This document shows, piece after piece, positions 1 through 64,000 of a stretch of 64,000 bases of DNA. Position 1 is the first letter of the stretch, and the number at the start of each line of letters is the position of its first letter. Origin of the DNA: Urechis unicinctus (lineage: Eukaryota; Annelida; Polychaeta; Xenopneusta; Urechidae). The notes beneath the pieces were generated by a model. The model had not been told where the DNA came from. It was given only the letters and a program-made list of their open reading frames with translations, and did no database searches. Position numbers and translations under genes: made by a program. The stretch covers positions 55,116,230-55,180,229 of the forward strand of contig CM067356.1 in the NCBI GenBank assembly GCA_034190875.2, given 5' to 3'.

Positions 1-1106
1 AGATGGCTGAAAGCAAACAATTCCCTGTATAGTGATGTTCATATTAATGAATGCTGGTCAGATGAATCGGCCAAACACAATGCAGAATTGTGTGAAGCAA
101 TGACACAGCCATGTTCACATCATGTGACTATAGACGTAAGAATGGAAAAGGATGACAGCGAATCAGAATTGGCTGAATTAAATCATGTGACACAAAGCTC
201 AGAGAGAATGGACAGTGATAAGATGAAATCTGAATTGGCTAAGTTAAATCCAGTGACATAAGCCACAGAAAAAATGGAAATTGAAGAGGTAGAATCAGAG
301 TTAAATCCAGTGACACAAGACTCAGAGAGAATGGAAATTGATCAGACAGAATCAGAATTGGCTATGAAACAAATTGATTGTGAAACACATGTGTGCAATG
401 AAACTGAGAAGACCATAAGGGTATCAAAACGCTGCCAATGGGTTAGTAAGCATGTTGTGGACGCACATACTGATTCAACGGGATTTGTTCTTCAAGATGT
501 ACCAAAAGATGGCAACTGCTTGTTTACAACTCTCTGTTAGATACAAAGAGAATTGTCACAATAACACCAGTATCATTGAGACAACAAGTGGCAAAAACCA
601 TGTCCCACCATTCAGAGAATTACAAAGATTTTGTCTGTGCAAGAATGGAGGCTAATAACCACATGAATGCTGATACAGAACAACCAAGAGAAGTAAATAA
701 TGACATTGCCAATGTGGCTGATCAAACAGACAGACAGGAAATACAATGGTTCACCTATCTTGATGATCTGGAAATTGGAAATCAATGGGGTGAGCATATA
801 GCATTGCATGCTATGGCAGATTTGTTTTCCATTGAAATACACAGATCAGAGACAAACGACATATTGATTATATATTCAAGACACCAATGTGTGCATATAT
901 TTCATCTAGCACTGCAGGGGCAGTATCAATATGATGCTCTGGAGCCAGTTACTGTACAACCCACAAGCTCAAACCCAAATGCTGTAATTCAAAGCACAGA
1001 TATGCAATGTGATGAGTCAGTAAAAGAAACGGCAGAGACTGTTGAGAGACAATGCAGTTGCTACTGTCTGAAGGCTACCTTATGAGACCAGTAGGGTCAA
1101 TACAAA
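1..1106 (+). pseudogene. Helentron ORF, OTU cysteine-protease region (broken)
   Basis: This is the upstream part of a large Helentron protein that begins before the window. Bases 1-540 read in one frame except for a TAA at 259-261. They encode an acidic stretch with three to four imperfect repeats built on SELxxLNPVT and SERMEID. An OTU-type active-site motif, VPKDGNCLF, follows near 500-530, with the nucleophile in D-G-N-C. The reading frame ends at 540 and the domain continues one frame over from about 541 to 1085, including WGEHIALHAMADLFSIEIH, which matches the OTU core pattern. OTU domains are known upstream of RepHel in Helentrons, where their role is presumed deubiquitination. The frameshift and stop make this copy inactive, unless the frameshift is an assembly error. 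Confidence 0.7.
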
Positions 1107-1770
1107 CCCTGACATGTCATGTAAAGTGATCAATGTTACTCCTGCTGAGTCCGTAAAACCAATGACTCTACTTACTGATCCCAATTTGGAAGAGCTAGCT
1201 AATCCTGACAAATATCCTAATGGAGCGAACATTCTGACTACAGAACGATCTGTCAGGTTGCATCCTCGCAAGTACTTGAACCAAAGACTATTGGATTGTC
1301 ATGGATGGTTTGCTTAATCAATAGAATATCAGTGCTCAATATGCAGTTGAAAATGCACAAATTCACAGTAACATTAACCACATAGTGTTCCGCAGGGCTA
1401 AAGGCACTATCCATGAAGGCAAACCACTAACAGTTGGTGATGTGAAAAGGATGGATACTATTGGTAACTTTATCAAAGATGACCATGGTTATCAAATTTT
1501 GAAGAATGTCAGATATACTTTCAATCTCTTTACTATGATGTACTGGCAACTTGGAACTCCAACATGTCTCTGCAGCAGATATGCAATGGCATGATTTGCT
1601 ACAGAGCATAGCCCGTCAATATGGAAAAGTATTGAGTGACGATGATGTGAAATCACTATCCTTTTAGGAAAGAAGCATGTGGTTACGTACGAAACCTGTT
1701 ACAGCTGCACGCCACTTTAAGTATAGACTGGAGCTATTATTTAAGAGATGTTCTCTAATCAAAAGCACAG
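1107..1770 (+). pseudogene. Helentron helitron-like N-terminal region (broken)
   Basis: Conserved blocks of the Helitron_like_N region are readable in several frames. They include HPRKYLNQRLLDC near 1260, FRRAKGTIHEGKPLTVGDVK near 1388-1447, a stretch around IKDDHGYQILKNVRY, and SIARQYGKVLSDDDVKSL near 1605-1660. VTAARHFKYRLELLFK near 1700-1745 leads into the Rep domain. Stops and shifts occur at about 1316, 1592 and 1665. The frame is cut at 1775/1776 by Gypsy-1 and resumes at 6922 after the duplicated CCTAT. The family normally reads continuously from here into the HUH nuclease. Confidence 0.7.
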
Positions 1771-1775
1771 CCTAT

Positions 1776-1879
1776 TGTCATACCTCTGTATCGCGTATGA
1801 AGATGGTTCACAATTATATAGTTCCAACCAGACTGACGGCTCTGTGTTTACTATATCTATTATCTATCATATCATTACA
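1776..1879 (+). repeat. Gypsy-1 5' LTR (104 bp)
   Basis: Starts TGTCATACC and ends CATTACA, giving the canonical TG...CA ends. It matches the right LTR base for base. At 104 bp it is at the very short end for gypsy elements. I see no standard AATAAA signal in it; ATTATATAG at about 1813-1821 is the nearest TATA-like string. Confidence 0.93.
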
Positions 1880-2434
1880 TGGTGGCAGCGGCGGAGAAAT
1901 TCAAACCCACAGCATGAATTCCGATGGACTATAGATACGTGTGAACCACATCTCGGATCTCCGACTGCACTGTACCGGACAATTCTTACCGTTTCGCTCC
2001 CGCTGACGAGCAGACGCCGCCGCCCGGCTGAGATCGCCATTTTTGCCTGCCGACCACAACTCGGTCGCCGCCGTCCCCGGAAACATTCCGGCAACTACTG
2101 CGCTCCCACAACACTCTACTGACTGTGTTGAGCCGATACTGAGAGAACTTGTGTGATATTTGTGTGCGCCATAGCCGCTGCAACCCAGAACTATGTTGCC
2201 GTACCCGACAGTGCCGTGTCCTTCCGCGCTGTGATGACAGACGAAAAGGACTAAAGCAGACTTCCGGTGTCAACTTTCGCTGCTCCCGACACCCCCTACC
2301 GCAAGTCATGTCAACATCTGCTGTTCCAGACACCCCCTTCGGCGAACGAAGCCATAACTCAAAACTCTACGCGAATAAATAATCCGTTTGCAGACCGATA
2401 CGCTACTTCCGGTGAGCGATAATACGGGAGAATT
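1880..2434 (+). other. Gypsy-1 untranslated leader and presumptive PBS
   Basis: Starts immediately after the LTR with TGGTGGCAGCGGCGG, the expected position of a tRNA primer-binding site; I did not assign the tRNA. The rest is GC-rich noncoding leader up to the gag ATG at 2435. No gene is seen here. Confidence 0.6.
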
Positions 2435-2683
2435 ATGGCGGTTAAACAATCGAAAACACCAGAAATGAACTGGCAACACGAGCCACTGGCGGACTCGTTT
2501 CGGGCGTTTAAGGCTCGAATGCTGCTGTACTTTGAGGATGGCGAGATCACTGACACTGCCAAACAGGCCACGAAGATTAAGCTCGCACTGGGGGATGAAG
2601 GTATGCGTAGAATCATGGCATTCGGACTGACAGAGACTGAACAGAAAAGCCCAGATCAGATCTGGAATCTTATAGAGAGTTAG
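2435..2683 (+). CDS. gag: Gypsy-1 gag, N-terminal part ending at in-frame TAG
   Basis: This 82-codon open frame begins at ATG 2435 (MAVKQSKTPEMNW). It is the start of the capsid-like Gag, with a retrotransposon-gag pattern (FRAFKARMLLYFED... then IKLALGDEGMRRI). It stops at TAG 2681-2683. The downstream frame (2684-6562) is in exactly the same phase and continues the Gag homology with no gap. The TAG is therefore a single nonsense change or a suppressible codon rather than a normal boundary, because it lies inside the capsid domain. Confidence 0.8.
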   Translation: MAVKQSKTPEMNWQHEPLADSFRAFKARMLLYFEDGEITDTAKQATKIKLALGDEGMRRIMAFGLTETEQKSPDQIWNLIES

Positions 2684-5600
2684 GTGGATGCCTCTGCTAA
2701 AATAAACTTTCGTGTCCACAGGCTTGAGCTTGCGTCCATGAGACAAAAGGATGATGAATGTGTGACTGAGTATGTCTCTAGGTTGAGGGAGAAGGCAAAC
2801 AAATGTGTGTTCGAACAGGCAGAATTAAATGAAAGACTTATTGAGATGGTAATTCTGTCAACCAGGTTTGTAGATTTCAGGAAAGAGCTTCTGACTAAGG
2901 CGATCGGGCACCCTATCAAAGAGGTTATAGAGCGGGGAAGAGATTATGAAGCCATAGAGGCCAGCCAGCGGTCTCTCAGATCCCTCTACACCACCAACAT
3001 AGATGCTATGAAATCCAACAGGGACTCCTCCCAGGCCCAGTCTTTTAGTCGCAATAAACCATGCCAAAATTGCACCCTGAGACATGCTTTTGGGTCCTGT
3101 CCGGCCTACCGCGACAGATGCTCAGCCTGTGGCGCTAAGGGGCACTGGAAGAAAGCGTGTCGCAGAACGAGAGGCGGCACCATGCCGTTACAGGACGACA
3201 AGTATACAGCACCAGATACGAGGGCCAGTTGTAACTCGCCAACTACAGCCCAACAGGATCGGAAACCTCAAGCCAACACTAGAAGGGCACATCAGTACAA
3301 GCCCGGCTTCAGGAAGCAACACGAGTTGTACGTGAATGAATCGCAGGAGGAAGCAGTTGAGTCGGTTGATTACGCCGCAGCGTTCAATGTGATTACCATT
3401 TCAGATATCTCGACAGACGGTCCATCAGAGGCATACACAACCTTAATGGTGGAACATGACAACCCTCCCGTCAAAGGGCCAATACGACTCAAGGTCGACA
3501 CTGGCGCGGGTGGAAATACCTTGCCCATGCGTACCTATCGGCAAATGTTTGGAGCCACAGACCCTTCAGAGATCCTACACCCAGAGCCAAGGGTGAAACT
3601 GACTTCCTACAGGGGTGACTACATCCCATGTCTGGGATCTATAACGCTCCAGATCCGGAAGCCTAACCACAAGGTTGCCACCGCTAGCAAGTTTTTTGTC
3701 GTTGATGTCAATGGACCAGCCATCTTGGGGTTGCCAACTTGCAGATCAATGGGTATCGTTGAGATCAAAGTGGATGCTGCCAAGAAAGAAGGGCCAGGAA
3801 CTACAGACCTGCCCGCCCCTGTGCCTCCATCGGGAAGAGACCCAGCGACCACTCTCTTGCCGGTCCCTGTCCCCCCGCCAGGCACCAAGCTCGACACCCT
3901 ACAGGACTTGATCACCTGGTTTCCAGACTGTTTTGACGACATTGGCAATTTCCAGGGTGAGGAACATTTGCAAGTTAGGGGCGATGCCACCCCATTTATC
4001 GACCCACCGCGCCGGATGTCCATACACCTCGGGCCCAAGATCAAGACAGAGCTGGATCAAATGGAGGAAAAGGGAATCATTCGAAAGGTCACAAAAGCCA
4101 CAGATTGGTGTTCCAGCCTCACATACGCTCTGAAAAAGGATGGAAGCCTTCGTGTGTGTCTGGACCCTCAAAGGCTCAACCAAGCCCTGAGGAAAAGGCC
4201 CCACCAAATACCTACAGTGGAGGAAATCACACCTGCCTTTGCCCAGGCAAAATTCTTCACGAAACTAGATGCGAAAGCCGGTTACTGGAGTGTACACCTC
4301 AGCGAAGAATCCCAGGAATTGACCACGTTCCGCACACCATTTGGTCGATATTGCTTCAAGAGGTTGCCGTTTGGGCTGTGCATCAGCCAAGACGCGTTCC
4401 AGGAACACATGGATCGCATCATTCAGCAATGTGACGGCTGCACAGGTATCAGTGATGATATAGTGGTCTATGGACAATCAGAAGAAGAACACGACAGGAG
4501 GCTATGCGAGTTCCTTCTTGTTGCACGAAAGGAAGGTCTGAAGCTAAATTCCACAAAATGTGCGGTCAAAGCAAAGCAGATCACCTTCTTTGGGCGACTA
4601 TACACTGACCATGGCGTATTCCCGGATCCGATCAAGGTGCAAGACCTCACGAACATGCCAGCGCCAGCAGACCGCAAGGACCTAGAAAGATTCCTCGGCC
4701 TCGCCACATTTCTAGGACCACACATTCCAAACCTACCGACCCACTCAGCTTGCCTAAGGGACCTTACCAAGGCAGAGACTCCCTTCGTGTGGCACGACGA
4801 CCATCAGGCTGCTTTTGAGGTTATCAAGCAGATCGCAGCGAACCACATAGGGCTGAAATACTACGACGCCGGAAAACCCCTCACACTAGAGGTGGATGCA
4901 TCAATGAAGGGCCTGGGCGCCGCCCTGGTACAGGACACCGTTCCCATATGCTTCGCCAGCAAAGCCCTAAACCCCACGCAGTCCAACTATAGCAGTATAG
5001 AACGAGAATGCCTCGCCATTGTCCACGGCCTCCAAAGGTTTCATCACTACCTATACAGTCGCACCTTCACAATCATATCGGACTGCAAACCCCTGGAGAC
5101 CATCTTCAAGAAACCGCTCCACACTGCACCACCAAGGCTGCAACGGATGATGATAAAGATCCAGGGGTACGATTTTGATCTCAAGTACCGCCCGGGGAAA
5201 GAGATGACGATTGCCGACACCCTATCGCGCCTGCCCAATCCAGCGAGAGCGGCTGAAATCAGCCTTGATCATAGGGTGGATGGGATGTATGATGGCCACC
5301 ACATCGACCTCCTCAACTTCTCCACAGCTAAACAGGAGCAGATCCGCCTTGAGACAATGCGAGACCCGGTGCTGGCAGCTTTATCCCAGGTCATATTCAC
5401 AGGTTGGCCGGGTGACATAAAGGAGCTTCCAACGGATTTGCGAGACTTCTGGAGTTTCCGTGACGAGCTTGCGATTGAAAATGGTGTCATCTTCAAGGGA
5501 CGACAGGTCCTCATCCCTGAGCCGATCCAGGCAGACATCCTCGACCAACTTCACCTGGGCCACCAAGGCATAGAGAAAACGTGTCGGTTGGCCCGTGAGA

Positions 5601-6562
5601 GCGTTTACTGGCCCAGGATGCACAAGGATGTTGAAGCCCTGGTGAAGGGATGCCCCCAATGTCAAAGCCTTCAACCTGCCCAACCACACGAGCCTCTCAA
5701 GTCACACGAGAAACCCAGCACCCCATGGACGAAGCTTGGGACCGACCTCTTCACTGTCGAGGGCAAGGATTACCTCATCATAGCTGACTACTACAGTTTA
5801 TACCCCATAGTGGTACCGCTGACGTCCCAGACAGCAAGGGTAGTAATATCGTCGACCAAGCACATTCTAGGCCTCTTCGGAACTCCAAGAGAGATCGTCT
5901 CCGACAACGGGCCATGCTTCTTGAGTGAGTACGACAAATTCTGCACTGAATGGGGCATTACGCACACCACAAGCAGCCCAAGGTATCCCAGATCGAATGG
6001 GTTCATCGAGAACAGAGTCAAATACGTGAAGAGGACCATCATTAAATGTGCCAGATCTCACCAGGACATCGACCGAGCGCTGTTGAACCTTAGGGCCACC
6101 CCTATTGATGCTGTTCTGCCAAGCCCCGCGGAGATGCTATTCAATAGGCCTGTATCAACGGTACTACCTAGCAGAGCTGAGCATCACCCAGTACAGGCGT
6201 ACCAAGACCGCCATCAACAGAGGACACCCCTCCAGAAGGAATACGGTGACAGCCACACCAAACCCCTACCGCCACTCCACGCAGGACAGAACGTCACTGT
6301 ATTTGATGGGCGACAAAAGGAATGGTTCCCGGCCCGGGTTATGACCCGCGACAGTGAGAGAAGCTACACAGTGGAAACAAATGGTGGCAGCACAGTTCGA
6401 AGGAACCGCCACCATCTCAGGGAAACAAACAGCGTGGCACAACAGGCACCAGGCGACCCCTCTACGGAAGCTCCACCACAGGCCACGACCCAAGCGCGTT
6501 TTTGCTCCTCCCGATGTGTGCCCTCCAACACCCTCCAAAGGTTCCACAGGCATCACATGTAG
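2684..6562 (+). CDS. gag-pol: Gypsy-1 gag-pol polyprotein
   Basis: An uninterrupted frame of about 1290 codons, in phase with the gag start upstream. Domains in order: the rest of capsid; two zinc knuckles from residue 127 (an unusual CQNC... and a CCHC CSACGAKGHWKKAC); an aspartic protease with DTGA at D272; and reverse transcriptase, whose catalytic pair is SDD (D591, D592) in GISDDIVVYG instead of the usual YxDD. RNase H has LEVDAS at D738. The integrase has an HHCC zinc region (HLGHQG...CPQCQ) and a D1021, D1074, E1109 triad. The C-terminus is short and basic with no chromodomain. Frames for all enzymatic domains are intact, so apart from the gag TAG the element looks competent. It is inserted into the Helentron Rep gene. 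Confidence 0.93.
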   Translation: MDASAKINFRVHRLELASMRQKDDECVTEYVSRLREKANKCVFEQAELNERLIEMVILSTRFVDFRKELLTKAIGHPIKEVIERGRDYEAIEASQRSLRSLYTTNIDAMKSNRDSSQAQSFSRNKPCQNCTLRHAFGSCPAYRDRCSACGAKGHWKKACRRTRGGTMPLQDDKYTAPDTRASCNSPTTAQQDRKPQANTRRAHQYKPGFRKQHELYVNESQEEAVESVDYAAAFNVITISDISTDGPSEAYTTLMVEHDNPPVKGPIRLKVDTGAGGNTLPMRTYRQMFGATDPSEILHPEPRVKLTSYRGDYIPCLGSITLQIRKPNHKVATASKFFVVDVNGPAILGLPTCRSMGIVEIKVDAAKKEGPGTTDLPAPVPPSGRDPATTLLPVPVPPPGTKLDTLQDLITWFPDCFDDIGNFQGEEHLQVRGDATPFIDPPRRMSIHLGPKIKTELDQMEEKGIIRKVTKATDWCSSLTYALKKDGSLRVCLDPQRLNQALRKRPHQIPTVEEITPAFAQAKFFTKLDAKAGYWSVHLSEESQELTTFRTPFGRYCFKRLPFGLCISQDAFQEHMDRIIQQCDGCTGISDDIVVYGQSEEEHDRRLCEFLLVARKEGLKLNSTKCAVKAKQITFFGRLYTDHGVFPDPIKVQDLTNMPAPADRKDLERFLGLATFLGPHIPNLPTHSACLRDLTKAETPFVWHDDHQAAFEVIKQIAANHIGLKYYDAGKPLTLEVDASMKGLGAALVQDTVPICFASKALNPTQSNYSSIERECLAIVHGLQRFHHYLYSRTFTIISDCKPLETIFKKPLHTAPPRLQRMMIKIQGYDFDLKYRPGKEMTIADTLSRLPNPARAAEISLDHRVDGMYDGHHIDLLNFSTAKQEQIRLETMRDPVLAALSQVIFTGWPGDIKELPTDLRDFWSFRDELAIENGVIFKGRQVLIPEPIQADILDQLHLGHQGIEKTCRLARESVYWPRMHKDVEALVKGCPQCQSLQPAQPHEPLKSHEKPSTPWTKLGTDLFTVEGKDYLIIADYYSLYPIVVPLTSQTARVVISSTKHILGLFGTPREIVSDNGPCFLSEYDKFCTEWGITHTTSSPRYPRSNGFIENRVKYVKRTIIKCARSHQDIDRALLNLRATPIDAVLPSPAEMLFNRPVSTVLPSRAEHHPVQAYQDRHQQRTPLQKEYGDSHTKPLPPLHAGQNVTVFDGRQKEWFPARVMTRDSERSYTVETNGGSTVRRNRHHLRETNSVAQQAPGDPSTEAPPQATTQARFCSSRCVPSNTLQRFHRHHM

Positions 6563-6817
6563 CCGGTCGGGTCGGGTCATAAGAAGACCAGCTAGGTTTC
6601 TTGAGTAGCCCACTCTATATATGAAAGAATGAGTAGTTAGATATGGTATTGGGTTATGAATAATTATTTTTGACAAGAAATACAACGAATTTTGTTAACG
6701 ATATTGCTCGGCTGTAATACTAGCCATGTGTCATCACATATTCGCGATTAATGTTTTAGTATTGCTCATGTTCTACTTCTTATTATTATTATTATTTTTT
6801 TTTTTAAACAAGGGGAA
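6563..6817 (+). other. Gypsy-1 3' untranslated segment with polypurine tract
   Basis: AT-rich noncoding sequence between the pol stop and the right LTR. It contains (TTA)n and a T run at 6781-6805, followed by AAACAAGGGGAA just before the LTR, the expected polypurine tract. No env-like frame is present. Confidence 0.7.
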
Positions 6818-6921
6818 TGTCATACCTCTGTATCGCGTATGAAGATGGTTCACAATTATATAGTTCCAACCAGACTGACGGCTCTGTGTTTACTATATCT
6901 ATTATCTATCATATCATTACA
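6818..6921 (+). repeat. Gypsy-1 3' LTR (104 bp)
   Basis: Identical over 104 bp to 1776-1879 and followed by the target duplication CCTAT at 6922-6926. Confidence 0.93.
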
Positions 6922-6926
6922 CCTAT

Positions 6927-7518
6927 TGTTGAAATTGTTGATTTTGCTATCAGAATAGAGTTTCAAGCCCGAGGCTCTCCTCACGCAAACACATTGCTGT
7001 GGGTCAAAAATACTCCCAAACTGGATGAAAACTCAGAAAAAGAAATCTGTGAGTTCATTGATTAGCATATCTCAGTGTCGAAGGCCCTCATTAAAAAGAC
7101 AGACTATGTATCTAAGCTACAAAGTCACAGACACTCAGCCTCTTGTCGTAGAAAGGGGAAGTTCCGATTCGACTATCCTAAAACTCCCAGCCCACAAACA
7201 CTCATTGCAAGAGAATCACAAGATGATAAGGTCTCTAAAGTGTTGAGCGACAAAGAAACAGTTGCAGACATTTATCTGGATGATTTGCTAGAAAAAGCAG
7301 ATGTAGACATTAATGATTACATCAATGCATTGAAAGTGTCAGAAAAGGGAACACATATAGTTCTACAACGCAAGCCGAGTGACTCCAATACCCCTCCTTT
7401 CAATCCAACTGTCTTGAAAGCATTTTTGGCCAATATAGATCTGCAATTTATTGTGGATGCATATGCATGTATCATGTACATTTGTTCTTATGCGACAAAA
7501 AGGGTGAGAATGGCATAG
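6927..7518 (+). pseudogene. Helentron HUH Rep endonuclease domain (broken)
   Basis: Continues the Helentron protein after Gypsy-1. The Rep nuclease core motif appears as RGSPHANTLLWV near 6968-7005. The family signature is H-U-H, so the second metal-binding histidine has become asparagine here (codon AAC). A frameshift lies near 7065. From 7075 the frame runs through IYLDDLLEKADVDINDYINAL to the tyrosine region AYACIMYICSYATK at about 7460-7500, where the two Tyr residues three apart match the Y2 catalytic pattern. The frame ends at TAG 7516-7518, with homology continuing one frame over. The HUH change alone would be expected to abolish nicking. Confidence 0.75.
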
Positions 7519-8036
7519 GTCAATTGTTGAAACAAGCAGCAAATGAATACAAAGACAGCGATGTGAGGGAAATTTTGAGACATGTTGCATCCACATTTCT
7601 AAACCACACAGAATTGAGTGCACAAGAAGCGGTGTATAGAATTCTGTCAATGCCCATGAGACGATGGAGCAGAAAGGTTGTTTTCATAGACACTAATCCT
7701 CAGATGGAGCGTAGTGCAGTTTTGAAACCAAAAAGAGGAAAACAAAGAGGATAGTGTTGAAGATGTCTTCCAAAAAAACATTGTGATAAGATATGCTGCT
7801 AGGCCATTGGATCTTGAACATATGTGTCTTGCAGAATGTGCTAGCACCTACACGGTTTCACTTGATGAAAGAGCTGAATTGCCAAAACACATTGTGCTTG
7901 TAAATGGAATGAGTCAAATGCACAGACGCAGATCTCAGGCTGTTATCCGTTTCAGAAAGTACCGTTCAGCAGATGATGCGAGTAATTTCTACAGAAATGA
8001 TGCTATTTGTACTGTGGCTAGATGAAGACCTTGACT
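7467..8036 (+). pseudogene. Helentron Rep-helicase linker (broken)
   Basis: Two frames, 7467-7754 (GQLLKQAANEYKDSDVREIL... SAQEAVYRILSMPMRRWSR) and 7783-8025 (LEHMCLAECASTYTVSL...), cover the conserved region between Rep and helicase in Helitrons. A further shift near 8000 gives LWLDEDLDLL, which reads into the MITE insertion site at 8037. The family continues as LGTYADSRTHYFARKDECMEI, which is found on the far side of the MITE from 8455. Confidence 0.7.
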
Positions 8037-8042
8037 TACTTG

Positions 8043-8451
8043 TGTTATAATGCTATTCTATTCTAAAGTTCCCCCCTACCACTCACCTTAATTATCGGCA
8101 CGATATGGCCCGCCAATACTCATATACTAGAGTTTCTAGCTTATGCGCTCTCCTTCGTTCGTTGCTGCCTGTGGTTGCTGGAGTGGGGACTAGCCAGAGG
8201 AAAATAACGCGAGTCCTGGAGTAGAGTTGCTTATTCGATTTATTTAAGTTTTAACAATGAAGCTCCCTGGAAATCTCGGTCTGAATCTTGTCCCTGACTA
8301 GATGGTCTCCCTTAATTCATATGCGTGGACAGGTTATATAGTCCCTCGGGAGTTCGATTTCCCAGAGGACTTTGACCTACCCACGGGCCATATCGTGCCG
8401 ATAATTAAGGTGAGTGGTAGGGGGTAACTTTAGAATAGAAAAGCATTATAA
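8043..8451 (+). mobile_element. 409-bp MITE with ~65-bp terminal inverted repeats
   Basis: The left end (about 8045-8110: TTATAATGC, then a block ending GGCACGATATGGCCC) is repeated in inverse orientation at about 8384-8451, with only a few mismatches over roughly 65 bp. It has no coding capacity. TACTTG flanks it on both sides (8037-8042 and 8452-8457). Excising the element plus one copy rejoins the Helentron helicase frame, which shows that it is an insertion. The superfamily was not assigned. The central 270 bp is not repetitive. Confidence 0.85.
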
Positions 8452-8457
8452 TACTTG

Positions 8458-10290
8458 GCACTTATGCTGACTCCCGCACACACTATTTTGCTCGGAAAGA
8501 TGAATGCATGGAAATAGAAAACCAGTTCACCAAAAACATGGAATTGATTGATGAAGCTGTTCATGAACATGCAGTCAATGGTCTGCCGGTTCACATGTGG
8601 TCAAATATTGCTCCCAAAACAGAACAAGATTTTAATGATCGTGCCGAAGGTTCGGAGTTAGAAAGAGACATAGAACAGGAAGATCTTGGTGCTAATGTTC
8701 ATCTTATTGAACACACAATATGGTGAACCATCCTCAGACATTGTGGCTCGATATGAATCAGTTGTTGATAAAGAAAGAATTTCTCCCCCAGAATATAGAG
8801 AAATGGTGCGCAGACTGAATACCAAACAGAGACAGATTGTATTCTACCATAGGCAATGGTACAAGAGAGCAGTCGTGTCAATGAAACAGGGCACACGTGA
8901 CGAACAATACAGAGTATTTCTAAGTGGCCTAGGTGGAGTTGGTAAAAGTCATGTCATAAAACTGATTTGTTCTGACACAAAACGAAGCTGCATTCAATGT
9001 AGGAGGTTTGACTATTCTCTCTGCATAACTGCTGACAGCTAGAAGATTTGGTTAAAATGAGTCACTCACATGTGAAAAACTTGATTCTCTACGCATGAAA
9101 ATGAATTTTTTTAGCTTAAAGGTCATTGGTGAAGTTTCCATGGTTGGATCAGACATGTTATTAAGCATACAACAGAGACTGAATTAGATAAAAAGGGGTG
9201 AAAGGATGAAACCGCGTTGTTTGGTAATGTGTGCATACTGGCGATCTATTCCAAATTGCTTCAGTGAAACAAAGTCACATGTTTGACCCTGTACGTGACC
9301 CGCTTGCCAGATTACGTGGTTCTCTGTGGAAAGAACACATTCAGCTTCACAAACTTGATGAGATCAGGCGACAGGAAGATGACTCATTCTTTGCAGAATT
9401 GCTCTGTAGATTACGAACAGTCTAAAGAGATCAAGCATCATGATGCAAACTACCCCGAAGACATCCTACACGTATTTGCTTTGAATTGGGATGTTGATTA
9501 TTGGAATGCCGAACGATTGAATGCTCTAGCTCCAAGAAAAGAGGATCGTGTCTTAACCAAAGCAGTTGATGATAACGGAGATAGCACTGGACTGGTTGAC
9601 TTGGAAAATATTAGTGGATGCAAATCCCGTACTGAAACTAGAGGACTACACACAATATTAGAGCGTTGTATTGGTGTAAAAGAAATGGTTTTATATAACG
9701 TGGATACATCAGACGGATTGGTAAATGGTGTCATAGGAACAGTCACTGCAGTTATCGTGGATAATTCACATAAAGTGTTGGTTGTATTGGTTAGATTTGA
9801 CAATGAGAATGTTGGCAAAAAAGCAATATCCAGAATCAGTCCCCATTTTCAGACATGATGGTCACTATGGACAAATAAAACAAGTGGAAAGGTGCACAAA
9901 TTGCTCGACGTCAGTTCCCACACCCTCTTGCATAGGCTGTCACCATTCACAAATGTCAAGGTCTTACCGTTGAACAAATTGTTGTTAGCATGAAGGAAGC
10001 TGCAAAGTTTGGCAAAGGGCAAGTTTATGTTGCATTCAGACGAGTTAAGAACCTGTCAGGTCTTCATATAATTGATTTCAATGCCAAAGCTATCAAGACA
10101 AATCCAAAAATTGCCGATGAGATGATAGACATGCGAACAAGGTGCATACCACAATATTATCCTCCTGGTCTTTTTGCACTGAGCAACCCAGAATGGTTGA
10201 CGGTTGGCCATCTTAACTTAATTTCTTCGATAGAATGGTTGACCTCAAATGCCCAGAAGAAAATGAAATTCTTTCCAAAACAGATGTAAT
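8458..10290 (+). pseudogene. Helentron PIF1-like helicase domain (broken)
   Basis: SF1B helicase of the RepHel protein, read in at least six frame segments. 8508-8726 holds DECMEIENQFTKNMELIDEA. 8686-9042 holds the Walker A motif GLGGVGKSHVIKL at about 8925-8965. A degraded stretch at 9043-9230 follows. ILAIGDLFQIASVKQ near 9235 corresponds to the GD(Q)xQ motif. 9283-9858 carries LHVFALNWDVDYWNAERLNAL and the C-terminal helicase core. 9990-10289 carries GQVYVAFRRVKNLSGLHI, equivalent to motif VI. The domain would unwind DNA during rolling-circle transposition. Multiple frameshifts and stops mean it cannot be made as one protein. Confidence 0.78.
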
Positions 10291-10841
10291 ATGTTTCACA
10301 TAACCATATCTCACGCCTCGGCATGATAATGACTCTTTCTTTCAAAAGCATGATTACATTGCTTTCATAATGGCCAGCATGGTGTCATGATATGTGTATC
10401 AAAACGCAACCAAAAGCACTATAGACAAGATAAAGGTTACTTGAGAAGAGTCAACTATTGTTGCCATACAAACTTCCAAATCCCGTATAGTTGTGGCTGT
10501 TGTTTACCGAAAACCTTCGCAATCTATGACCTGTTTCGTACACGAGATGAAAAACCTTTTACTCTTTATGCCGTTGCAAGTGCCAACGTTTGTGATTGGA
10601 GATTTCAATGATGACATTCTGTGTGGTAACACCTCAATGCTAACTCTTATGAATGAATATGGTTTCCAGCAATATGTCAAAGTACATACAACTAACTGAC
10701 AATGGAACATTATTAGATCATATTTACTTCAATCGAGAAATAGAATGCCGCAATGATGTCCACGATGCATATCATTCTGATCATGACTCAGTGTTCATCA
10801 CTTTGAGATGTTTTATTGCGGTATTGTTGTTGTTGTTATAG
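10291..10841 (+). pseudogene. Helentron C-terminal APE-like endonuclease (broken)
   Basis: Downstream of the helicase, two overlapping frames (10493-10699 and 10653-10841) encode an exonuclease/endonuclease/phosphatase-type domain. Visible motifs are VVAVVYRKPS, FVIGDFNDDIL (GDFND) and the terminal YHSDHDSVFITL (SDHD). This endonuclease at the C-terminus of RepHel distinguishes Helentrons from canonical Helitrons. The N-terminal third of the domain is scrambled by stops before 10490. The hairpin terminus of the element was not identified. Confidence 0.7.
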
Positions 10842-11721
10842 GATGGGTCCTCTTGAAATGTGATCGCTACTACATTGTGAAGCTTTGCTTACATGAGATT
10901 ACCTGTCTGGTTGTGATACAGGATGCTACCTAAATGATTGTCAACTTCCTCAGATGAACTTCCATGACATCTTGCAGCTTACCAAAGTCAACGATGAGAC
11001 CTGTGATCTTTCGTGTGCTACGAACTTTATCACAGGTGTTAGGAGGAGCGATATTTTCAGTGCCCCGTTATATCTTGCAAGAATGGTTGTAATCTTAACC
11101 TGCATTGATGAAATGACTTTTATGGGCAAATACTAGCTTATTGTGATATATATTGATACTTAATCTAATATATTTCATATTGCATAAAAAAAACCCAGCG
11201 AAAACATCCATATTAATACCAATATTAACCAAATATTGTAAACAATCGATATTATGTGAATTCACATTACGGTAACTTTCGGCTAGTGATGGTCGAATAC
11301 TCATTCGTTTTCGAAGCGACCAATATGCTTTGGTCGGTCTGACAGCGCGCATGGACAATTATAGTAATTACTTTTGCCATAGCTTGTTCATTTTTATGGG
11401 AATAATCAATGAGGTGTTGGCTCTTGTAAATGTTTATTGGGGCAATCGAACATAGATTGCTCGCCACACACATTCAATCTTGACTTGCTTGTGGCGCGGC
11501 ATAACGGATTGAATCATAATGTTTAACGCTATCTTCCAAATATGGAACATCTCAGCGCGACCTTATCGAGAGGTGAGGGAGGAGGGAGGTTGATGATAAT
11601 CGCAACACGTTTATATTTATTGAATCCAATTAATTAATAACAGTGTCACAAGAAAACTCCAAGCGCATGTTGTTTTGACAGGGCAACGTACGGTCGGAGA
11701 TGCGCAGGGCTTTTTGGCTAA
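10842..11721. other. Non-coding interval; repeat fragment shared with 48100-48185
   Basis: Positions 10843-10935 (GGATGGG... CTTTGCTTACATGAGATTACC... GGTTGTGATACAGGATGC) closely match 48100-48185, so this is a dispersed repeat. A 60-codon frame at 10954-11136 (MNFHDILQLTKVNDETC) is possible but unrecognised. The rest is AT-rich with no gene seen. Confidence 0.5.
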
Positions 11722-11730
11722 TTAAAATAT

Positions 11731-11890
11731 GGCAGAGGCTATTCGTACGGCAGCCGTACGAATAAGATGGGAATTGGCTATCCGTACGGCAGCCGTACGA
11801 ATAGATGGGAATAGGCTATTCGTACGGCAGCCGTACGAATAAGATGGGAATTGGCTATCCGTACGGCAGCCGTACGAATAAAAGTGTTTT
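11731..11890 (+). repeat. MULE left TIR and subterminal palindrome array
   Basis: Four tandem units of about 37-39 bp. Each has the arm TTCGTACGGC (or TCCGTACGGC) followed by A and the reverse complement GCCGTACGAA, a 21-bp near-perfect palindrome. GATGGGAATTGGCTAT or a similar spacer separates the units. Degraded half-units continue to about 11975 (GGCTATTCGTATG, GGCTCTTCGTACG). Only the first unit belongs to the terminal repeat proper. The rest are subterminal, a usual place for transposase-binding sites. Confidence 0.85.
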
Positions 11891-12757
11891 GGCTATTCGT
11901 ATGATTAATAGGGTGCATTTTGGCTCTTCGTACGAATAAGATATATATCGGTTGTTTTGGCTATGCGCACAATACGAGTAGCTAGTTATACAGTTAATGT
12001 CTTTCAGGACAGCTCAACATATTTCATCATAGTACCATGTCATTGTAAGTGTTGTGGTGTGATGTGGAACTTCAATATATATATGCTCTTAGCTGTGTAA
12101 ATACTTTGCCTAGCAATGTTGTACAAGGTAAGAAGAGAAAGGCCTAGAAGCATGGACTAGTTGGATGGAACTTAGTTGTTGTAATTAAGTATTTGCATAT
12201 TTAGAAAAATACCCAAAATATTAAGGATATGGAGTCTTTTTCCACTATCACAAAACACCTCCTTGGCTTAGTAATCAAATTTAAAAGATATAGCTATGGA
12301 TTGATAGAAATGTACAACAGAGTGCTGGTAAAAGTAAAGAAATAATTTGTAAAATTTGTTGTGAAAAATGTTTATTCACACTTTACAACTTAAACATAAC
12401 AGTTCATGAAACACACACACACACCTTTCCCAAGGACAGGAACAATTGCCTCTGGGCACCTCAGCAACAACACATTCAAGTAGTTATGAGTTAGGTTGGC
12501 TCATGCATAAAACATAATGCGGTAATGACATGTTACCAGAACATTAGCCATACAACATGAAACTGTTACTTTATAACTAAGAAAAAACAGTTTATGAAAC
12601 ACACACACACACACCTTTCCCAAGGTCAGGAACCATTGCCTCTGGGCACCTCAGCAACTTAACAACCAGGGCAGAAAAAATTGCCTCTGGGTCACTTTGG
12701 TAACATTGGCACACTGAAAGTGGTACCACAAGTAGAAACCAGAGCAGAGCACCCATT
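11891..12757. other. MULE 3' non-coding region with an 80-bp duplication
   Basis: AT-rich sequence downstream of the minus-strand gene. A segment of about 80 bp (ATGAAACACACACACACACC... TTTCCCAAGG... ATTGCCTCTGGGCACCTCAGC) occurs at about 12405-12472 and again at about 12592-12655. A third partial ATTGCCTCTGGG is near 12679. No gene is seen. Confidence 0.6.
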
Positions 12758-13484
12758 TCACTTGTTTATTATGGGAGGATTTGTACATCTCTCCATGGCA
12801 GCACATCTGTTGTTAGAGGCTGCATCAGCAGTCATGAGGCGGTTAGCAACATAGCATCTGTACTTTGAGCAGTGTTGCTGATCCATGACTGATGGCTGAG
12901 CCCCACAAGCCAATGCCTCTGCATTCTGAAAGCAGTCAGGAGTGGTTACAGTTTTATCATGCATCATCTATGAATGGCCATTCATAAAAAGTCACCCAAC
13001 AAATCCAAACAAATAGCCTAACATAAAGAAATGAACAGAAACAGAATGGGTCATACCATTAGGACAAAAATGCCGCAGCTGGACCCATCACTTTGCTGCC
13101 CACTGAGTGAAGGTTCATGCTGCCAGTCCAGCAGGATTTCCCCAGTGACTCTGGCTCTTATGTTCATGTACTTCCTGAGAACACAAAACAAATAAAAATG
13201 AAACATCTCCTTCATTTCCTATTCTTTGATCTGCAGTGTGCTTGTGTGAACAGTGTGAGTTGGAGAACTGGTGAGACTTACTGCCAGTGGCTAACCAGCT
13301 GAGCCTCGCCATCCTTGTAGCGGTCATTCCATTGGAGCGAGTTGTCTGCAATGTCTGCCACAAACAGCATCCAGTGTTCCCCTGTTGACTGGCGTCCTTT
13401 GACAAAGGTGCTTGATGCACCAAAGCAGTGAGATATCATGACATACCTGTAGCCGGCCAGTTTTACCTGTACATAACAGTACAA
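12758..13484 (-). pseudogene. MULE protein C-terminus: Ulp1-like (C48) cysteine protease exons
   Basis: Reading the minus strand, 13484-13278 encodes YVMISHCFGASSTF and GEHWMLFVADIADNSLQWND. This carries the His of H-W and the Asp of a Ulp1/SENP peptidase. After a short gap, about 13110-13040 reads QQSDGSSCGIFVLM, the catalytic Gln and Cys block. It is followed by a GT at a plausible splice donor. An acceptor (CTGCTTTCAG) near 12930 leads to a last exon rich in Cys (LACGAQPSVMDQQHCSKYRC) that ends at 12758. Ulp1 domains cleave SUMO/ubiquitin-like modifiers. Fusion of ULP domains to MULE transposases is known from plant KI-MULEs. The frame between blocks is broken or spliced, and I could not establish every junction. 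Confidence 0.6.
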
Positions 13485-14844
13485 AACCCAACTGTGTTAA
13501 GCAAATTGTGGGCGTATGGCGTCAGGATGTCACAGTACTGACTTGCCTCTTGTCTGGAGGGGTCCCTGTCAACGGTTTTCTGGACGTCACCCAAACTCTT
13601 CATAACAGAGGAGTTGTCCATCTGGCCTTGGTAATACTCAATGACAGACTGCAAGCAATCAGCCAGTCATATTGGCATGTACTACGCGTTTGAGTTTTTG
13701 GTGGAGGGACTCTTAGACTGTTTGTAGTTATCACCCCCAGAGTCAAATCCACATCAACGAGATAACGGACCCACTGGCACTGGCAACTATGCCAGTTGGC
13801 CACGAAGTATGCATTAAGCCTATCTGGAGCTGTTTTCTGCAAACTCTTGAATGACTCCTCATAGGCGCCAGTCGTTCGGGCATGGAGCATTTGCTGAAGG
13901 ATTACCCGGATCCTTTCGTTCTCCTCAAGGGAGCACTACAGCTTGGCAACTTCCTGCCTGAAAGTCTTGCTCACATGAAAGGCACATATCACAATGTGTG
14001 TATCCGGAAAAACATTTTTTATGGCCTTCACTTCTGTTAAGTCTTTGTCGATGACAAAGTTCCTGGTCTTTTTTTGAGCTTCTCGGTTCCTTTGAACTAT
14101 GTGGTTAAGCAAAAAAATCAATGTTCTCATGGCTTTCCTCCGCTATGAAAGCATAGCCACATGTCTGGCCTTTCCCATCCTTTACCTGCACTGTGGCATC
14201 CTGTCTGTGTTGGTCCTGTAGGTTCCATCCATAAGCAGGACTACTGGGAACTTGGTGTAGCTTTCTGCCATGGTGCTGGTCTGGACAGCAATAACAGTGA
14301 CTATCACTTGGTCTGTCATCTTCACTGCCACTGAGGAATTCGGGTCCTGGAGCAAAAGGCCATCTAGAACATCGATAACCTTGGCCTCATCAGTTTTGTT
14401 GCCACACAGAGAGACGCGGATGTTGTGCAGGTCCTTCCTCAGGGATGCCAACAGGATTTTGTAAAAAAAGAGGAAAATTTGCCTGGGGCCATTGGGCCGC
14501 AAAGGCCCCCTGCGGATTAATGGATCCCAATGGACCCTGGCGGCCACGTAATCCGTGGATTTCCGCGCATCCGCGGAAAATTGGCATCCCTGTTCCTGGA
14601 GACAACCTTGTCCAACTGCTGCACGAGGTGGGAACGTATGTTCTCTACAGTTACACCAAGTCCAAAAAGTTCCCCAACTTTCTGCTTTTGCTCCTCTTCA
14701 AGTCTCCTATTCTCTGGATAGAGATCGAACAACCTTGACTCGACAGAGTGGTTGTGGTTATCCCGCAGTTGTGTCACCACTAGCACCTGTCGTTTGCGGT
14801 CGGCCACAAGGAGAATGGAAGCCTCACAGTTCAGCTTGAAAGTT
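13485..14844 (-). pseudogene. MULE transposase core (DDE, ZSWIM-like), broken
   Basis: Minus-strand frames in order. 14807-14517: ADRKRQVLVVTQLRDNHNHS, the DNA-binding N-region, preceded by a splice acceptor TTGTTGCAG at about 14845. Then the MITE at 14440-14592. Then 14547-14182, with VVLLMDGTYRTN giving the first catalytic Asp. Then 14130-13936, with FVIDKDLTEVKAIKNVFPD giving the second Asp, followed by ICAFHVSKTF. Then 13890-13600: AYEESFKSLQK and NWHSCQCQWVRYL. The block pattern is that of MULE/ZSWIM transposases. The catalytic Glu region near 13715 is frameshifted. Stops and shifts separate every block, so this copy appears dead or poorly assembled. Confidence 0.72.
14440..14592 (+). 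mobile_element. 153-bp hAT-like MITE inside the MULE transposase
   Basis: Perfect 12-bp terminal inverted repeats CAGGGATGCCAA and TTGGCATCCCTG, flanked by TTCCT on both sides (14435-14439 and 14593-14597). CAGGG ends suggest hAT. The visible duplication is only 5 bp against the usual 8, so the assignment is tentative. The insertion plus duplication adds 158 bp, which shifts the transposase frame. This explains why the two minus-strand frames on either side are out of phase. Confidence 0.8.
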
Positions 14845-14859
14845 CTGCAACAATAAGTT

Positions 14860-15527
14860 TATTCATCGTACAGCAGAAATTCAACAGGAGCTTATTCGTA
14901 CAGCAGTAATTCAAATGGAGCTTAATTATTCGTACAGCAGAAATTCAACTGGAGCTTATTCGTACAGCAGTAATTCAAATGGAGCTTATTCGTACAGCAG
15001 TAATTCAAATGGAGCTTATTCGTACAGCAGTAATTCAAATGGAGCTTATTCGTACAGCAGAAATTCAAATGGAGCTTATTTGTACAGCAGAAATTCAAAT
15101 TGAGTTTATTTGTACAGCAGAAATTAAACTGGAGCTTATTCGTACAGCAGAAATTCAAATGGAGCTTAATTATTCGTACAGCAGTAATTCAAATGGAGCT
15201 TATTCGTACAGCAGAAATTCAAATGGAGCTTATTCGTACAGCAGAAATTCAAATGGAGCTTATTTGTACAGCAGAAATTCAAATTGAGTTTATTTGTACA
15301 GCAGAAATTAAACTGGAGCTTATTCGTACAGCAGAAATTCAAATGGAGCTTATTTGTACAGCAGAAATTCAAATTGAGTTTATTTGTACAGCAGAAATTA
15401 AACTGGAGCTTATTTGTACAGCAGAAATTCAAATGGAGCTTATTTGTACAGCAGAAATTCAAATGGAGCTTATTCGTACAGCAGAAATTCAAATGGGTCT
15501 TATTCGTACAGCAAAAAATCGTACAGC
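14860..15527 (-). repeat. 30-bp minisatellite (about 22 units) in MULE intron 1
   Basis: Tandem units of the form TTCGTACAGCAGAAATTCAA plus ATGGAGCTTA, with single-base variants and two units extended by AATTA. All three frames on both strands are open through it, producing spurious low-complexity ORFs. The array lies between transposase exon 1 (15702-15535) and the exon that starts at about 14844, so it fills an intron. The unit core TTCGTACAGCAG resembles half of the TIR palindrome TTCGTACGGCAG. Confidence 0.9.
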
Positions 15528-15534
15528 GTTATTT

Positions 15535-15702
15535 ACTTGTACAACCGACTTACTTTTGCCAAAAGTTGGCTCTTTCCACTCGTTTGCTATCCCGCCGATG
15601 AAAAAGGACATTTTTCTTCTTTTCATAACTTCTCAATGCAGATTGGAAAAGTTCCCAAGAGGAATATTCCTATCCCTCTTTAATGTGATCCGCATCAGCC
15701 AT
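15535..15702 (-). pseudogene. MULE transposase exon 1 (one in-frame stop)
   Basis: Minus strand from ATG at 15702 (MADADHIKEG, then TAG). It continues with SSWELFQSALRSYEKKKNV and LFIGGIANEWK, the FAR1/MULE-type N-terminal pattern, up to the minisatellite boundary. One TAG interrupts it. Gypsy-2 landed roughly 100 bp upstream of this start, between the gene and the right terminal repeat. Confidence 0.55.
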
Positions 15703-15799
15703 GCTAACAGAGGTCGTTGATGAACAAAAAACGTTTCAAATACAAACTACTATTCAGGAGCAAGATGAATTCTGTGTTGTTCGAACGCTTCCAACTAAA

Positions 15800-16137
15800 T
15801 GTGGTGACGTACGTCACCGCTGTGGTCCAATGGCTTTAACGTGACGGCGTTGCATTAAAAGCGTATGACACCTCTGAGGAGCTTGGCCCTTAACGTGTCA
15901 GCGCTAGTAACACACGTCCCCCGGAACCGCCCTGGCCTTTTAGGCGGCAAAGAAATGTACAAGTGACTGGGCACTTGTACGGTCACTTGTAGCCGACCCG
16001 CCAAGAAGAAGAGAACTAGCCAGCTAGATAACAACGAAGAAGCTAGTGAAGTATAGAAAGCAGCCAAGTAGAAGACACAGCAAGTAGCCAACCGCCCTAC
16101 GACAGCTAAAGGTAAGCGGGCTTAGGAAATCACTATA
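15800..16137 (+). repeat. Gypsy-2 5' LTR (338 bp)
   Basis: Starts TGTGGTGACGTACGTCACC, which contains a CRE-like palindrome TGACGTACGTCA. Ends ...GAAATCACTATA, so the 3' end is not CA. It matches 25514-25849 except for an extra CT near 15872. Confidence 0.9.
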
Positions 16138-16465
16138 TTGGTGTCAGAAGTGATCGTATCTACGTCTGGTTTTTATACCGTTTCTGGCCCTGACTTTTTA
16201 ATTAGACGCTTTTGCGCAGGAAATATTAGTACGCCTTTTGACACCTGGTGGTTTCTTGGCCTTGCTGCCTTACGCCTTACTTTAGTCAAGCTTGATTTGT
16301 GCATGCTATTTAAGTTGACTATTACGTAAGTGCCGTGGTTGTTTGTAGGGTTACGGTTGCTTGTCGTTTGCCTTGCTGTGTTCATTGCGTGGTAGTGTTT
16401 TCGTGAAGGGCGGATTTCTATCAGCGTAACCGTTTTGATTGAGTTTCTCTGTTGTCGAGCTCTTG
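16138..16465 (+). other. Gypsy-2 leader with primer-binding site
   Basis: TTGGTGTCAGAAGTGATCG at 16138-16156 is the presumptive tRNA primer site. The remaining 300 bp is T-rich noncoding sequence up to the gag ATG at 16466. Confidence 0.7.
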
Positions 16466-18498
16466 ATGATGGCCTCCTGTGATGTGTCCTTCCCGCGCGC
16501 GGCCCCTAACGCCCCTATCTCTATCAATTATGCCCCGGCTAATATGCTTTGTTTAATACCGGGGGTGGGGGCTAAACTGGCCGCGGCTATTGTTGTGATC
16601 AGGGAGGAACAGGGCAATTTCACACGGAGGTGTCTTTGAGGGCTTTGCTTCGGGGGAGCCTGTCATCGGCGGCGCTCGCGTTGGTGGATTTCGCGCCAAA
16701 CCCCGCGCTGGGCGGCGCGGGACGTAACGATACACAGAGCGAGCCACCGCAAAACAGCAAGGCATGGGATAAGGGTTTTGGCGGCGGGATACAAGCACTC
16801 GGTGCTTCAGGCGGTTCGCGGGATGCGGGATTGCATGCGCCAGGTTGGACGGGTATGCGGAAGCGGGGTTCCACGATGGAACTAACCCCGAGTGTCGGCG
16901 GTATCCAGGTCGGGGAGGAGTGGAGGGGTTGGCCGCGTGTGCCGTCTACGCCTGCCCCCATTCCTCGGCGGGTCGCGGGTCTGGAGTTGGACTTGGGGTC
17001 TTCCGGCCTTGCAGGTGTCGACGCAGTCTCGCCTCCCTACCAGTCGGGGGATGTCGGGGCTTGCGGCGACGCCTTGCTACATGGGGTCGGAGACTTCCGG
17101 GGGTACTACCGCCGTGACGTGCCTGCGGATGGGGGCGACGGGCGTTATGCTGCGGCCCTGCCTCGCGTTCCTCCCGGTTTTGAGGGACACCCCCGTCCAC
17201 CTCAAGCTGCGGTTGTTAGCACTCCTTATCGCCATCCCGTTGCCAGCCCTAAGGGAATGTGGGGTAATATTGTTTCCCCCCGTAGGCTGCTTCCCACCCC
17301 CCCGCTGAACCGACCATGGGATGCCTGTTCTGTGGGGACTATGCGGTCGCCAAGGAGACGGTTGCCTGTCACACCTCCGACGGTACCATTTGTCGGGAGT
17401 GCGAGGGGTAATCCTGATCTCCATTATACTGGGCGTCCCGGGTCGAGGTTCCCGGCACAGGGTGGGTATGAGCGGCCTCGGGTTGCGGGGAACGCCTCGG
17501 GCCACTTTGAACAGTTGCCGCGTTCGGTAACTGCGGCCCCCTACTCTGCATACAGCGCCGCTCCTGTCGCTGACCACCGGAATAACCAAGGTCCCTATGA
17601 CAGCAGGGGATGGGACCCCGCCAAGGCCCTCCCTAGGGGCCTTTCATTTGATGGAGTCCGGGGATGGAAGATTTTCCGGCAGCGATTTGAGCGATATGCA
17701 TTCGCTCGCGGCTGGTCTGAGGATCAGAAGAGCGAATGCCTATGCTGGGCTATGGTGGGAAAGGCGGCAGCGGTCCACTCCGCCATCATAGGGGATGATC
17801 TGGGTGTTCCCTTTGGTGTCGTGATGGATGAACTTGAGCACCGCTTTGGGTCTGGGGACTTGTACGAGGTCGCCCAGGCCAAGTTCAACCAGGCCACGCA
17901 GGCACCAGGGGAGGACCTTATGGAGTGGAGTGACAGAATCAGAAGTCTGTCACTCGAGGCATTGTCTGGCCTGCCCGACAATTACAGGGTGTGGCAGACG
18001 GTGTCTCGCTTCTGCCAGGGGCTGCAGGATCGAGATGCGGCGCACCACACCCTCTTGCGGCACCCGCAAACCCTCCGCGAAGCAATAGACCTGGTAAAGG
18101 ACTTCCAACAACAATACCAGGCATGCTACGGAAAGCAGTCCCGGAGGCGGGGAAGGGAAGGGGAGGGGGTACCCCCAAGGGTTTCAGCAGTAACTGGCCC
18201 TGGTGAGGTGGAGAGCCTCGCGCGCCTGATGAGTCAGCTGCAGCGTGAGGTCCTGACCCTGACTAGGGCCATGCAAAAGCTGAAAGATCAGGGGTCACCC
18301 AAAGCCACTCAGAGTCCCTCCCGTTATAAATCTCCCAAAAGAGAAGCTGGGCCCTGTTTCCGTTGTGGGAAACAGGGGCACTTTAAGAGGGAATGCCCAA
18401 TGGCCCGGGAAGGGAGTCCCAGAACTCCTCAGGGAACAAAGTCGGGAAACGCCCAGGGGTCGGGCCAAGGGGCAGGTCGCCGATCCCCTCAACACTAG
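16466..18498 (+). CDS. gag: Gypsy-2 Gag with N-terminal helix-hairpin-helix (one frameshift)
   Basis: Starts at ATG 16466 (MMASCDVSFPRAAPN). The first 55 residues include NYAPANMLCLIPGVGAKLAA, a helix-hairpin-helix DNA-binding motif (IPGVG) that is unusual for Gag. A one-base break near 16620 moves the reading to the frame that stays open to TAG 18496-18498. This frame holds a long Gly/Pro-rich region, a retrotransposon-gag capsid domain (WKIFRQRFERYAFARGW... about 17665-18120) and a CCHC knuckle CFRCGKQGHFKREC at 18355-18396. The final 50 codons overlap a second frame and contain a GGGAAAC heptamer at 18444. The HhH could aid nucleic-acid binding (inference). Confidence 0.82.
18444..18450 (+). 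promoter_or_regulatory. Candidate -1 ribosomal frameshift site GGGAAAC
   Basis: In the gag frame this reads tcG GGA AAC, exactly the X XXY YYZ arrangement used for -1 slippage. A -1 shift enters the frame open from 18393 to 18893, which leads toward the protease. The location, 50 nt before the gag stop, is typical for gag-pro frameshifting. Downstream structure was not computed. Confidence 0.55.
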
Positions 18499-18893
18499 TG
18501 CCTCCGGTCTGTGTGGGTTGTGGGGCTGTAGGGGGTTGTGGTGATGCTGTAAAAGGTAGAGCCTGGGGTAAGGTTCTGGCGGGTAAGGGGCCTAGGATAC
18601 AGGTTCATGGCGACCTGTGTACTTCCGCCGATGCACCAATGCCACCTCCGGTTCCTCCCCAGAATGTCAGCACTGCCGGTGAAGGTAGTGCGGCACTAAA
18701 GGGACAAGGGCTGAGAGAACGAGCAAAAGGTAGCTCATCTGGCGCCACAGGAATGTCCATGGCACCTCGTATACCCCCTCTTACCCAAGTTAATCAAGCA
18801 AACTCGGCTCCTCAATCCATTGGGTCACCACAATCGACACCATTGGACAACTACAGGGGACCTCATGATGCACAACGGGTTGGGGACCGGTGA
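18451..18893 (+). CDS. Gypsy-2 linker frame between gag and protease
   Basis: Open frame (18393-18893 in total) that is -1 relative to gag. It is Gly/Pro/Ser-rich with a short CVGCGAVGGC segment and no recognised domain. It ends at TGA 18891-18893 and overlaps the pol frame (open from 18869) by about 22 nt. That is again a -1 step, though I see no classical slippery heptamer there. It is probably the N-terminal extension of the protease polyprotein. Confidence 0.5.
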
Positions 18894-20605
18894 CGGAGTT
18901 GGCCAGTAGCAGGGTAACCGATGAGGTGCCCAATGAAAGCGTATTGGTGTGCCAACTCCTATCCGCGTCTCAGTTTACCCTACCAGTGCAGATTGGTGGT
19001 ATGACTGTAGATGCCGTTGTCGATACCGCTGCAGAAGCCACGATTATGTCTGACCGTGTTTTCCGCCAGCTAAACCCACAGCCGCGGAAGGTCAGGGATG
19101 TCAGGCTACTGACTGCAGGTAGAGACATGGCTATGGCCGGGTTCGTTGTGGGACCGGTGGAGTTGAATGTGGGCCATAAGCTCTACCAGGCTGAAGTATA
19201 TGTTGCACCTATCGCACAAGACCTGTTATTGGGATTTGACATCCTCGTCAACAAGTGGCAAGCTGTATTAGATATGGCTAACGCAACCCTTGCCTTTGAC
19301 AATCAAGTGGTCAATCTCAATATTGGGAGGGCAACAGACACCCTGTCCGCCGCACGAGTAACGGTCAAGCGGAAGCATGTCATACCTCCCAACTCCATGA
19401 GCAGGATCGTTTGCGATGTGAGTGCCATTATGCCCGACTATTTGGTCGAACCGGAAACAGAAACTGGTTTACTGGTGCCTCGTACAATTAGAAGCGGCGG
19501 AACGGAAACGGTGGTGTTGTTCCTGAATCCCTCAGACAGATTCTGTACACTGAAGGCCGGAGAATTCGTGGGGAGAGCTAGACCAATTGCGAACTATGTA
19601 TCCCCACCAGAGCCGGCAGGACCACGAGTGCAAGGGATCAGGACACCCACAGAAGGGGAGGCCAAAGAATGCACACCTGACCATATCACCGAGATGCTGC
19701 AGGCCTCCCGCAAGCATCTAACAGAGCCACAGTACGAGGCATTGGAAACAACCCTAGTAGCATACAAGGATGTGTTTGCTAGGGATGAGTTCGACCTGGG
19801 CAACTTTACAAAGGTAGAGCATTCCATTGACACCGGAGTAGCCAAGCCAGTCAAGGTCCGTATGAGGCGCACCCCACGAGGATTCGCTGAGGAGGAAGAG
19901 GCTCATCTAAGAAAGATGTTGGATGCCGGCGTGATCCAAGAATCGACATCGGAATGGGCCTCAGCCCCAGTGCTAGTACGGAAGAGGGATGGGACGGTAC
20001 GTTGGTGTATAGACTATAGAGCATTGAACAATGTAACCACCAAGGACGTATTCCCCCTCCCCCTAGTGGATGACTGCCTTGACACCCTAGTGGGCAACAC
20101 ATGGTTCTCCAAATTGGATGCTAATTCGGCATATTGGCAGATCGGAATCAAGACAGAGGACCAGAAGAAAACTGCATTCATAACCAAATACGGCCTGTTT
20201 GAACACGTGAAGATGGGATTCGGGTTATGCAATGCCCCTGCCACATTCGCTAGGGTAATCAACTTGGTACTCCGGGGGCTCAATTGGAACACTGTCCTGG
20301 CTTTCCTGGATGACGTCCTGGTTCTCGGATCAAGCTTCGAACAACACCTACAGGCCCTGAGGGAGGTTCTAACTCGGTTCCGTCAGAATGGCCTGAAGCT
20401 GAAGCCGAAGAAATGCCTGTTCTTCCAAACAGAGGTAGAGTTCTTAGGGAGAATTGTCAACGGGGACAATATAAGAATGTCCGAGACGGATACAGCGGTG
20501 GTGGACAAGTGGCCGGAGCCCACCAAGGCGAAAGATGTTGGAACGTTTCATGGGGCTCGCCAATTACCACCGCTCCTTCATCAAAAACTTCTCCCTGTTG
20601 GCTGA
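18890..20605 (+). CDS. pol: Gypsy-2 protease and reverse transcriptase
   Basis: The protease region carries AVVDTAAEATIMS near 19014-19052. The active-site triplet is DTA where most retroelements have DTG, a known variant in related lineages. It is followed by LLLGFDIL. Reverse transcriptase runs from about 19850 to 20540 with WCIDYRALNNVTTKD, FSKLDANSAYWQI and catalytic AFLDDVLVLG at about 20299-20328. The frame is lost near 20540 by one base. RNase H continues in the frame starting upstream of 20535. Confidence 0.88.
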   Translation: MTELASSRVTDEVPNESVLVCQLLSASQFTLPVQIGGMTVDAVVDTAAEATIMSDRVFRQLNPQPRKVRDVRLLTAGRDMAMAGFVVGPVELNVGHKLYQAEVYVAPIAQDLLLGFDILVNKWQAVLDMANATLAFDNQVVNLNIGRATDTLSAARVTVKRKHVIPPNSMSRIVCDVSAIMPDYLVEPETETGLLVPRTIRSGGTETVVLFLNPSDRFCTLKAGEFVGRARPIANYVSPPEPAGPRVQGIRTPTEGEAKECTPDHITEMLQASRKHLTEPQYEALETTLVAYKDVFARDEFDLGNFTKVEHSIDTGVAKPVKVRMRRTPRGFAEEEEAHLRKMLDAGVIQESTSEWASAPVLVRKRDGTVRWCIDYRALNNVTTKDVFPLPLVDDCLDTLVGNTWFSKLDANSAYWQIGIKTEDQKKTAFITKYGLFEHVKMGFGLCNAPATFARVINLVLRGLNWNTVLAFLDDVLVLGSSFEQHLQALREVLTRFRQNGLKLKPKKCLFFQTEVEFLGRIVNGDNIRMSETDTAVVDKWPEPTKAKDVGTFHGARQLPPLLHQKLLPVG

Positions 20606-21581
20606 CCCACTCTACCAAGTAACAGGAAAACAAGGATTCAGATGGGAAAAAGAGCAGCGCGACGCCTTTCAAGCCTTGAAGGAGGCTCTGACCTCTCCCC
20701 CTGTCTTAGCATTACCAAACAGGAGGGATGAGTTCATCCTTGACACTGACGCGTCAGATGTGGCTGTGGGAGCAGAGCTGCTTCAAGTCCAGGACGGTGA
20801 GGAGAGGGTAGTTGCCTATGGCAGCTTCGCCCTCACTAAGGAGCAACGCAGGTACTGCACTACACGCAAGGAACTGCTGGCGGTTGTAAGGTTCACCCGG
20901 CAGTTCAGGCATTACCTGCTGGGGAGCCCATTTGTGATACGAACAGACCACGCGAGCCTGACATGGCTTCTCAACTTCAAAGAACCCCAGGGACAGCTGG
21001 CGCGGTGGATGGAAGAACTATCACAATACAACATGGTAGTTCGGCACCGTGCTGGCAAGAAACACGCCAATGCAGACGCCCTGTCCAGAATGCATCCACT
21101 ACCAGGGCCATGCAACGCTTATGTGGCTGGGGTTGATCTAGAAGATTTGCCATGTCAGGGATGCAAATACTGTGCTCGTGCTGAGAGGGATTGGGGCAGA
21201 TTCGAGCAAGAAGTGGACAACATCGTACCTCTGGCCACCCGAAAAATGGAAGAGGCTGCCCCGGAAGCGCGAGCTGAAGAAAGCGACCACGTGGCTCCCA
21301 ACCTGGATGTGCTCCTTAGGGGGTGCCAGATAGAGGCACCCCACACATCAACAGAAACCAGGGATCCGGTGTCTAAAGAAGAGGACCTTTTACCGGAAGG
21401 CTGGCCCTTTATAGAAGTGACTCGACACGGAGAGCAGGTAGAAGTCCGCAGTTGTAATGCAGTAACCGACGCGGACCCAGCTGCCTTTCAGAATCCATCC
21501 TGCTGGGGCTTTAGCACTGAGGAAGTAAGAGAGCAACAAGGAAAAAAGATAAGGACCTTAGCGCCCTACTTCGATGGCTGA
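20535..21581 (+). CDS. pol: Gypsy-2 RT thumb and RNase H
   Basis: Continues pol after the break with FMGLANYHRSFIKNFS. It covers RNase H, including FILDTDASDVAVG (catalytic Asp at about 20740), YCTTRKELLAVV and VIRTDHASL, and the A-D-ALSR tail HANADALSRM. It ends at TGA 21579-21581. The integrase continues in another frame, so a one-base loss near 21570 is likely. Confidence 0.87.
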   Translation: MLERFMGLANYHRSFIKNFSLLADPLYQVTGKQGFRWEKEQRDAFQALKEALTSPPVLALPNRRDEFILDTDASDVAVGAELLQVQDGEERVVAYGSFALTKEQRRYCTTRKELLAVVRFTRQFRHYLLGSPFVIRTDHASLTWLLNFKEPQGQLARWMEELSQYNMVVRHRAGKKHANADALSRMHPLPGPCNAYVAGVDLEDLPCQGCKYCARAERDWGRFEQEVDNIVPLATRKMEEAAPEARAEESDHVAPNLDVLLRGCQIEAPHTSTETRDPVSKEEDLLPEGWPFIEVTRHGEQVEVRSCNAVTDADPAAFQNPSCWGFSTEEVREQQGKKIRTLAPYFDG

Positions 21582-23017
21582 GCATTGCAGAGGAACCGGA
21601 GGAAGGTACCCTGTTCTCCTCAAGTCCTGCATCTAAGTACTACTGGATCAACAAAGAAAGTATGTGCTTAATAGATGGGGTCTTGTACAAGGAAAGGAAG
21701 ACTGTCCAGGAAAAGGACCTGGTGGTCCCCACCAGTCTGAAGGAAGATGTGCTCCATCTACACCATGACATTCCATCTGCGGGCCACCAGGGGGTTGCAC
21801 GGACCAAGGCCAAAGTAAAAGAGAGGTTCCATTGGTTTGGTTTGGCTCAGGATGTGGAAAACTATGTAGCATCCTGTAGCACGTGCAACCAAAACAAGAA
21901 GGCTACCCGCCAAGGGAAGGGCGCAATGCGAGAATACCAAGCAGGCGCGCCTATGGAGCGGGTACACCTCGATTTCCTTGGACCATTGCCGCGTACCTCA
22001 AGGGGGAACGAGTATGTGCTCATGATGGTTGACCAATTTACCAAATGGGTCGAGTGCATACCTCTCCCCTGTCAAACTGCCGAGGTAACAGCAAGAGCGG
22101 CAGTGAATGAGTTCTTCTCCAGGTTTGGATATCCTTTCCAAGTTTTCTCTGACCAGGGGAGAAACTTCGAGTCACGCCTCTTCACTGCATTGTGTGAAGC
22201 TCTCCACATCCATAAGGCACGCACGACACCTTACAGACCATCTGCTAATGGACAAGTGGAGAGATTCAATCGTACGTTAATGGACGCAGTACGCTGTTTC
22301 ATTGGGAAGAACCAACACCAATGGGACATGCATTTGTCGCAGCTGGCCGGTGCACTCAGGGCTTCGGTTAATAGAAGCACAGGTTTTACGGCCAATAAAC
22401 TCATGCTTGGGCGGGAAGTCAATGTACCGGCACACCTAAAGTTCCCTCATCATACAGGAGGAACAGTTGAGGAAGCGGATTACGTCGCCCAGCTAACGAG
22501 TGAGATAGGCCGTGCCCATGATGTCGCCCGGACTAAGCTCCAAACCTCGCTGCGTCGCATGAAACGTAATTACGATGTCCGCTTAATTGAAAGGTCGTAT
22601 AAAAAAGGGGATGTGGTGTATATCCTAGATACGGCCACCTTGAAGGGGAAATGTCGGAAGCTGAGTCCCCCTTGGAAAGGACCTGCGGTCATCGTGAAGC
22701 GCATATCCGACTTTCTATTCAGAGTGCAACTAAAAAATGCCCTCTTCGTCGTCAACCACGACCGCATCAAGCCCTGCAAAGACCGGGACCTGCCAAGGTG
22801 GATTTCCAATTGGCAGAAACAACCGCCAGAGGGTCAAGAAGATGTCAAAGATGACGAAGAGTTGTATTGCATTTGCCACCAACCTTGTCACGGGCGTTTC
22901 ATGATTCAGTGTGACTTTTGTCGTGAATGGTACCACGGCACTTGCGTGAACGTCACGGTGACAGATGCACTTAGTATAGATAAGTACCGGTGTGGGCGCT
23001 GTAAATCACGACATTAG
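21582..23017 (+). CDS. pol: Gypsy-2 integrase with C-terminal PHD finger
   Basis: The frame open from about 21590 has an HHCC zinc region (HHDIPSAGHQG... CSTCNQNK, about 21761-21897). The catalytic core has Asp in HLDFLGPLP (about 21966), Asp in VFSDQGRNF (about 22147) and Glu in NGQVERFNRT (about 22258). A C-terminal SH3-like/GPF region follows (YKKGDVVYILD). The last 55 residues (about 22856-23017) are a PHD finger: YCICHQPCHGRFMIQCDFC, then EWYHGTC and YRCGRC, matching C4HC3. PHD fingers read histone H3 tails, so this may direct integration as chromodomains do in chromoviruses (inference). The first codons up to 21661 are reached only by a frameshift from RNase H. Confidence 0.88.
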
Positions 23018-23047
23018 CTATACACCAATTGTTACTCTGATTTCAGG

Positions 23048-23575
23048 ATGGCAACTCATAATAAGAGTGGAATTGTGGCCAGGGCAATGAAGGAGGGTCT
23101 AATACCTGCTAGGTCCCTGGTGGAGCAATTGATGTTGTGCCCAAAAACAACGGGGGCACAGCGGGTTGAAGCATTTATCCACCAGGTGACTAAAGCGAAA
23201 GCGAGAAAAGACCAGCAGTGGTTGCGGTTGGCAGCTAAGACAGCGCTGTCCCTGCAGCTCCAGAGCCGAGAGTGGATACACCGCAATGTATTCCCTATCG
23301 GTCTGCCTAGCAGGGGGCGTGTCCAAGCTCTGTTGCCAACCGGACCAAGCAAGGACTACAGGCTCGCTTTAGACCCGTCCTTGCCGCATGTTTCGGCTAA
23401 CGATGGCGCCAGTGACCCTGAGCGAACGTTGCAGGCGTCCTCAGGGCGGCCTGTAGCCAGCTCAGGGAGGGGCATGGGCAGCAGCCGCCCTGACTCAGCA
23501 GGGCCAGGCTTAGTGCCCATGTTTGGGGCCTCTGGAAAGGGTCATCCCTTGTTATGGGTGGCACTAGGTGGCTAG
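23048..23575 (+). CDS. Gypsy-2 accessory ORF, N-terminal part, unknown
   Basis: Begins at ATG 23048, 30 nt after the integrase stop, with MATHNKSGIVARAMKEGL. It is 175 codons long, basic and helical at first (AFIHQVTKAKARKDQQWLRL), then low-complexity Ser/Gly/Pro. I recognise no domain. The downstream frame at 23726-24697 is in the same phase, with a piece in another phase between them (23576-23720). Two compensating indels could therefore join this to the C2H2-TatD part as one protein of roughly 790 residues. Confidence 0.5.
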   Translation: MATHNKSGIVARAMKEGLIPARSLVEQLMLCPKTTGAQRVEAFIHQVTKAKARKDQQWLRLAAKTALSLQLQSREWIHRNVFPIGLPSRGRVQALLPTGPSKDYRLALDPSLPHVSANDGASDPERTLQASSGRPVASSGRGMGSSRPDSAGPGLVPMFGASGKGHPLLWVALGG

Positions 23576-23725
23576 AGCAGAGGCTTCGACGTCTTCAATG
23601 GAGCTGGAACGTACAGGGGAATGCTCAGATTCCGAACCTGTATCCATCCTGGGTCAGTTGTTGGGTAGGGGGAGGATTTCAATCTTCCAAGCTCTCCCCT
23701 TAGTAACCCAACCCCTGCCACTGGT

Positions 23726-24697
23726 TTGGGGCCTTCGGGTCATCCACATAGGCAAGTGGAATGTATCGAAGGCCCAGGTGTCGCTGATGATTTGGCTGGT
23801 CCCGATGTAAGACCCCCTTCCAAGTCCAGACGGGCAGGTAAGAAAGCCCGAAGGGGAAGGAAGGCAAAGGCAGGTGATCGAAAACAGCCGGCTGCGCAGG
23901 CAACTGCAGCGCCAGCGCTGATAATCACCTTGCCTGTAAAGCGGCAAAAGGGGGGTGCAGGGTCATCCAAGTCGAAGAAGGCACACAAGCCCATGACTAT
24001 CGGCAACGACCCCTTCCCCCAATCAACAGCCAACTCACGACCCCTGGTGGTGCAGGGTGGGTCCCAGGGGGCTGTAAGCGAGACGCCCCGAGGGGACATG
24101 GGCGGCCACAAGGGGAAGTCCACACCTAGATGTCCCATTCCTGGGTGTGGGGATTCGTACGCGTCTCCAAAAACGCACAGCTTTACCAAACATGTCCCGG
24201 AGGTTTTTAATGAAGGCCTGGACCCCATGGATGTGACAAGGCAACGATTGTCTGTCCTCCATGTGATCGCCAACTATCTGCTGGGGCCGGGCCGAGACTT
24301 AAAATTCTTGGTCCACCTCGCAGAGGGGTTAGGCGGTTTTGGATGCCAAGGCCTGAGGGAACCGACGGGATTATTGAAGGAGTCAATGCGGGAGTTCTGT
24401 CGGGTCCACGAGGATCCGGTTCCTAATAGCTTCTGTCTCAAGCCCCCAAATTCGCCCGCGGTCCTCCTCCACTGGCAACCTCTGATGGCTCTGCTGTCCC
24501 GGCTCGGGCCCCGTGAGAAGGAGCTCGTCTGGGACTTGGGCCGTCGGCCTGCACAGTGTGGTAGGTTCGAGGGGAGCGGGGCGGGGCAGGGGCCTGCCGA
24601 ACCGGAACCTCAGCTTCCTGTGGCCTTCGATTCCCACTTCCACATGGGACAGGGCCCTGACTTCCCTGGGCCTATCACGGAAGTCTGGGCCGAGTAA
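23726..24697 (+). CDS. Gypsy-2 accessory protein: basic linker, C2H2-like finger, start of TatD domain
   Basis: Open frame with no ATG at its start, so it is probably continuous with 23048 upstream. A strongly basic segment (SKSRRAGKKARRGRKAKAG, about 23820-23876) looks like a nuclear-localisation or nucleic-acid-binding region. CPIPGCGDSYASPKTHSF near 24130-24190 is a C2H2-like finger with C-x4-C and H-x4-H. The end, AFDSHFHMGQ at about 24623-24652, is the first metal-binding motif (D-x-H-x-H) of TatD hydrolases. The frame stops at 24695 while TatD homology continues one frame over. Confidence 0.6.
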   Translation: MGPSGHPHRQVECIEGPGVADDLAGPDVRPPSKSRRAGKKARRGRKAKAGDRKQPAAQATAAPALIITLPVKRQKGGAGSSKSKKAHKPMTIGNDPFPQSTANSRPLVVQGGSQGAVSETPRGDMGGHKGKSTPRCPIPGCGDSYASPKTHSFTKHVPEVFNEGLDPMDVTRQRLSVLHVIANYLLGPGRDLKFLVHLAEGLGGFGCQGLREPTGLLKESMREFCRVHEDPVPNSFCLKPPNSPAVLLHWQPLMALLSRLGPREKELVWDLGRRPAQCGRFEGSGAGQGPAEPEPQLPVAFDSHFHMGQGPDFPGPITEVWAE

Positions 24698-25434
24698 ATT
24701 GTTCATGGCTGCCAAGCCCCAGTCTGCCTTCGCTGTCGACGTTGGGGGTGCTGTGGCCAACTATTGCGACCCCGCCACTTACCCCAGTGTCGAGGAAATC
24801 ATCCGCCTGGGGCAGCACAAAATACGGGTCGCGATTGGTCTTCACCCCAAGCATGCAGCGAAGTGCACATCGGACCAAATGCAGGTGATGTCCAACCTTC
24901 TCAAACGGTCCGAAGTTGTCGGTCTTGGGGAGGTTGGCATAGACCATTCAGTCCCCCCTGCTGAATGGGGGACACAGCAGCATGCCCTACACCACGTGCT
25001 GTCCCTCCTGGAGCCCCGGCATGTGCTGGTTTTGCACATCCGGGGAATGAAGGGAGATGACGGCACAGAGGCATATTGCATATGCCCTGTGCCCTGTATC
25101 AGCTGCTTGGTCAGGTGCCCAGAGAGCAGCGGATTCACCTCCACTGTTTCTCGGGATCTGGGGATGTGGTTAGCTGGTGGGCGTCGAAGTTTCCGAACGT
25201 CCATTTTGGGTTCACTCTCGGCTGGTGCGAGGTTTCAGTACCTGCCAGCTCGAGGCCCTGCGCTCCATCCCCCTGGATCGCCTGTTGTTAGAGACAGATG
25301 CCCCCTATTTTAACTGCCCATCACCCAGCCATATAGGGGTGGTGGCGGCTTTGGGTGGCGCGGGAAGTCGGCAAGGATCCAGTGGAGCTTATTAACATCA
25401 CTGCCCTGAATACTTGTCGACTCTACGAGATGTG
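24698..25434 (+). pseudogene. Gypsy-2 TatD-family nuclease domain (frameshifted)
   Basis: Continues the TatD fold through three frames. 24700-25075 has DVGGAVANYCDPATYPSV, then IRVAIGLHPK and VVGLGEVGIDHS, the Glu/Asp block. The strand VLVLHIRG follows. From about 25076 the next frame has REQRIHLHCFSGSGDVVSWW. From about 25230 a third has LDRLLLETDAPYFNCPS, the terminal Asp block. A last shift gives INITALNTCRLYEM ending at TGA 25434. All the metal-ligand blocks expected of TatD/TATDN metal-dependent DNases are present. Many multi-copy TATDN2-like predictions in invertebrates could come from such elements (inference). Confidence 0.72.
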
Positions 25435-25513
25435 ATGGGGGGCATATCGGTCCGGGGGGGTTGGGAAAGTCCAGGGTGGGGTCCAACTCCATCATCATAC
25501 GGTGGGGGGGGAG

Positions 25514-25849
25514 TGTGGTGACGTACGTCACCGCTGTGGTCCAATGGCTTTAACGTGACGGCGTTGCATTAAAAGCGTATGACACCTGAGGAGCTTGGCC
25601 CTTAACGTGTCAGCGCTAGTAACACACGTCCCCCGGAACCGCCCTGGCCTTTTAGGCGGCAAAGAAATGTACAAGTGACTGGGCACTTGTACGGTCACTT
25701 GTAGCCGACCCGCCAAGAAGAAGAGAACTAGCCAGCTAGATAACAACGAAGAAGCTAGTGAAGTATAGAAAGCAGCCAAGTAGAAGACACAGCAAGTAGC
25801 CAACCGCCCTACGACAGCTAAAGGTAAGCGGGCTTAGGAAATCACTATA
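25514..25849 (+). repeat. Gypsy-2 3' LTR (336 bp)
   Basis: Matches 15800-16137 apart from one 2-bp deletion. It is preceded by GGTGGGGGGGGAG, the polypurine tract, and followed by TAAA. Confidence 0.9.
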
Positions 25850-25955
25850 TAAAGATGCTGCACGATACTTTTGCGGCCGTATCAATTTATGCGCATGCGC
25901 AAAAATAGCCGTTGCTGATAGGATGAAAATCGCCGTACATACAGTAGACCAAACT

Positions 25956-25991
25956 GCTATTCGTACGGCTGCCGTACGGATAGCCACTGCG
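25956..25991 (-). repeat. MULE right TIR
   Basis: The reverse complement reads CGCAGTGGCTATCCGTACGG and continues through the same palindrome as 11731-11766. It is immediately followed by TTAAAATAT. The 100 bp inside it (25854-25955) is MULE 5' flank. Confidence 0.85.
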
Positions 25992-26073
25992 TTAAAATAT
26001 TATAATGTAACATAGACGCCTTCGGAGTCTCGCGCTTCCGGTCTCGGGTGAAAGGTCAATTCGGGAAAACTTT

Positions 26074-26382
26074 TTGTGTACTCGATGTGGATGCGTGTGT
26101 TTTGCTGCACAAGTTGTGATATTTCGTGCCTTTCGAGCGTGTTTACAGGTTTTCTTCTGCTTTAATTCGCTATTTGTGGTGAATGTGACAAGAGCAAAGA
26201 GTGGTTCCACTGGGGGTGTGTTGGGTTTGATGGTAATGACGCCTGTGACTGGTCTTGTGAATGCTGTAATTAGTTTTTGTCATGTTTGTCGGAAGATGTT
26301 AAGAGTGATGTGTTATGTGGTACCTGTACTTGAAGCTGTTTGTATATTGTGTATGTTTTACCTTTATTATTTCTTTACTTAA
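26074..26382 (+). other. ISL2EU left subterminal region
   Basis: Between the left TIR and the transposase stop at 26507. A 102-codon hydrophobic frame (26074-26382) is probably chance. AATAAA-like signals occur near 26385 (plus strand) and, on the minus strand, 3' of the transposase. No recognised gene. Confidence 0.35.
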
Positions 26383-26506
26383 TACAATAAAATTAAACAA
26401 TGAAAATTACTGGTGTGTTTTACTTATCTAATGCATAACAAGTAATAAAAGCAAGATTATTTTACCATAAAATAAAGATTTATTAACATTGACATTAGAT
26501 AAACAT

Positions 26507-28054
26507 TTACTTCACAAGTGGGGGGTGCAAGTTGCAGATTGCTGCACATATAACGAGAATATCGTCAATGAGAGGCACAAGTGAGATGGGCAAAACACCT
26601 TTGACTATTCTAAACCACTTGATCTTGTTGATGGCACGCTCCACATGTATTCGAGCATTGGCAACGCGTTTTGTCTTCAGTACATTCTTTTTAGTCATTT
26701 GCTCCAAACCGTGACCGGGAGGTGGCATTTCTAGAGTGCTGCCACGGAAAAGAAGGTCACTCTGTATGGGGAAACCTCTGTCAGCTAAGATGACATCTCC
26801 GTATCTAATTTTGCCAAGGAACCCTGACTCGCGAGTGATATGCTGGTCGGAAGCACGTCCGCCCCAGCATTCAGAGAGGAAGGAAATCATCCCATTGGGC
26901 GCAATGGCTATTAAAAATTTCACTGTGTTTGACTTCTTGTAGTCGGACCACGTGTAGGCTTGCAGCTTTAGGTTGCATGGTCTCTCGATGAAAACTTCAG
27001 AGCAATCAATGGTGCAGGTGAGCGTTGGGTATTTTTCTGCTAGTGATGAAGGTAAAGATTGTCTAACATCTTTACGCGCAGGCCAGTAAATGAGAGGCTT
27101 AAGTTCAATGGCCAGGAATTTCACCCAGGTGTTAATAATTGCCGAGCACGTTCCGCTGGATATATTGAACAGGTCGGCAAGAAAGGCATTGGACAGATCC
27201 ATTCGTAGTTTCATCATAACTAGGGTCATTTCATCAAGAGCAGAGAGCTTTCTGGTAGGGCCACTTCTTTTCGGTGTTGCAGCAAATGCTCTGGGGGCTT
27301 TAGTGGAGACAACTTTTTTGACCCCACTCCAGTATTTCAATTTGGGCACTTTGAGTTCTAAATATTGAAAAAGGTCAAAGAAACTCTGCCTGGAAGGAAA
27401 GCCGGTGTTCTGCGATACTTTAACGTCGGTTGACAACAATTTTGATGTAATTCTTAAACTCTTGGTTTTGTCTTTAGACTTCTTCTTTGATTGCTCCTCC
27501 TTCGCTTCCTCTAACTGTGACCGCAGTTGCATCACCACTTTTTGCTTTTCCAGACATCCAATGCACCTACAGTTTTCTTGACAATTGCACGTGAAGGTGT
27601 AGGAATGATCTGCATTCACTACAGACTCAACATCCGGCATACACGGAGGGATAATGTCGCGCACGTTGGCAGGTGTATATTGCGTAGGTCGATCTTTCGG
27701 TGGAGGGCGGCGCATTTTGGGTTCTGGTGTTACGTAGCCTAGATTGCTAACTGGACACGGGCATTCTTCAGAAGGATGTCCATCTACAAAGTGCGACGAG
27801 CAAATGCGGTCATCGTCAGATGGAGTCCAGTTTTTTCCCGTATTTTCGTTTTTACGATTGACAGCTTTGATCCACTTAGCCCGCATTTGTGGATCACGAC
27901 GATGGGTAGGAAAAGGGTGCAAAGTGAAAGGGTGCGGACAAGTGCAACCAGCCGACCCATGATTACATTGATGGCTTTCACAAAATCTTTTCTTCCAACG
28001 AGTAAGTCGATAATTGCTGTTGCCACATCCAACTATCGCGCAAATTCGACCCAT
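26507..28054 (-). CDS. ISL2EU transposase: THAP finger plus DDE_Tnp_4 (intact, 515 aa)
   Basis: Single uninterrupted frame from ATG 28054. Residues 1 to about 95 form a THAP-type zinc finger (CAIVGC near the start, FTLHPFPTHRRDP, then WTPSDDDRICSSHF with the closing C-x2-H). A Cys-rich segment follows at about 170-185 (CNCQENCRCIGC), then a helical basic linker. The C-terminal catalytic domain has D350 (TIDCSEVFIERP), D425 (ILADRGFPI) and E472 (ARIHVERAINKIKWF), the DDE_Tnp_4 pattern. The THAP finger should bind the TIRs and the DDE core should cut and join DNA. It is the best preserved non-LTR transposase in the window and could still be functional. Confidence 0.9.
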   Translation of the reverse strand: MGRICAIVGCGNSNYRLTRWKKRFCESHQCNHGSAGCTCPHPFTLHPFPTHRRDPQMRAKWIKAVNRKNENTGKNWTPSDDDRICSSHFVDGHPSEECPCPVSNLGYVTPEPKMRRPPPKDRPTQYTPANVRDIIPPCMPDVESVVNADHSYTFTCNCQENCRCIGCLEKQKVVMQLRSQLEEAKEEQSKKKSKDKTKSLRITSKLLSTDVKVSQNTGFPSRQSFFDLFQYLELKVPKLKYWSGVKKVVSTKAPRAFAATPKRSGPTRKLSALDEMTLVMMKLRMDLSNAFLADLFNISSGTCSAIINTWVKFLAIELKPLIYWPARKDVRQSLPSSLAEKYPTLTCTIDCSEVFIERPCNLKLQAYTWSDYKKSNTVKFLIAIAPNGMISFLSECWGGRASDQHITRESGFLGKIRYGDVILADRGFPIQSDLLFRGSTLEMPPPGHGLEQMTKKNVLKTKRVANARIHVERAINKIKWFRIVKGVLPISLVPLIDDILVICAAICNLHPPLVK

Positions 28055-28100
28055 TTTCTAATTGTAGTTGATCACTTGACTTGCGTACTTCAGAATTGAT

Positions 28101-28277
28101 TTGTATAATGCACACCAGACATGGAGTAGGAGTGGAATGATTTTGTGTTGTGTGTCTCATGTGGCTGCAATGTTGTTTGCTCTTGAAGACTTCTCTAGTT
28201 TGGGATATCAGGATTTGCCTGATGACCCAGCTTCCACTGAGCTTCTATGTGCATGGAATGCTCCAAAGAACCCTAAG
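28101..28277 (+). CDS. ISL2EU YqaJ-like gene, SWIM-type exon
   Basis: Open frame ending at AAG with donor GTAAAT at 28278. It encodes ILCCVSHVAAMLFALEDF, resembling the SWIM-like C-x-H zinc motif found upstream of YqaJ domains in eukaryotic transposon nucleases, then a stretch ending CAWNAPKNPK. The 5' start is not evident: upstream there are in-frame stops, and CTTCAG at about 28087-28092 could be an acceptor. Splicing to 28436 keeps the frame (phase 0). Confidence 0.6.
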
Positions 28278-28435
28278 GTAAATAAATACACACCCAGTCT
28301 TACCTATTTCTTACCTGTTCTTTAACTTACTCTTGAATATGCAAAGTTACTGTTTAATTATTTTATTTTTTATAAAAGGCACTGACAGTTTAGCAGAATA
28401 TTGATTTGTTGACATCCTTTTTATGTATATTGCAG
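28278..28435 (+). other. Intron of the YqaJ-like gene
   Basis: 158 bp. Begins GTAAATAAATAC and ends TATATTGCAG. It joins ...NPK to VDPVPLKELN without a frame change. Confidence 0.6.
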
Positions 28436-29832
28436 GTGGATCCTGTACCACTGAAGGAGCTGAATTATCAAAATCATGCTCCTGGCCAAACAGAATCCAA
28501 ACGCCCACCCAAGCGCTTAGCAGAGTACAATCCGGTAGCACCACACAAGCGAAGGGTCAATCCGGATAGCTACCGTAGGCTCATCCACGAGCTTTGTCAG
28601 CCTGACGCACCCTTCCTCACCATTGCTGATGCTCCTCGTTGGGATACCTCACCTGTCTTACAGCCTAGCACAGTTGTCATTCCCACCTTCCCCCTTGCCA
28701 TATCGGACCAAGATCCTTTGTTGATACCAGCTGCTGAGGAAAGTGTTGTCACCAGTCAACCCGATCCACCAACACTCACCTCGTGTATCAAACACTTCAT
28801 GAGTAGCCACCAGCATCGTGCAGTCACTGAAAACTTGGTTCAAGAGTTTTTTATGCGACAATGAACATCACTGAGTCTGATCAGTGCACCATCAATCAGC
28901 TGGCTCTTGGACAATCGAATAATCCTAAGTGGACTGCATACAGACAGGGCATGGTCACAAGCACCAGCATTCACCCAGTTTACACCAGGATGCAGAGCAT
29001 CAAAAGAAACTCGGCTTTGAATGCTAATCGCCTTGTTAGGCTATGTACAGAAGTAAGCACTTTCAAGGGAAACAAAGACACTCGATATGGTTTGAAGTAT
29101 GAGAAAGTGGCAGCCAATGCATATAGACAGGAAATGAAGCTGGCACACTCAAACTTTAAGTTGAGAGACTGTGGCCTTATGGTCAGCAAGACACACAGGT
29201 TCCTGGGTGCAAGCATTGACTGTATTGCTTCATGTGACTGCCACCCAGAGCGACCAGTTGAGATCAAGTGCCCGTCATCGATGTAGAGCAAACCAGCTGG
29301 GTCACTAACGGAGCTTCCGTTCTTGATCGCTTCCGCCACTGACCGCTCCCTCCAACTTAAGAATCGGCCCACTCCTCATCCATACTACACACAAGTTCAG
29401 TGCCATATGGCTGTAATGGGTGCTGTTACCAGTGAATTTGTTGTGTGGTCTCCCCAAGAAATGGCTGTTGTTAGTGTGAATTTTGATGCAGGCTACTGGG
29501 CATCAGTTCTTGCAAATGCTGCCTACTTTGCCAAGGCTTTGCTCATCCCCCACATGTTGGCTGCTGTGTCCACAAACCATGGGGCTTCTGCTGTCAGTGT
29601 TACCCAGGTGGCATGGGATGACTTCCTCAAACATTATGTTTGTGGGAATACCAAGTGTAAGGGACTCATTCCAGATGCAAGTGTCAATCAGGATAATCAG
29701 GAAGCTAGTGTTATGTGCGAATGCAACTGTGGCTGTCGTGTGTTGTATCACTGGAGGTGCTCAAATTTCAATAGCATTGTATTGGAGGAGGGCGAGGAGT
29801 TGCCAAGTTTATTGAAATGTGTTTTGATGTGA
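28436..29832 (+). pseudogene. ISL2EU YqaJ-like viral-recombinase/exonuclease (two breaks)
   Basis: Exon 2 runs from 28436 to TGA 28862-28864, then homology moves one frame over (28861-29286). There WTAYRQGMVTSTSI, YGLKYEKVAANAY, LGASIDCIA and VEIKCPSS match the YqaJ nuclease core, including the Glu-x-Lys motif. TAG at 29284 stops it. 29323-29832 continues with PYYTQVQCHMAVMG, SEFVVWSPQEM and a C-terminal Cys-rich segment (CGNTKC... CECNCGC). YqaJ proteins are lambda-exonuclease-like nucleases, and ISL2EU elements carry one of unknown role. One frameshift and one stop/frameshift suggest inactivation or indel errors. Confidence 0.75.
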
Positions 29833-30029
29833 TGAGTGTTATAAAAATGCATTTTGTGTGATGTATAGTATATAATATAAGTATGAGATTATTGTGGCAC
29901 TGGTAGTTGAATGAATAGTGGTATGACACAGGCTTATGCTCTAGACATATATAAATAGTGTGCTGTAAGATGTTATGTGCTATATCTGTCAGAATAAAAT
30001 TTAAGTTAAATTATATAAGCTTTATAGAT

Positions 30030-30530
30030 TTATGGTATAAATGTTATACACAAACTACAGCTGGCCATGTCAAAAAATTTATTTGCAAAAAACAGCAAGA
30101 CATAAATAATAACATAAATGATAGAACCGGTAGGACTCATCCCCACAAGAAATTTCACAGTGCTGTGGTGTTTATAATTTGAATGCTGTTGCTTGTGGTT
30201 TTCCAGTGTCCCTGGTGTCTGACTAAACAGTTCTGTACAATCCAGAACAATTCGGACGTTGGTAAAGTCATTGGCAAGAGCACAGCCTGTGATGTTTTCT
30301 AGGTGACCACAACTTTCCATAAATTTCTCTGCCTTGCTCATCTACAGCAAGCCTATTGACAGCTATCTTCCAAGTCTTTCTCCAGTGTGGGTTGCTGGGA
30401 AAGGAATAGAACTTGCATTCCGCTGATGAGCTCTTGTGAGCACAACCCACCGCACAGCAGTGGTTACCAGCCGACTTGAATCCCAAAGACATAACGATGT
30501 TGGATTTGGAATATACACTTGATTCACCTT
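30030..30530 (-). pseudogene. Relic of a second THAP-DDE transposase
   Basis: On the minus strand, 30534-30268 encodes CCAVGCAHKSSSAECKFYSF and WRKTWKIAVNR, then LWSPRKHHRLCS, a THAP finger distinct from that at 28054. 30341-30030 encodes VRIVLDCTELFSQTPG and STVKFLVGMSPTGSI, aligning with the first-Asp region of the DDE core (compare TIDCSEVFIERP and NTVKFLIAIAPNGMI in the intact copy). The linker and the C-terminal catalytic part are missing. It lies just inside the right TIR in the same orientation as the intact transposase. Confidence 0.7.
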
Positions 30531-30701
30531 GCACGTTACGTGCAAGTATAAATTTTGATTCGCTTCCATATTGACGAGGTATTTAAATCTTGGCCCACAC
30601 AAAGCTCGCGCCAGGCAAAAGTTTTCCCGAATTCACCTTTGACCCCGCGCATCGGCGCATGCGCAGTCGGAACTCCGAAGGGGTCTATTACAATATTATA
30701 A

Positions 30702-31506
30702 TTAGCACCTCCCGTCACTTGTTGCGTCACTGGTTGTCGAAAGATTACCTGCGCAGGTGAGCAAATTCATTTTGTATCAAACCAACGAGTGCTACAGTCG
30801 ATTCTATAAACAAAACTATCAGCAAATTCCAGCTTGTGGTTATAATTCGTTAAAAAGCGAGCGATAATGTTTCATTTAAGCTCTCGAGTGTAGCCCTACA
30901 GTACTAGGCGTGTCAGCCGAACCTCGCGGCAGGCGGCCGCGCTTGTGCCTCAATGTTAATTCCAATTTTTTTCAACTTGCTCTAACTGGCATTTATATTT
31001 AAGATACATGGACGAATGATACATCAAACGAGAGCTAACGTATTGAATTTCAATAATATTGCTTTACTTTTCGCATTTTACCCCGTTTGAGCCATAAAAG
31101 TTGTGTGTTTGTGGAGCAATACGTTAAAATTCTCTGCGAGCATTTTTGACTTTCGAGATTCAGCCCGTTTCGAATTCTCTAAATCGGTTCGCATTCGTTA
31201 CTCGTATCGTTTTTATTGTTTAGTAGATGACAAGATGATATTCTAATGTTTACGATCATATAAAATCTAAAAAAAATGGCCAAAGGGAAAATAATATTAT
31301 TTGCGTACGAAATGTTACGGTGTAAACAAATGTATTTTTTTCCCAATTTCATCAGATGGCCGCGACATATGTACACACTTTTAACAAATTTAAGTATGAT
31401 GTTACAAATGGGTCGCCGCGTGAGCCCGTATCAGGGTCAACTTTGCCTTCACTCAACACGGCTTCGCACTCTCGCAACCACCGCTGAACGTGCTCCGTTA
31501 AACAAA
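30702..31506. other. AT-rich interval without recognised genes
   Basis: Non-coding sequence between ISL2EU and the satellite. Only short chance frames are seen (for example 31276-31575, partly inside the satellite). The last 80 bp before 31507 faintly resembles the end of a 237-bp unit. Confidence 0.5.
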
Positions 31507-33130
31507 GTCGATTTTCCTTCATTTATCAATCCGAGCCCTAATATCCATCTATATACAGGGGTAATTCAAGTATAGTGGAATACTTTGGTCAAGTTTATTT
31601 TCTTATTAAATGGACCGGAATTGTCGTATTTTAGACTTTAAAATGTTTGATTTTGTCATGCCCGAGCTGGGAGAGCGTATAGCATGCCTTCACACGGCCG
31701 ACTCAAGATCGCTTACGCGACTGATCGCTTGGGGTCATACAAAGTCGATTTTCGTTTATTTATCAATCTGAGCCCTAATATCCATCTATATACAGGGGTA
31801 ATTCAAGTATAGTGGAATACTTTGGTCAAGTTTATTTTCTTATTAAATGGACCGGAATTGTCGTATTTTAGATTTTAAAATGTTCGATTTTGTCATTCCC
31901 AAGCCGGGAGAACGTATAGCATGCCTTCACACGGCCGACTCAAGATCGCTTACGCGACTGATCGCCTGGGGTCATACAAAGTCGATTTTCGTTCATTTAT
32001 CAATCTGAGCCCTAATATCCATCTATATACAGGGGTAATTCAAGTATAGTGGAATACTTTGGTCAAGTTTATTTTCTTATTAAATGGACCGGAATTGTCG
32101 TATTTTAGACTTTAAAATGTTCGATTTTGTCATGCCCGAGCCGGGAGAGCGTATAGCAAGCCTTCACACGGCCGACTCAAGATCGCTTACGCTACTGATC
32201 GCCTGGGGTCATACATAGTCGATTTTCGTTCATTTATCAATCTGAGCCCTAATATCCATCTATATACAGGGGTAATTCAAGTATAGTGGAATACTTTGGT
32301 CAAGTTTATTTTCTTATTAAATGGACCGGAATTGTCGTATTTTAGACTTTAAAATGTTCGATTTTGTCATGCCCGAGCCGGGAGAGCGTATAGCATGCCT
32401 TCACACGGCCGACTCAAGATCGCTTACGCGACTGATCGCCTGGGGTCATACATAGTCGATTTTCGTTCATTTATCAATCTGAGCCCTAATATCCATCTAT
32501 ATACAGGGTTAATTCAAGTATAGTGGAATACTTTGGTCAAGTTTATTTTCTTATTAAATGGACCGGAATTGTCGTATTTTAGACTTTAAAATGTTCGATT
32601 TTGTCATGCCCGAGCCGGGAGAGCGTATAGCATGCCTTCACACGGCCGACTCAAGATCGCTTACGCGACTGATCGCTTGGGGTCATACAAAGTCGATTTT
32701 CGTTCATTTTTATCGGGAGAAATCTGAGCCCTAATATCCATCTATATACAGGGTTAATTCAAGTATAGTGGAATACAGGGGTAATTCAAGTTTGGTCAAG
32801 TTTATTTTCTTATTAAATGGACCGGAATTGTCGTATTTTAGACTTTAAAATGTTCGATTTTGTCATGCCCGAGCCGGGAGAGCGTATAGCATGCCTTCAC
32901 ACGGCCGACTCAAGATCGCTTACGCGACTGATCGCTTGGGGTCATACAAAGTCGATTTTCGTTCATTTATCAATCTGAGCCCTAATATCCATCTATATAC
33001 AGGGGTAATTCAAGTATAGTGGAATACTTTGGTCAAGTTTATTTTCTTATTAAATGGACCGGAATTGTCGTATTTTAGACTTTAAAATGTTCGATTTTGT
33101 CATTCCCGCGCCTGGAGAGCGTATAGCTTG
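31507..33130 (+). repeat. 237-bp tandem satellite, about 7 units
   Basis: Unit starts (GTCGATTTTC) at 31507, 31744, 31981, 32218, 32455, 32692 and 32951. The first five periods are exactly 237 bp. The sixth is 259 bp because of small insertions near 32710 and 32776. The last unit is truncated at about 33130. Units are very similar, indicating recent amplification or homogenisation. It contains conserved TATATACAGGGGTAATTC and no long ORF. Confidence 0.95.
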
Positions 33131-34283
33131 CCTTATCAGCATTATGTGATTTAAGAAAACATTCGATTCTTGAACTTAATATGGTACTTAATTTATTTAT
33201 TTGGGGTTGTGGATTCAAAAAACTATCCGTTACAGGCCAGTACCTTCAAAGGCAATATGCCGCTTGCGCTAGCGCGTGGAATTCGGCAGTTAGGGTTCAC
33301 AGAGTAGATGTTGAGCTGCCGACAGTTACTGCGACGTTTGCGCGAGCTGCTCGGTGCCAAGGGCACCACCCAGATTTAACACATCAAAGAGATTCTGTTA
33401 ACCACGTTTTGTGTCAGATTCGTTCACGGAGTACATCCCGAGTATATCATGAGTTCACTCCAGCCTTATATAAGTTGCGTATTGCCACGTCAAAATTCAT
33501 AACCATTGCGGTTAAACAATTCGCATTTGAATCTCTCTCTGGCAAAATTTTTGCGTGAAGACGCGAGTGACCACTGACTTTAAACCATCACTGGTTTAAT
33601 CGAACCATATATCTCTCATAGTTATTTGACGCGGTGTATATATATTTCACCAATCTTATAAAGGGTGTGACAATAAGTTGTACTGCCCTAGTCTGGCCCT
33701 GAGGATTTTTATTGGTCTTGGTAGACCGCTAGGACATTTTATTTGCCTGTTTTTCGTCAAGACAGCTATTGCTGGTAACTATTGGAAAATAGTTGATAAG
33801 CGTATTTTCGTTTGGGAGTTGGTATGCATATCAAGGTAATAATAGATAAGTGGAAAGAGGAGGGGAGGGAGGCAACTTTCAGTTACCTCAAATCCCACCA
33901 GCCAGGTCTTGAGCCCTCTGGCTGTAGCATTTTACGAAAGAGTCTTAATCGAGTAATAGCTCGACACAAGAAGTTAAGCAAGACAATGGTCAGCGCAAAA
34001 GATATTGAACGGTATGAGGGTTTTCTTAACTCAGCGTTCACTTTTCCAGTTGTAAAAGCCCCACCCTCTGTACAAAAGCAGTTTTCTGAACTACATCCTC
34101 ATGTCCAGTGTGGTCATGAGGGGGCAAAGAGGAACGGATAGCTTATCCAGCCAAGGTGGTGTCACAGGTACCAGGGTTCAGCGATTGGTTTAATATTGTA
34201 TATGATGAGGATGATGCTGTGTACACATACCACCGTCTTGACGAGGATATCTCTAAAGGCGATCTTGAGATTTTGGTCACCTG
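33131..34283 (+). other. Interval with two unrecognised ORFs
   Basis: 33181-33558 is open for 125 codons (MVLNLFIWGCGFKKL...) with no domain I know. 33824-34141 (ATG 33824, about 105 codons, MHIKVIIDKWKEEGREATF) has a composition like a real protein, Lys/Arg-rich and helical, with IERYEGFLNSAFTFPV. I do not recognise it. It may be a fragment of a dispersed multi-copy gene. Nothing else is seen. Confidence 0.35.
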
Positions 34284-34872
34284 ATGTTTTAGCATTGTTT
34301 GGCAATTTCAGACAGGTGTCTGGTTGCAATAGTTTAAGCCTTGTTTGGCAATTTCAGACAGGTGTCTGGTTGCAATAGTTTAAGCCTTGTTTGGCAATTT
34401 CAAACAGGTGTCTGGTTGCAATAGTTAAAGCCTTGTTTGGCAATTTCAGACAGGTGTCTGGTTGCAATAGTTTAAGCCTTGTTTCGCAATTTCATACAGG
34501 TGTCTGGTTGCAATAGGTTAGCATTATTTGGCAGTTTCAGACAGGTGTCTGGTTGCAATAGTTTAGTATTGTTTGGCAATTTCAGACAGGTGTCTGGTTG
34601 CAATAAATTAGAATTGTCTTGCAATGTCAGACAGGTGTCTGGTTGCAAAAGTTTAAGCCTTGTTTGGCAATTTCAGACAGGTGTCTGGTTGCAATAGTTA
34701 AAGCCTTGTTTGGCAATTTCAGACAGGTGTCTGGTTGCAATAGTTTAAGCCTTGTTTGGCAATTTCAGACAGGTGTCTGGTTGCAATAGATTAGCATTGT
34801 TTCGCAATTTCAGACAGGTGTCTGGTTGCAATTGTATAAGCATTGTTTGGCAATTTTAGACAGGTATCTGGA
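34284..34872 (+). repeat. 46-bp minisatellite, about 12-13 units
   Basis: Period is exactly 46 bp in the first units (34301, 34347, 34393...). Each unit carries TTTGGCAATTTCAGACAGG and TGTCTGGTTGCAATAG. CAGACAGGTGTCTG is a 6-bp inverted repeat around GG, so every unit can form a small hairpin. Units vary by point changes and the final one is degraded. Confidence 0.93.
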
Positions 34873-35107
34873 AAAGTGAAAAGTGACTGTCATCCTGTCA
34901 ATTTTGGCTCAAAAACTGACAATTCCATGAAATTTAAATCCTCAATAACTGTTTTAATAATTGATTTAAAAAAATGAAACATAGCTTATTCGAATCCTCT
35001 AGAATCCATTTGTTTTGGTATAATTTCACAATGATATTCAAAATATAAGACATGAAAAGTGTCTGTTATTCCTTACCGTGGAATTCTGGCACAAAACCGA
35101 ACAATTC

Positions 35108-35825
35108 TTTCACCCCCCAACAAACGCATACATGCACGCATGCACTTGCAAACACATACACACACCACCTCTCATCTTTCCACCCCAAACCCCCCCCCCC
35201 CCCCCCCACCCCGCAACACCCCAAAAGTTAAAGTTAGATTTACAACCTTTCGGCCACTCCAGACATGAACACTAAACCAATTTAGGCAAATGAAATTCAT
35301 CCCTTTTCACTCGTACCAGATTAATTGTTGCCCAATTTACATAAACCTTTAGAATCCCTTTTAAGTTCCGTACGGGTCAGTTTCCAAATTATATAGTCCT
35401 TAACCAAACCCAATCCTTTGATGAAAACATCCAAGTCCCGTCAATTCCCTTAACAATTAATTTAGACCCGTTTGATCTCCAATTAAAGCTCCGAATGACC
35501 CCAAGCCCCGGTTTAACCAATCACAGCTCACCACATCAAGCCACCCGCACCTTCACTATAAATACGACAGCATCAGACACAATGACATCACAACCACAAG
35601 ATATTCCTCAACTCGACATATTCATCCCACAAGAACCCGAAGTAGAACCCGAACGTGCCAGTCAGCCGCGACCAAATAAAGAAAATAGAAATTCGTACAA
35701 AGTCTCGGGTATTATCTAGCAGGACTTCAACCCTCAGCTACCTGCAATCACGTCGACGACCTACAAATAATCGTATCTGGTACCTCATCACATCTCGACG
35801 AAAACACAGTGACCCAACCGGTCAT
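35108..35825 (+). repeat. Gypsy-3 5' LTR (about 718 bp) with TATA box and poly(A) signal
   Basis: Contains a poly-C run (about 35189-35208), TATAAATA at 35557-35564 and AATAAA at 35675-35680, consistent with U3-R-U5. A 74-codon ORF (35495-35719) lies inside and is conserved in the other LTR. Confidence 0.88.
35495..35719 (+). other. LTR-contained 74-codon ORF (left copy)
   Basis: Starts MTPSPGLTNHSSPHQ and is rich in Pro/Thr/Glu. An internal ATG at 35582 lies about 20-25 nt downstream of the TATA box. The same predicted peptide occurs at 45471-45695. There is no known domain. It could be chance, or a leader peptide or short uORF in genomic RNA. Confidence 0.35.
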
Positions 35826-35890
35826 AATTGGTGGAGAATTCGCGGTTTGACCACTTTCAAGCTGGTCATCACATCGATTCATCGACTCAT

Positions 35891-36838
35891 ATGCCAGTAA
35901 CCCGCTCCCAGGAAACCGCAACAATGACTCAAATACCAAATATTCAGCCGCCTCGTTTTGCAAAAGGACGGGCAGGTGAGTGGTTTGAAACGCTTAAACT
36001 TTACTCGCAATCAAACAAATGGAGCGATGAACAAATTGTTGGCTACATTCCCTGCTTATTGGACAACCCCGCTCGCTCCTGGTACCATACGCTACCCAAT
36101 ACAGTGAAAACCAATGCGAAATCACTTCAAGAGGCATTCATAGACAGGTTTGACTCAGTCGATGGGTTGCGCCATACCCATATAGAACAATTCAAAAATC
36201 GTAAACTGCAACCAGGTGAAACCCTTGACGATTTCCTCGACGACGTCAGAAAATTTGGCAAACAATTGGACAAATCGGAAATAGATGTGCTTGACGCATT
36301 TATTTATGGCCTTCCTGACTCCATAAAACCCCTAGTGCTACAACACGAGCCTAAATCCATCGAAAGTGCTCTGCGCCACGCCCGCTTGTGCATCTCAACC
36401 TCAACCTCGCAGCTATCTCCTCCAGTGATCCACAACGATTCGAAAATACTTCATGCAGTCGAAACCCTCATGAACAAATTTCAGCAATTGGAACAGAGAG
36501 TAAACGTGGCAAGCGCCCCTCCTCATCGACCATCGCCACAGAAATACCGGAACCCCAATGAGTATGCGCGGTACCAAGGTCAGTCAGGGTTTGCATGTAA
36601 CAGATGTGATAGCAATAATCACCAGTCTCATGAATGTCGTTTTAGCAATGTTCAATGTCGCTATTGTAATCGCACCGGCCACATTGAGAGAGCCTGTCGA
36701 ATTAAGCAGCAGCACCTAACTCATTCGCCACGTCTTCGATATCCGTCCCCCCACGCCTCAAATACCTCTGGCCCCGCATCGTCATTTCCCACATCCTACC
36801 GTCCCACGAATAGATCCACCCGTCCCCAACCCCGCTAG
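35891..36838 (+). CDS. gag: Gypsy-3 Gag (315 aa)
   Basis: ATG at 35891 (MPVTRSQETATM) is the first Met in a frame open from the primer site. A retrotransposon-gag capsid domain spans roughly residues 15-175 (FAKGRAGEWFETLKLYS, RSWYHTLP, GETLDDFLDDVRKFG). Two CCHC knuckles lie near residues 235-285 (CNRCDSNNHQSHEC and CRYCNRTGHIERAC). It ends at TAG 36836-36838 and the following protease frame is in the same phase. The context is like retroviral stop-codon readthrough. Confidence 0.85.
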   Translation: MPVTRSQETATMTQIPNIQPPRFAKGRAGEWFETLKLYSQSNKWSDEQIVGYIPCLLDNPARSWYHTLPNTVKTNAKSLQEAFIDRFDSVDGLRHTHIEQFKNRKLQPGETLDDFLDDVRKFGKQLDKSEIDVLDAFIYGLPDSIKPLVLQHEPKSIESALRHARLCISTSTSQLSPPVIHNDSKILHAVETLMNKFQQLEQRVNVASAPPHRPSPQKYRNPNEYARYQGQSGFACNRCDSNNHQSHECRFSNVQCRYCNRTGHIERACRIKQQHLTHSPRLRYPSPHASNTSGPASSFPTSYRPTNRSTRPQPR

Positions 36839-37426
36839 GATTCAGCGCCTGTCTCAAGGGTGCAAGCAACTAACTCTGGGGATGGGCATCAAAATGTAGT
36901 TTCAAGGAAAACTAAAAATTACACAAATGGGAATACTGACAAATTTCAACAATCAATGACAAATATCAAAGTTGGCGCTGACATCAACAAACGTAGTCTC
37001 CCAAGGACTAAACAAGTCAATAATCCTTCTAAGTGTTCAGTGAATAACATGCCAACTTGTGTAATTGCACCTCAATCAGCACATACAGATGCCTCCTTAA
37101 ACCATTCTCCAATTCTCTCATCTGACAAACCTTTGATCCATATTCCTTCACTCTCCGCGACCACGCTCGAAATTGATTTGACCGGAAATCTTGTTCAAGT
37201 ATCAATGGGTAATAGCAAGGCCCAGGCTTTACTAGACACAGGCGCATCTGTGTCATGTATATCTCCTAAAACTCTCTCTTCCATTCATCAGCAGAATACA
37301 GTTACGTCATGTGATCTATCATCTGTTACAGGTGTCGGAGGACATTTAATCTCTGTTTTAGAAAAAATTTTCCCTCAATTTTCATGTTGGGTCATTGCCA
37401 GTTCAACATACTTTCTATGTGCTTGA
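36839..37426 (+). CDS. pro: Gypsy-3 protease, first half
   Basis: In phase with gag beyond the TAG. A Ser/Thr/Asn-rich spacer is followed by the retropepsin motif AQALLDTGASVSCIS at about 37220-37262. Near 37362 (A6T4 run) the homology passes to the next frame, where LPVQHTFYVLE and IILGMDFFQ complete the protease. The trailing residues to 37426 in this frame are off-register. A one-base insertion in the homopolymer is the simplest explanation. Confidence 0.75.
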   Translation, partial: DSAPVSRVQATNSGDGHQNVVSRKTKNYTNGNTDKFQQSMTNIKVGADINKRSLPRTKQVNNPSKCSVNNMPTCVIAPQSAHTDASLNHSPILSSDKPLIHIPSLSATTLEIDLTGNLVQVSMGNSKAQALLDTGASVSCISPKTLSSIHQQNTVTSCDLSSVTGVGGHLISVLEKIFPQFSCWVIASSTYFLCA

Positions 37427-39743
37427 GGAAATGAACTTACCCATTATATTAGGCATGGACTTCTTCCAATCTCAAAAAGCTACCATTTGCTTTGCTAGCA
37501 GTAAATTGAAATTGAAAAATGGGCAAGTATCTGTTAAAATGATTGGTGTGCCTGATTCGTGTGTCATGAAATCGGTTAACAATTGTATCATTCCGCCCAG
37601 AAGTGAATCACTTGTGTCTGTAGCTACAACCAACGTCACCCTACCTAACCACCCGTATCTGGTGCAGCCTTTAAAGTGCTTACCCGCCAAAACAGGCCTA
37701 GTAGGTGCTACTTCCGTTACGACAACAAACAAAGGCTTAACCAACTTAAGGCTTTTTAATCCTCACTTCAATGTCATTAACATAAAAGCTGGTCAGCGAG
37801 TAGCTTCTCTTACTAAGCTCCAAGGTGATGAAATACACGCATGGAAGTCCCAAGAGAGTATTAATAGTCTTCAATCTAGTGGGTCAGCTAGCCAATCAGA
37901 CAACAAGTTCATTGCAACGGCAAAAGCATTGGGCTTTGTGGACTCCAATCCCAACCTTACACCTGAGCAAAACAGGGAACTACTCATTTTGTTGGGAAAG
38001 AACCGAGACGTTTTCGCGGCTAATTTAAGAGAATTGGGGTCAACGCACATTCATCACCATCACATAGACACCGGTACAGCCAGTCCCATTAGATTACCCC
38101 CATACCGCGTGTGTCCTGAAAAGAAAGCAGAAATAGAAAGGCAGATAGAAGTAATGGAAGACGCGGACCTTATAGAGCAGTCAGTTTCTCCTTGGCAGGC
38201 CCCTGTCGTGCTAGTTAAGAAAAAGAGCGGAGAGTTTCGTTTCGCCGTCGACTATCGCAAATTGAATCAAGTCACCAAGCCACTCCACCAACCCTTACCC
38301 CATATTGAAGACGTATTTGACTCCATTGGCCAAAATAAGGCAACCCTATTTTCTACACTGGATTGCGCAAGTGGATTTTGGCAAATACCTCTTGACAAGA
38401 AAACGGCACATAAAACCGCGTTCGTTACCCATCAAGGTGTCTACCAATTCAAACGTCTTCCATTCGGGATGATGAATTCCCCAAGTGTTTTTGCAATGGT
38501 AATGAATCATGTTTTGCGAAACTTATCTACAAAATACGCAATGGTGTATGTAGATGACATTCTTGTGTTCAGTAATGAATTTTCCCAACATATGCAGCAT
38601 CTCGCGGACATTTTCTCTAGGTTGCGACAAGCAAACATCCGCCTCAAACCAGAGAAATGTAAATTCGCCATGCCTAAAGTTGGCTATCTTGGACACATGA
38701 TTTCCGGTTCAGGAGTAGAAATGGAAAAGGCTAAACTTGCCAAAGTCCAAAATTATCCCTGTCCGAAAAATCTCAAAGGTGTTCGTGCATTCTTAGGGTT
38801 ATGCAATTACTACAGACTGTTCGTTAAAGGCTTTGCAGACATCGCTAGACCTCTTAATGAGCTAATGAACAAGGATGTCCCATTTCGATGGACTGACAAT
38901 TGTCAAAATGCTTTTCAGACGCTGAAAAATCGACTGACTTCTGACCCAATAGTGTTGAAATTTCCTGATTATGACCGACAATTCATTTTGTACACTGACG
39001 CGTCTGATTACGCTATCGGGTACATACTCGGACAAAAAGACAGTGACGACAAGGAACACGTTATTGCGTACGCTGGTAGATCGCTCTCAAAAACGGAACA
39101 ACATTGGCCTGTCCACGAGAAGGAATGTTTGGCTGTCATTGAAGGCATACGTCATTTTCGAATGTATTTAGAAGGCCGTCAAAAGTTTTTGATCCTAACG
39201 GACCACAAAGGCCTAGAATACCTAAAAGACGCCAACGCCAAACAAAACAAATCACCTAAACTTCTCAGGTGGAGTATTGAGCTTCAGGGTTTTAATTGTG
39301 ACATTGTCTACAGGGCTGGAAAAAATAATGGAAATGCCGATGCTTTGTCCAGAATAGAACATGTTTACGACATAACTTACAAAACCCCACTTACAAAGCA
39401 GCTAGCTGCTCATAGTATCAATGCTCTATCCCACCTTGCTGACAGTCAAATTACTTACAATGAGACCGACCCCGTCACGTTGATTTGTCAACTCACCGCG
39501 GCCACTCCTAAATCCCTAGCGGATTATCAACAGCAAGATGATCATTTCGGCCCAATTTACGATTACTTGCGTAACCGAAAAATCCTTCCTGCTGACAAAC
39601 AAGAGGCTCACAGAGTAGTTGTTGAGTCGTTTGACTGTAGTTTAGAAGATGACTTACTGTATCACCATTACGCCCCAAGGGGAAAGGGTAGAAAAATCGA
39701 TCGCTTAGTCAAGCAGCTAGCAGTACCCAGCGCGCCTGCGTGA
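37363..39743 (+). CDS. pol: Gypsy-3 reverse transcriptase and RNase H
   Basis: A long frame (ATG 37395, but homology starts in the protease just upstream). Reverse transcriptase blocks are RFAVDYRKLNQVTKPLHQP, FSTLDCASGFWQIPL and catalytic YVDD at 38547-38558. RNase H has FILYTDASDYAIG at about 38981 and DHKGLEYL. The tail NGNADALSRIEHV leads to the integrase N-terminus. The frame ends at TGA 39741-39743 after a one-base break near 39733. Confidence 0.9.
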
Positions 39744-40188
39744 TGACGTATTACGTTCGTACCACGACTCGCTGGCTGGCGGCGGCCATCAAGGCGAAGA
39801 ACGTTGTTTGGAAGCTATACGGCTCAAGTATTTCTGGCCGAATATGGCATCGGACATCAAACTCTATGTTAAATCGTGCCTCGCGTGCCAACAATCGAAA
39901 CGGCATGTCCACGCTCGGCCCGCGCCCCTTCACCCTTTTCCACCCGATGAGATATTTTCAAGATGGCATATGGATATATTAGGACCTACAAGTAAAGCTC
40001 AAGATGGAAGTCAGTACATTTTGTTGTTTGTCGACTCGTTCAGTAAGTGGTGCGAGGCTTTTCCTTTGAAAACTCAAACAGCTGCGGAGATCGCGAAACA
40101 CTTGTATAATGACATCATTTGTCGGTACGGCGCCCCAAGAAAACTCGTATCTGATCGCGGCAAAAAATTTTATGTCCAATATCATTAA
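39734..40188 (+). CDS. pol: Gypsy-3 integrase, zinc region and first catalytic Asp
   Basis: One frame over, it reads SYHDSLAGGGHQGEE and SCLACQQSK, completing the HHCC zinc motif. RWHMDILGPTS carries the first Asp of the DDE triad, and LVSDRGK near 40150 the second. The frame is lost at the A6T4 run 40162-40171 and ends at TAA 40188. Confidence 0.83.
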
Positions 40189-41260
40189 GGAACTTTGCAA
40201 ACTGTTTCAAATTGTCAAAGTGGAAACCAGCAGCTACCACCCACAAAGTAACAGCACTTGTGAGCGAATGAATAGCGTCATAGGTGCCTCGTTACGAGCC
40301 TATGTGAATGAGAACCACTCTGATTGGCCAGATATACTTCCAAGTATAATGATGTCTTATAGAGCATATCCATCCACTCAGTCAACACTACAGTCCCCGT
40401 TCTTCCTCCTTTTTGGGACACAGTGTAATTTGCCAATTGATACGGCACTACTTCCCCCACTCAGTCTACCAAAATCGACTGAGCAACATATGACATCAGT
40501 CCACAACCGCCTCAAAATGGCCCGTTCATTAGTAAAGGACAATCAACTTGCTGCACAACAGAAAAGCAGAAAAAGTCACGACCGTAAAGCACGCAATCCA
40601 CCTTACCAAGTGGGACAGCGTGTGTGGCTTCATTGCCCCAAAACACCCAAAGGGATATCAGCAAAGTTAGTCAAACGATGGATCGGGCCTTTCTATATTT
40701 GTCATCAATCTGACAACCATACCTACCAATTAGCTCGTTGCGGCACACATCGACTTATGCGCTCAAGGATCCATGCTAACAGATTGAAACCTTACAATGA
40801 TCCCGCCGACAGACTCACCAACCCACAACCAAGTGATAACTTAGAAGTAAATTTGCCAAATAACATAACTCAATCACAAACTGTGACATTCCCAAAATCT
40901 CAACAAACACCCGACAACCAATCCACGCAAAACCAGTCTACAGAACACAACGCGATTGACCCAGACCTGAATGACGTAATGACTTCCCCATTATCCCAAC
41001 AGTTCAACGGAAAATCCGACATTACCTTCAATGATCCAATATTCAAACAAATAGACAAATTGCTCAGAAAACGCAAAAATAAAAACGGTCAAATCATCTA
41101 CAAGGTCAAGTGGAAAGGACCAATGGCGTCGAGCTGGGAATTAGCTTCATTTATACCTCAAAACCTTATAGAGCAATTCCATATACACAAAACGAGTCTA
41201 GGGCGAGCTAGAAAAAGAAAAAAAACCAAAGCCAGCCAAATTGTTTCTTCATTTGTCTAA
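40165..41260 (+). CDS. pol: Gypsy-3 integrase C-terminal half with chromodomain
   Basis: Resumes after the A6T4 break. The catalytic Glu lies in STCERMNSVIG (about 40255-40287). A GPF-like region follows (QRVWLHCPKTPKG, WIGPFYICHQ) and a Gln/Asn/Thr-rich linker. A terminal chromodomain spans about 41040-41180 (RKRKNKNGQIIYKVKWKGP, then SSWELASFIPQNLIEQF), and the end is basic. Chromodomains direct integration to marked chromatin in chromoviruses. The stop is followed by a run of about 28 C. Confidence 0.87.
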
Positions 41261-41642
41261 ATAACCCCTACTCCTCACCGACCCCCCCCCCCCCCCCCCC
41301 CCCCCATTTAATCTAGTTTGACATCTATTACTATACACCATAGAATCAAGCATCCTTTAATTAAAATTACTAGCAATTATGACACTTTGGTACCAGCATC
41401 CATTATATTGGTTAACACTCATGGCTTATAAATTACTGTCAAACCGTTCGTGACACCTTGTAGGTATATTATGCCTAAATTTAGAAAAAAATTTGCGCAA
41501 CCCTTTTGGTTAACAATAAACAATCGTGTCACCTACCGGTTAAATTTAGTTTGTAACATGGCTGTGAGCAATATAACTATTTGGATACGTTGCTACCATA
41601 AATCAAGTGGTTTCATTAATTGCAGGTACCTTCTCAAACGCC
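41261..41642 (+). other. Gypsy-3 pol-env spacer with presumptive splice acceptor
   Basis: Contains the poly-C run (about 41281-41306) and TTTCATTAATTGCAG ending at 41625, a good acceptor 17 nt before the env-region ATG. This fits a spliced env message. No other gene. Confidence 0.5.
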
Positions 41643-44088
41643 ATGCTAGTCAGCTTGTTCATAATGACACTTCTCCAAGTCGGTCCCGCGATGGCACGAT
41701 CCGTAGACAGTGTCCAAAGATTGAATTATGGCGTCATATTTGACAGAACAGGCGTCATGAACAACGCAGAACAGGTGTGGACGCACACCTTACACATACA
41801 ACTACATACGAAAGAATGGGCACCAACCACATATCCTTTCTGTACGACGCGAAATGCATCGTGTGACCAATTATGGAAAATCTGGTCAACGTTCACAAGC
41901 ATCCGTACGGAGGTCATGAAGCATGCACTAAATGTGACGGATGAAATCATTAACCTCATTCCGGAAGTGCGACGTGAAACAAAATCAAGAAGCCATAGAG
42001 CTATTTTAGGATTTATAGGAGATTTGTCTAAATCCCTTTTTGGAACAGCAAAATGAAAGATGTGGAATTATTGAAGGAACACATTAATGTAATGGTGACC
42101 CAAACTAATAAGCTGACGCATGCGTTTCAGAATCATGCCTCTGGGATGAGTTCGTACATGTCTATGGTGAATCATAGGTTAGATAATGCTTTTAATGTGA
42201 TAAAGCAAAATCACGACGAACTCACTCAGTTGGCTTCAGGTATCCAAAGTATAATCAAAGGTTTGCAAGATAGGGTGTTGTCAATCACAGAGTTGTGGAT
42301 GTCTTACAGTAGAAATGCCAACTTTATTAATGCACAAATTGACCAATTCAGGGATGGCATTTACGAACTGGTTCAAGGCAAACTATCCCCAAAATTAGTT
42401 ACTTTCCCTTTTTTGTCTGACTTGCTCAAACAAGTCAACAATATGGTACAACATAAACATCCCGGATTTAAAGTTCTCCACATGTTACCAACGTATTATT
42501 ATAATACACAAGATGTCCATTACGCCCGACATAATGACTCATTGTTTGTTTCAATTCGCATTCCTATAGCTTCTTCATCACATCTGTTTGATATCTACCA
42601 AATAAAAGCCATTCCTATACCTTTAAATCACACCACGGTCCATGCTTCTCTACCTAGAAACCTCCCACAATACTTGGCTGTGTCTAAATCGTCGTTATCT
42701 TACATCGAAATTTCTCTGATGGAATTGTTACAGTGTCAGGGGTCATTTTATAAAAACGTTGCCCTCATCTATTCGCCCAACGAGATCATCATACTTTGAC
42801 ATGTGCAAGCGCCCTCTTTATGGATCAAACTGACTCCATAAACAAACTGTGCAGGTTTCGCTTCATTTCTAACGGTATTATTCCTCTAATTAAAGAAATA
42901 TCATCTGGAAATATTCTTCTTAGTAATATAACATCTCTTTCCCTTACTTGTTCAGGAGCAGATACTGTAACCAAACCAGGATGTAATATTTGTATTTTGC
43001 ATATACCATGCAAATGTTCTGTCATCGCTGACAATTTTTCTTTACCTGCCCGTGTCAATAATTGCGCGAGATCCGAGAACTCTTCCCTTTACTTTCCCGT
43101 TAACCTCGCATTACTGCACAATTTCTTCTCTATGGATCAACTCTCCTTCATAAGATCAAATACAGTATTCGAAGAACCTCTAAACTTCTCTGTTCCATCT
43201 TTTAACATTTACCATCACAAATTTTCTAATGCGTCCAATACAGATGATCAGCTAAAATTAAGTCTCAGTCAGATTTCTCTGTAGGCCAAACTCAATAACA
43301 GCATCTACCAGTCATTAACGGACCCGATTTATTCCGAACAATGGCAACCTAAATCGGCTTCATCGTGGTTTACCTCCCCCCATGTCATCAGCTACGTTTC
43401 AATTGTAATTACAACCCTAAGTGTTTCCCTAACACTCCAACTTTTCTTCAAAGTCAGACAGCTCACACTAACAGTCACCGTTCTACAAACAGCAGCGCAA
43501 GTTAAAGCATTGTCCATAGGAGAGCACCAATCACTTAATTGGCAACATAATCAGATCCACCGCGCATCACTACACAACAATACATCCGAGCATGAAGCCA
43601 CACCTACTTTGATTCTCACTTACCTTTCATTTACAATTCTAATCACTATCACTTTTGTAATTACTGTTACATTTGTCTACAAGTTAGTCAACACAATAAA
43701 ATCTCACACAACTCTTCAACTCATTCTTACCAACGGCACTAGTTGTTGTTCTCTGGATTTGTTGTATCTGACCTTTTGTCCACAATACTGGAAGCTACCA
43801 GAAAAATTTGAACTGTCAGCGTTAACTTTGAGTTCGGGAACCTTCAAAGCCAATTTAAATTTAACGTGGGATAACCCGTCCATAACAAATTGTTTGACCG
43901 AAAATACCTTGACCCTTCCAAATTCCGTGACTATATCATTGCTTAAGTTACGATTAGCAAAAACAATTTTGTCATCAAATCATATTATTTATTTGCAATT
44001 TTGCAATTTTACCTTGTGCCTTCCCATCCCCCAATTCTTACTCCGATATTACCCCCGCTTCCGCGCCAGCCCTTTATCCGTTACTTAA
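41643..44088 (+). pseudogene. env: Gypsy-3 envelope-like fusion glycoprotein region (broken)
   Basis: Four open segments lie in order. 41643-42056 starts with a hydrophobic signal-like segment and ends shortly after a furin-type R-S-H-R (41988-41999) followed by AILGFIGDLSKSLFG, the fusion-peptide pattern shared by errantivirus envelopes and baculovirus F proteins. 42053-42799 overlaps by ATGA and contains a long heptad-rich helical region. 42796-43284 is Cys-rich with several N-x-S/T sites. 43285-44088 has two hydrophobic spans (about 43375-43455 and 43608-43690). Two frame changes and one TAG (43282) interrupt it, so as read it cannot encode one envelope. The role would be membrane fusion for cell-to-cell spread. 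Confidence 0.7.
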
Positions 44089-45086
44089 TCCACACTCTGA
44101 ACCAAAAAGTGATAATAAACTTAGCTGGTAATTGCTTTTATATATAGACATCTCTCTCATGTGCGCAGGTAGTTTTTAAAGCAAAACCATAGCGGTTGTA
44201 GTATTAAATGTATTACGTATTCAATGTTTCATGTACTTGATATATATTAGATCTTGACATAAGTTGTACTAATGTAAATCTTTCAACATTGTTTGCACTT
44301 CAGATATTTGCTTAAAAAGTGTATATATATATTTAGTCTTTTAGTAAATGTCCCACATTTTATGATATGTATATACATGTTGCACTTTATGTACACAACT
44401 CATTTTATTCTAAATCAATTGTATGTCTTTGTCTTATTGATTCTACTACATACTGAATGTATTCACTTAATCCTAAGTGGTTCATACAACCTAAATCTAT
44501 AATATTTAAATTACTTGTATGATTAAAGTATCATAAGATACTACGAATGTAGTAGTTAATAATATTGCTGTAAAACACAATAATGTGTAGCCTTGCATGT
44601 ACAAAATAGCTAGGGCATAGTGTACAACTGCCATAACCTCGGTACCGCGCACAACAAAATAATCTCACCAACAAAGGAAAGAAAAATTAGGACGCAGGAT
44701 CCCCTATTTAAGGACTCAAAAAAAAAAAAAAAAAAAAAAAAAAGATTATCCTCACTGTGGAACCATAACCACAAATTGTGTATGATTTGCACTATATGGA
44801 CTGATTCTACATTTAACAGCTTCATAATAATTGTATGTATATAATGTCTACCTTACCAATTAATCTCATTCTTAAATTCCTATGTTAATGAATTCTAATT
44901 ATGGAGATACATGTGTCTCATTTTCATATATATATATATTTATGTCAATTGTAGTTTTATCTTACTGCGTACACAATTTGTATATTGTTATGTCTATAAT
45001 GTAGGCTACTGGCACGCTCAAACAAACTCACACACAAATGTAAATCACAAGGACAGCGGAGTGTCCTTTTACAGAGGAAGGGCATA
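44089..45086 (+). other. Gypsy-3 3' untranslated region
   Basis: AT-rich, about 1 kb, with a 24-A run at about 44720-44743 and short TA runs. It ends in a purine tract AGAGGAAGGGC at about 45073-45083. The 44600-44740 portion ending in poly(A) could be a small retroposed insertion. No gene is supported. Confidence 0.5.
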
Positions 45087-45801
45087 TTTCACCCCCCAAC
45101 AAACGCATACATGCACGCATGCACTTGCAAAACACATACACACACCACCTCTCATCTTTCCACCCCAACCCCCCCCCCCCCCCACCCCGCAACACCCCAA
45201 AAGTTAAAGTTAGATTTACAACCTTTCGGCCACTCGAGACATGAACACTAAACCAATTTAGGCAAATGAAATTCATCCCTTTTCACTCGTACCAGATTAA
45301 TTGTTGCCCAATTTACATAAACCTTTAGAATCCCTTTTAAGTTCCGTACGGGTCAGTTTCCAAATTATATAGTCCTTAACCAAACCCAATCCTTTGATGA
45401 AAACATCCAAGTCCCGTCAATTCCCTTAACAATTAATTTAGACCCGTTTGATCTCCAATTAAAGCTCCGAATGACCCCAAGCCCCGGTTTAACCAATCAC
45501 AGCTCACCACATCAAGCCACCCGCACCTTCACTATAAATACGACAGCATCAGACACAATGACATCACAACCACAAGATATTCCTCAACTCGACATATTCA
45601 TCCCACAAGAACCCGAAGTAGAACCCGAACGTGCCAGTCAGCCGCGACCAAATAAAGAAAATAGAAATTCGTACAAAGTCTCGGGTATTATCTAGCAGGA
45701 CTTCAACCCTCAGCTACCTGCAATCACGTCGACGACCTACAAATAATCGTATCTGGTACCTCATCACATCTCGACGAAAACACAGTGACCCAACCGGTCA
45801 T
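45087..45801 (+). repeat. Gypsy-3 3' LTR (about 715 bp)
   Basis: Same as 35108-35825 except for a shorter poly-C, one extra A near 45130 and a C-to-G change near 45235. It includes the 74-codon ORF at 45471-45695 and TATAAATA near 45533. Confidence 0.88.
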
Positions 45802-46110
45802 AATTCCATGGAATTTGAAACCTCGTTAACTTTTTTACTAATTGATTTAAAAAAATGAAACATAGCTTTTTAGAATCCTCTACATTGTACATTTCTTGTG
45901 GTTTAATTTCACTATAATATTCAAAATATAAGACATGAAAAGTGTTTGTTATCCCTTACCGTAGAATTCTGGCACAAAACCGAGCAATTCCATGGAAATT
46001 GAAACCTCAATAACTTTTTTTCTAATTGACTTAAAAAAATGAAACATAGCTTTTTATAATCCTCATGAGTATACCTATGTTCATGTATAATTTCAACAAG
46101 TTACAATGAA

Positions 46111-47130
46111 TTTGAAAAAAATCACTGACAGCCCTACCTACAGATAGCCCAATATTTCAAACAAATGACAGATTGAATAGCATGGTGGGTGTTCAATAAA
46201 TGACATTTATAAAAGAACCGCATGAATAGGGGATAAGCTTTTGTCCTGTTGCTGCATATTTTTAACAGACTCTTGATATATGTTGCTTTCTAGATACTAA
46301 ATCCCCCGTGACATTCAAAACAAATTACTCTCTGACGTGCTAAAGGACGGTCCTGGACGTCATATTAGTATATCACTGTCCGACCGGGGCTAGGGTTACC
46401 TGTTTCATGTGAGTGAACAAATCCTAGATCAAGTATCTTTGGAACACCATGGGCTTTTGATCCCATATTTTTTGGCCCGGGGTAACTTTAAAAAAGGTCA
46501 CCTTATTGTGTATTGTGGATCAAATATGATTATCACAAGTTAATTTCCTTGAAACTGAAACGGTATGGTGGGATATGTTGATCTCTGCAGAAAAATATGA
46601 ACAAGGGTGCTGTACATGCCCCAGCTCAGGTAAAGCAGTCACTTCTGGATAGCAGGGGTGACCTATCCAGAGAGGAAGCTAGAGTCTTGTTAGAGCTTTG
46701 TAAAGGCCAAATATGTCAATGGTCTGAAGTGTTTTGAAAGCTGTTAAGCATATCATAAATCCAGGAAATGTCGGACCCATAAAACAGCAAGTTCGGAGGA
46801 TAGAGGAATCCCTTGGGGTTTCTGGGGGAGGTATATAAGAATTATGAGGGCATTTGACAAAATTGAATCATTCAGCAGCCCTAACCTGAGTGGGATTCAC
46901 CACTTGAATAAAATATGGTGGTGTTGGCTGTTGCCATGATTACAGTGCCCTAAATAAGGTCAAGGTTGAATATGTATGCCCTCTTCCTCCTGTTAACGTA
47001 TGCCTCGATAAGTTGACTGGTAGTTGATAAGTCAAAGGAGAACTGATGTATATGTGGATGTTGTGTACATCTTATCTACCTCTGTGTACATATATCTTAT
47101 CGTATCTGTGCTCACAGAACTGACCGAATC
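46111..47130. other. Interval without recognised gene
   Basis: No frame above 60 codons and no clear repeat. GC content is moderate. Some phrases near 46600-46870 look coding-like in short runs, but I cannot support an exon. Confidence 0.4.
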
Positions 47131-47833
47131 ATGGCTAACGCACCATCCGCTTTCCTCTGTGAACACCCTGAAATGCCGCTTCATGTGATGGTCGAACCGG
47201 CACAAAAGACTGTGAAGATGGACATCATTTTTGTGGTATTTGCACTGCTAGCTGTCAACTCCGCTGTCTGATATGCAATCAACGGACAGTTATACAGCAT
47301 CATGATACTGCTGTTGAGAGAGAAATAGCAGCCTGGGCTCTAACAGCAAATCCATGTAATCAAGATTTGATCATCTTCTACCTAAGAAGTCGTCATATTA
47401 AATGTGTCTGGTCACATTATCTCCTCTCCATGGAAATAAAACGTCTTGTCTTGAACATCAACAAATTTGAGAATTCAAGAGGAGTTGGAAAATCCAGGTA
47501 GCTTTCATAACACTCTGCATCTTTTATTGAATTCAATCCTTGCTACTCATTTGCGAACATATTCAAGCAAGCATCCATGTTTCATTCTTGTGAAACATTC
47601 ACTAAGTTACCTGGCATTTGTTGTTTTTCAGACTTGAAGAACATTGGCATTGGCTGTTTCCCTCCTCCTCCTCTCCTGTGGAAGCAGATGCTTTGAGAAA
47701 AAGAAACACGATACCTGGAGGGAGTAGATCATGTGAATTTGCAGGAGGAGAAAAAAAAAATCTGGAATCGTATAAAGAGAGCCTGCAGTATAGACAGGTG
47801 CTCAACATCTCCATTAACAATCTATCTATTTGA
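47131..47833 (+). pseudogene. Two-exon Cys/His-rich gene candidate with one frame break
   Basis: From ATG 47131 (MANAPSAFLCEHPEMPLH) the frame changes by one base at about 47183. It then reads CDGRTGTKDCEDGHHFCGIC and SCQLRCLICNQ, a dense Cys/His zinc-binding pattern (RING- or ribbon-like, not assigned), then EIAAWALTANP. At 47497 the frame meets donor GTAGCT. An acceptor TTTTTCAG ends at 47631. Joining 47497 to 47632 keeps the frame (TCC AG|A CTT GAA) into LEEHWHWLFPSSSSPVEADA, ending at TGA 47833. A matching phase across a 134-bp GT-AG intron supports a real gene. The single-base break suggests a pseudogene or an assembly error. Function unknown. Confidence 0.5.
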
Positions 47834-48189
47834 ACCCTGCTGAGGTTGATTGTTGTAATGTTTTAAACCTGTCTTCAGCAGACATTAGCTGACTATTTCT
47901 CTGGTATAGGCTATAGCAGTGTTAACCGTGTTAACTGTATATAAATGGAAACCTGTATGAACGAAAATTGTGTGAAATATTGAATTTAGGAAGCTTTGGT
48001 GGGAGTGAGGAAGTCTCCATTCTGTACAGTTATTTTTCGTACTTAGGTGTCTGTTAAGAGATGTTTATTTGAGGTGTTTTTTGTGTGTTGTTGTTTAAGG
48101 ATGGGCGCTAAAAGTCATTGCTACACTGAGACCTTGCTTACCTGAGATTCCCTATCGGGTTGTGATACAGGATGCTGCCTGAATTTGTA
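47834..48189. other. Interval with repeat fragment shared with 10843-10935
   Basis: 48100-48185 (GGATGGGCGC... CTTGCTTACCTGAGATT... GGTTGTGATACAGGATGCTG) matches 10843-10935. It directly precedes LINE copy 1 and may be part of that LINE's 5' sequence or an independent repeat. Confidence 0.5.
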
Positions 48190-48940
48190 GAGTTTACCCA
48201 CTGGTGTTGGTGTTGGTCTTGACGTTCTCAAGAACTCCGGCAAGTTCCCCTGTGCTGTTTGTCGAAGTGGTGTTGGCGTGAACTCCATCATGTGCTCACC
48301 GTGCAGGCTCTAGGTTCACAAGAAGTGTAGCGGCACCACTGGGCCACTGGCAGCTGACCCAGTCTATGTCTGTCCGAGATGTCAGGGTAAGGCTCGCCCC
48401 ATCGATGGCAGACCAGTGACCCAGGTGGACATCAACGGAACCATGCTCGATGTGGAGGCCTCTTTCTGCTACCTGGGCGACATGTTGTGTGCCGGTGGGG
48501 GCTGTGATAGTGCCATTGCAGCCAGGTGTTGTGTGGCCTGGGGAAAGTTCAGGAAATGCGTCCGACCTTCAGCGGCTCCGCTTAACGACCGCTCCATGAT
48601 TCGTTGGATTTGTGGCACCAATGACCAAGAAGAAACTCTGTCGGCTACACTTCTCCAGAAACTTGGCATTGATGACATCACAGCAGTCCTGCGCAGCCGG
48701 CGCCTCAGATGGTCTGGACATGTACAGCGTGCCACGTCCTGTATCTAATCTGTCACAGATTTATATAGGAAGGCCTAGGAAGACGTGGCTGGAATGTGTC
48801 AAGAAAGATGTTAGTGAATGTGGCCTGTCTGGCTTTGATCCGCAAGACAGAGGCGCATGGAAAGCTGGCGTGCAACGTTGTCTGGTGTTGCCAACCCCAT
48901 TGAATGAGACAAGGGCAGCAGCCTAAATACAAATATGGAT
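48190..48940 (+). mobile_element. LINE copy 1, 5'-truncated 3' fragment
   Basis: Encodes the C-terminal part of an APE-type LINE ORF2. Cys-rich PHD-like remains at 48240-48390 are near-identical to 53394-53560. A frame at 48416-48748 has FCYLGDMLCAGGGCDSAIA, RSMIRWICGTNDQEE and RRLRWSGHVQR. IGRPRKTWLECVKKDVSE is at about 48763. An in-frame deletion follows GKFRKC. It ends with CCTAAATACAAATATGGATA and a short GGAT repeat, matching the 3' end of copy 2. Confidence 0.75.
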
Positions 48941-50249
48941 ATGGATGGATGTTTCATTAGCGTTTGTGTGTGTCTAATGAATATAGCTGGTGACACCCTA
49001 TGTAGTCGTTTTAACCCATGGAAATTACCTTCATATGAAGTCAATGGAACCCGGAAAATGTACTCATCAAAAAGCATTCCATAACTGTAACTGTATTTTA
49101 TGATACATGACCATATTATAGAATATATCAGGTATATCTCACTCACATATCATATAGCATTTTGCAATACCGTTGTTTTCTTGTATCATCACTTAAACTC
49201 TGCCTGTTTTCACCTTCAGATCTCTAACTTGTGCCATAGTTTGTTCATAATTCATGTTCCGTCCAAATTGCTATTATTTGTGATCAAATGCACCTTTAAA
49301 GTAATCTAAGCATGGCACTAACTGGTGTGTTTTTTTTTTGGGGGGGGGGGGTTGTGTGTAGGGGAGGGGTGGGGCTGGGGTTAAGGATGGTGTCTTAAGC
49401 ACCTGCACAAATTCTGATGACTTTGGTTTGTGACACTTCATGTAGTTGTTCTAACCCTTGGAAATTACCTCCATATGAAATCAATAGAACCCAAAAAATG
49501 TACTAATCGAAAGGCATTTCATAACTATATTTTAGATACATGACCATATTATAGAATATATCAATGATATCTCACTGGCATATCACACAGCATCTGAGTA
49601 TTGAGGGGGAGGGGGGAGACAAACTCCTTTATTGCAGACTGATTAATATACGTCATTATTCTGTGTGTTGTACACCAACTGCATCTCTGGTGAATGCCAT
49701 TGTGCCTTTCTCAATATTTGTGCTGTTATGCATTACATGAACAATGTTTCAGGAATTAACTTCGTAACCATTGAACTTAATATATTTCTTTGCATGTATA
49801 GCTCTAGATGTTAATGTTATCCTTTCTTTGTATTTGGCATGTGCTATACCGTTGCTTTCTTGTATCATCAATCAAACTCTGCCTGTTTTCACCTTCAAAT
49901 CTCTAAATCGATTCATGTTCTGTCAAAATTGTTATTATTTGTGATCAAATGCACCTTTAAAATGATCTTAAGTATTTATTTGAATCTCTTATTTATTTGA
50001 AAATTTTTAGCTTAAAATCTTTGTATTCTCTTGTCACTGATGGTAACGTGTCATGTTGACTGAATTGGTAATTTGTAAATTTTATTAATATACATAAACT
50101 GTTACAATGGGTTGCTATCATTGGTGGCCTTTTGTCTGACAGAAATATTGACATTCGTCTGAATCCTGCGTTATGCAACAGCTTTAACAATATTGGAATG
50201 TGCCTTTTCTTTATTGATGATGCTTTCAATATCTTACTATTCACAAGGA
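48941..50249 (+). repeat. Diverged tandem duplication (49002-49312 and 49437-49972)
   Basis: TGTAGTCGTTTTAACCCATG and the next 140 bp recur at 49441. ACCGTTGTTTTCTTGTATCA through GATCAAATGCACCTTTAAA (about 49168-49300) recurs at about 49850-49962. The second copy carries about 250 extra bp (49595-49845) between these blocks, so either it gained an insertion or the first lost sequence. A T9-G10 run lies at about 49330-49350. No gene. Confidence 0.7.
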
Positions 50250-50430
<181 letters not shown>

Positions 50431-50641
50431 ATATTCCTACCAGATGTCAGTTCCATGTAGGGCCTTCATGGCAGGTCCGAATGTGCGCTGTAGCGTGTGG
50501 TTTACGTTGGGGTTGTGGATGTGTTGAGCCACAGCGTCGAGTAACGGCTGACAGAGATGCTGTTCTGTAGGCTTACCGACCACCACTGAGGGGTGGGTAC
50601 AGAGGGTACGTTACCCTGTGTCACGCAAAGAAATACTGACA

Positions 50642-50877
50642 ATGTTAAGTCATCATGGTATACCAACAATGCCATATTGTCAGGAAATACCAAGTACTGG
50701 GTATGTCATGTCATCAGGAAAACCAACAATGTCATTTTGTTAGGATATGCCAACAATGTCATACCGTCAGGATATACCAACAATGTGATGCCGTCAGGAT
50801 ACACCAACAGTGTCATGCCATCAGAATATACCAACAATGTCATGCTGTCAGGATATGCCAACAATGTGATGCCTTCC
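50642..50877 (+). repeat. 27-bp minisatellite, about 8 units
   Basis: Units like ACCAACAATGTCATGCCGTC plus AGGATAT. Because 27 is divisible by 3, the plus-strand frame gives a nine-residue repeat (YTNNVMPSG), seen in 50593-50952. No start, splice site or homology supports a gene. Confidence 0.85.
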
Positions 50878-50879
50878 AT

Positions 50880-51394
50880 TTTCGCCCGAAATGTGGCGCG
50901 CTCTCTGGCACTCTGTAAGGGACAGGAAGCGGCCTCTTGCGGGAGAAAATGATATGAAAACTTTAGGTTTGAGCGATAATGAAAGGGTTTTTGTGCAATC
51001 AAGTCCATAATAGGACAACCTAAATGTAAATCAATGAATTTGAACACATAGATAATATAATCAGGTATAATATGATACAAAAACTGGTTCATAACGATTG
51101 CTAAATGATGTTAATTTGTTCTCTCTGTAGAAAGCAGTTTTAAAGAGCTAACGTGTTTGAGTATGTCATTCCATTGTCTAATGCTGTCACCAAATAGTGA
51201 TCAGGGTTCGACACTAAGGTTTCTAACCAACTTGTCCTGTAGGAGTCTATTTTAGGTCATAAAATTCTTTCTCATATTTGCCAATAGAATCAAATCTAAA
51301 CCCAAAAGTTGATATTGCCACACACAAAAACAACCTTGGGCCGTAAAAAATTATTTCCACTACCCATACTGGCGTTACAACGATACAGATTTTA
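50880..51394. other. Interval without recognised gene
   Basis: AT-rich non-coding sequence between the minisatellite and LINE copy 2. Nothing supported. Confidence 0.5.
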
Positions 51395-52130
51395 AAGGTT
51401 GAAATTATGTAGAGTCGACTTCTGCAGTGTACAGGAGCACAGGTGGAAGGGCAGTCTTGCGGCCAGCCAGGTTCGCACACTCAAAGGCAAGGACTACCAG
51501 TACAAGTTCTTCTATTGCTCACATGAGTCAGGCCAAGGTGGAACTGGCATGCTGTTGGCCGAGAGCTGGGTGGACAAAGTCTTTGAAGTCCAGCGCATCT
51601 CCGACAGGATTCTTTTGCTGAAGCTGATCATCGGCAAGGCGGTTTTCACCTTGCTTTCCGTGTATGCCCCTCAAGCAGGACTTCCTGAAGCTGTCAAAGA
51701 GCACTTCTATGACCAGCTGCAAAGCGTTGTCTCCAAAGTTCCAGCTAGACTACATACTCTATCGCAGGAGTTTCAGCGGCGCCGTCAGCGATGTAAAAGT
51801 CATTCCCAATGAAGAGTGCGTCCAACAGCACCATCTGGTAGTGTGTGACTTCGCTGTTCGCATTCCCCATGTGAAGAAACGCAAGTTCACGCCTCGCATC
51901 CGTGCCGGGAAGCTCAGGGACCCGGCTACTGCCAGCCAGTTCCAGGAGGCCTTCAAGGAGAAAGTGATGACTGTTGCTGCCGTTGCAGCTTCTGGTGCAG
52001 CTGGTGCCCCTGCTAGTGAAGTAGAGTCTGTGTGGTTGAAACTGAAGGGACCTCTGCTGGATGCTGCCACTGAAGTCTGCGGCCTGTCCAAAAAACCACA
52101 AGTTGAGACCTGTAACCTGGTGGTGGGATG
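51395..52130 (+). pseudogene. LINE copy 2: APE endonuclease (internally deleted)
   Basis: 51399-51740 encodes FCSVQEHRWKG, GQGGTGMLLAES and FTLLSVYAPQAGLP, the first half of an AP-type endonuclease. Near 51745 the frame and homology jump to LDYILYRRSFSGAVSDV, then HHLVVCDFAVR, the terminal SDH-equivalent block (Ser and Asp replaced by Gln-His-His). The central catalytic region (the GDFN block) is missing, so there is an internal deletion. A linker to the RT follows in shifting frames (51664-52569). Confidence 0.72.
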
Positions 52131-52581
52131 ACCAGGTGGAAGACGCTGTGCAGGAGAAGTGGGCTTGTTTCAAGCTCTACAACACGCTGAGGAAGGAAGA
52201 AAAGACAGCAGAGGCCAGGGAGGCAAAAAAACTGCCTACATCGACGCCAAGCGCTTGGCTAAACGTGCCGTCTGGCTGGCGAAGTTTGAGGCGGAGAAAG
52301 AGGAATTTGCTAAAGTATTCCCAAACGGAGATGGTGTCTTCCGTATCGCCAAACAGATGGATCGCACAAATCAGGACATCATTGGTGAAAAGTGTGTGCG
52401 CAATGACGATGGTGAGCATGCACTCAGTGATAATAACAAGATGAAGGCTTGGGTTGAGCCCTATACTAGGTTGCTCAACATCGAGTTTGAGTGGCCGTAT
52501 GACGAGCTCCCCGAGGTCGCTCCTACTGCTGGCCCACTCCCAAGGGTGTCTGCGGCACTAATCCGCTAAGCACTCAGCCAG

Positions 52582-53649
52582 ATGAAACGCGGAAAGGCGG
52601 CTGGCCCGTCTGGTATCATAGCTGAGATGCTGAAAGCTGCCGGTGAGGAGGGAGTTGAGCTGACAAGGCAAATGGCGGAGGCGGTGTTCAGCAGTGGTGA
52701 GATCCAAGCGGACTGGGAGGAGAGCTTCATGCTGAACCTCTACATGGGCAAGGGTGGTGCCCTTGACCGTGGCAACTACCGCGGTCTCAAGCTCAAGGAC
52801 CAAGTTATGAAGCTGCTGGAACGAGTGCTGGACTCCTACATCCGCAATATGGTGAACATCAATGAGATGCAGTTTGGCTTTGTGCCTGGCAGAGGCACCA
52901 CTGGTGCCTTCTTCATTGTCCGCCAGCTGCAAGAGAAGTACATTGCCGCCAATAAATTACTCTACTTCGCCTTCGTTGATCTGGAGAAGGCTTTCGATCG
53001 TGTGCCTAGGAAGGTCCTCTGGTGGGCCTTGAGGAGTCTCGGTGTTGAGGAGTGGGTTGTGCGTGTCATCCAGGGCATGTACTTCAATGCCCGGAGTCGT
53101 GTACGGGTCAATGGCCAGTGCAGCGATGAGTTTGGTGTGGGAGTTTGCTTGCATCAGGGTTCCGTCCTCAGTCCGCTGCTCTTCATTCTGATGCTTGAGA
53201 CGCTTTCACGCGAGTTTCGCACTGGCTTGCCATGGGAGCTCCTCTACGCTGATGATCTGGTTGTCATTGCGGACTCATTGATGGAGTGTGTTTCCAAGCT
53301 TAAGGCCTGGAAGGCAGGCATGGAGGGCAAGGGTCTTCGTGTCAACATGAATAAGACAAAGTTCCTGGTCTCTGGTGTGGGTCTTGACGTTCTCAAGAAC
53401 TCAGGCAAGTTCCCCTGTGCTGTCTGTCGAAGTGGTGTTGGCGTGAACTCCATTATGTGCTCGCAGTGCAAGCTCTGGGTCCACAAGAAGTGTAGCGGCA
53501 CCACTGGGCCACTGGCAGCTGACCCAGCCTATGTCTGTCCGAGATGTCTGGGTGAGGCCCGCCCCATCGATTGCCGCCAGGTGTTGTGTGGCCTGGGGAA
53601 AGTTCAGGAACCTCCTGCCCATCCTCACCACCAGGCACCTCTCGTCTAA
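52582..53649 (+). CDS. LINE copy 2: reverse transcriptase with PHD-like zinc segment
   Basis: Open for 355 codons. RT blocks are KRGKAAGPSGIIAEMLKAAG, NYRGLKLKDQVMKLLERV, QFGFVPGRGTTGAFF, FAFVDLEKAFDRVPR, VCLHQGSVLSPLLF and catalytic LLYADDLVVIAD (Y222, D224, D225). After the thumb comes CAVCRSGVGVNSIMCSQC, WVHKKCSG and YVCPRCLG, a PHD-like C4HC3 arrangement within ORF2. After ARPIDCRQ the copy is deleted relative to copy 1 and shifts frame. The family is an APE-type LINE, probably RTE-like or near it; the clade was not assigned. Confidence 0.85.
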   Translation: MKRGKAAGPSGIIAEMLKAAGEEGVELTRQMAEAVFSSGEIQADWEESFMLNLYMGKGGALDRGNYRGLKLKDQVMKLLERVLDSYIRNMVNINEMQFGFVPGRGTTGAFFIVRQLQEKYIAANKLLYFAFVDLEKAFDRVPRKVLWWALRSLGVEEWVVRVIQGMYFNARSRVRVNGQCSDEFGVGVCLHQGSVLSPLLFILMLETLSREFRTGLPWELLYADDLVVIADSLMECVSKLKAWKAGMEGKGLRVNMNKTKFLVSGVGLDVLKNSGKFPCAVCRSGVGVNSIMCSQCKLWVHKKCSGTTGPLAADPAYVCPRCLGEARPIDCRQVLCGLGKVQEPPAHPHHQAPLV

Positions 53650-54100
53650 GGTGCGCGGCAAGGTATACACTGCCTGTGTCAGATCAACTATGCTCCACGG
53701 TTGCGAGACGTGGGCAACGAACGCATCCGACCTTCAGCGGCTCCGCCGTAACGACCGCTCCATGATTCGTTGGATCAGTGGCACCAAAGACCAAGAAGAA
53801 ACTCTGTCGTCTATACTTCTCCAGAAACTATATATTGATGACATCATAGCAGTCCTGCACAGCCGGCGCCTAAGATGGTCTGGACATGTGCAATCCCCGG
53901 CATCAGAGGGCGAGGAAGGCCTAGGAAGACCTGGCTAGAATGTGTCAGGAAAGATGCGAGTGAATGTGGCCTGTCTGGCATTGACCCGCAAGACAGAGGC
54001 GCATGGAAAGCTGTCGTGTGACGTTACCTGGTGTTGCCAACACCATTGAATGGGACAAGTGCAGCACCCTAAATACAAATCTGGATATGATGATGATGAT
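53650..54100 (+). pseudogene. LINE copy 2: ORF2 C-terminus and 3' tail
   Basis: 53531-53938 carries SSKVRGKVYTACVRSTMLHG, CETWATNAS, RNDRSMIRWISGTKDQEE and RRLRWSGHVQS, the conserved C-terminal region, then LGRPG and TWLECVRKDASECG one frame over. It ends CCTAAATACAAATCTGGATA followed by a (GAT)n microsatellite, a 3' tail like that of copy 1. Confidence 0.75.
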
Positions 54101-54113
54101 GATATGTATATAC

Positions 54114-54612
54114 CAGAGGTGGAAACTAACAAATTTAGCTACCAGCCATTAGGGCTGGTAACGTTCAACAGGTACCGGCCCAATACAAATTTTACCGGCC
54201 AAAAACATAACATAGACAGATAGAAATGAACACTAGGCACGCCTTAACTGCAAACACTCATCAATTATCTTTGCTTGCGACGTCAAGCAGTCTGTCAGCA
54301 CCCACACACATAGTATCTAATGATTCAGTCTCACTGTCAAGATCGAAGTTGTGAATATCAAGGATACTAAAGAAGAACAATCATGAGGTTGACTAATGTG
54401 GAGTGGCATATACTTAACCGCCAGTCACTCTTGGTTTGGCCCATCACATTGAAGCCTCCTTCACATTCTGTAAAAGATGAACAAATTGTTAGTATCAGGT
54501 CAACCAATACAAAATATTTGAGCACTCTTTCACTAGCATACAATTCACTCAGGGCCAGCTTAAACTGATCAGCGCTATTAAACCAAGTACAGGAGTTGTT
54601 GTAATAAACCAT
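54114..54612 (-). pseudogene. hAT-like left end and transposase dimerisation remnant
   Basis: 54114 begins CAGAGGTGGAAACTAACAAA, then CTACCAGCCATTAGGGCTGG and ACCGGCC, which is found inverted at 59258-59335. On the minus strand, 54612-54367 encodes ECEGGFNVMGQTKSDWRLS followed by HSTLVNLMIVLL, resembling the hAT C-terminal dimerisation block (E-R-G-F-S... I-K-T... R-x-x-L). The rest of the transposase is absent. No 8-bp duplication is evident at the two ends. Confidence 0.55.
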
Positions 54613-55494
54613 GAAGTTGGTTGGTTGTGCTACCTATCATATATCTTATTTTATCGTTGATGAACTGCGCTTATCAGGGGCCGTATTCATAAAAAATCTT
54701 AACTTGACTCGTCTGATTCTGCGATCTCAGATTGCATTCATAAAGACCAACGACTGAGTTCCAGTCGACCCAACGGCAATTTTTTTTGGTTTGAATACAG
54801 CTGAGACAGCCAACTCAGCTTATATACCCTTTCAAAAACCTGACTTTATGAATACCTGATCTATAGCTTGTTGATAATTGTGCGGACAAAAAACGGAGAC
54901 AAACAAGCTTGCTTTTGATGTTTGGCAAAGTCGCTAGAAAGTAATGAACCCAGAGAGAGTGCAAAAACTGTCTCGACACCCGGGCACATGATAAGGCGAA
55001 TTCAACTCACCCCAAATCGTTTTCAGTTGCCATTTGCGGGCGGGGGACCACCCCTGATATACCTACTTTTACTTATAAAATCTCATATTGGACCTACTGA
55101 AACAAAAATGTATTATGGGAGCCCCTAAGCTGGTCATTATTTTGTACAATACATCCATTGAGCTACCCCTATATTTATTCACTATTCCACTTCAATCTTT
55201 ATAACTATTTAAGAAACATTTAAACGTTAAGCCGAAAATCTCACTTTGGGCCCACTGTAACCAACTATCTGGGAGGGGAACCTCAAAGATAACTCTTGTC
55301 TTGTCACTAGGCTACCCAAAACTGTATTCAGTATACCCCCATCAGCGTTATAACTATCTAGAACCATTTAGTGGAAGTTATGTATACTGAGTTAACATTG
55401 GGTAAAAAATCAATGCTTTGGACTCAATAAACTGTTCATGCTTTACCTTATTGGTTGTGCTTGTCTCATATATGGTTAATGAACAGCATGGTCT
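54613..55494. other. Interval without recognised gene
   Basis: 54922-55128 is a 68-codon chance frame. About 55316-55400 is similar in inverse orientation to 56075-56150, so it forms diverged inverted arms around the following microsatellite. Nothing else. Confidence 0.45.
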
Positions 55495-55616
55495 GCATAC
55501 ATACATAACATACATACATAAATTATATTACATACATACATAACACACATTACATGCATGCATGCATGCATGTATGTAATGTATGTACACTACACACATG
55601 CATGCATGCATACATA

Positions 55617-55664
<48 letters not shown>

Positions 55665-55740
55665 TACATACATACATACATACATACATACATACATACA
55701 TACATACATACATACATACATACATACATACATACATACA

Positions 55741-55772
<32 letters not shown>

Positions 55773-55814
55773 CATACATACATACATACATACATACATA
55801 CATACATACATACA

Positions 55815-55848
<34 letters not shown>
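55495..55848. repeat. Compound (CATA)n / (CA)n / (CATG)n microsatellite
   Basis: (CATA)n at 55495-55545, (CATG)n near 55553, (CA)n at about 55620-55661 and a long (CATA)n at 55662-55843. All six frames are open in parts, giving Tyr/Ile/His/Thr or Met/Cys/Val ORFs that are not genes. Confidence 0.95.
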
Positions 55849-56584
55849 CATTATGGAATGGACTGCCCAAATTGAGAAATTCTCATATCCCGACACTGCA
55901 ATGTACATAATATGGACTAAGTGGTTTTGGGTAGTTATTTGGTCGATGGGGGTATACTGAATGCACCTAGGTATAGGCCAAGGGTTGTAGATTAGTGAAT
56001 CAGAAGACCTAGGGTGGGTTCCTTCCAAGTTTTGGACTTATGGAATGCCCAAATTGCGAAATTCTAATATCCCGACACTGCAATGTACATAATATGGACT
56101 AAGTGGTTTTGGGTAGTTATTTGGTCGATGGGGCTATACTGAATGGGGTTCCCTTCCCAGCTCTTTTGTTTTCTGGGCCAAAATATGTTATTATAGGCCT
56201 AATGTTTACTTAATATACATAATTTCCACTAAATGGTTCTAGATAAAATTTAACTTGATGTGTTATTGTGGAAAAGCTCACTTGAGGGGATTTCTGATGA
56301 CCAACGATGCTTGATTATAGTTTATTTTCGATGTTAGAACTGAAATACAATATATTATACTCGCCTTTAGTGGATTAATCTGTCTAAATAAGCTTTAAAT
56401 CCTATATTTGGTTGCAGCCGAGCGATTATCTGATCAGTGATTACATGCTAAAGTTATTTGACGCTTAGCTGTGTCAGAAATATCTCGTCCCGTTGGGTTC
56501 TTATTTGTTCTACTATTTTGCGCCAACTTCACACCGGTGGCGAACCGACTTCCTGAGCCAGTTTGAGATATCTATAATACGAAA
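55849..56584. other. Direct duplication and upstream region of the next gene
   Basis: 55853-55961 and 56040-56145 are near-identical (ATCCCGACACTGCAATGTAC... GGTCGATGGGG). The 400 bp before 56585 has no ORF. It is the presumptive promoter and 5' UTR of the spliced gene at 56585; no TATA box is evident. Confidence 0.5.
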
Positions 56585-58954
56585 ATGAATATGGCCACAT
56601 ATTCACAAGGAGCCGAGATGCTATTAGATATGCTTTCAGATGATGAAATCGATTCTCTGGTAAAAACTGTGTTTACACCCCTTACGATGCCTCCGCTGCT
56701 CAATCGACAAGGTAATTCCGCTACGTTAAACTAGCCCAACAGACCAACAGTCGATCGGGTACTTGTTGGTTCTAACACTTAGATGAATGTTTGTTGCAGA
56801 ACAACATGCGGCCATTATTAACCACTCAACTGTGGGTGGTCTACTGAATCGGCGAAAAATAAACAAAGCTCTATTATTTCATTACTTGAGGAAGGAAGGG
56901 GTGTATGTCAATCTTCCAGCAACGAAGTATGAACTTATTCAAAGAATACATCAACATTGGCAGTCTGCTCTAGTGGGACAAGTGAAGGTAATGTCATGTC
57001 ACATGTTTGCTGATTTACTGATCAGTAACTTGATTCAAGTTTTGAAAAACCAAGAACAAATTACCGGTTAGTATTTAACTCTCACGAGTAAGTGATGGCA
57101 TGGTTAATACAGTTCACGCTCTCCACCCAGATGCAGTCCAGCATATCCCCTCCCACCCCATACCAAACTTCAATCAATGATGGTCCGGTAAGTATTTATC
57201 GCTTTCACGAGCAAGTGATGGCATGGTAAATAAAGTTTAAAACGTCGCCTTTACGCTGTATGGTTCACACTCTTGAATATAATTGGAATTTGTGAACAAG
57301 GTTTTAATGAACTTTTGTGGATGCTTTATTTTCAGCTGCCTCTTCATACACAATGTACAGTAAAGTCAACCCCAGTGGCCAACATCTCCACCCAGATGCA
57401 GACCAGCATATCCCCATACCAAACTTCAATCAATGATGGTCCGGTAAGTATTTATCGCTTTCACGAGCAAGTGATGGCATGGTAAATAAAGTTTAAAACG
57501 TCGCCTTTACGCTGTATGGTTCACACTCTTGAATATAATTGGAATTTGTGAACAAGGTTTTAATGAACTTTTGTGGATGCTTTATTTTCAGCCGCCTCTT
57601 CATACACAATATACAGTGGCCAACCTCTCCACCCAGATGCAGACCAGCATATCCCCATACCAAACTTCAATCAATGATGGTCCGGTAAGTATTTATCGCT
57701 TTCACGAGCAAGTGATGGCATGGTAAATAAAGTTTAAAACGTCGCCTTTACGCTGTATGGTTCACACTCTTGAATATAATTGGAATTTGTGAACAAGGTT
57801 TTAATGAACTTTTGTGGATGCTTTATTTTCAGCCGCCTCTTCATACACAATATACAGTGGCCAACCTCTCCACCCAGATGCAGACCAGCATATCCCATAC
57901 ATACCAAACTTCAATCAATGATGGTCCGGTAAGTATTTATCGCTTTCACGAGCAAGTGATGGCATGGTAAATAAAGTTTAAAACGTCGCCTTTACGCTGT
58001 ATGGTTCACACTCTTGAATATAATTGGAATTTGTGAACAAGGTTTTAATGAACTTTTGTGGATGCTTTATTTTCAGCCGCCTCTTCATACACAATATACA
58101 GTGGCCAACCTCTCCACCCAGATGCAGACCAGCATATCCCCATACCAAACTTCAATCAATGATGGTCCGGTAAGTATTTATCGCTTTCACGAGCAAGTGA
58201 TGGCATGGTAAATAAAGTTTAAAACGTCGCCTTTACGCTGTATGGTTCACACTCTTGAATATAATTGGAATTTGTGAACAAGGTTTTAATGAACTTTTGT
58301 GGATGCTTTATTTTTTCAGCCGCCTCTTCATACACAATATACAGTGGCCAACCTCTCCACCCAGATGCAGACCAGCATATCCCCATACCAAACTTCAATC
58401 AATGATGGTCCGGTAAGTATTTATCGCTTTCACGAGCAAGTGATGGCATGGTAAATAAAGTTTAAAACGTCGCCTTTACGCTGTATGGTTCACACTCTTG
58501 AATATAATTGGAATTTGTGAACAAGGTTTTAATGAACTTTTGTGGATGCTTTATTTTCAGCCGCCTCTTCATACACAATATACATTTATCGTGGCCAACC
58601 TCTCCACCCAGATGCAGACCAGCATCATCTTCCCATACCAAACTTCAATCAATGATGGTCCGGTAAGTATTTATCGCTTTCACGAGCAAGTGATGGCATG
58701 GTAAATAAAGTTTAAAACGTCGCCTTTACGCTGTATGGTTCACACTCTTGAATATAATTGGAATTTGTGAACAAGGTTTTAATGAACTTTTGTGGATGCT
58801 TTATTTTCAGCTGCCTCTTCATACACAATGTACAGTGGCCAACCTCTCCACCCAGATGCAGACCAGCATATCCCCTCCCACTCCATACCTAACTTCAATC
58901 AATGGTATATATATATATATACATATACTAAATTGGATCATTTGCTTCATTTAG
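56585..58954 (+). CDS. Spliced gene, C3orf38/DUF4518-like N-terminus plus repeated exons
   Basis: Exon 1, 56585-56711: MNMATYSQGAEMLLDMLSDD... ends CAA G|GTAATT. Exon 2, 56800-56987: acceptor TTGTTGCAG restores the codon GAA, then HAAIINHSTVGGLLNRRKIN, ALLFHYLRKEGVYV and YELIQRIHQHW, ending AAG|GTAATG. The pattern of a LL-RRK... FxYL... G-V helical block resembles the N-terminal part of C3orf38 homologues (DUF4518), whose function is poorly known; this call is from memory of the pattern. Then come eight tandem exon copies (57113-58951). The last lacks the donor and runs to TAG 58952-58954. All joins are phase 0 from exon 2 onward. Predicted length is about 340 residues. Alternatively exon 2 reads through to the stop at 57071. 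Confidence 0.6.
57113..58904 (+). repeat. Tandem exon-intron array, 8 copies, period about 241-256 bp
   Basis: Exon copies (acceptor TTTATTTTCAG, donor GGTCCG|GTAAGT): 57113-57187 (75 bp, shortened), 57336-57443 (108), 57592-57684 (93), 57833-57928 (96), 58077-58169 (93), 58320-58412 (93), 58561-58662 (102) and 58811 onward (terminal). All complete copies are multiples of three. Introns between them are 148 bp, once 150. The encoded unit is about 31 residues: HTQYTVANLSTQMQTSI, then PYQTSINDGP. Confidence 0.9.
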
Positions 58955-59202
58955 GGCAGGTCCAATGTTGTTAGTGTTTGATAAAGATCCTGTTTACCAA
59001 GGCAACATTCAATGTGAAAGTGAGGAGCATGATGGACGAGAGTAGTAATTCGTTTACGTTGGTTTGTTGTTGAGCATGGTGTTTTTGTTGTGTATAATAT
59101 GTTCTTCCCCATGTGTCAATATGTTTTTCATTCTGTGTATGTCAAGTGATTGATTTTGGCATGTGTTTGTTGGTATTATATTCTGCAGGTCATGGGTAAC
59201 AC

Positions 59203-59208
59203 AATAAA
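59203..59208 (+). promoter_or_regulatory. Poly(A) signal AATAAA
   Basis: AATAAA about 250 bp after the predicted stop at 58954, followed by T-rich and G/T-rich sequence (GTTGTTGTACATTTCTTTTG). It is the likely 3' end of the repeated-exon gene. Confidence 0.5.
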
Positions 59209-59257
59209 ATATTTGTAAACTCACATCAAGTTGTTGTACATTTCTTTTGGCTGGCTG

Positions 59258-59335
59258 AATTTTTTCTGGGCCGGTGGATTTTGGGAGCTACCAGCCCGAA
59301 TGGCCGGTGGCAAATTTTCTTAGTTTCATGCCCTG
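59258..59335 (-). repeat. hAT-like right end (inverted copy of 54114-54200)
   Basis: The reverse complement reads CAGGGCATGAAACTAAGAAA, then TTTGCCACCGGCCATTCGGG and CTGGTAGC, aligning with 54114-54165 at roughly 70-75%. Flanking bases do not match those at the left end. Confidence 0.5.
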
Positions 59336-60301
59336 CATTGCGTCACAGTCTCACACAAAAATAAAAAGAGTAATTATGTGAGCGAAGCCGGTCATTCCTC
59401 AGTAATGTTTTGTCATAAATGGGACAAGCAATACAGGAAAAGTAAATAATAGCCAGCATAAATAATTATGGTTATTTGTTCATTTACATATCGAACAATG
59501 AGTGTTCTACATTTTATTAATACAAATTATCTACTTGGCCCATGATTTTGGAGGTTGGATATGAAAAAAAATCATGTTTCAGATGGGACACATATGAGAC
59601 CACATAAGTAGGTGTGAGTAATCAGAACAAAAACTGCATTTGATTTCACTTTGAGTGCATCTTGTTTTTTGTCCACTGTTGATTAAAATGCAGTGTGTAC
59701 TAACATTATGATGAACTAGATTTTTTTTATAACTAACGAATAAAACAGTCAATGCATTTTTATATATATATTTGTAGAGAAAAAAACTGAACAAATGACA
59801 TTTTGTGCCCGCTTAATACTTTCTTAACGACTATTGCCAGACAGACCTCCATAGGCAGTCATAGAGTAGAACAAATTATTACCTGCTATGCAGTGTCTAA
59901 ATTTGTAGTTAAAATTTATTTATTAAGACCTTCAAGCTTGTCAAGATCTCTTGAATCGACTTTGTAATGCTTATAGAGTGTTTAAAATGGTATTTCCCAC
60001 TAGCATATAGCTGGGGCACTCCTCCCTCCTCAGCCAGAACATGGAATATGTAGGGGATACTGGGGTAAGCAACTGTGTTCTACTGCCCTCAGAAATGACA
60101 CTTTCCGCTCAGCCTTCAAGATCTCCTCCACCTGTCCTACTAAGAAACCAGTGACAGGCCAACACAGGAGCTGGACCGACAAAAAGTATAGATGCTGTTG
60201 GTAACAGGAATATTCTCCGCAAATTATATTGGGGCTGCATCTTCCTCTGGTTTCTCAGTCTTCTGTAGCACCATGGTCTGAGGCATATTGTCAGGACAGA
60301 T
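59336..60301. other. Interval, mostly non-coding; SGNH upstream remnants at the end
   Basis: AT-rich to about 59980. From about 60000 coding-like GC returns. Short runs around 60200-60300 may be decayed sequence preceding the SGNH block. No intact gene. Confidence 0.4.
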
Positions 60302-60619
60302 ATAGCTGACACCCTGTTACTGAACCACAGCGTCAAGCATGTCATCGTTTGCTCAATTCTTCACCGCACTAACAACACCGGAACCAACTCGACAGACACA
60401 TTCAATGCATTGGTTGACAAATCCAACCACTACCTCCAGCAGTTTATTAGTGTCCATCCAAATGCCACATATCACACACACAGGGATTTCTGGGCTGCCT
60501 CAGTGCAACAATGGTCTCGAGACGGTGTCCACCCAAACACTTCCATCGGCAGAACCAAATACAAAACTTCCATCCGGAGAGCAATTTTCAGAATTGTCGG
60601 AACTGCCGTGCCAAAATAA
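60302..60619 (+). pseudogene. SGNH-hydrolase C-terminal half
   Basis: Open frame reading ADTLLLNHSVKHVIVCSILH, then NALVDKSNHYLQQFISVHP and FWAASVQQWSRDGVHPNTSI followed by GRTKYKTSIRRAIF. DGVHPN is the D-x-x-H catalytic block V of SGNH/GDSL esterases. The N-terminal catalytic blocks are absent here but present on the opposite strand at 61393-61680. The frame runs into the minisatellite at 60601. Confidence 0.6.
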
Positions 60620-60835
60620 TACAATGGGCAACTGCCGTGCCAACAAAAATAATGGGCAACTGCCGTGCCAAATATGATACAATGGGCAACTGCCGTGCCA
60701 ATAAAAACAATGTGCAGCTGCCGTGCCAAATACAATAAAATGGGCAACTGCCGTGCAAGATAGATAACATGGGCAACTGCCGTGCTAAATATAATACAAT
60801 GGGCAACTGCAGTGCAAAATAAATACATTGGGCAA
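60601..60835 (+). repeat. Minisatellite with TGCCGTGCC core, about 8 units
   Basis: Irregular 28-34 bp units such as CAATGGGCAACTGCCGTGCC plus AAATATAATA. It starts within the SGNH fragment (GGAACTGCCGTGCCAAAATA). Confidence 0.85.
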
Positions 60836-61076
60836 GATAGTAGGACGGTCAAGCAATGCTAGAGAGATATTGACTGTTGGTGTAGACTGTAAAGATTGAA
60901 ACCGTGTGTAGGAGTGCGCGACCTATTAGAAAGGTAACATTTTATAAATGGCTCTTTTTTCGCCCTATAGATTTGGGGTTTTCCTTGAAGAAGTTGCTTG
61001 AAGTAGCGGTTACAGTTGTTGACTATCGTTTGGGGGGGGGGAGGCACTTAATGGTATAGAGGTAGTACATATGTGC

Positions 61077-61262
61077 CGCGCGACGGGGTATGTTTTTTCG
61101 GCCTCTTGACTTGTACGACGGGTTTTTTGGCCTCATACTTGTACGACGGGGTATGTTTTTCAGCTTCAATCTGTACGAGGGGTTATACATTCGCATAATA
61201 CCTTGTACGACGGGGTATGCTTTTGGCCATTTTGACCTTGTACGACGGGTACGGGTTTTCGA
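61077..61262 (+). repeat. Degenerate minisatellite with TTGTACGACGGGGTATG core
   Basis: About five units of 35-45 bp (CTTGTACGACGGGGTATG, CTGTACGAGGGGTTATAC, CTTGTACGACGGGTACGG). It is surrounded by poly-G/poly-C (61029-61040 and 61302-61312). Confidence 0.75.
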
Positions 61263-61392
61263 GGTCCCGCGGCACACCCCTATCCAGAATAAGGCCAAGT
61301 GCCCCCCCCCCGGGCATTGTGCCTGTATAAAATGGAACATATTGCGACATGTTTGACATGGTGGTCTGCTAGAAGGGTTTTGGCCTTGTCAG

Positions 61393-61680
61393 TTAAGCAG
61401 CGGCTAAATCATTTGAGCCAAGATCAATAATAACAAAATCAGTATTAAGATCAAGTAACAGGGCAGAAAGTAGAGTAAATTCAGTGGCTTGCAGGCCCCT
61501 GGTGCCAGCTAATGTGACGCTGTGGACCTTGTCGCTGACGCTGAGCTGAAAAGAAAAATTCTGTGGAAGTGATTGGCTGCTAGGTTGATTTCTGATGTGG
61601 TCGCTGAGATCAGACACAAAGCTGTGTCCCAGGATCAGACCAACTGGTTTCATGTTAAGTGATAGATTATACTGGTGCAA
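61393..61680 (-). pseudogene. SGNH-hydrolase N-terminal half (opposite strand)
   Basis: 95 codons on the minus strand: PVGLILGHSFVSDLSDHI with GHSF as the GDS-like block I, then VTLAGTRGLQATEF (block II Gly) and DFVIIDLGSNDLAA (GxND block III). It stops just where the C-terminal half would begin. The complementary half is on the plus strand at 60302-60619, so the two appear separated by an inversion. Confidence 0.62.
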
Positions 61681-61689
61681 GAGAAAAAG

Positions 61690-62259
61690 TTAAATGAGGG
61701 AATGAGCGGGTGCTGAACTTTGAAAATAAAACACATCGCAATTGTGACAAAGGTGAATTGATTTACAAAAAACCTAACAATGAATCCTGCGAGTGAAAAC
61801 GCGGAATCGAAAAGCGATAAGGAGAAATGTGAATAAAATCACCTGATCGGGTTATATGATGACTGGAGGAATGGTTGGTTGCAACTTGATATGTTGACGA
61901 GGTTGAGATTGAAAAACGGTGTTGCGGAGTGAGGTAGAAAACTGGTAGTACGATGTTCGGAACAGAGCCTCTTCCCTTCCAAGGAGGAAAGATAAGGACT
62001 TAAGCGATAACGTTTACAAATTCGACTCTGCACAAAATGCGGCCCCAACCTATGTTATGATAAGTAGAAAAGAAGAATGACAAATATAAGATTTTATTTT
62101 GTTTTGTGTTTAGCAAAAAAGCTCTTTTGTCCAAATTGTCACATACGGTAATGTTCATGAACAAATTGCATAAAAAATTTGAAAATTGCGATAAAAAGCT
62201 AAAATTTTCACCACCAATCAAAGGTCTGAAAAGCGAAAATACTGTGCTTCTTTAGTCAA
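61690..62259. other. Interval without recognised gene
   Basis: AT-rich; only short chance frames. Confidence 0.5.
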
Positions 62260-62338
62260 GGTCCCCTAGCCTGATGGCTGCGGGCGCTGTTTACATGTTA
62301 CTGATATTCAATAGTCTCGCCTTCAGGTCTAGGGGACC
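62260..62338. repeat. 79-bp hairpin element
   Basis: GGTCCCCTAG at 62260-62269 is inverted at 62329-62338 (CTAGGGGACC), and pairing extends to CCTGA/TCAGG with one gap. It is probably a small foldback or MITE; no target duplication was found. Confidence 0.55.
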
Positions 62339-63328
62339 ATAGTAGATTGAACTGGACGGGCATCCCAGATTTGGGATGCTCCAATCACAAGCCGTGTCTC
62401 TCGGTCACTCTCGGTTCTTTTGAGTCGTTGTCTCTCATTGGTCTATTCTACAAGTTCCGAAGAACTTGTCCAACCGGCCGAGTGATTTTTATGAGCCGGG
62501 CACACATTCTACAACACTCCGATTTGTTGTTTCACGCTGAGTGGCACCGTTTATCACACAGTGGACGAGGAAGCAGACACACAGCTGGTTCTTTTTAACT
62601 GACTATCACGTAAACATACTATCGTGCAGCTACGCCATAAAAGCGCTGGTTGTAGTTCCAATTTGAACTTTTGAGACGCCGATAGTTCCAGAAGTCCTTC
62701 AATGTGTTCTCATTGGATGCAGACCACTACAATGTCCATGACGTCACATGGAACCGAAGGGTGCGTATCACAAGCCAGTTTCATGAGCCAGGCGCAATTA
62801 AGGTCAATCCGGGTCACAACCTTTGTGTTGATTGGTCACGAAGATCAACGAACGTGTCTAATGAATATTCGGACGCGCCACTTTTAGACCTTGTCTGGCC
62901 GTAGACTCTAGGGCGAGAAGCGTAGCGGAACCCCTAGAGTCTGGGACGCAGACTAGTGCTTCTTGGATATCATTATTAGTCCTAGTTGTGAACTTCAAAC
63001 CCATGATTTTCACTAGTAAAGTAATGTTAAGCTTCCAGTTATATGGATAGGTATCCCACACATATAATGCTTGTGTTAGCAGAGCAGTCATGGTTTTGAT
63101 CTTAAAAGCTAAAATCTTATTACTTACTTAACTTACCTATGTTTTCTTAGACCTGTTGATACAGGTATGTTTAAACAGTAAACTACACATAACAAGATTT
63201 GGTCATTGCAATTTCTTGATGAAATATTATTATTGTCATCATGTCTGTGCCTCTAATTGATACGGATTGTCCATCAGGCGAATACAATGTGTTAAAATAA
63301 GCCAACATCCTGGAGATAATATATGTGC
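62339..63328. other. Interval with a second small inverted repeat, no gene
   Basis: AGACTCTAGGG at 62904-62914 pairs with CCCTAGAGTCT at about 62931-62941. CTAGGGG also occurs in the hairpin at 62260, so both could belong to one decayed foldback family. The short frames at 62347-62904 have no recognised domain. Confidence 0.45.
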
Positions 63329-63372
<44 letters not shown>

Positions 63373-63452
63373 GTATGTACACACACACACATATATATAT
63401 ATGTATATATATTGATATATATATATATAAAATATACATATTTATATATATG

Positions 63453-63483
<31 letters not shown>

Positions 63484-63514
63484 GTATATACATATATATA
63501 TGTATATATATATA

Positions 63515-63598
<84 letters not shown>

Positions 63599-63603
63599 TA
63601 TAT
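63329..63603. repeat. (TA)n-rich microsatellite
   Basis: Imperfect (TA)n with TTTATA and GTATA interruptions and a small (CA)n at 63380-63390. ORFs here are artefacts. Confidence 0.95.
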
Positions 63604-63607
63604 CTAT

Positions 63608-63775
63608 ATAGGAATTACTTAGGCGTAACTTAATTAGTCAATCACAGCACGGGAATTAGTTGCGCGCAACTAAATCAGCCAATCACAGCACAGAAATTAG
63701 TTGTGCGCAACTTAATCAGCCAATCACAGAACTGGAATTAGTTGCGCGCAACTTAATCAGCCAATCACACAACAG
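63608..63775 (+). promoter_or_regulatory. Four tandem 43-bp units with CCAAT box and 18-bp palindrome
   Basis: Each unit has a palindrome near TTAGTTGCGCGCAACTAA (perfect in the second unit) followed by CAGCCAATCACA, an inverted ATTGG/CCAAT box. Four units lie head to tail. GGCTCGCTTCTAAG|GTAATG at about 63839-63857 downstream could be a first-exon donor. It may be the promoter of a gene beyond the window or a minisatellite that happens to hold CCAAT. Confidence 0.5.
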
Positions 63776-64000
63776 GAATAAGTTGACATTTGGGGTGGAT
63801 ATCATTACCGGCTTGTTTTAAGTATCATCTCTCAACGAGGCTCGCTTCTAAGGTAATGCTGTGGATACAGGGAACTCCCTTGTCTCATTATGGGTTCAAT
63901 TCGTTATTTTCATGCTCTTGACTCATCAGCTACAGCCAAAATGCCTGTACATTGTATTAAACGGACACGATACCATGTTAATATAATTAAATTTGGTCAA
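63776..64000 (+). other. Right edge, possible 5' exon of an off-window gene
   Basis: No ORF above 60 codons. A possible donor (AAG|GTAATG) lies near 63852. Nothing firm. Confidence 0.3.

Follow-up and report, generated by a model that had tools for sequence, protein, structure and literature searches.

The window, by which we mean the whole stretch of 64,000 nucleotides analysed here, contains an array of eight exon-like copies interleaved with seven introns (57113-58904, contig C15), which we think is probably part of a young chimeric gene. Such a gene would have arisen when a duplicated DUF4518 gene recombined within its intron 2 and the acquired piece was then amplified in tandem, with introns that have remained uniform and exons that diverge in frame. 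The array itself is real and well defined, its origin was unexpected, and it resembles kinds that are already known. It is built as follows:

57064-57114, plus strand: remnant of the array/donor intron, degenerate and truncated, 84% (aligned 57067-57114), left edge of the array
57113-57187, plus strand: copy 0, 75 bp, weak acceptor with a stronger alternative at 57131, right part like the end of donor exon A
57188-57335, plus strand: array intron 1, 148 bp
57336-57443, plus strand: copy 1, 108 bp, insertion of 15 bp
57444-57591, plus strand: array intron 2, 148 bp
57592-57684, plus strand: copy 2, 93 bp, the consensus
57685-57832, plus strand: array intron 3, 148 bp
57833-57928, plus strand: copy 3, 96 bp, net +3 bp
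57929-58076, plus strand: array intron 4, 148 bp
58077-58169, plus strand: copy 4, 93 bp, same sequence as copy 2
58170-58319, plus strand: array intron 5, 150 bp, two T more in the acceptor tract
58320-58412, plus strand: copy 5, 93 bp, same sequence as copy 2
58413-58560, plus strand: array intron 6, 148 bp
58561-58662, plus strand: copy 6, 102 bp, +6 bp and net +3 bp
58663-58810, plus strand: array intron 7, 148 bp
58811-58904, plus strand: copy 7, cut off before the usual donor, with either a TAG (58952-58954) or the cryptic donor ATG/GTATAT to follow

An initial annotation had described an eightfold array with a whole exon plus intron as its unit, exon lengths in multiples of three, and introns of 148 bp with one of 150 bp, and this description holds. 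Copies 0-6 are 75, 108, 93, 96, 93, 93 and 102 bp long, each divisible by three, and the introns measure in order 148, 148, 148, 148, 150, 148 and 148 bp; six of the seven are identical letter for letter, and the odd one has two extra T in its acceptor tract. TRF independently detects the array (57373-58875, period 241 bp, 97% matches). The extent first given, 57113-58954, has to be shortened, since the array proper stops at 58904 and transposon sequence begins at 58906. The splice sites had been regarded as intact, which is true for the donors of copies 0-6, all CCG/GTAAGT, but not for the acceptor of copy 0 and the donor of copy 7. Scored with splice-site weights, the array donors are at the 99.6th percentile and the acceptors at the 96th or above among the GT/AG sites of the window, with the exception of the copy 0 acceptor AATACAG, which only reaches the 65th percentile and sits in the degenerate copy of the repeat intron. 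With the same weights it is outscored by CACCCAG/ATG at 57131, an acceptor that would likewise be in frame. In copy 7 the donor GGTCCG/GTAAGT is gone, and the copy has 94 bp up to the cryptic donor or else runs to the in-frame TAG.

The internal copies are predicted from the sequence to be symmetrical (phase 0-0) and open, and any subset of them would keep the frame, as had been proposed for every pattern of inclusion or skipping. The repeat protein is matched by all eight copies without internal stops, in one common open frame. The open frame by itself is however weak evidence: 37% of shuffled versions of the consensus exon (93 bp) also lack a stop in frame 0, and the unshuffled single exon can be read through in a second frame too. 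The symmetry of the internal copies, together with exons that vary while the introns do not, could also suggest a generator of isoforms, where, as in schistosome micro-exon genes, exons are included in variable number or combination and selection is for a diverse protein. Between copies with identical introns, three of which also share the exon sequence, there would be little basis for a choice, and we find this explanation very unlikely. Two other candidates for the nature of the intron were rejected. A structured RNA is disfavoured by the folding of the intron, which is no better than that of shuffled sequences (z -0.81), and by the lack of Rfam matches, both in the window at gathering scores and in 57100-57600 at E up to 1. 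An introner element, whose intron would be scattered over many genes, is contradicted by the matches of the 148-bp intron, which are confined to the array, its degenerate edge and a gene on C17 (best 40 of 62 candidates scored).

This proline-rich gene on C17, found when the genome (1.19 Gb, 926 contigs) was searched, has an intron of exactly 148 bp that is 93.2% identical to the array intron and aligns without gaps over 148/148 positions. Among the best candidates scored it is the only exon-intron-exon DNA match outside the array, and it possesses strong splice sites and an open frame. The intron is flanked by an exon A that ends in PYATSNPYAP and a short exon B, PPPPTQYT; the array exons end in PYQTSINDGP and begin with PPLHTQYT, in the same reading frame as the C17 exons. 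As the array exons thus match first exon B and then exon A, the unit can be read as exon A end, intron and exon B repeated head to tail, and on these matches the repeat unit of the array is derived from the exon end, intron and short exon of the C17 gene. Searching the genome with the repeat protein gave 13 matches, and only the eight array copies were below E 0.05. No Pfam family matches the C17 gene piece above the cut-off, and for the 39-bp middle of the array exon no source was found in the 30 kb around the C17 gene. One 148-bp intron, recently amplified or homogenized, accounts for the fixed length in the array; in the donor this intron is just as long.

The edges of the array hold traces of how the first repeat might have formed. 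Copy 0 is similar to the end of exon A, though weakly in its left 45 bp (shuffle P 0.014), and copies 0 and 7 share a 9-bp stretch that is absent from the interior copies. From this we infer that the left part of copy 7 and the right part of copy 0, joined at CCCC, gave the interior sequence around the junction; under such a join copies 2-6 are two substitutions away from the left part of copy 7, and copy 1 has none at those sites. In copy 6 the insertion TTTATC with its flanks (58584-58591) is identical to the intron 8-mer ATTTATCG (57194-57201), with a chance of 0.013, and this 8-bp match hints at template switching as a possible source of the insertion.

Upstream of the array lies the part that comes from the second parent:

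56585-56711, plus strand: exon 1 of the spliced model, start of DUF4518 (C3orf38 family), begins with ATG and ends in phase 1, homologous to exon 1 of the C13 gene
56800-56987, plus strand: exon 2, continues DUF4518 as far as position 97 of the 271 in the profile, phase-0 donor as in the C13 gene
56988-57035, plus strand: start of DUF4518 intron 2, homologous (blastn) to the intron of the C13 copies

These exons, the C17 origin of the unit and the transposon from 58906 are all missing from the initial annotation. In the spliced model exons 1 and 2 are in frame with the array, and the model matches PF15008 with 56.1 bits (E 4.3e-15, profile 5-97 of 271), above the cut-off of 27 bits; exon 2 by itself gives 42.4 bits. 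A genome-wide search with the profile gave seven matches. A complete gene on C13 has three exons that cover profile positions 2-38, 38-98 and 102-270, and the remaining matches are two in a partial C13 copy, exon 2 of the window, and one on C16 that is below the cut-off, as are both matches to exon 1 on C13. The partial copy (C13:76338413-76342836), about 27 kb downstream of the complete gene, consists of exons 1 and 2 without a match to exon 3, which is therefore missing in two of the three DUF4518 copies found in the genome.

The window copy shares the exon 1/2 boundary, the phase-0 exit and the beginning of intron 2 with the C13 gene. The similarity in intron 2 ends at 57020 (against C13a) or 57035 (against C13b), and hence the window copy is without exon 3. 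Profile positions 102-270 are, among the seven genomic matches, present on C13 only. Downstream, 32 of the 35 plus-strand stop-free pieces of at least 36 aa in 59046-64000 were searched without any Pfam match at E up to 0.1, and no DUF4518 exon 3 was recognised by eye among the ORFs of at least 80 aa in the twenty kb beyond the window. By its shared boundaries and intron, the DUF4518 locus of the window is a diverged duplicate of a C13-type gene that retains exons 1-2 and lacks exon 3. Searches of the protein collection gave no match for the spliced model at E up to 10 among 7993 candidates scored, and none for residues 1-110 at E up to 1 among 22 candidates; nor was there any match in PDB at E up to 1. 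The Pfam scan of the spliced model gave DUF4518 above the cut-off and a single match below it, and no spidroin domain.

The chain of events that we consider probable begins with a duplicate of the DUF4518 gene that retained its first two exons and the beginning of intron 2. An illegitimate join within intron 2 would most likely have brought in the exon-intron module of the proline-rich gene, that is the end of exon A, the 148-bp intron and the short exon B, and splicing from exon 2 into the array would then give a translatable product. In the tandem unit exon B would be joined to the exon A end that follows it, and each unit would hold a single symmetrical exon of phase 0. The first tandem copy may have come about through microhomology and the remaining ones through unequal exchange, which would both have multiplied the unit and still hold the introns uniform; recent expansion and exchange would explain why the introns are identical. 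The exons, in turn, would diverge rapidly in the residues they encode; insertions have entered at two sites, and the net indels are in frame.

The last step concerns the 3' end, where a transposon fragment ends the array. Transposons are found on both sides of the locus:

54636-56539, plus strand: fragments of a dispersed transposon in which 182-bp units are repeated in tandem internally, right end CACACCGGTG, delimited by genomic matches with aligned ends
58906-59335, plus strand: right part of a dispersed DNA transposon, its last 430 bp, entered at an internal (TA)n, 89% to copy L006

The left transposon has at least 75 genomic matches including that in the window (best 40 of 1149 candidates scored), and its right end CACACCGGTG lies 45 bp upstream of the exon 1 ATG, which weighs against the chimeric gene. 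The right transposon is represented by at least 39 of the 42 genomic matches listed, with 85-96% over 46-50 bp. All six fetched copies (L003-L008) share this part through to the final motif, which is TTAGTTTCATGCCCTG or close to it. The element is about 1.0-1.5 kb long with an internal (TA)n and ends like CAGGGCTCGAAACTAA and TTAGTTTCATGCCCTG, both of which were found in five of the six copies, and from the end motif we take it to be hAT-like. It is at the junction with this transposon that copy 7 loses its usual donor. Copy 7 may read through to the TAG at 58952-58954, or may be spliced from ATG/GTATAT to 58960, and the transposon would perhaps supply both a stop and a poly(A) signal. The candidate terminal exon (58960-59045) and an AATAAA at 59203 lie within the transposon; being transposon sequence, this candidate was rejected as an ordinary last exon with its intron, and may at most be an exonized end.

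Other elements were noticed in the surroundings. Long ORFs at 2684-6562, 16576-23017 and 35828-41260 look by eye like polyproteins of Ty3/gypsy-type retroelements, and a 516-aa ORF on the minus strand (26507-28057) has the look of a THAP-domain transposase derivative. There are tandem arrays at 31502-33134 (237 bp, 6.8 copies) and 34286-34871 (46 bp, 12.8 copies). Just beyond the window, ORFs resembling a Polinton-like large DNA element (L020 4228-8675 and L021 785-4794) include, by eye, a packaging ATPase, a capsid-like protein and a DNA polymerase B-like protein.

Since the array runs into the interior of a transposon at the internal (TA)n, and animal Pack-TIRs with captured exons and chimeric transcripts have been reported (PMC8277862), it could be argued that both gene pieces were gathered inside a DNA transposon, a Pack-TIR or similar, and then moved here. 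The left half of the right transposon (L006 as query) is however unmatched in the window, and its end motif is absent upstream in the window at up to three mismatches. The left neighbour belongs to a different family, and the array with its DUF4518 exons has no second near-identical place in the genome among the best candidates. We therefore hold a transposon-borne capture to be most improbable.

Exon indels in multiples of three with intact splice sites had first been taken as a sign of purifying selection on a repeated protein module, as opposed to a neutral satellite, and this is the part of the earlier reading that is not supported. The events are few and were counted by hand. Among the array copies there are five indels (9, 15, 3, 6 and 3 bp net), all multiples of three, as had been noted before; the probability (1/3)^5 is 0.004. 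The 15- and 6-bp insertions are at one shared codon boundary, and the 9-, 3- and 3-bp indels are clustered within about 10 bp. The indels in the DUF4518 exons are also all multiples of three, 3/3 in the protein alignment or 4/4 internal ones in the DNA alignment, with the lineage not polarised. After the formation of the array, seven events fell in exons and one in introns (P = 0.004 with 585 exon bp or 0.012 with 754 bp), and with the edge copies included the ratio is 11:1 (P = 0.0005). By codon reading, five of the six substitutions among the copies are nonsynonymous, which does not speak for a conserved module either.

The comparison with the C17 gene gives a similar picture. Exon differences are 12/55 for the edge copies and 10/55 for the interior, against 10/148 in the intron (P 0.004 for the edge copies), and over 54 bp dN is 0.22-0.28, dS 0.07 and the intron value 0.07, the branch on which these differences arose not being polarised. 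The excess of dN is significant in Fisher tests (P 0.006 for an interior copy, 0.0007 for the edge copies), and falls to P 0.27 and 0.04, respectively, if one four-codon block is removed. For the DUF4518 exons, the window copy has dS 0.46 and dN 0.45 against C13a (dN/dS 0.98) and dS 0.45 and dN 0.48 against C13b (1.07), compared with dS 0.26 and dN 0.12 between C13a and C13b, and the N:S ratio is higher on the window branch (P 0.03, from rounded branch estimates). Their 105 codons are free of stops despite about 53-85 substitutions, which has a neutral probability of 0.08-0.20 and is not significant. Because the introns are more conserved than the exons and dN/dS in the DUF4518 exons is around 1, a value that also fits loss of function, purifying selection is unsupported.

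The same figures can be put forward for the main rival explanation, a decaying pseudogene, in which the locus would be debris that is not translated. In transposon-rich DNA a DUF4518 duplicate, itself truncated, would have come to adjoin a piece of another gene, this piece would have become a young satellite by unequal exchange, and the exon features inherited from the donor would be decaying. The DUF4518 dN/dS, the missing exon 3, transposons on both sides, the weak copy 0 acceptor and the lost copy 7 donor all agree with this; the donor has strong splice sites and an open frame, from which those of the array could stem, and the stop-free state of the DUF4518 exons is within neutral expectation. 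Neutral decay would on the other hand predict about equal numbers of events per base in exons and introns, where we counted 7:1 in exons. The counted coding indels are multiples of three in 8/8 or 9/9 cases, with the net +3 changes of copies 3 and 6 looking composite by eye, and no copy has a stop. We regard debris as a possible but rather doubtful explanation of the locus.

Returning to the chimeric gene, the frame seems to be kept while the amino acids change fast and the introns are nearly static, and a constraint on the frame of the array exons is supported by the indels. The exon differences may reflect fast evolution under selection, or mutation-prone repeats that are purged of frame shifts. 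A bolder idea is that the identical introns serve as recombination tracks along which exon variants keep arising and being reshuffled; positive selection would then diversify the exons in number and sequence, with splicing and frame fixed. This would make the array a self-renewing protein-diversification cassette outside the silk genes; we consider both the mechanism and this role unlikely.

Both parents of the putative chimera are present in the same genome, the intron donor 7% diverged and the DUF4518 parent more distant, and this makes the steps of gene birth directly readable: duplication, exon loss, gain of a foreign exon-intron module, amplification, and a 3' end made by a transposon. 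The locus is also a caution that constant intron length and exons in multiples of three need not imply purifying selection, as the introns here are the conserved part. Should it prove to be expressed and to vary from one individual to another, the locus would offer a testable example of a coding repeat in which each unit brings along an intron.

Among the papers listed in a literature search none described such a structure, which is not proof of absence, and it is best understood by comparison with systems that share some of its features. Chimeric genes can form by intronic recombination (exon shuffling), and the likeness here is that two unrelated genes are joined in introns with matching phases; the difference is that the acquired unit has also been amplified eightfold. 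The likeness to C3orf38/DUF4518 (PF15008) genes is in the N-terminal region, the exon 1/2 boundary and the phase-0 exit of exon 2, whereas exon 3 (profile 102-270) is here replaced by the array. Micro-exons are limited to about 36 bp, and the array exons of 75-108 bp are too long and are moreover repeats of one another. Features in common with the schistosome micro-exon genes (PMC4350168) are the symmetrical exons and the fast evolution of the encoded protein. Animal Pack-TIRs have gene pieces beside DNA transposons and give chimeric transcripts (PMC8277862); gene pieces adjoin DNA transposon sequence here too, but within the window no single TIR family is found on both sides. In the repeats there is a resemblance to the spidroin genes of spider silk, with repeated exons parted by short near-identical introns. 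In Argiope MaSp2 and, as cited there, in flagelliform silk genes, the repeated introns are near-identical within a gene, 97.6% on average, for which unequal crossing over and gene conversion are discussed (PMC9779670). The putative gene described here has far fewer units, a DUF4518 N-terminus and no silk domain that we could find, and its introns, six of seven identical and all so save for a 2-bp indel, are shared with another gene.
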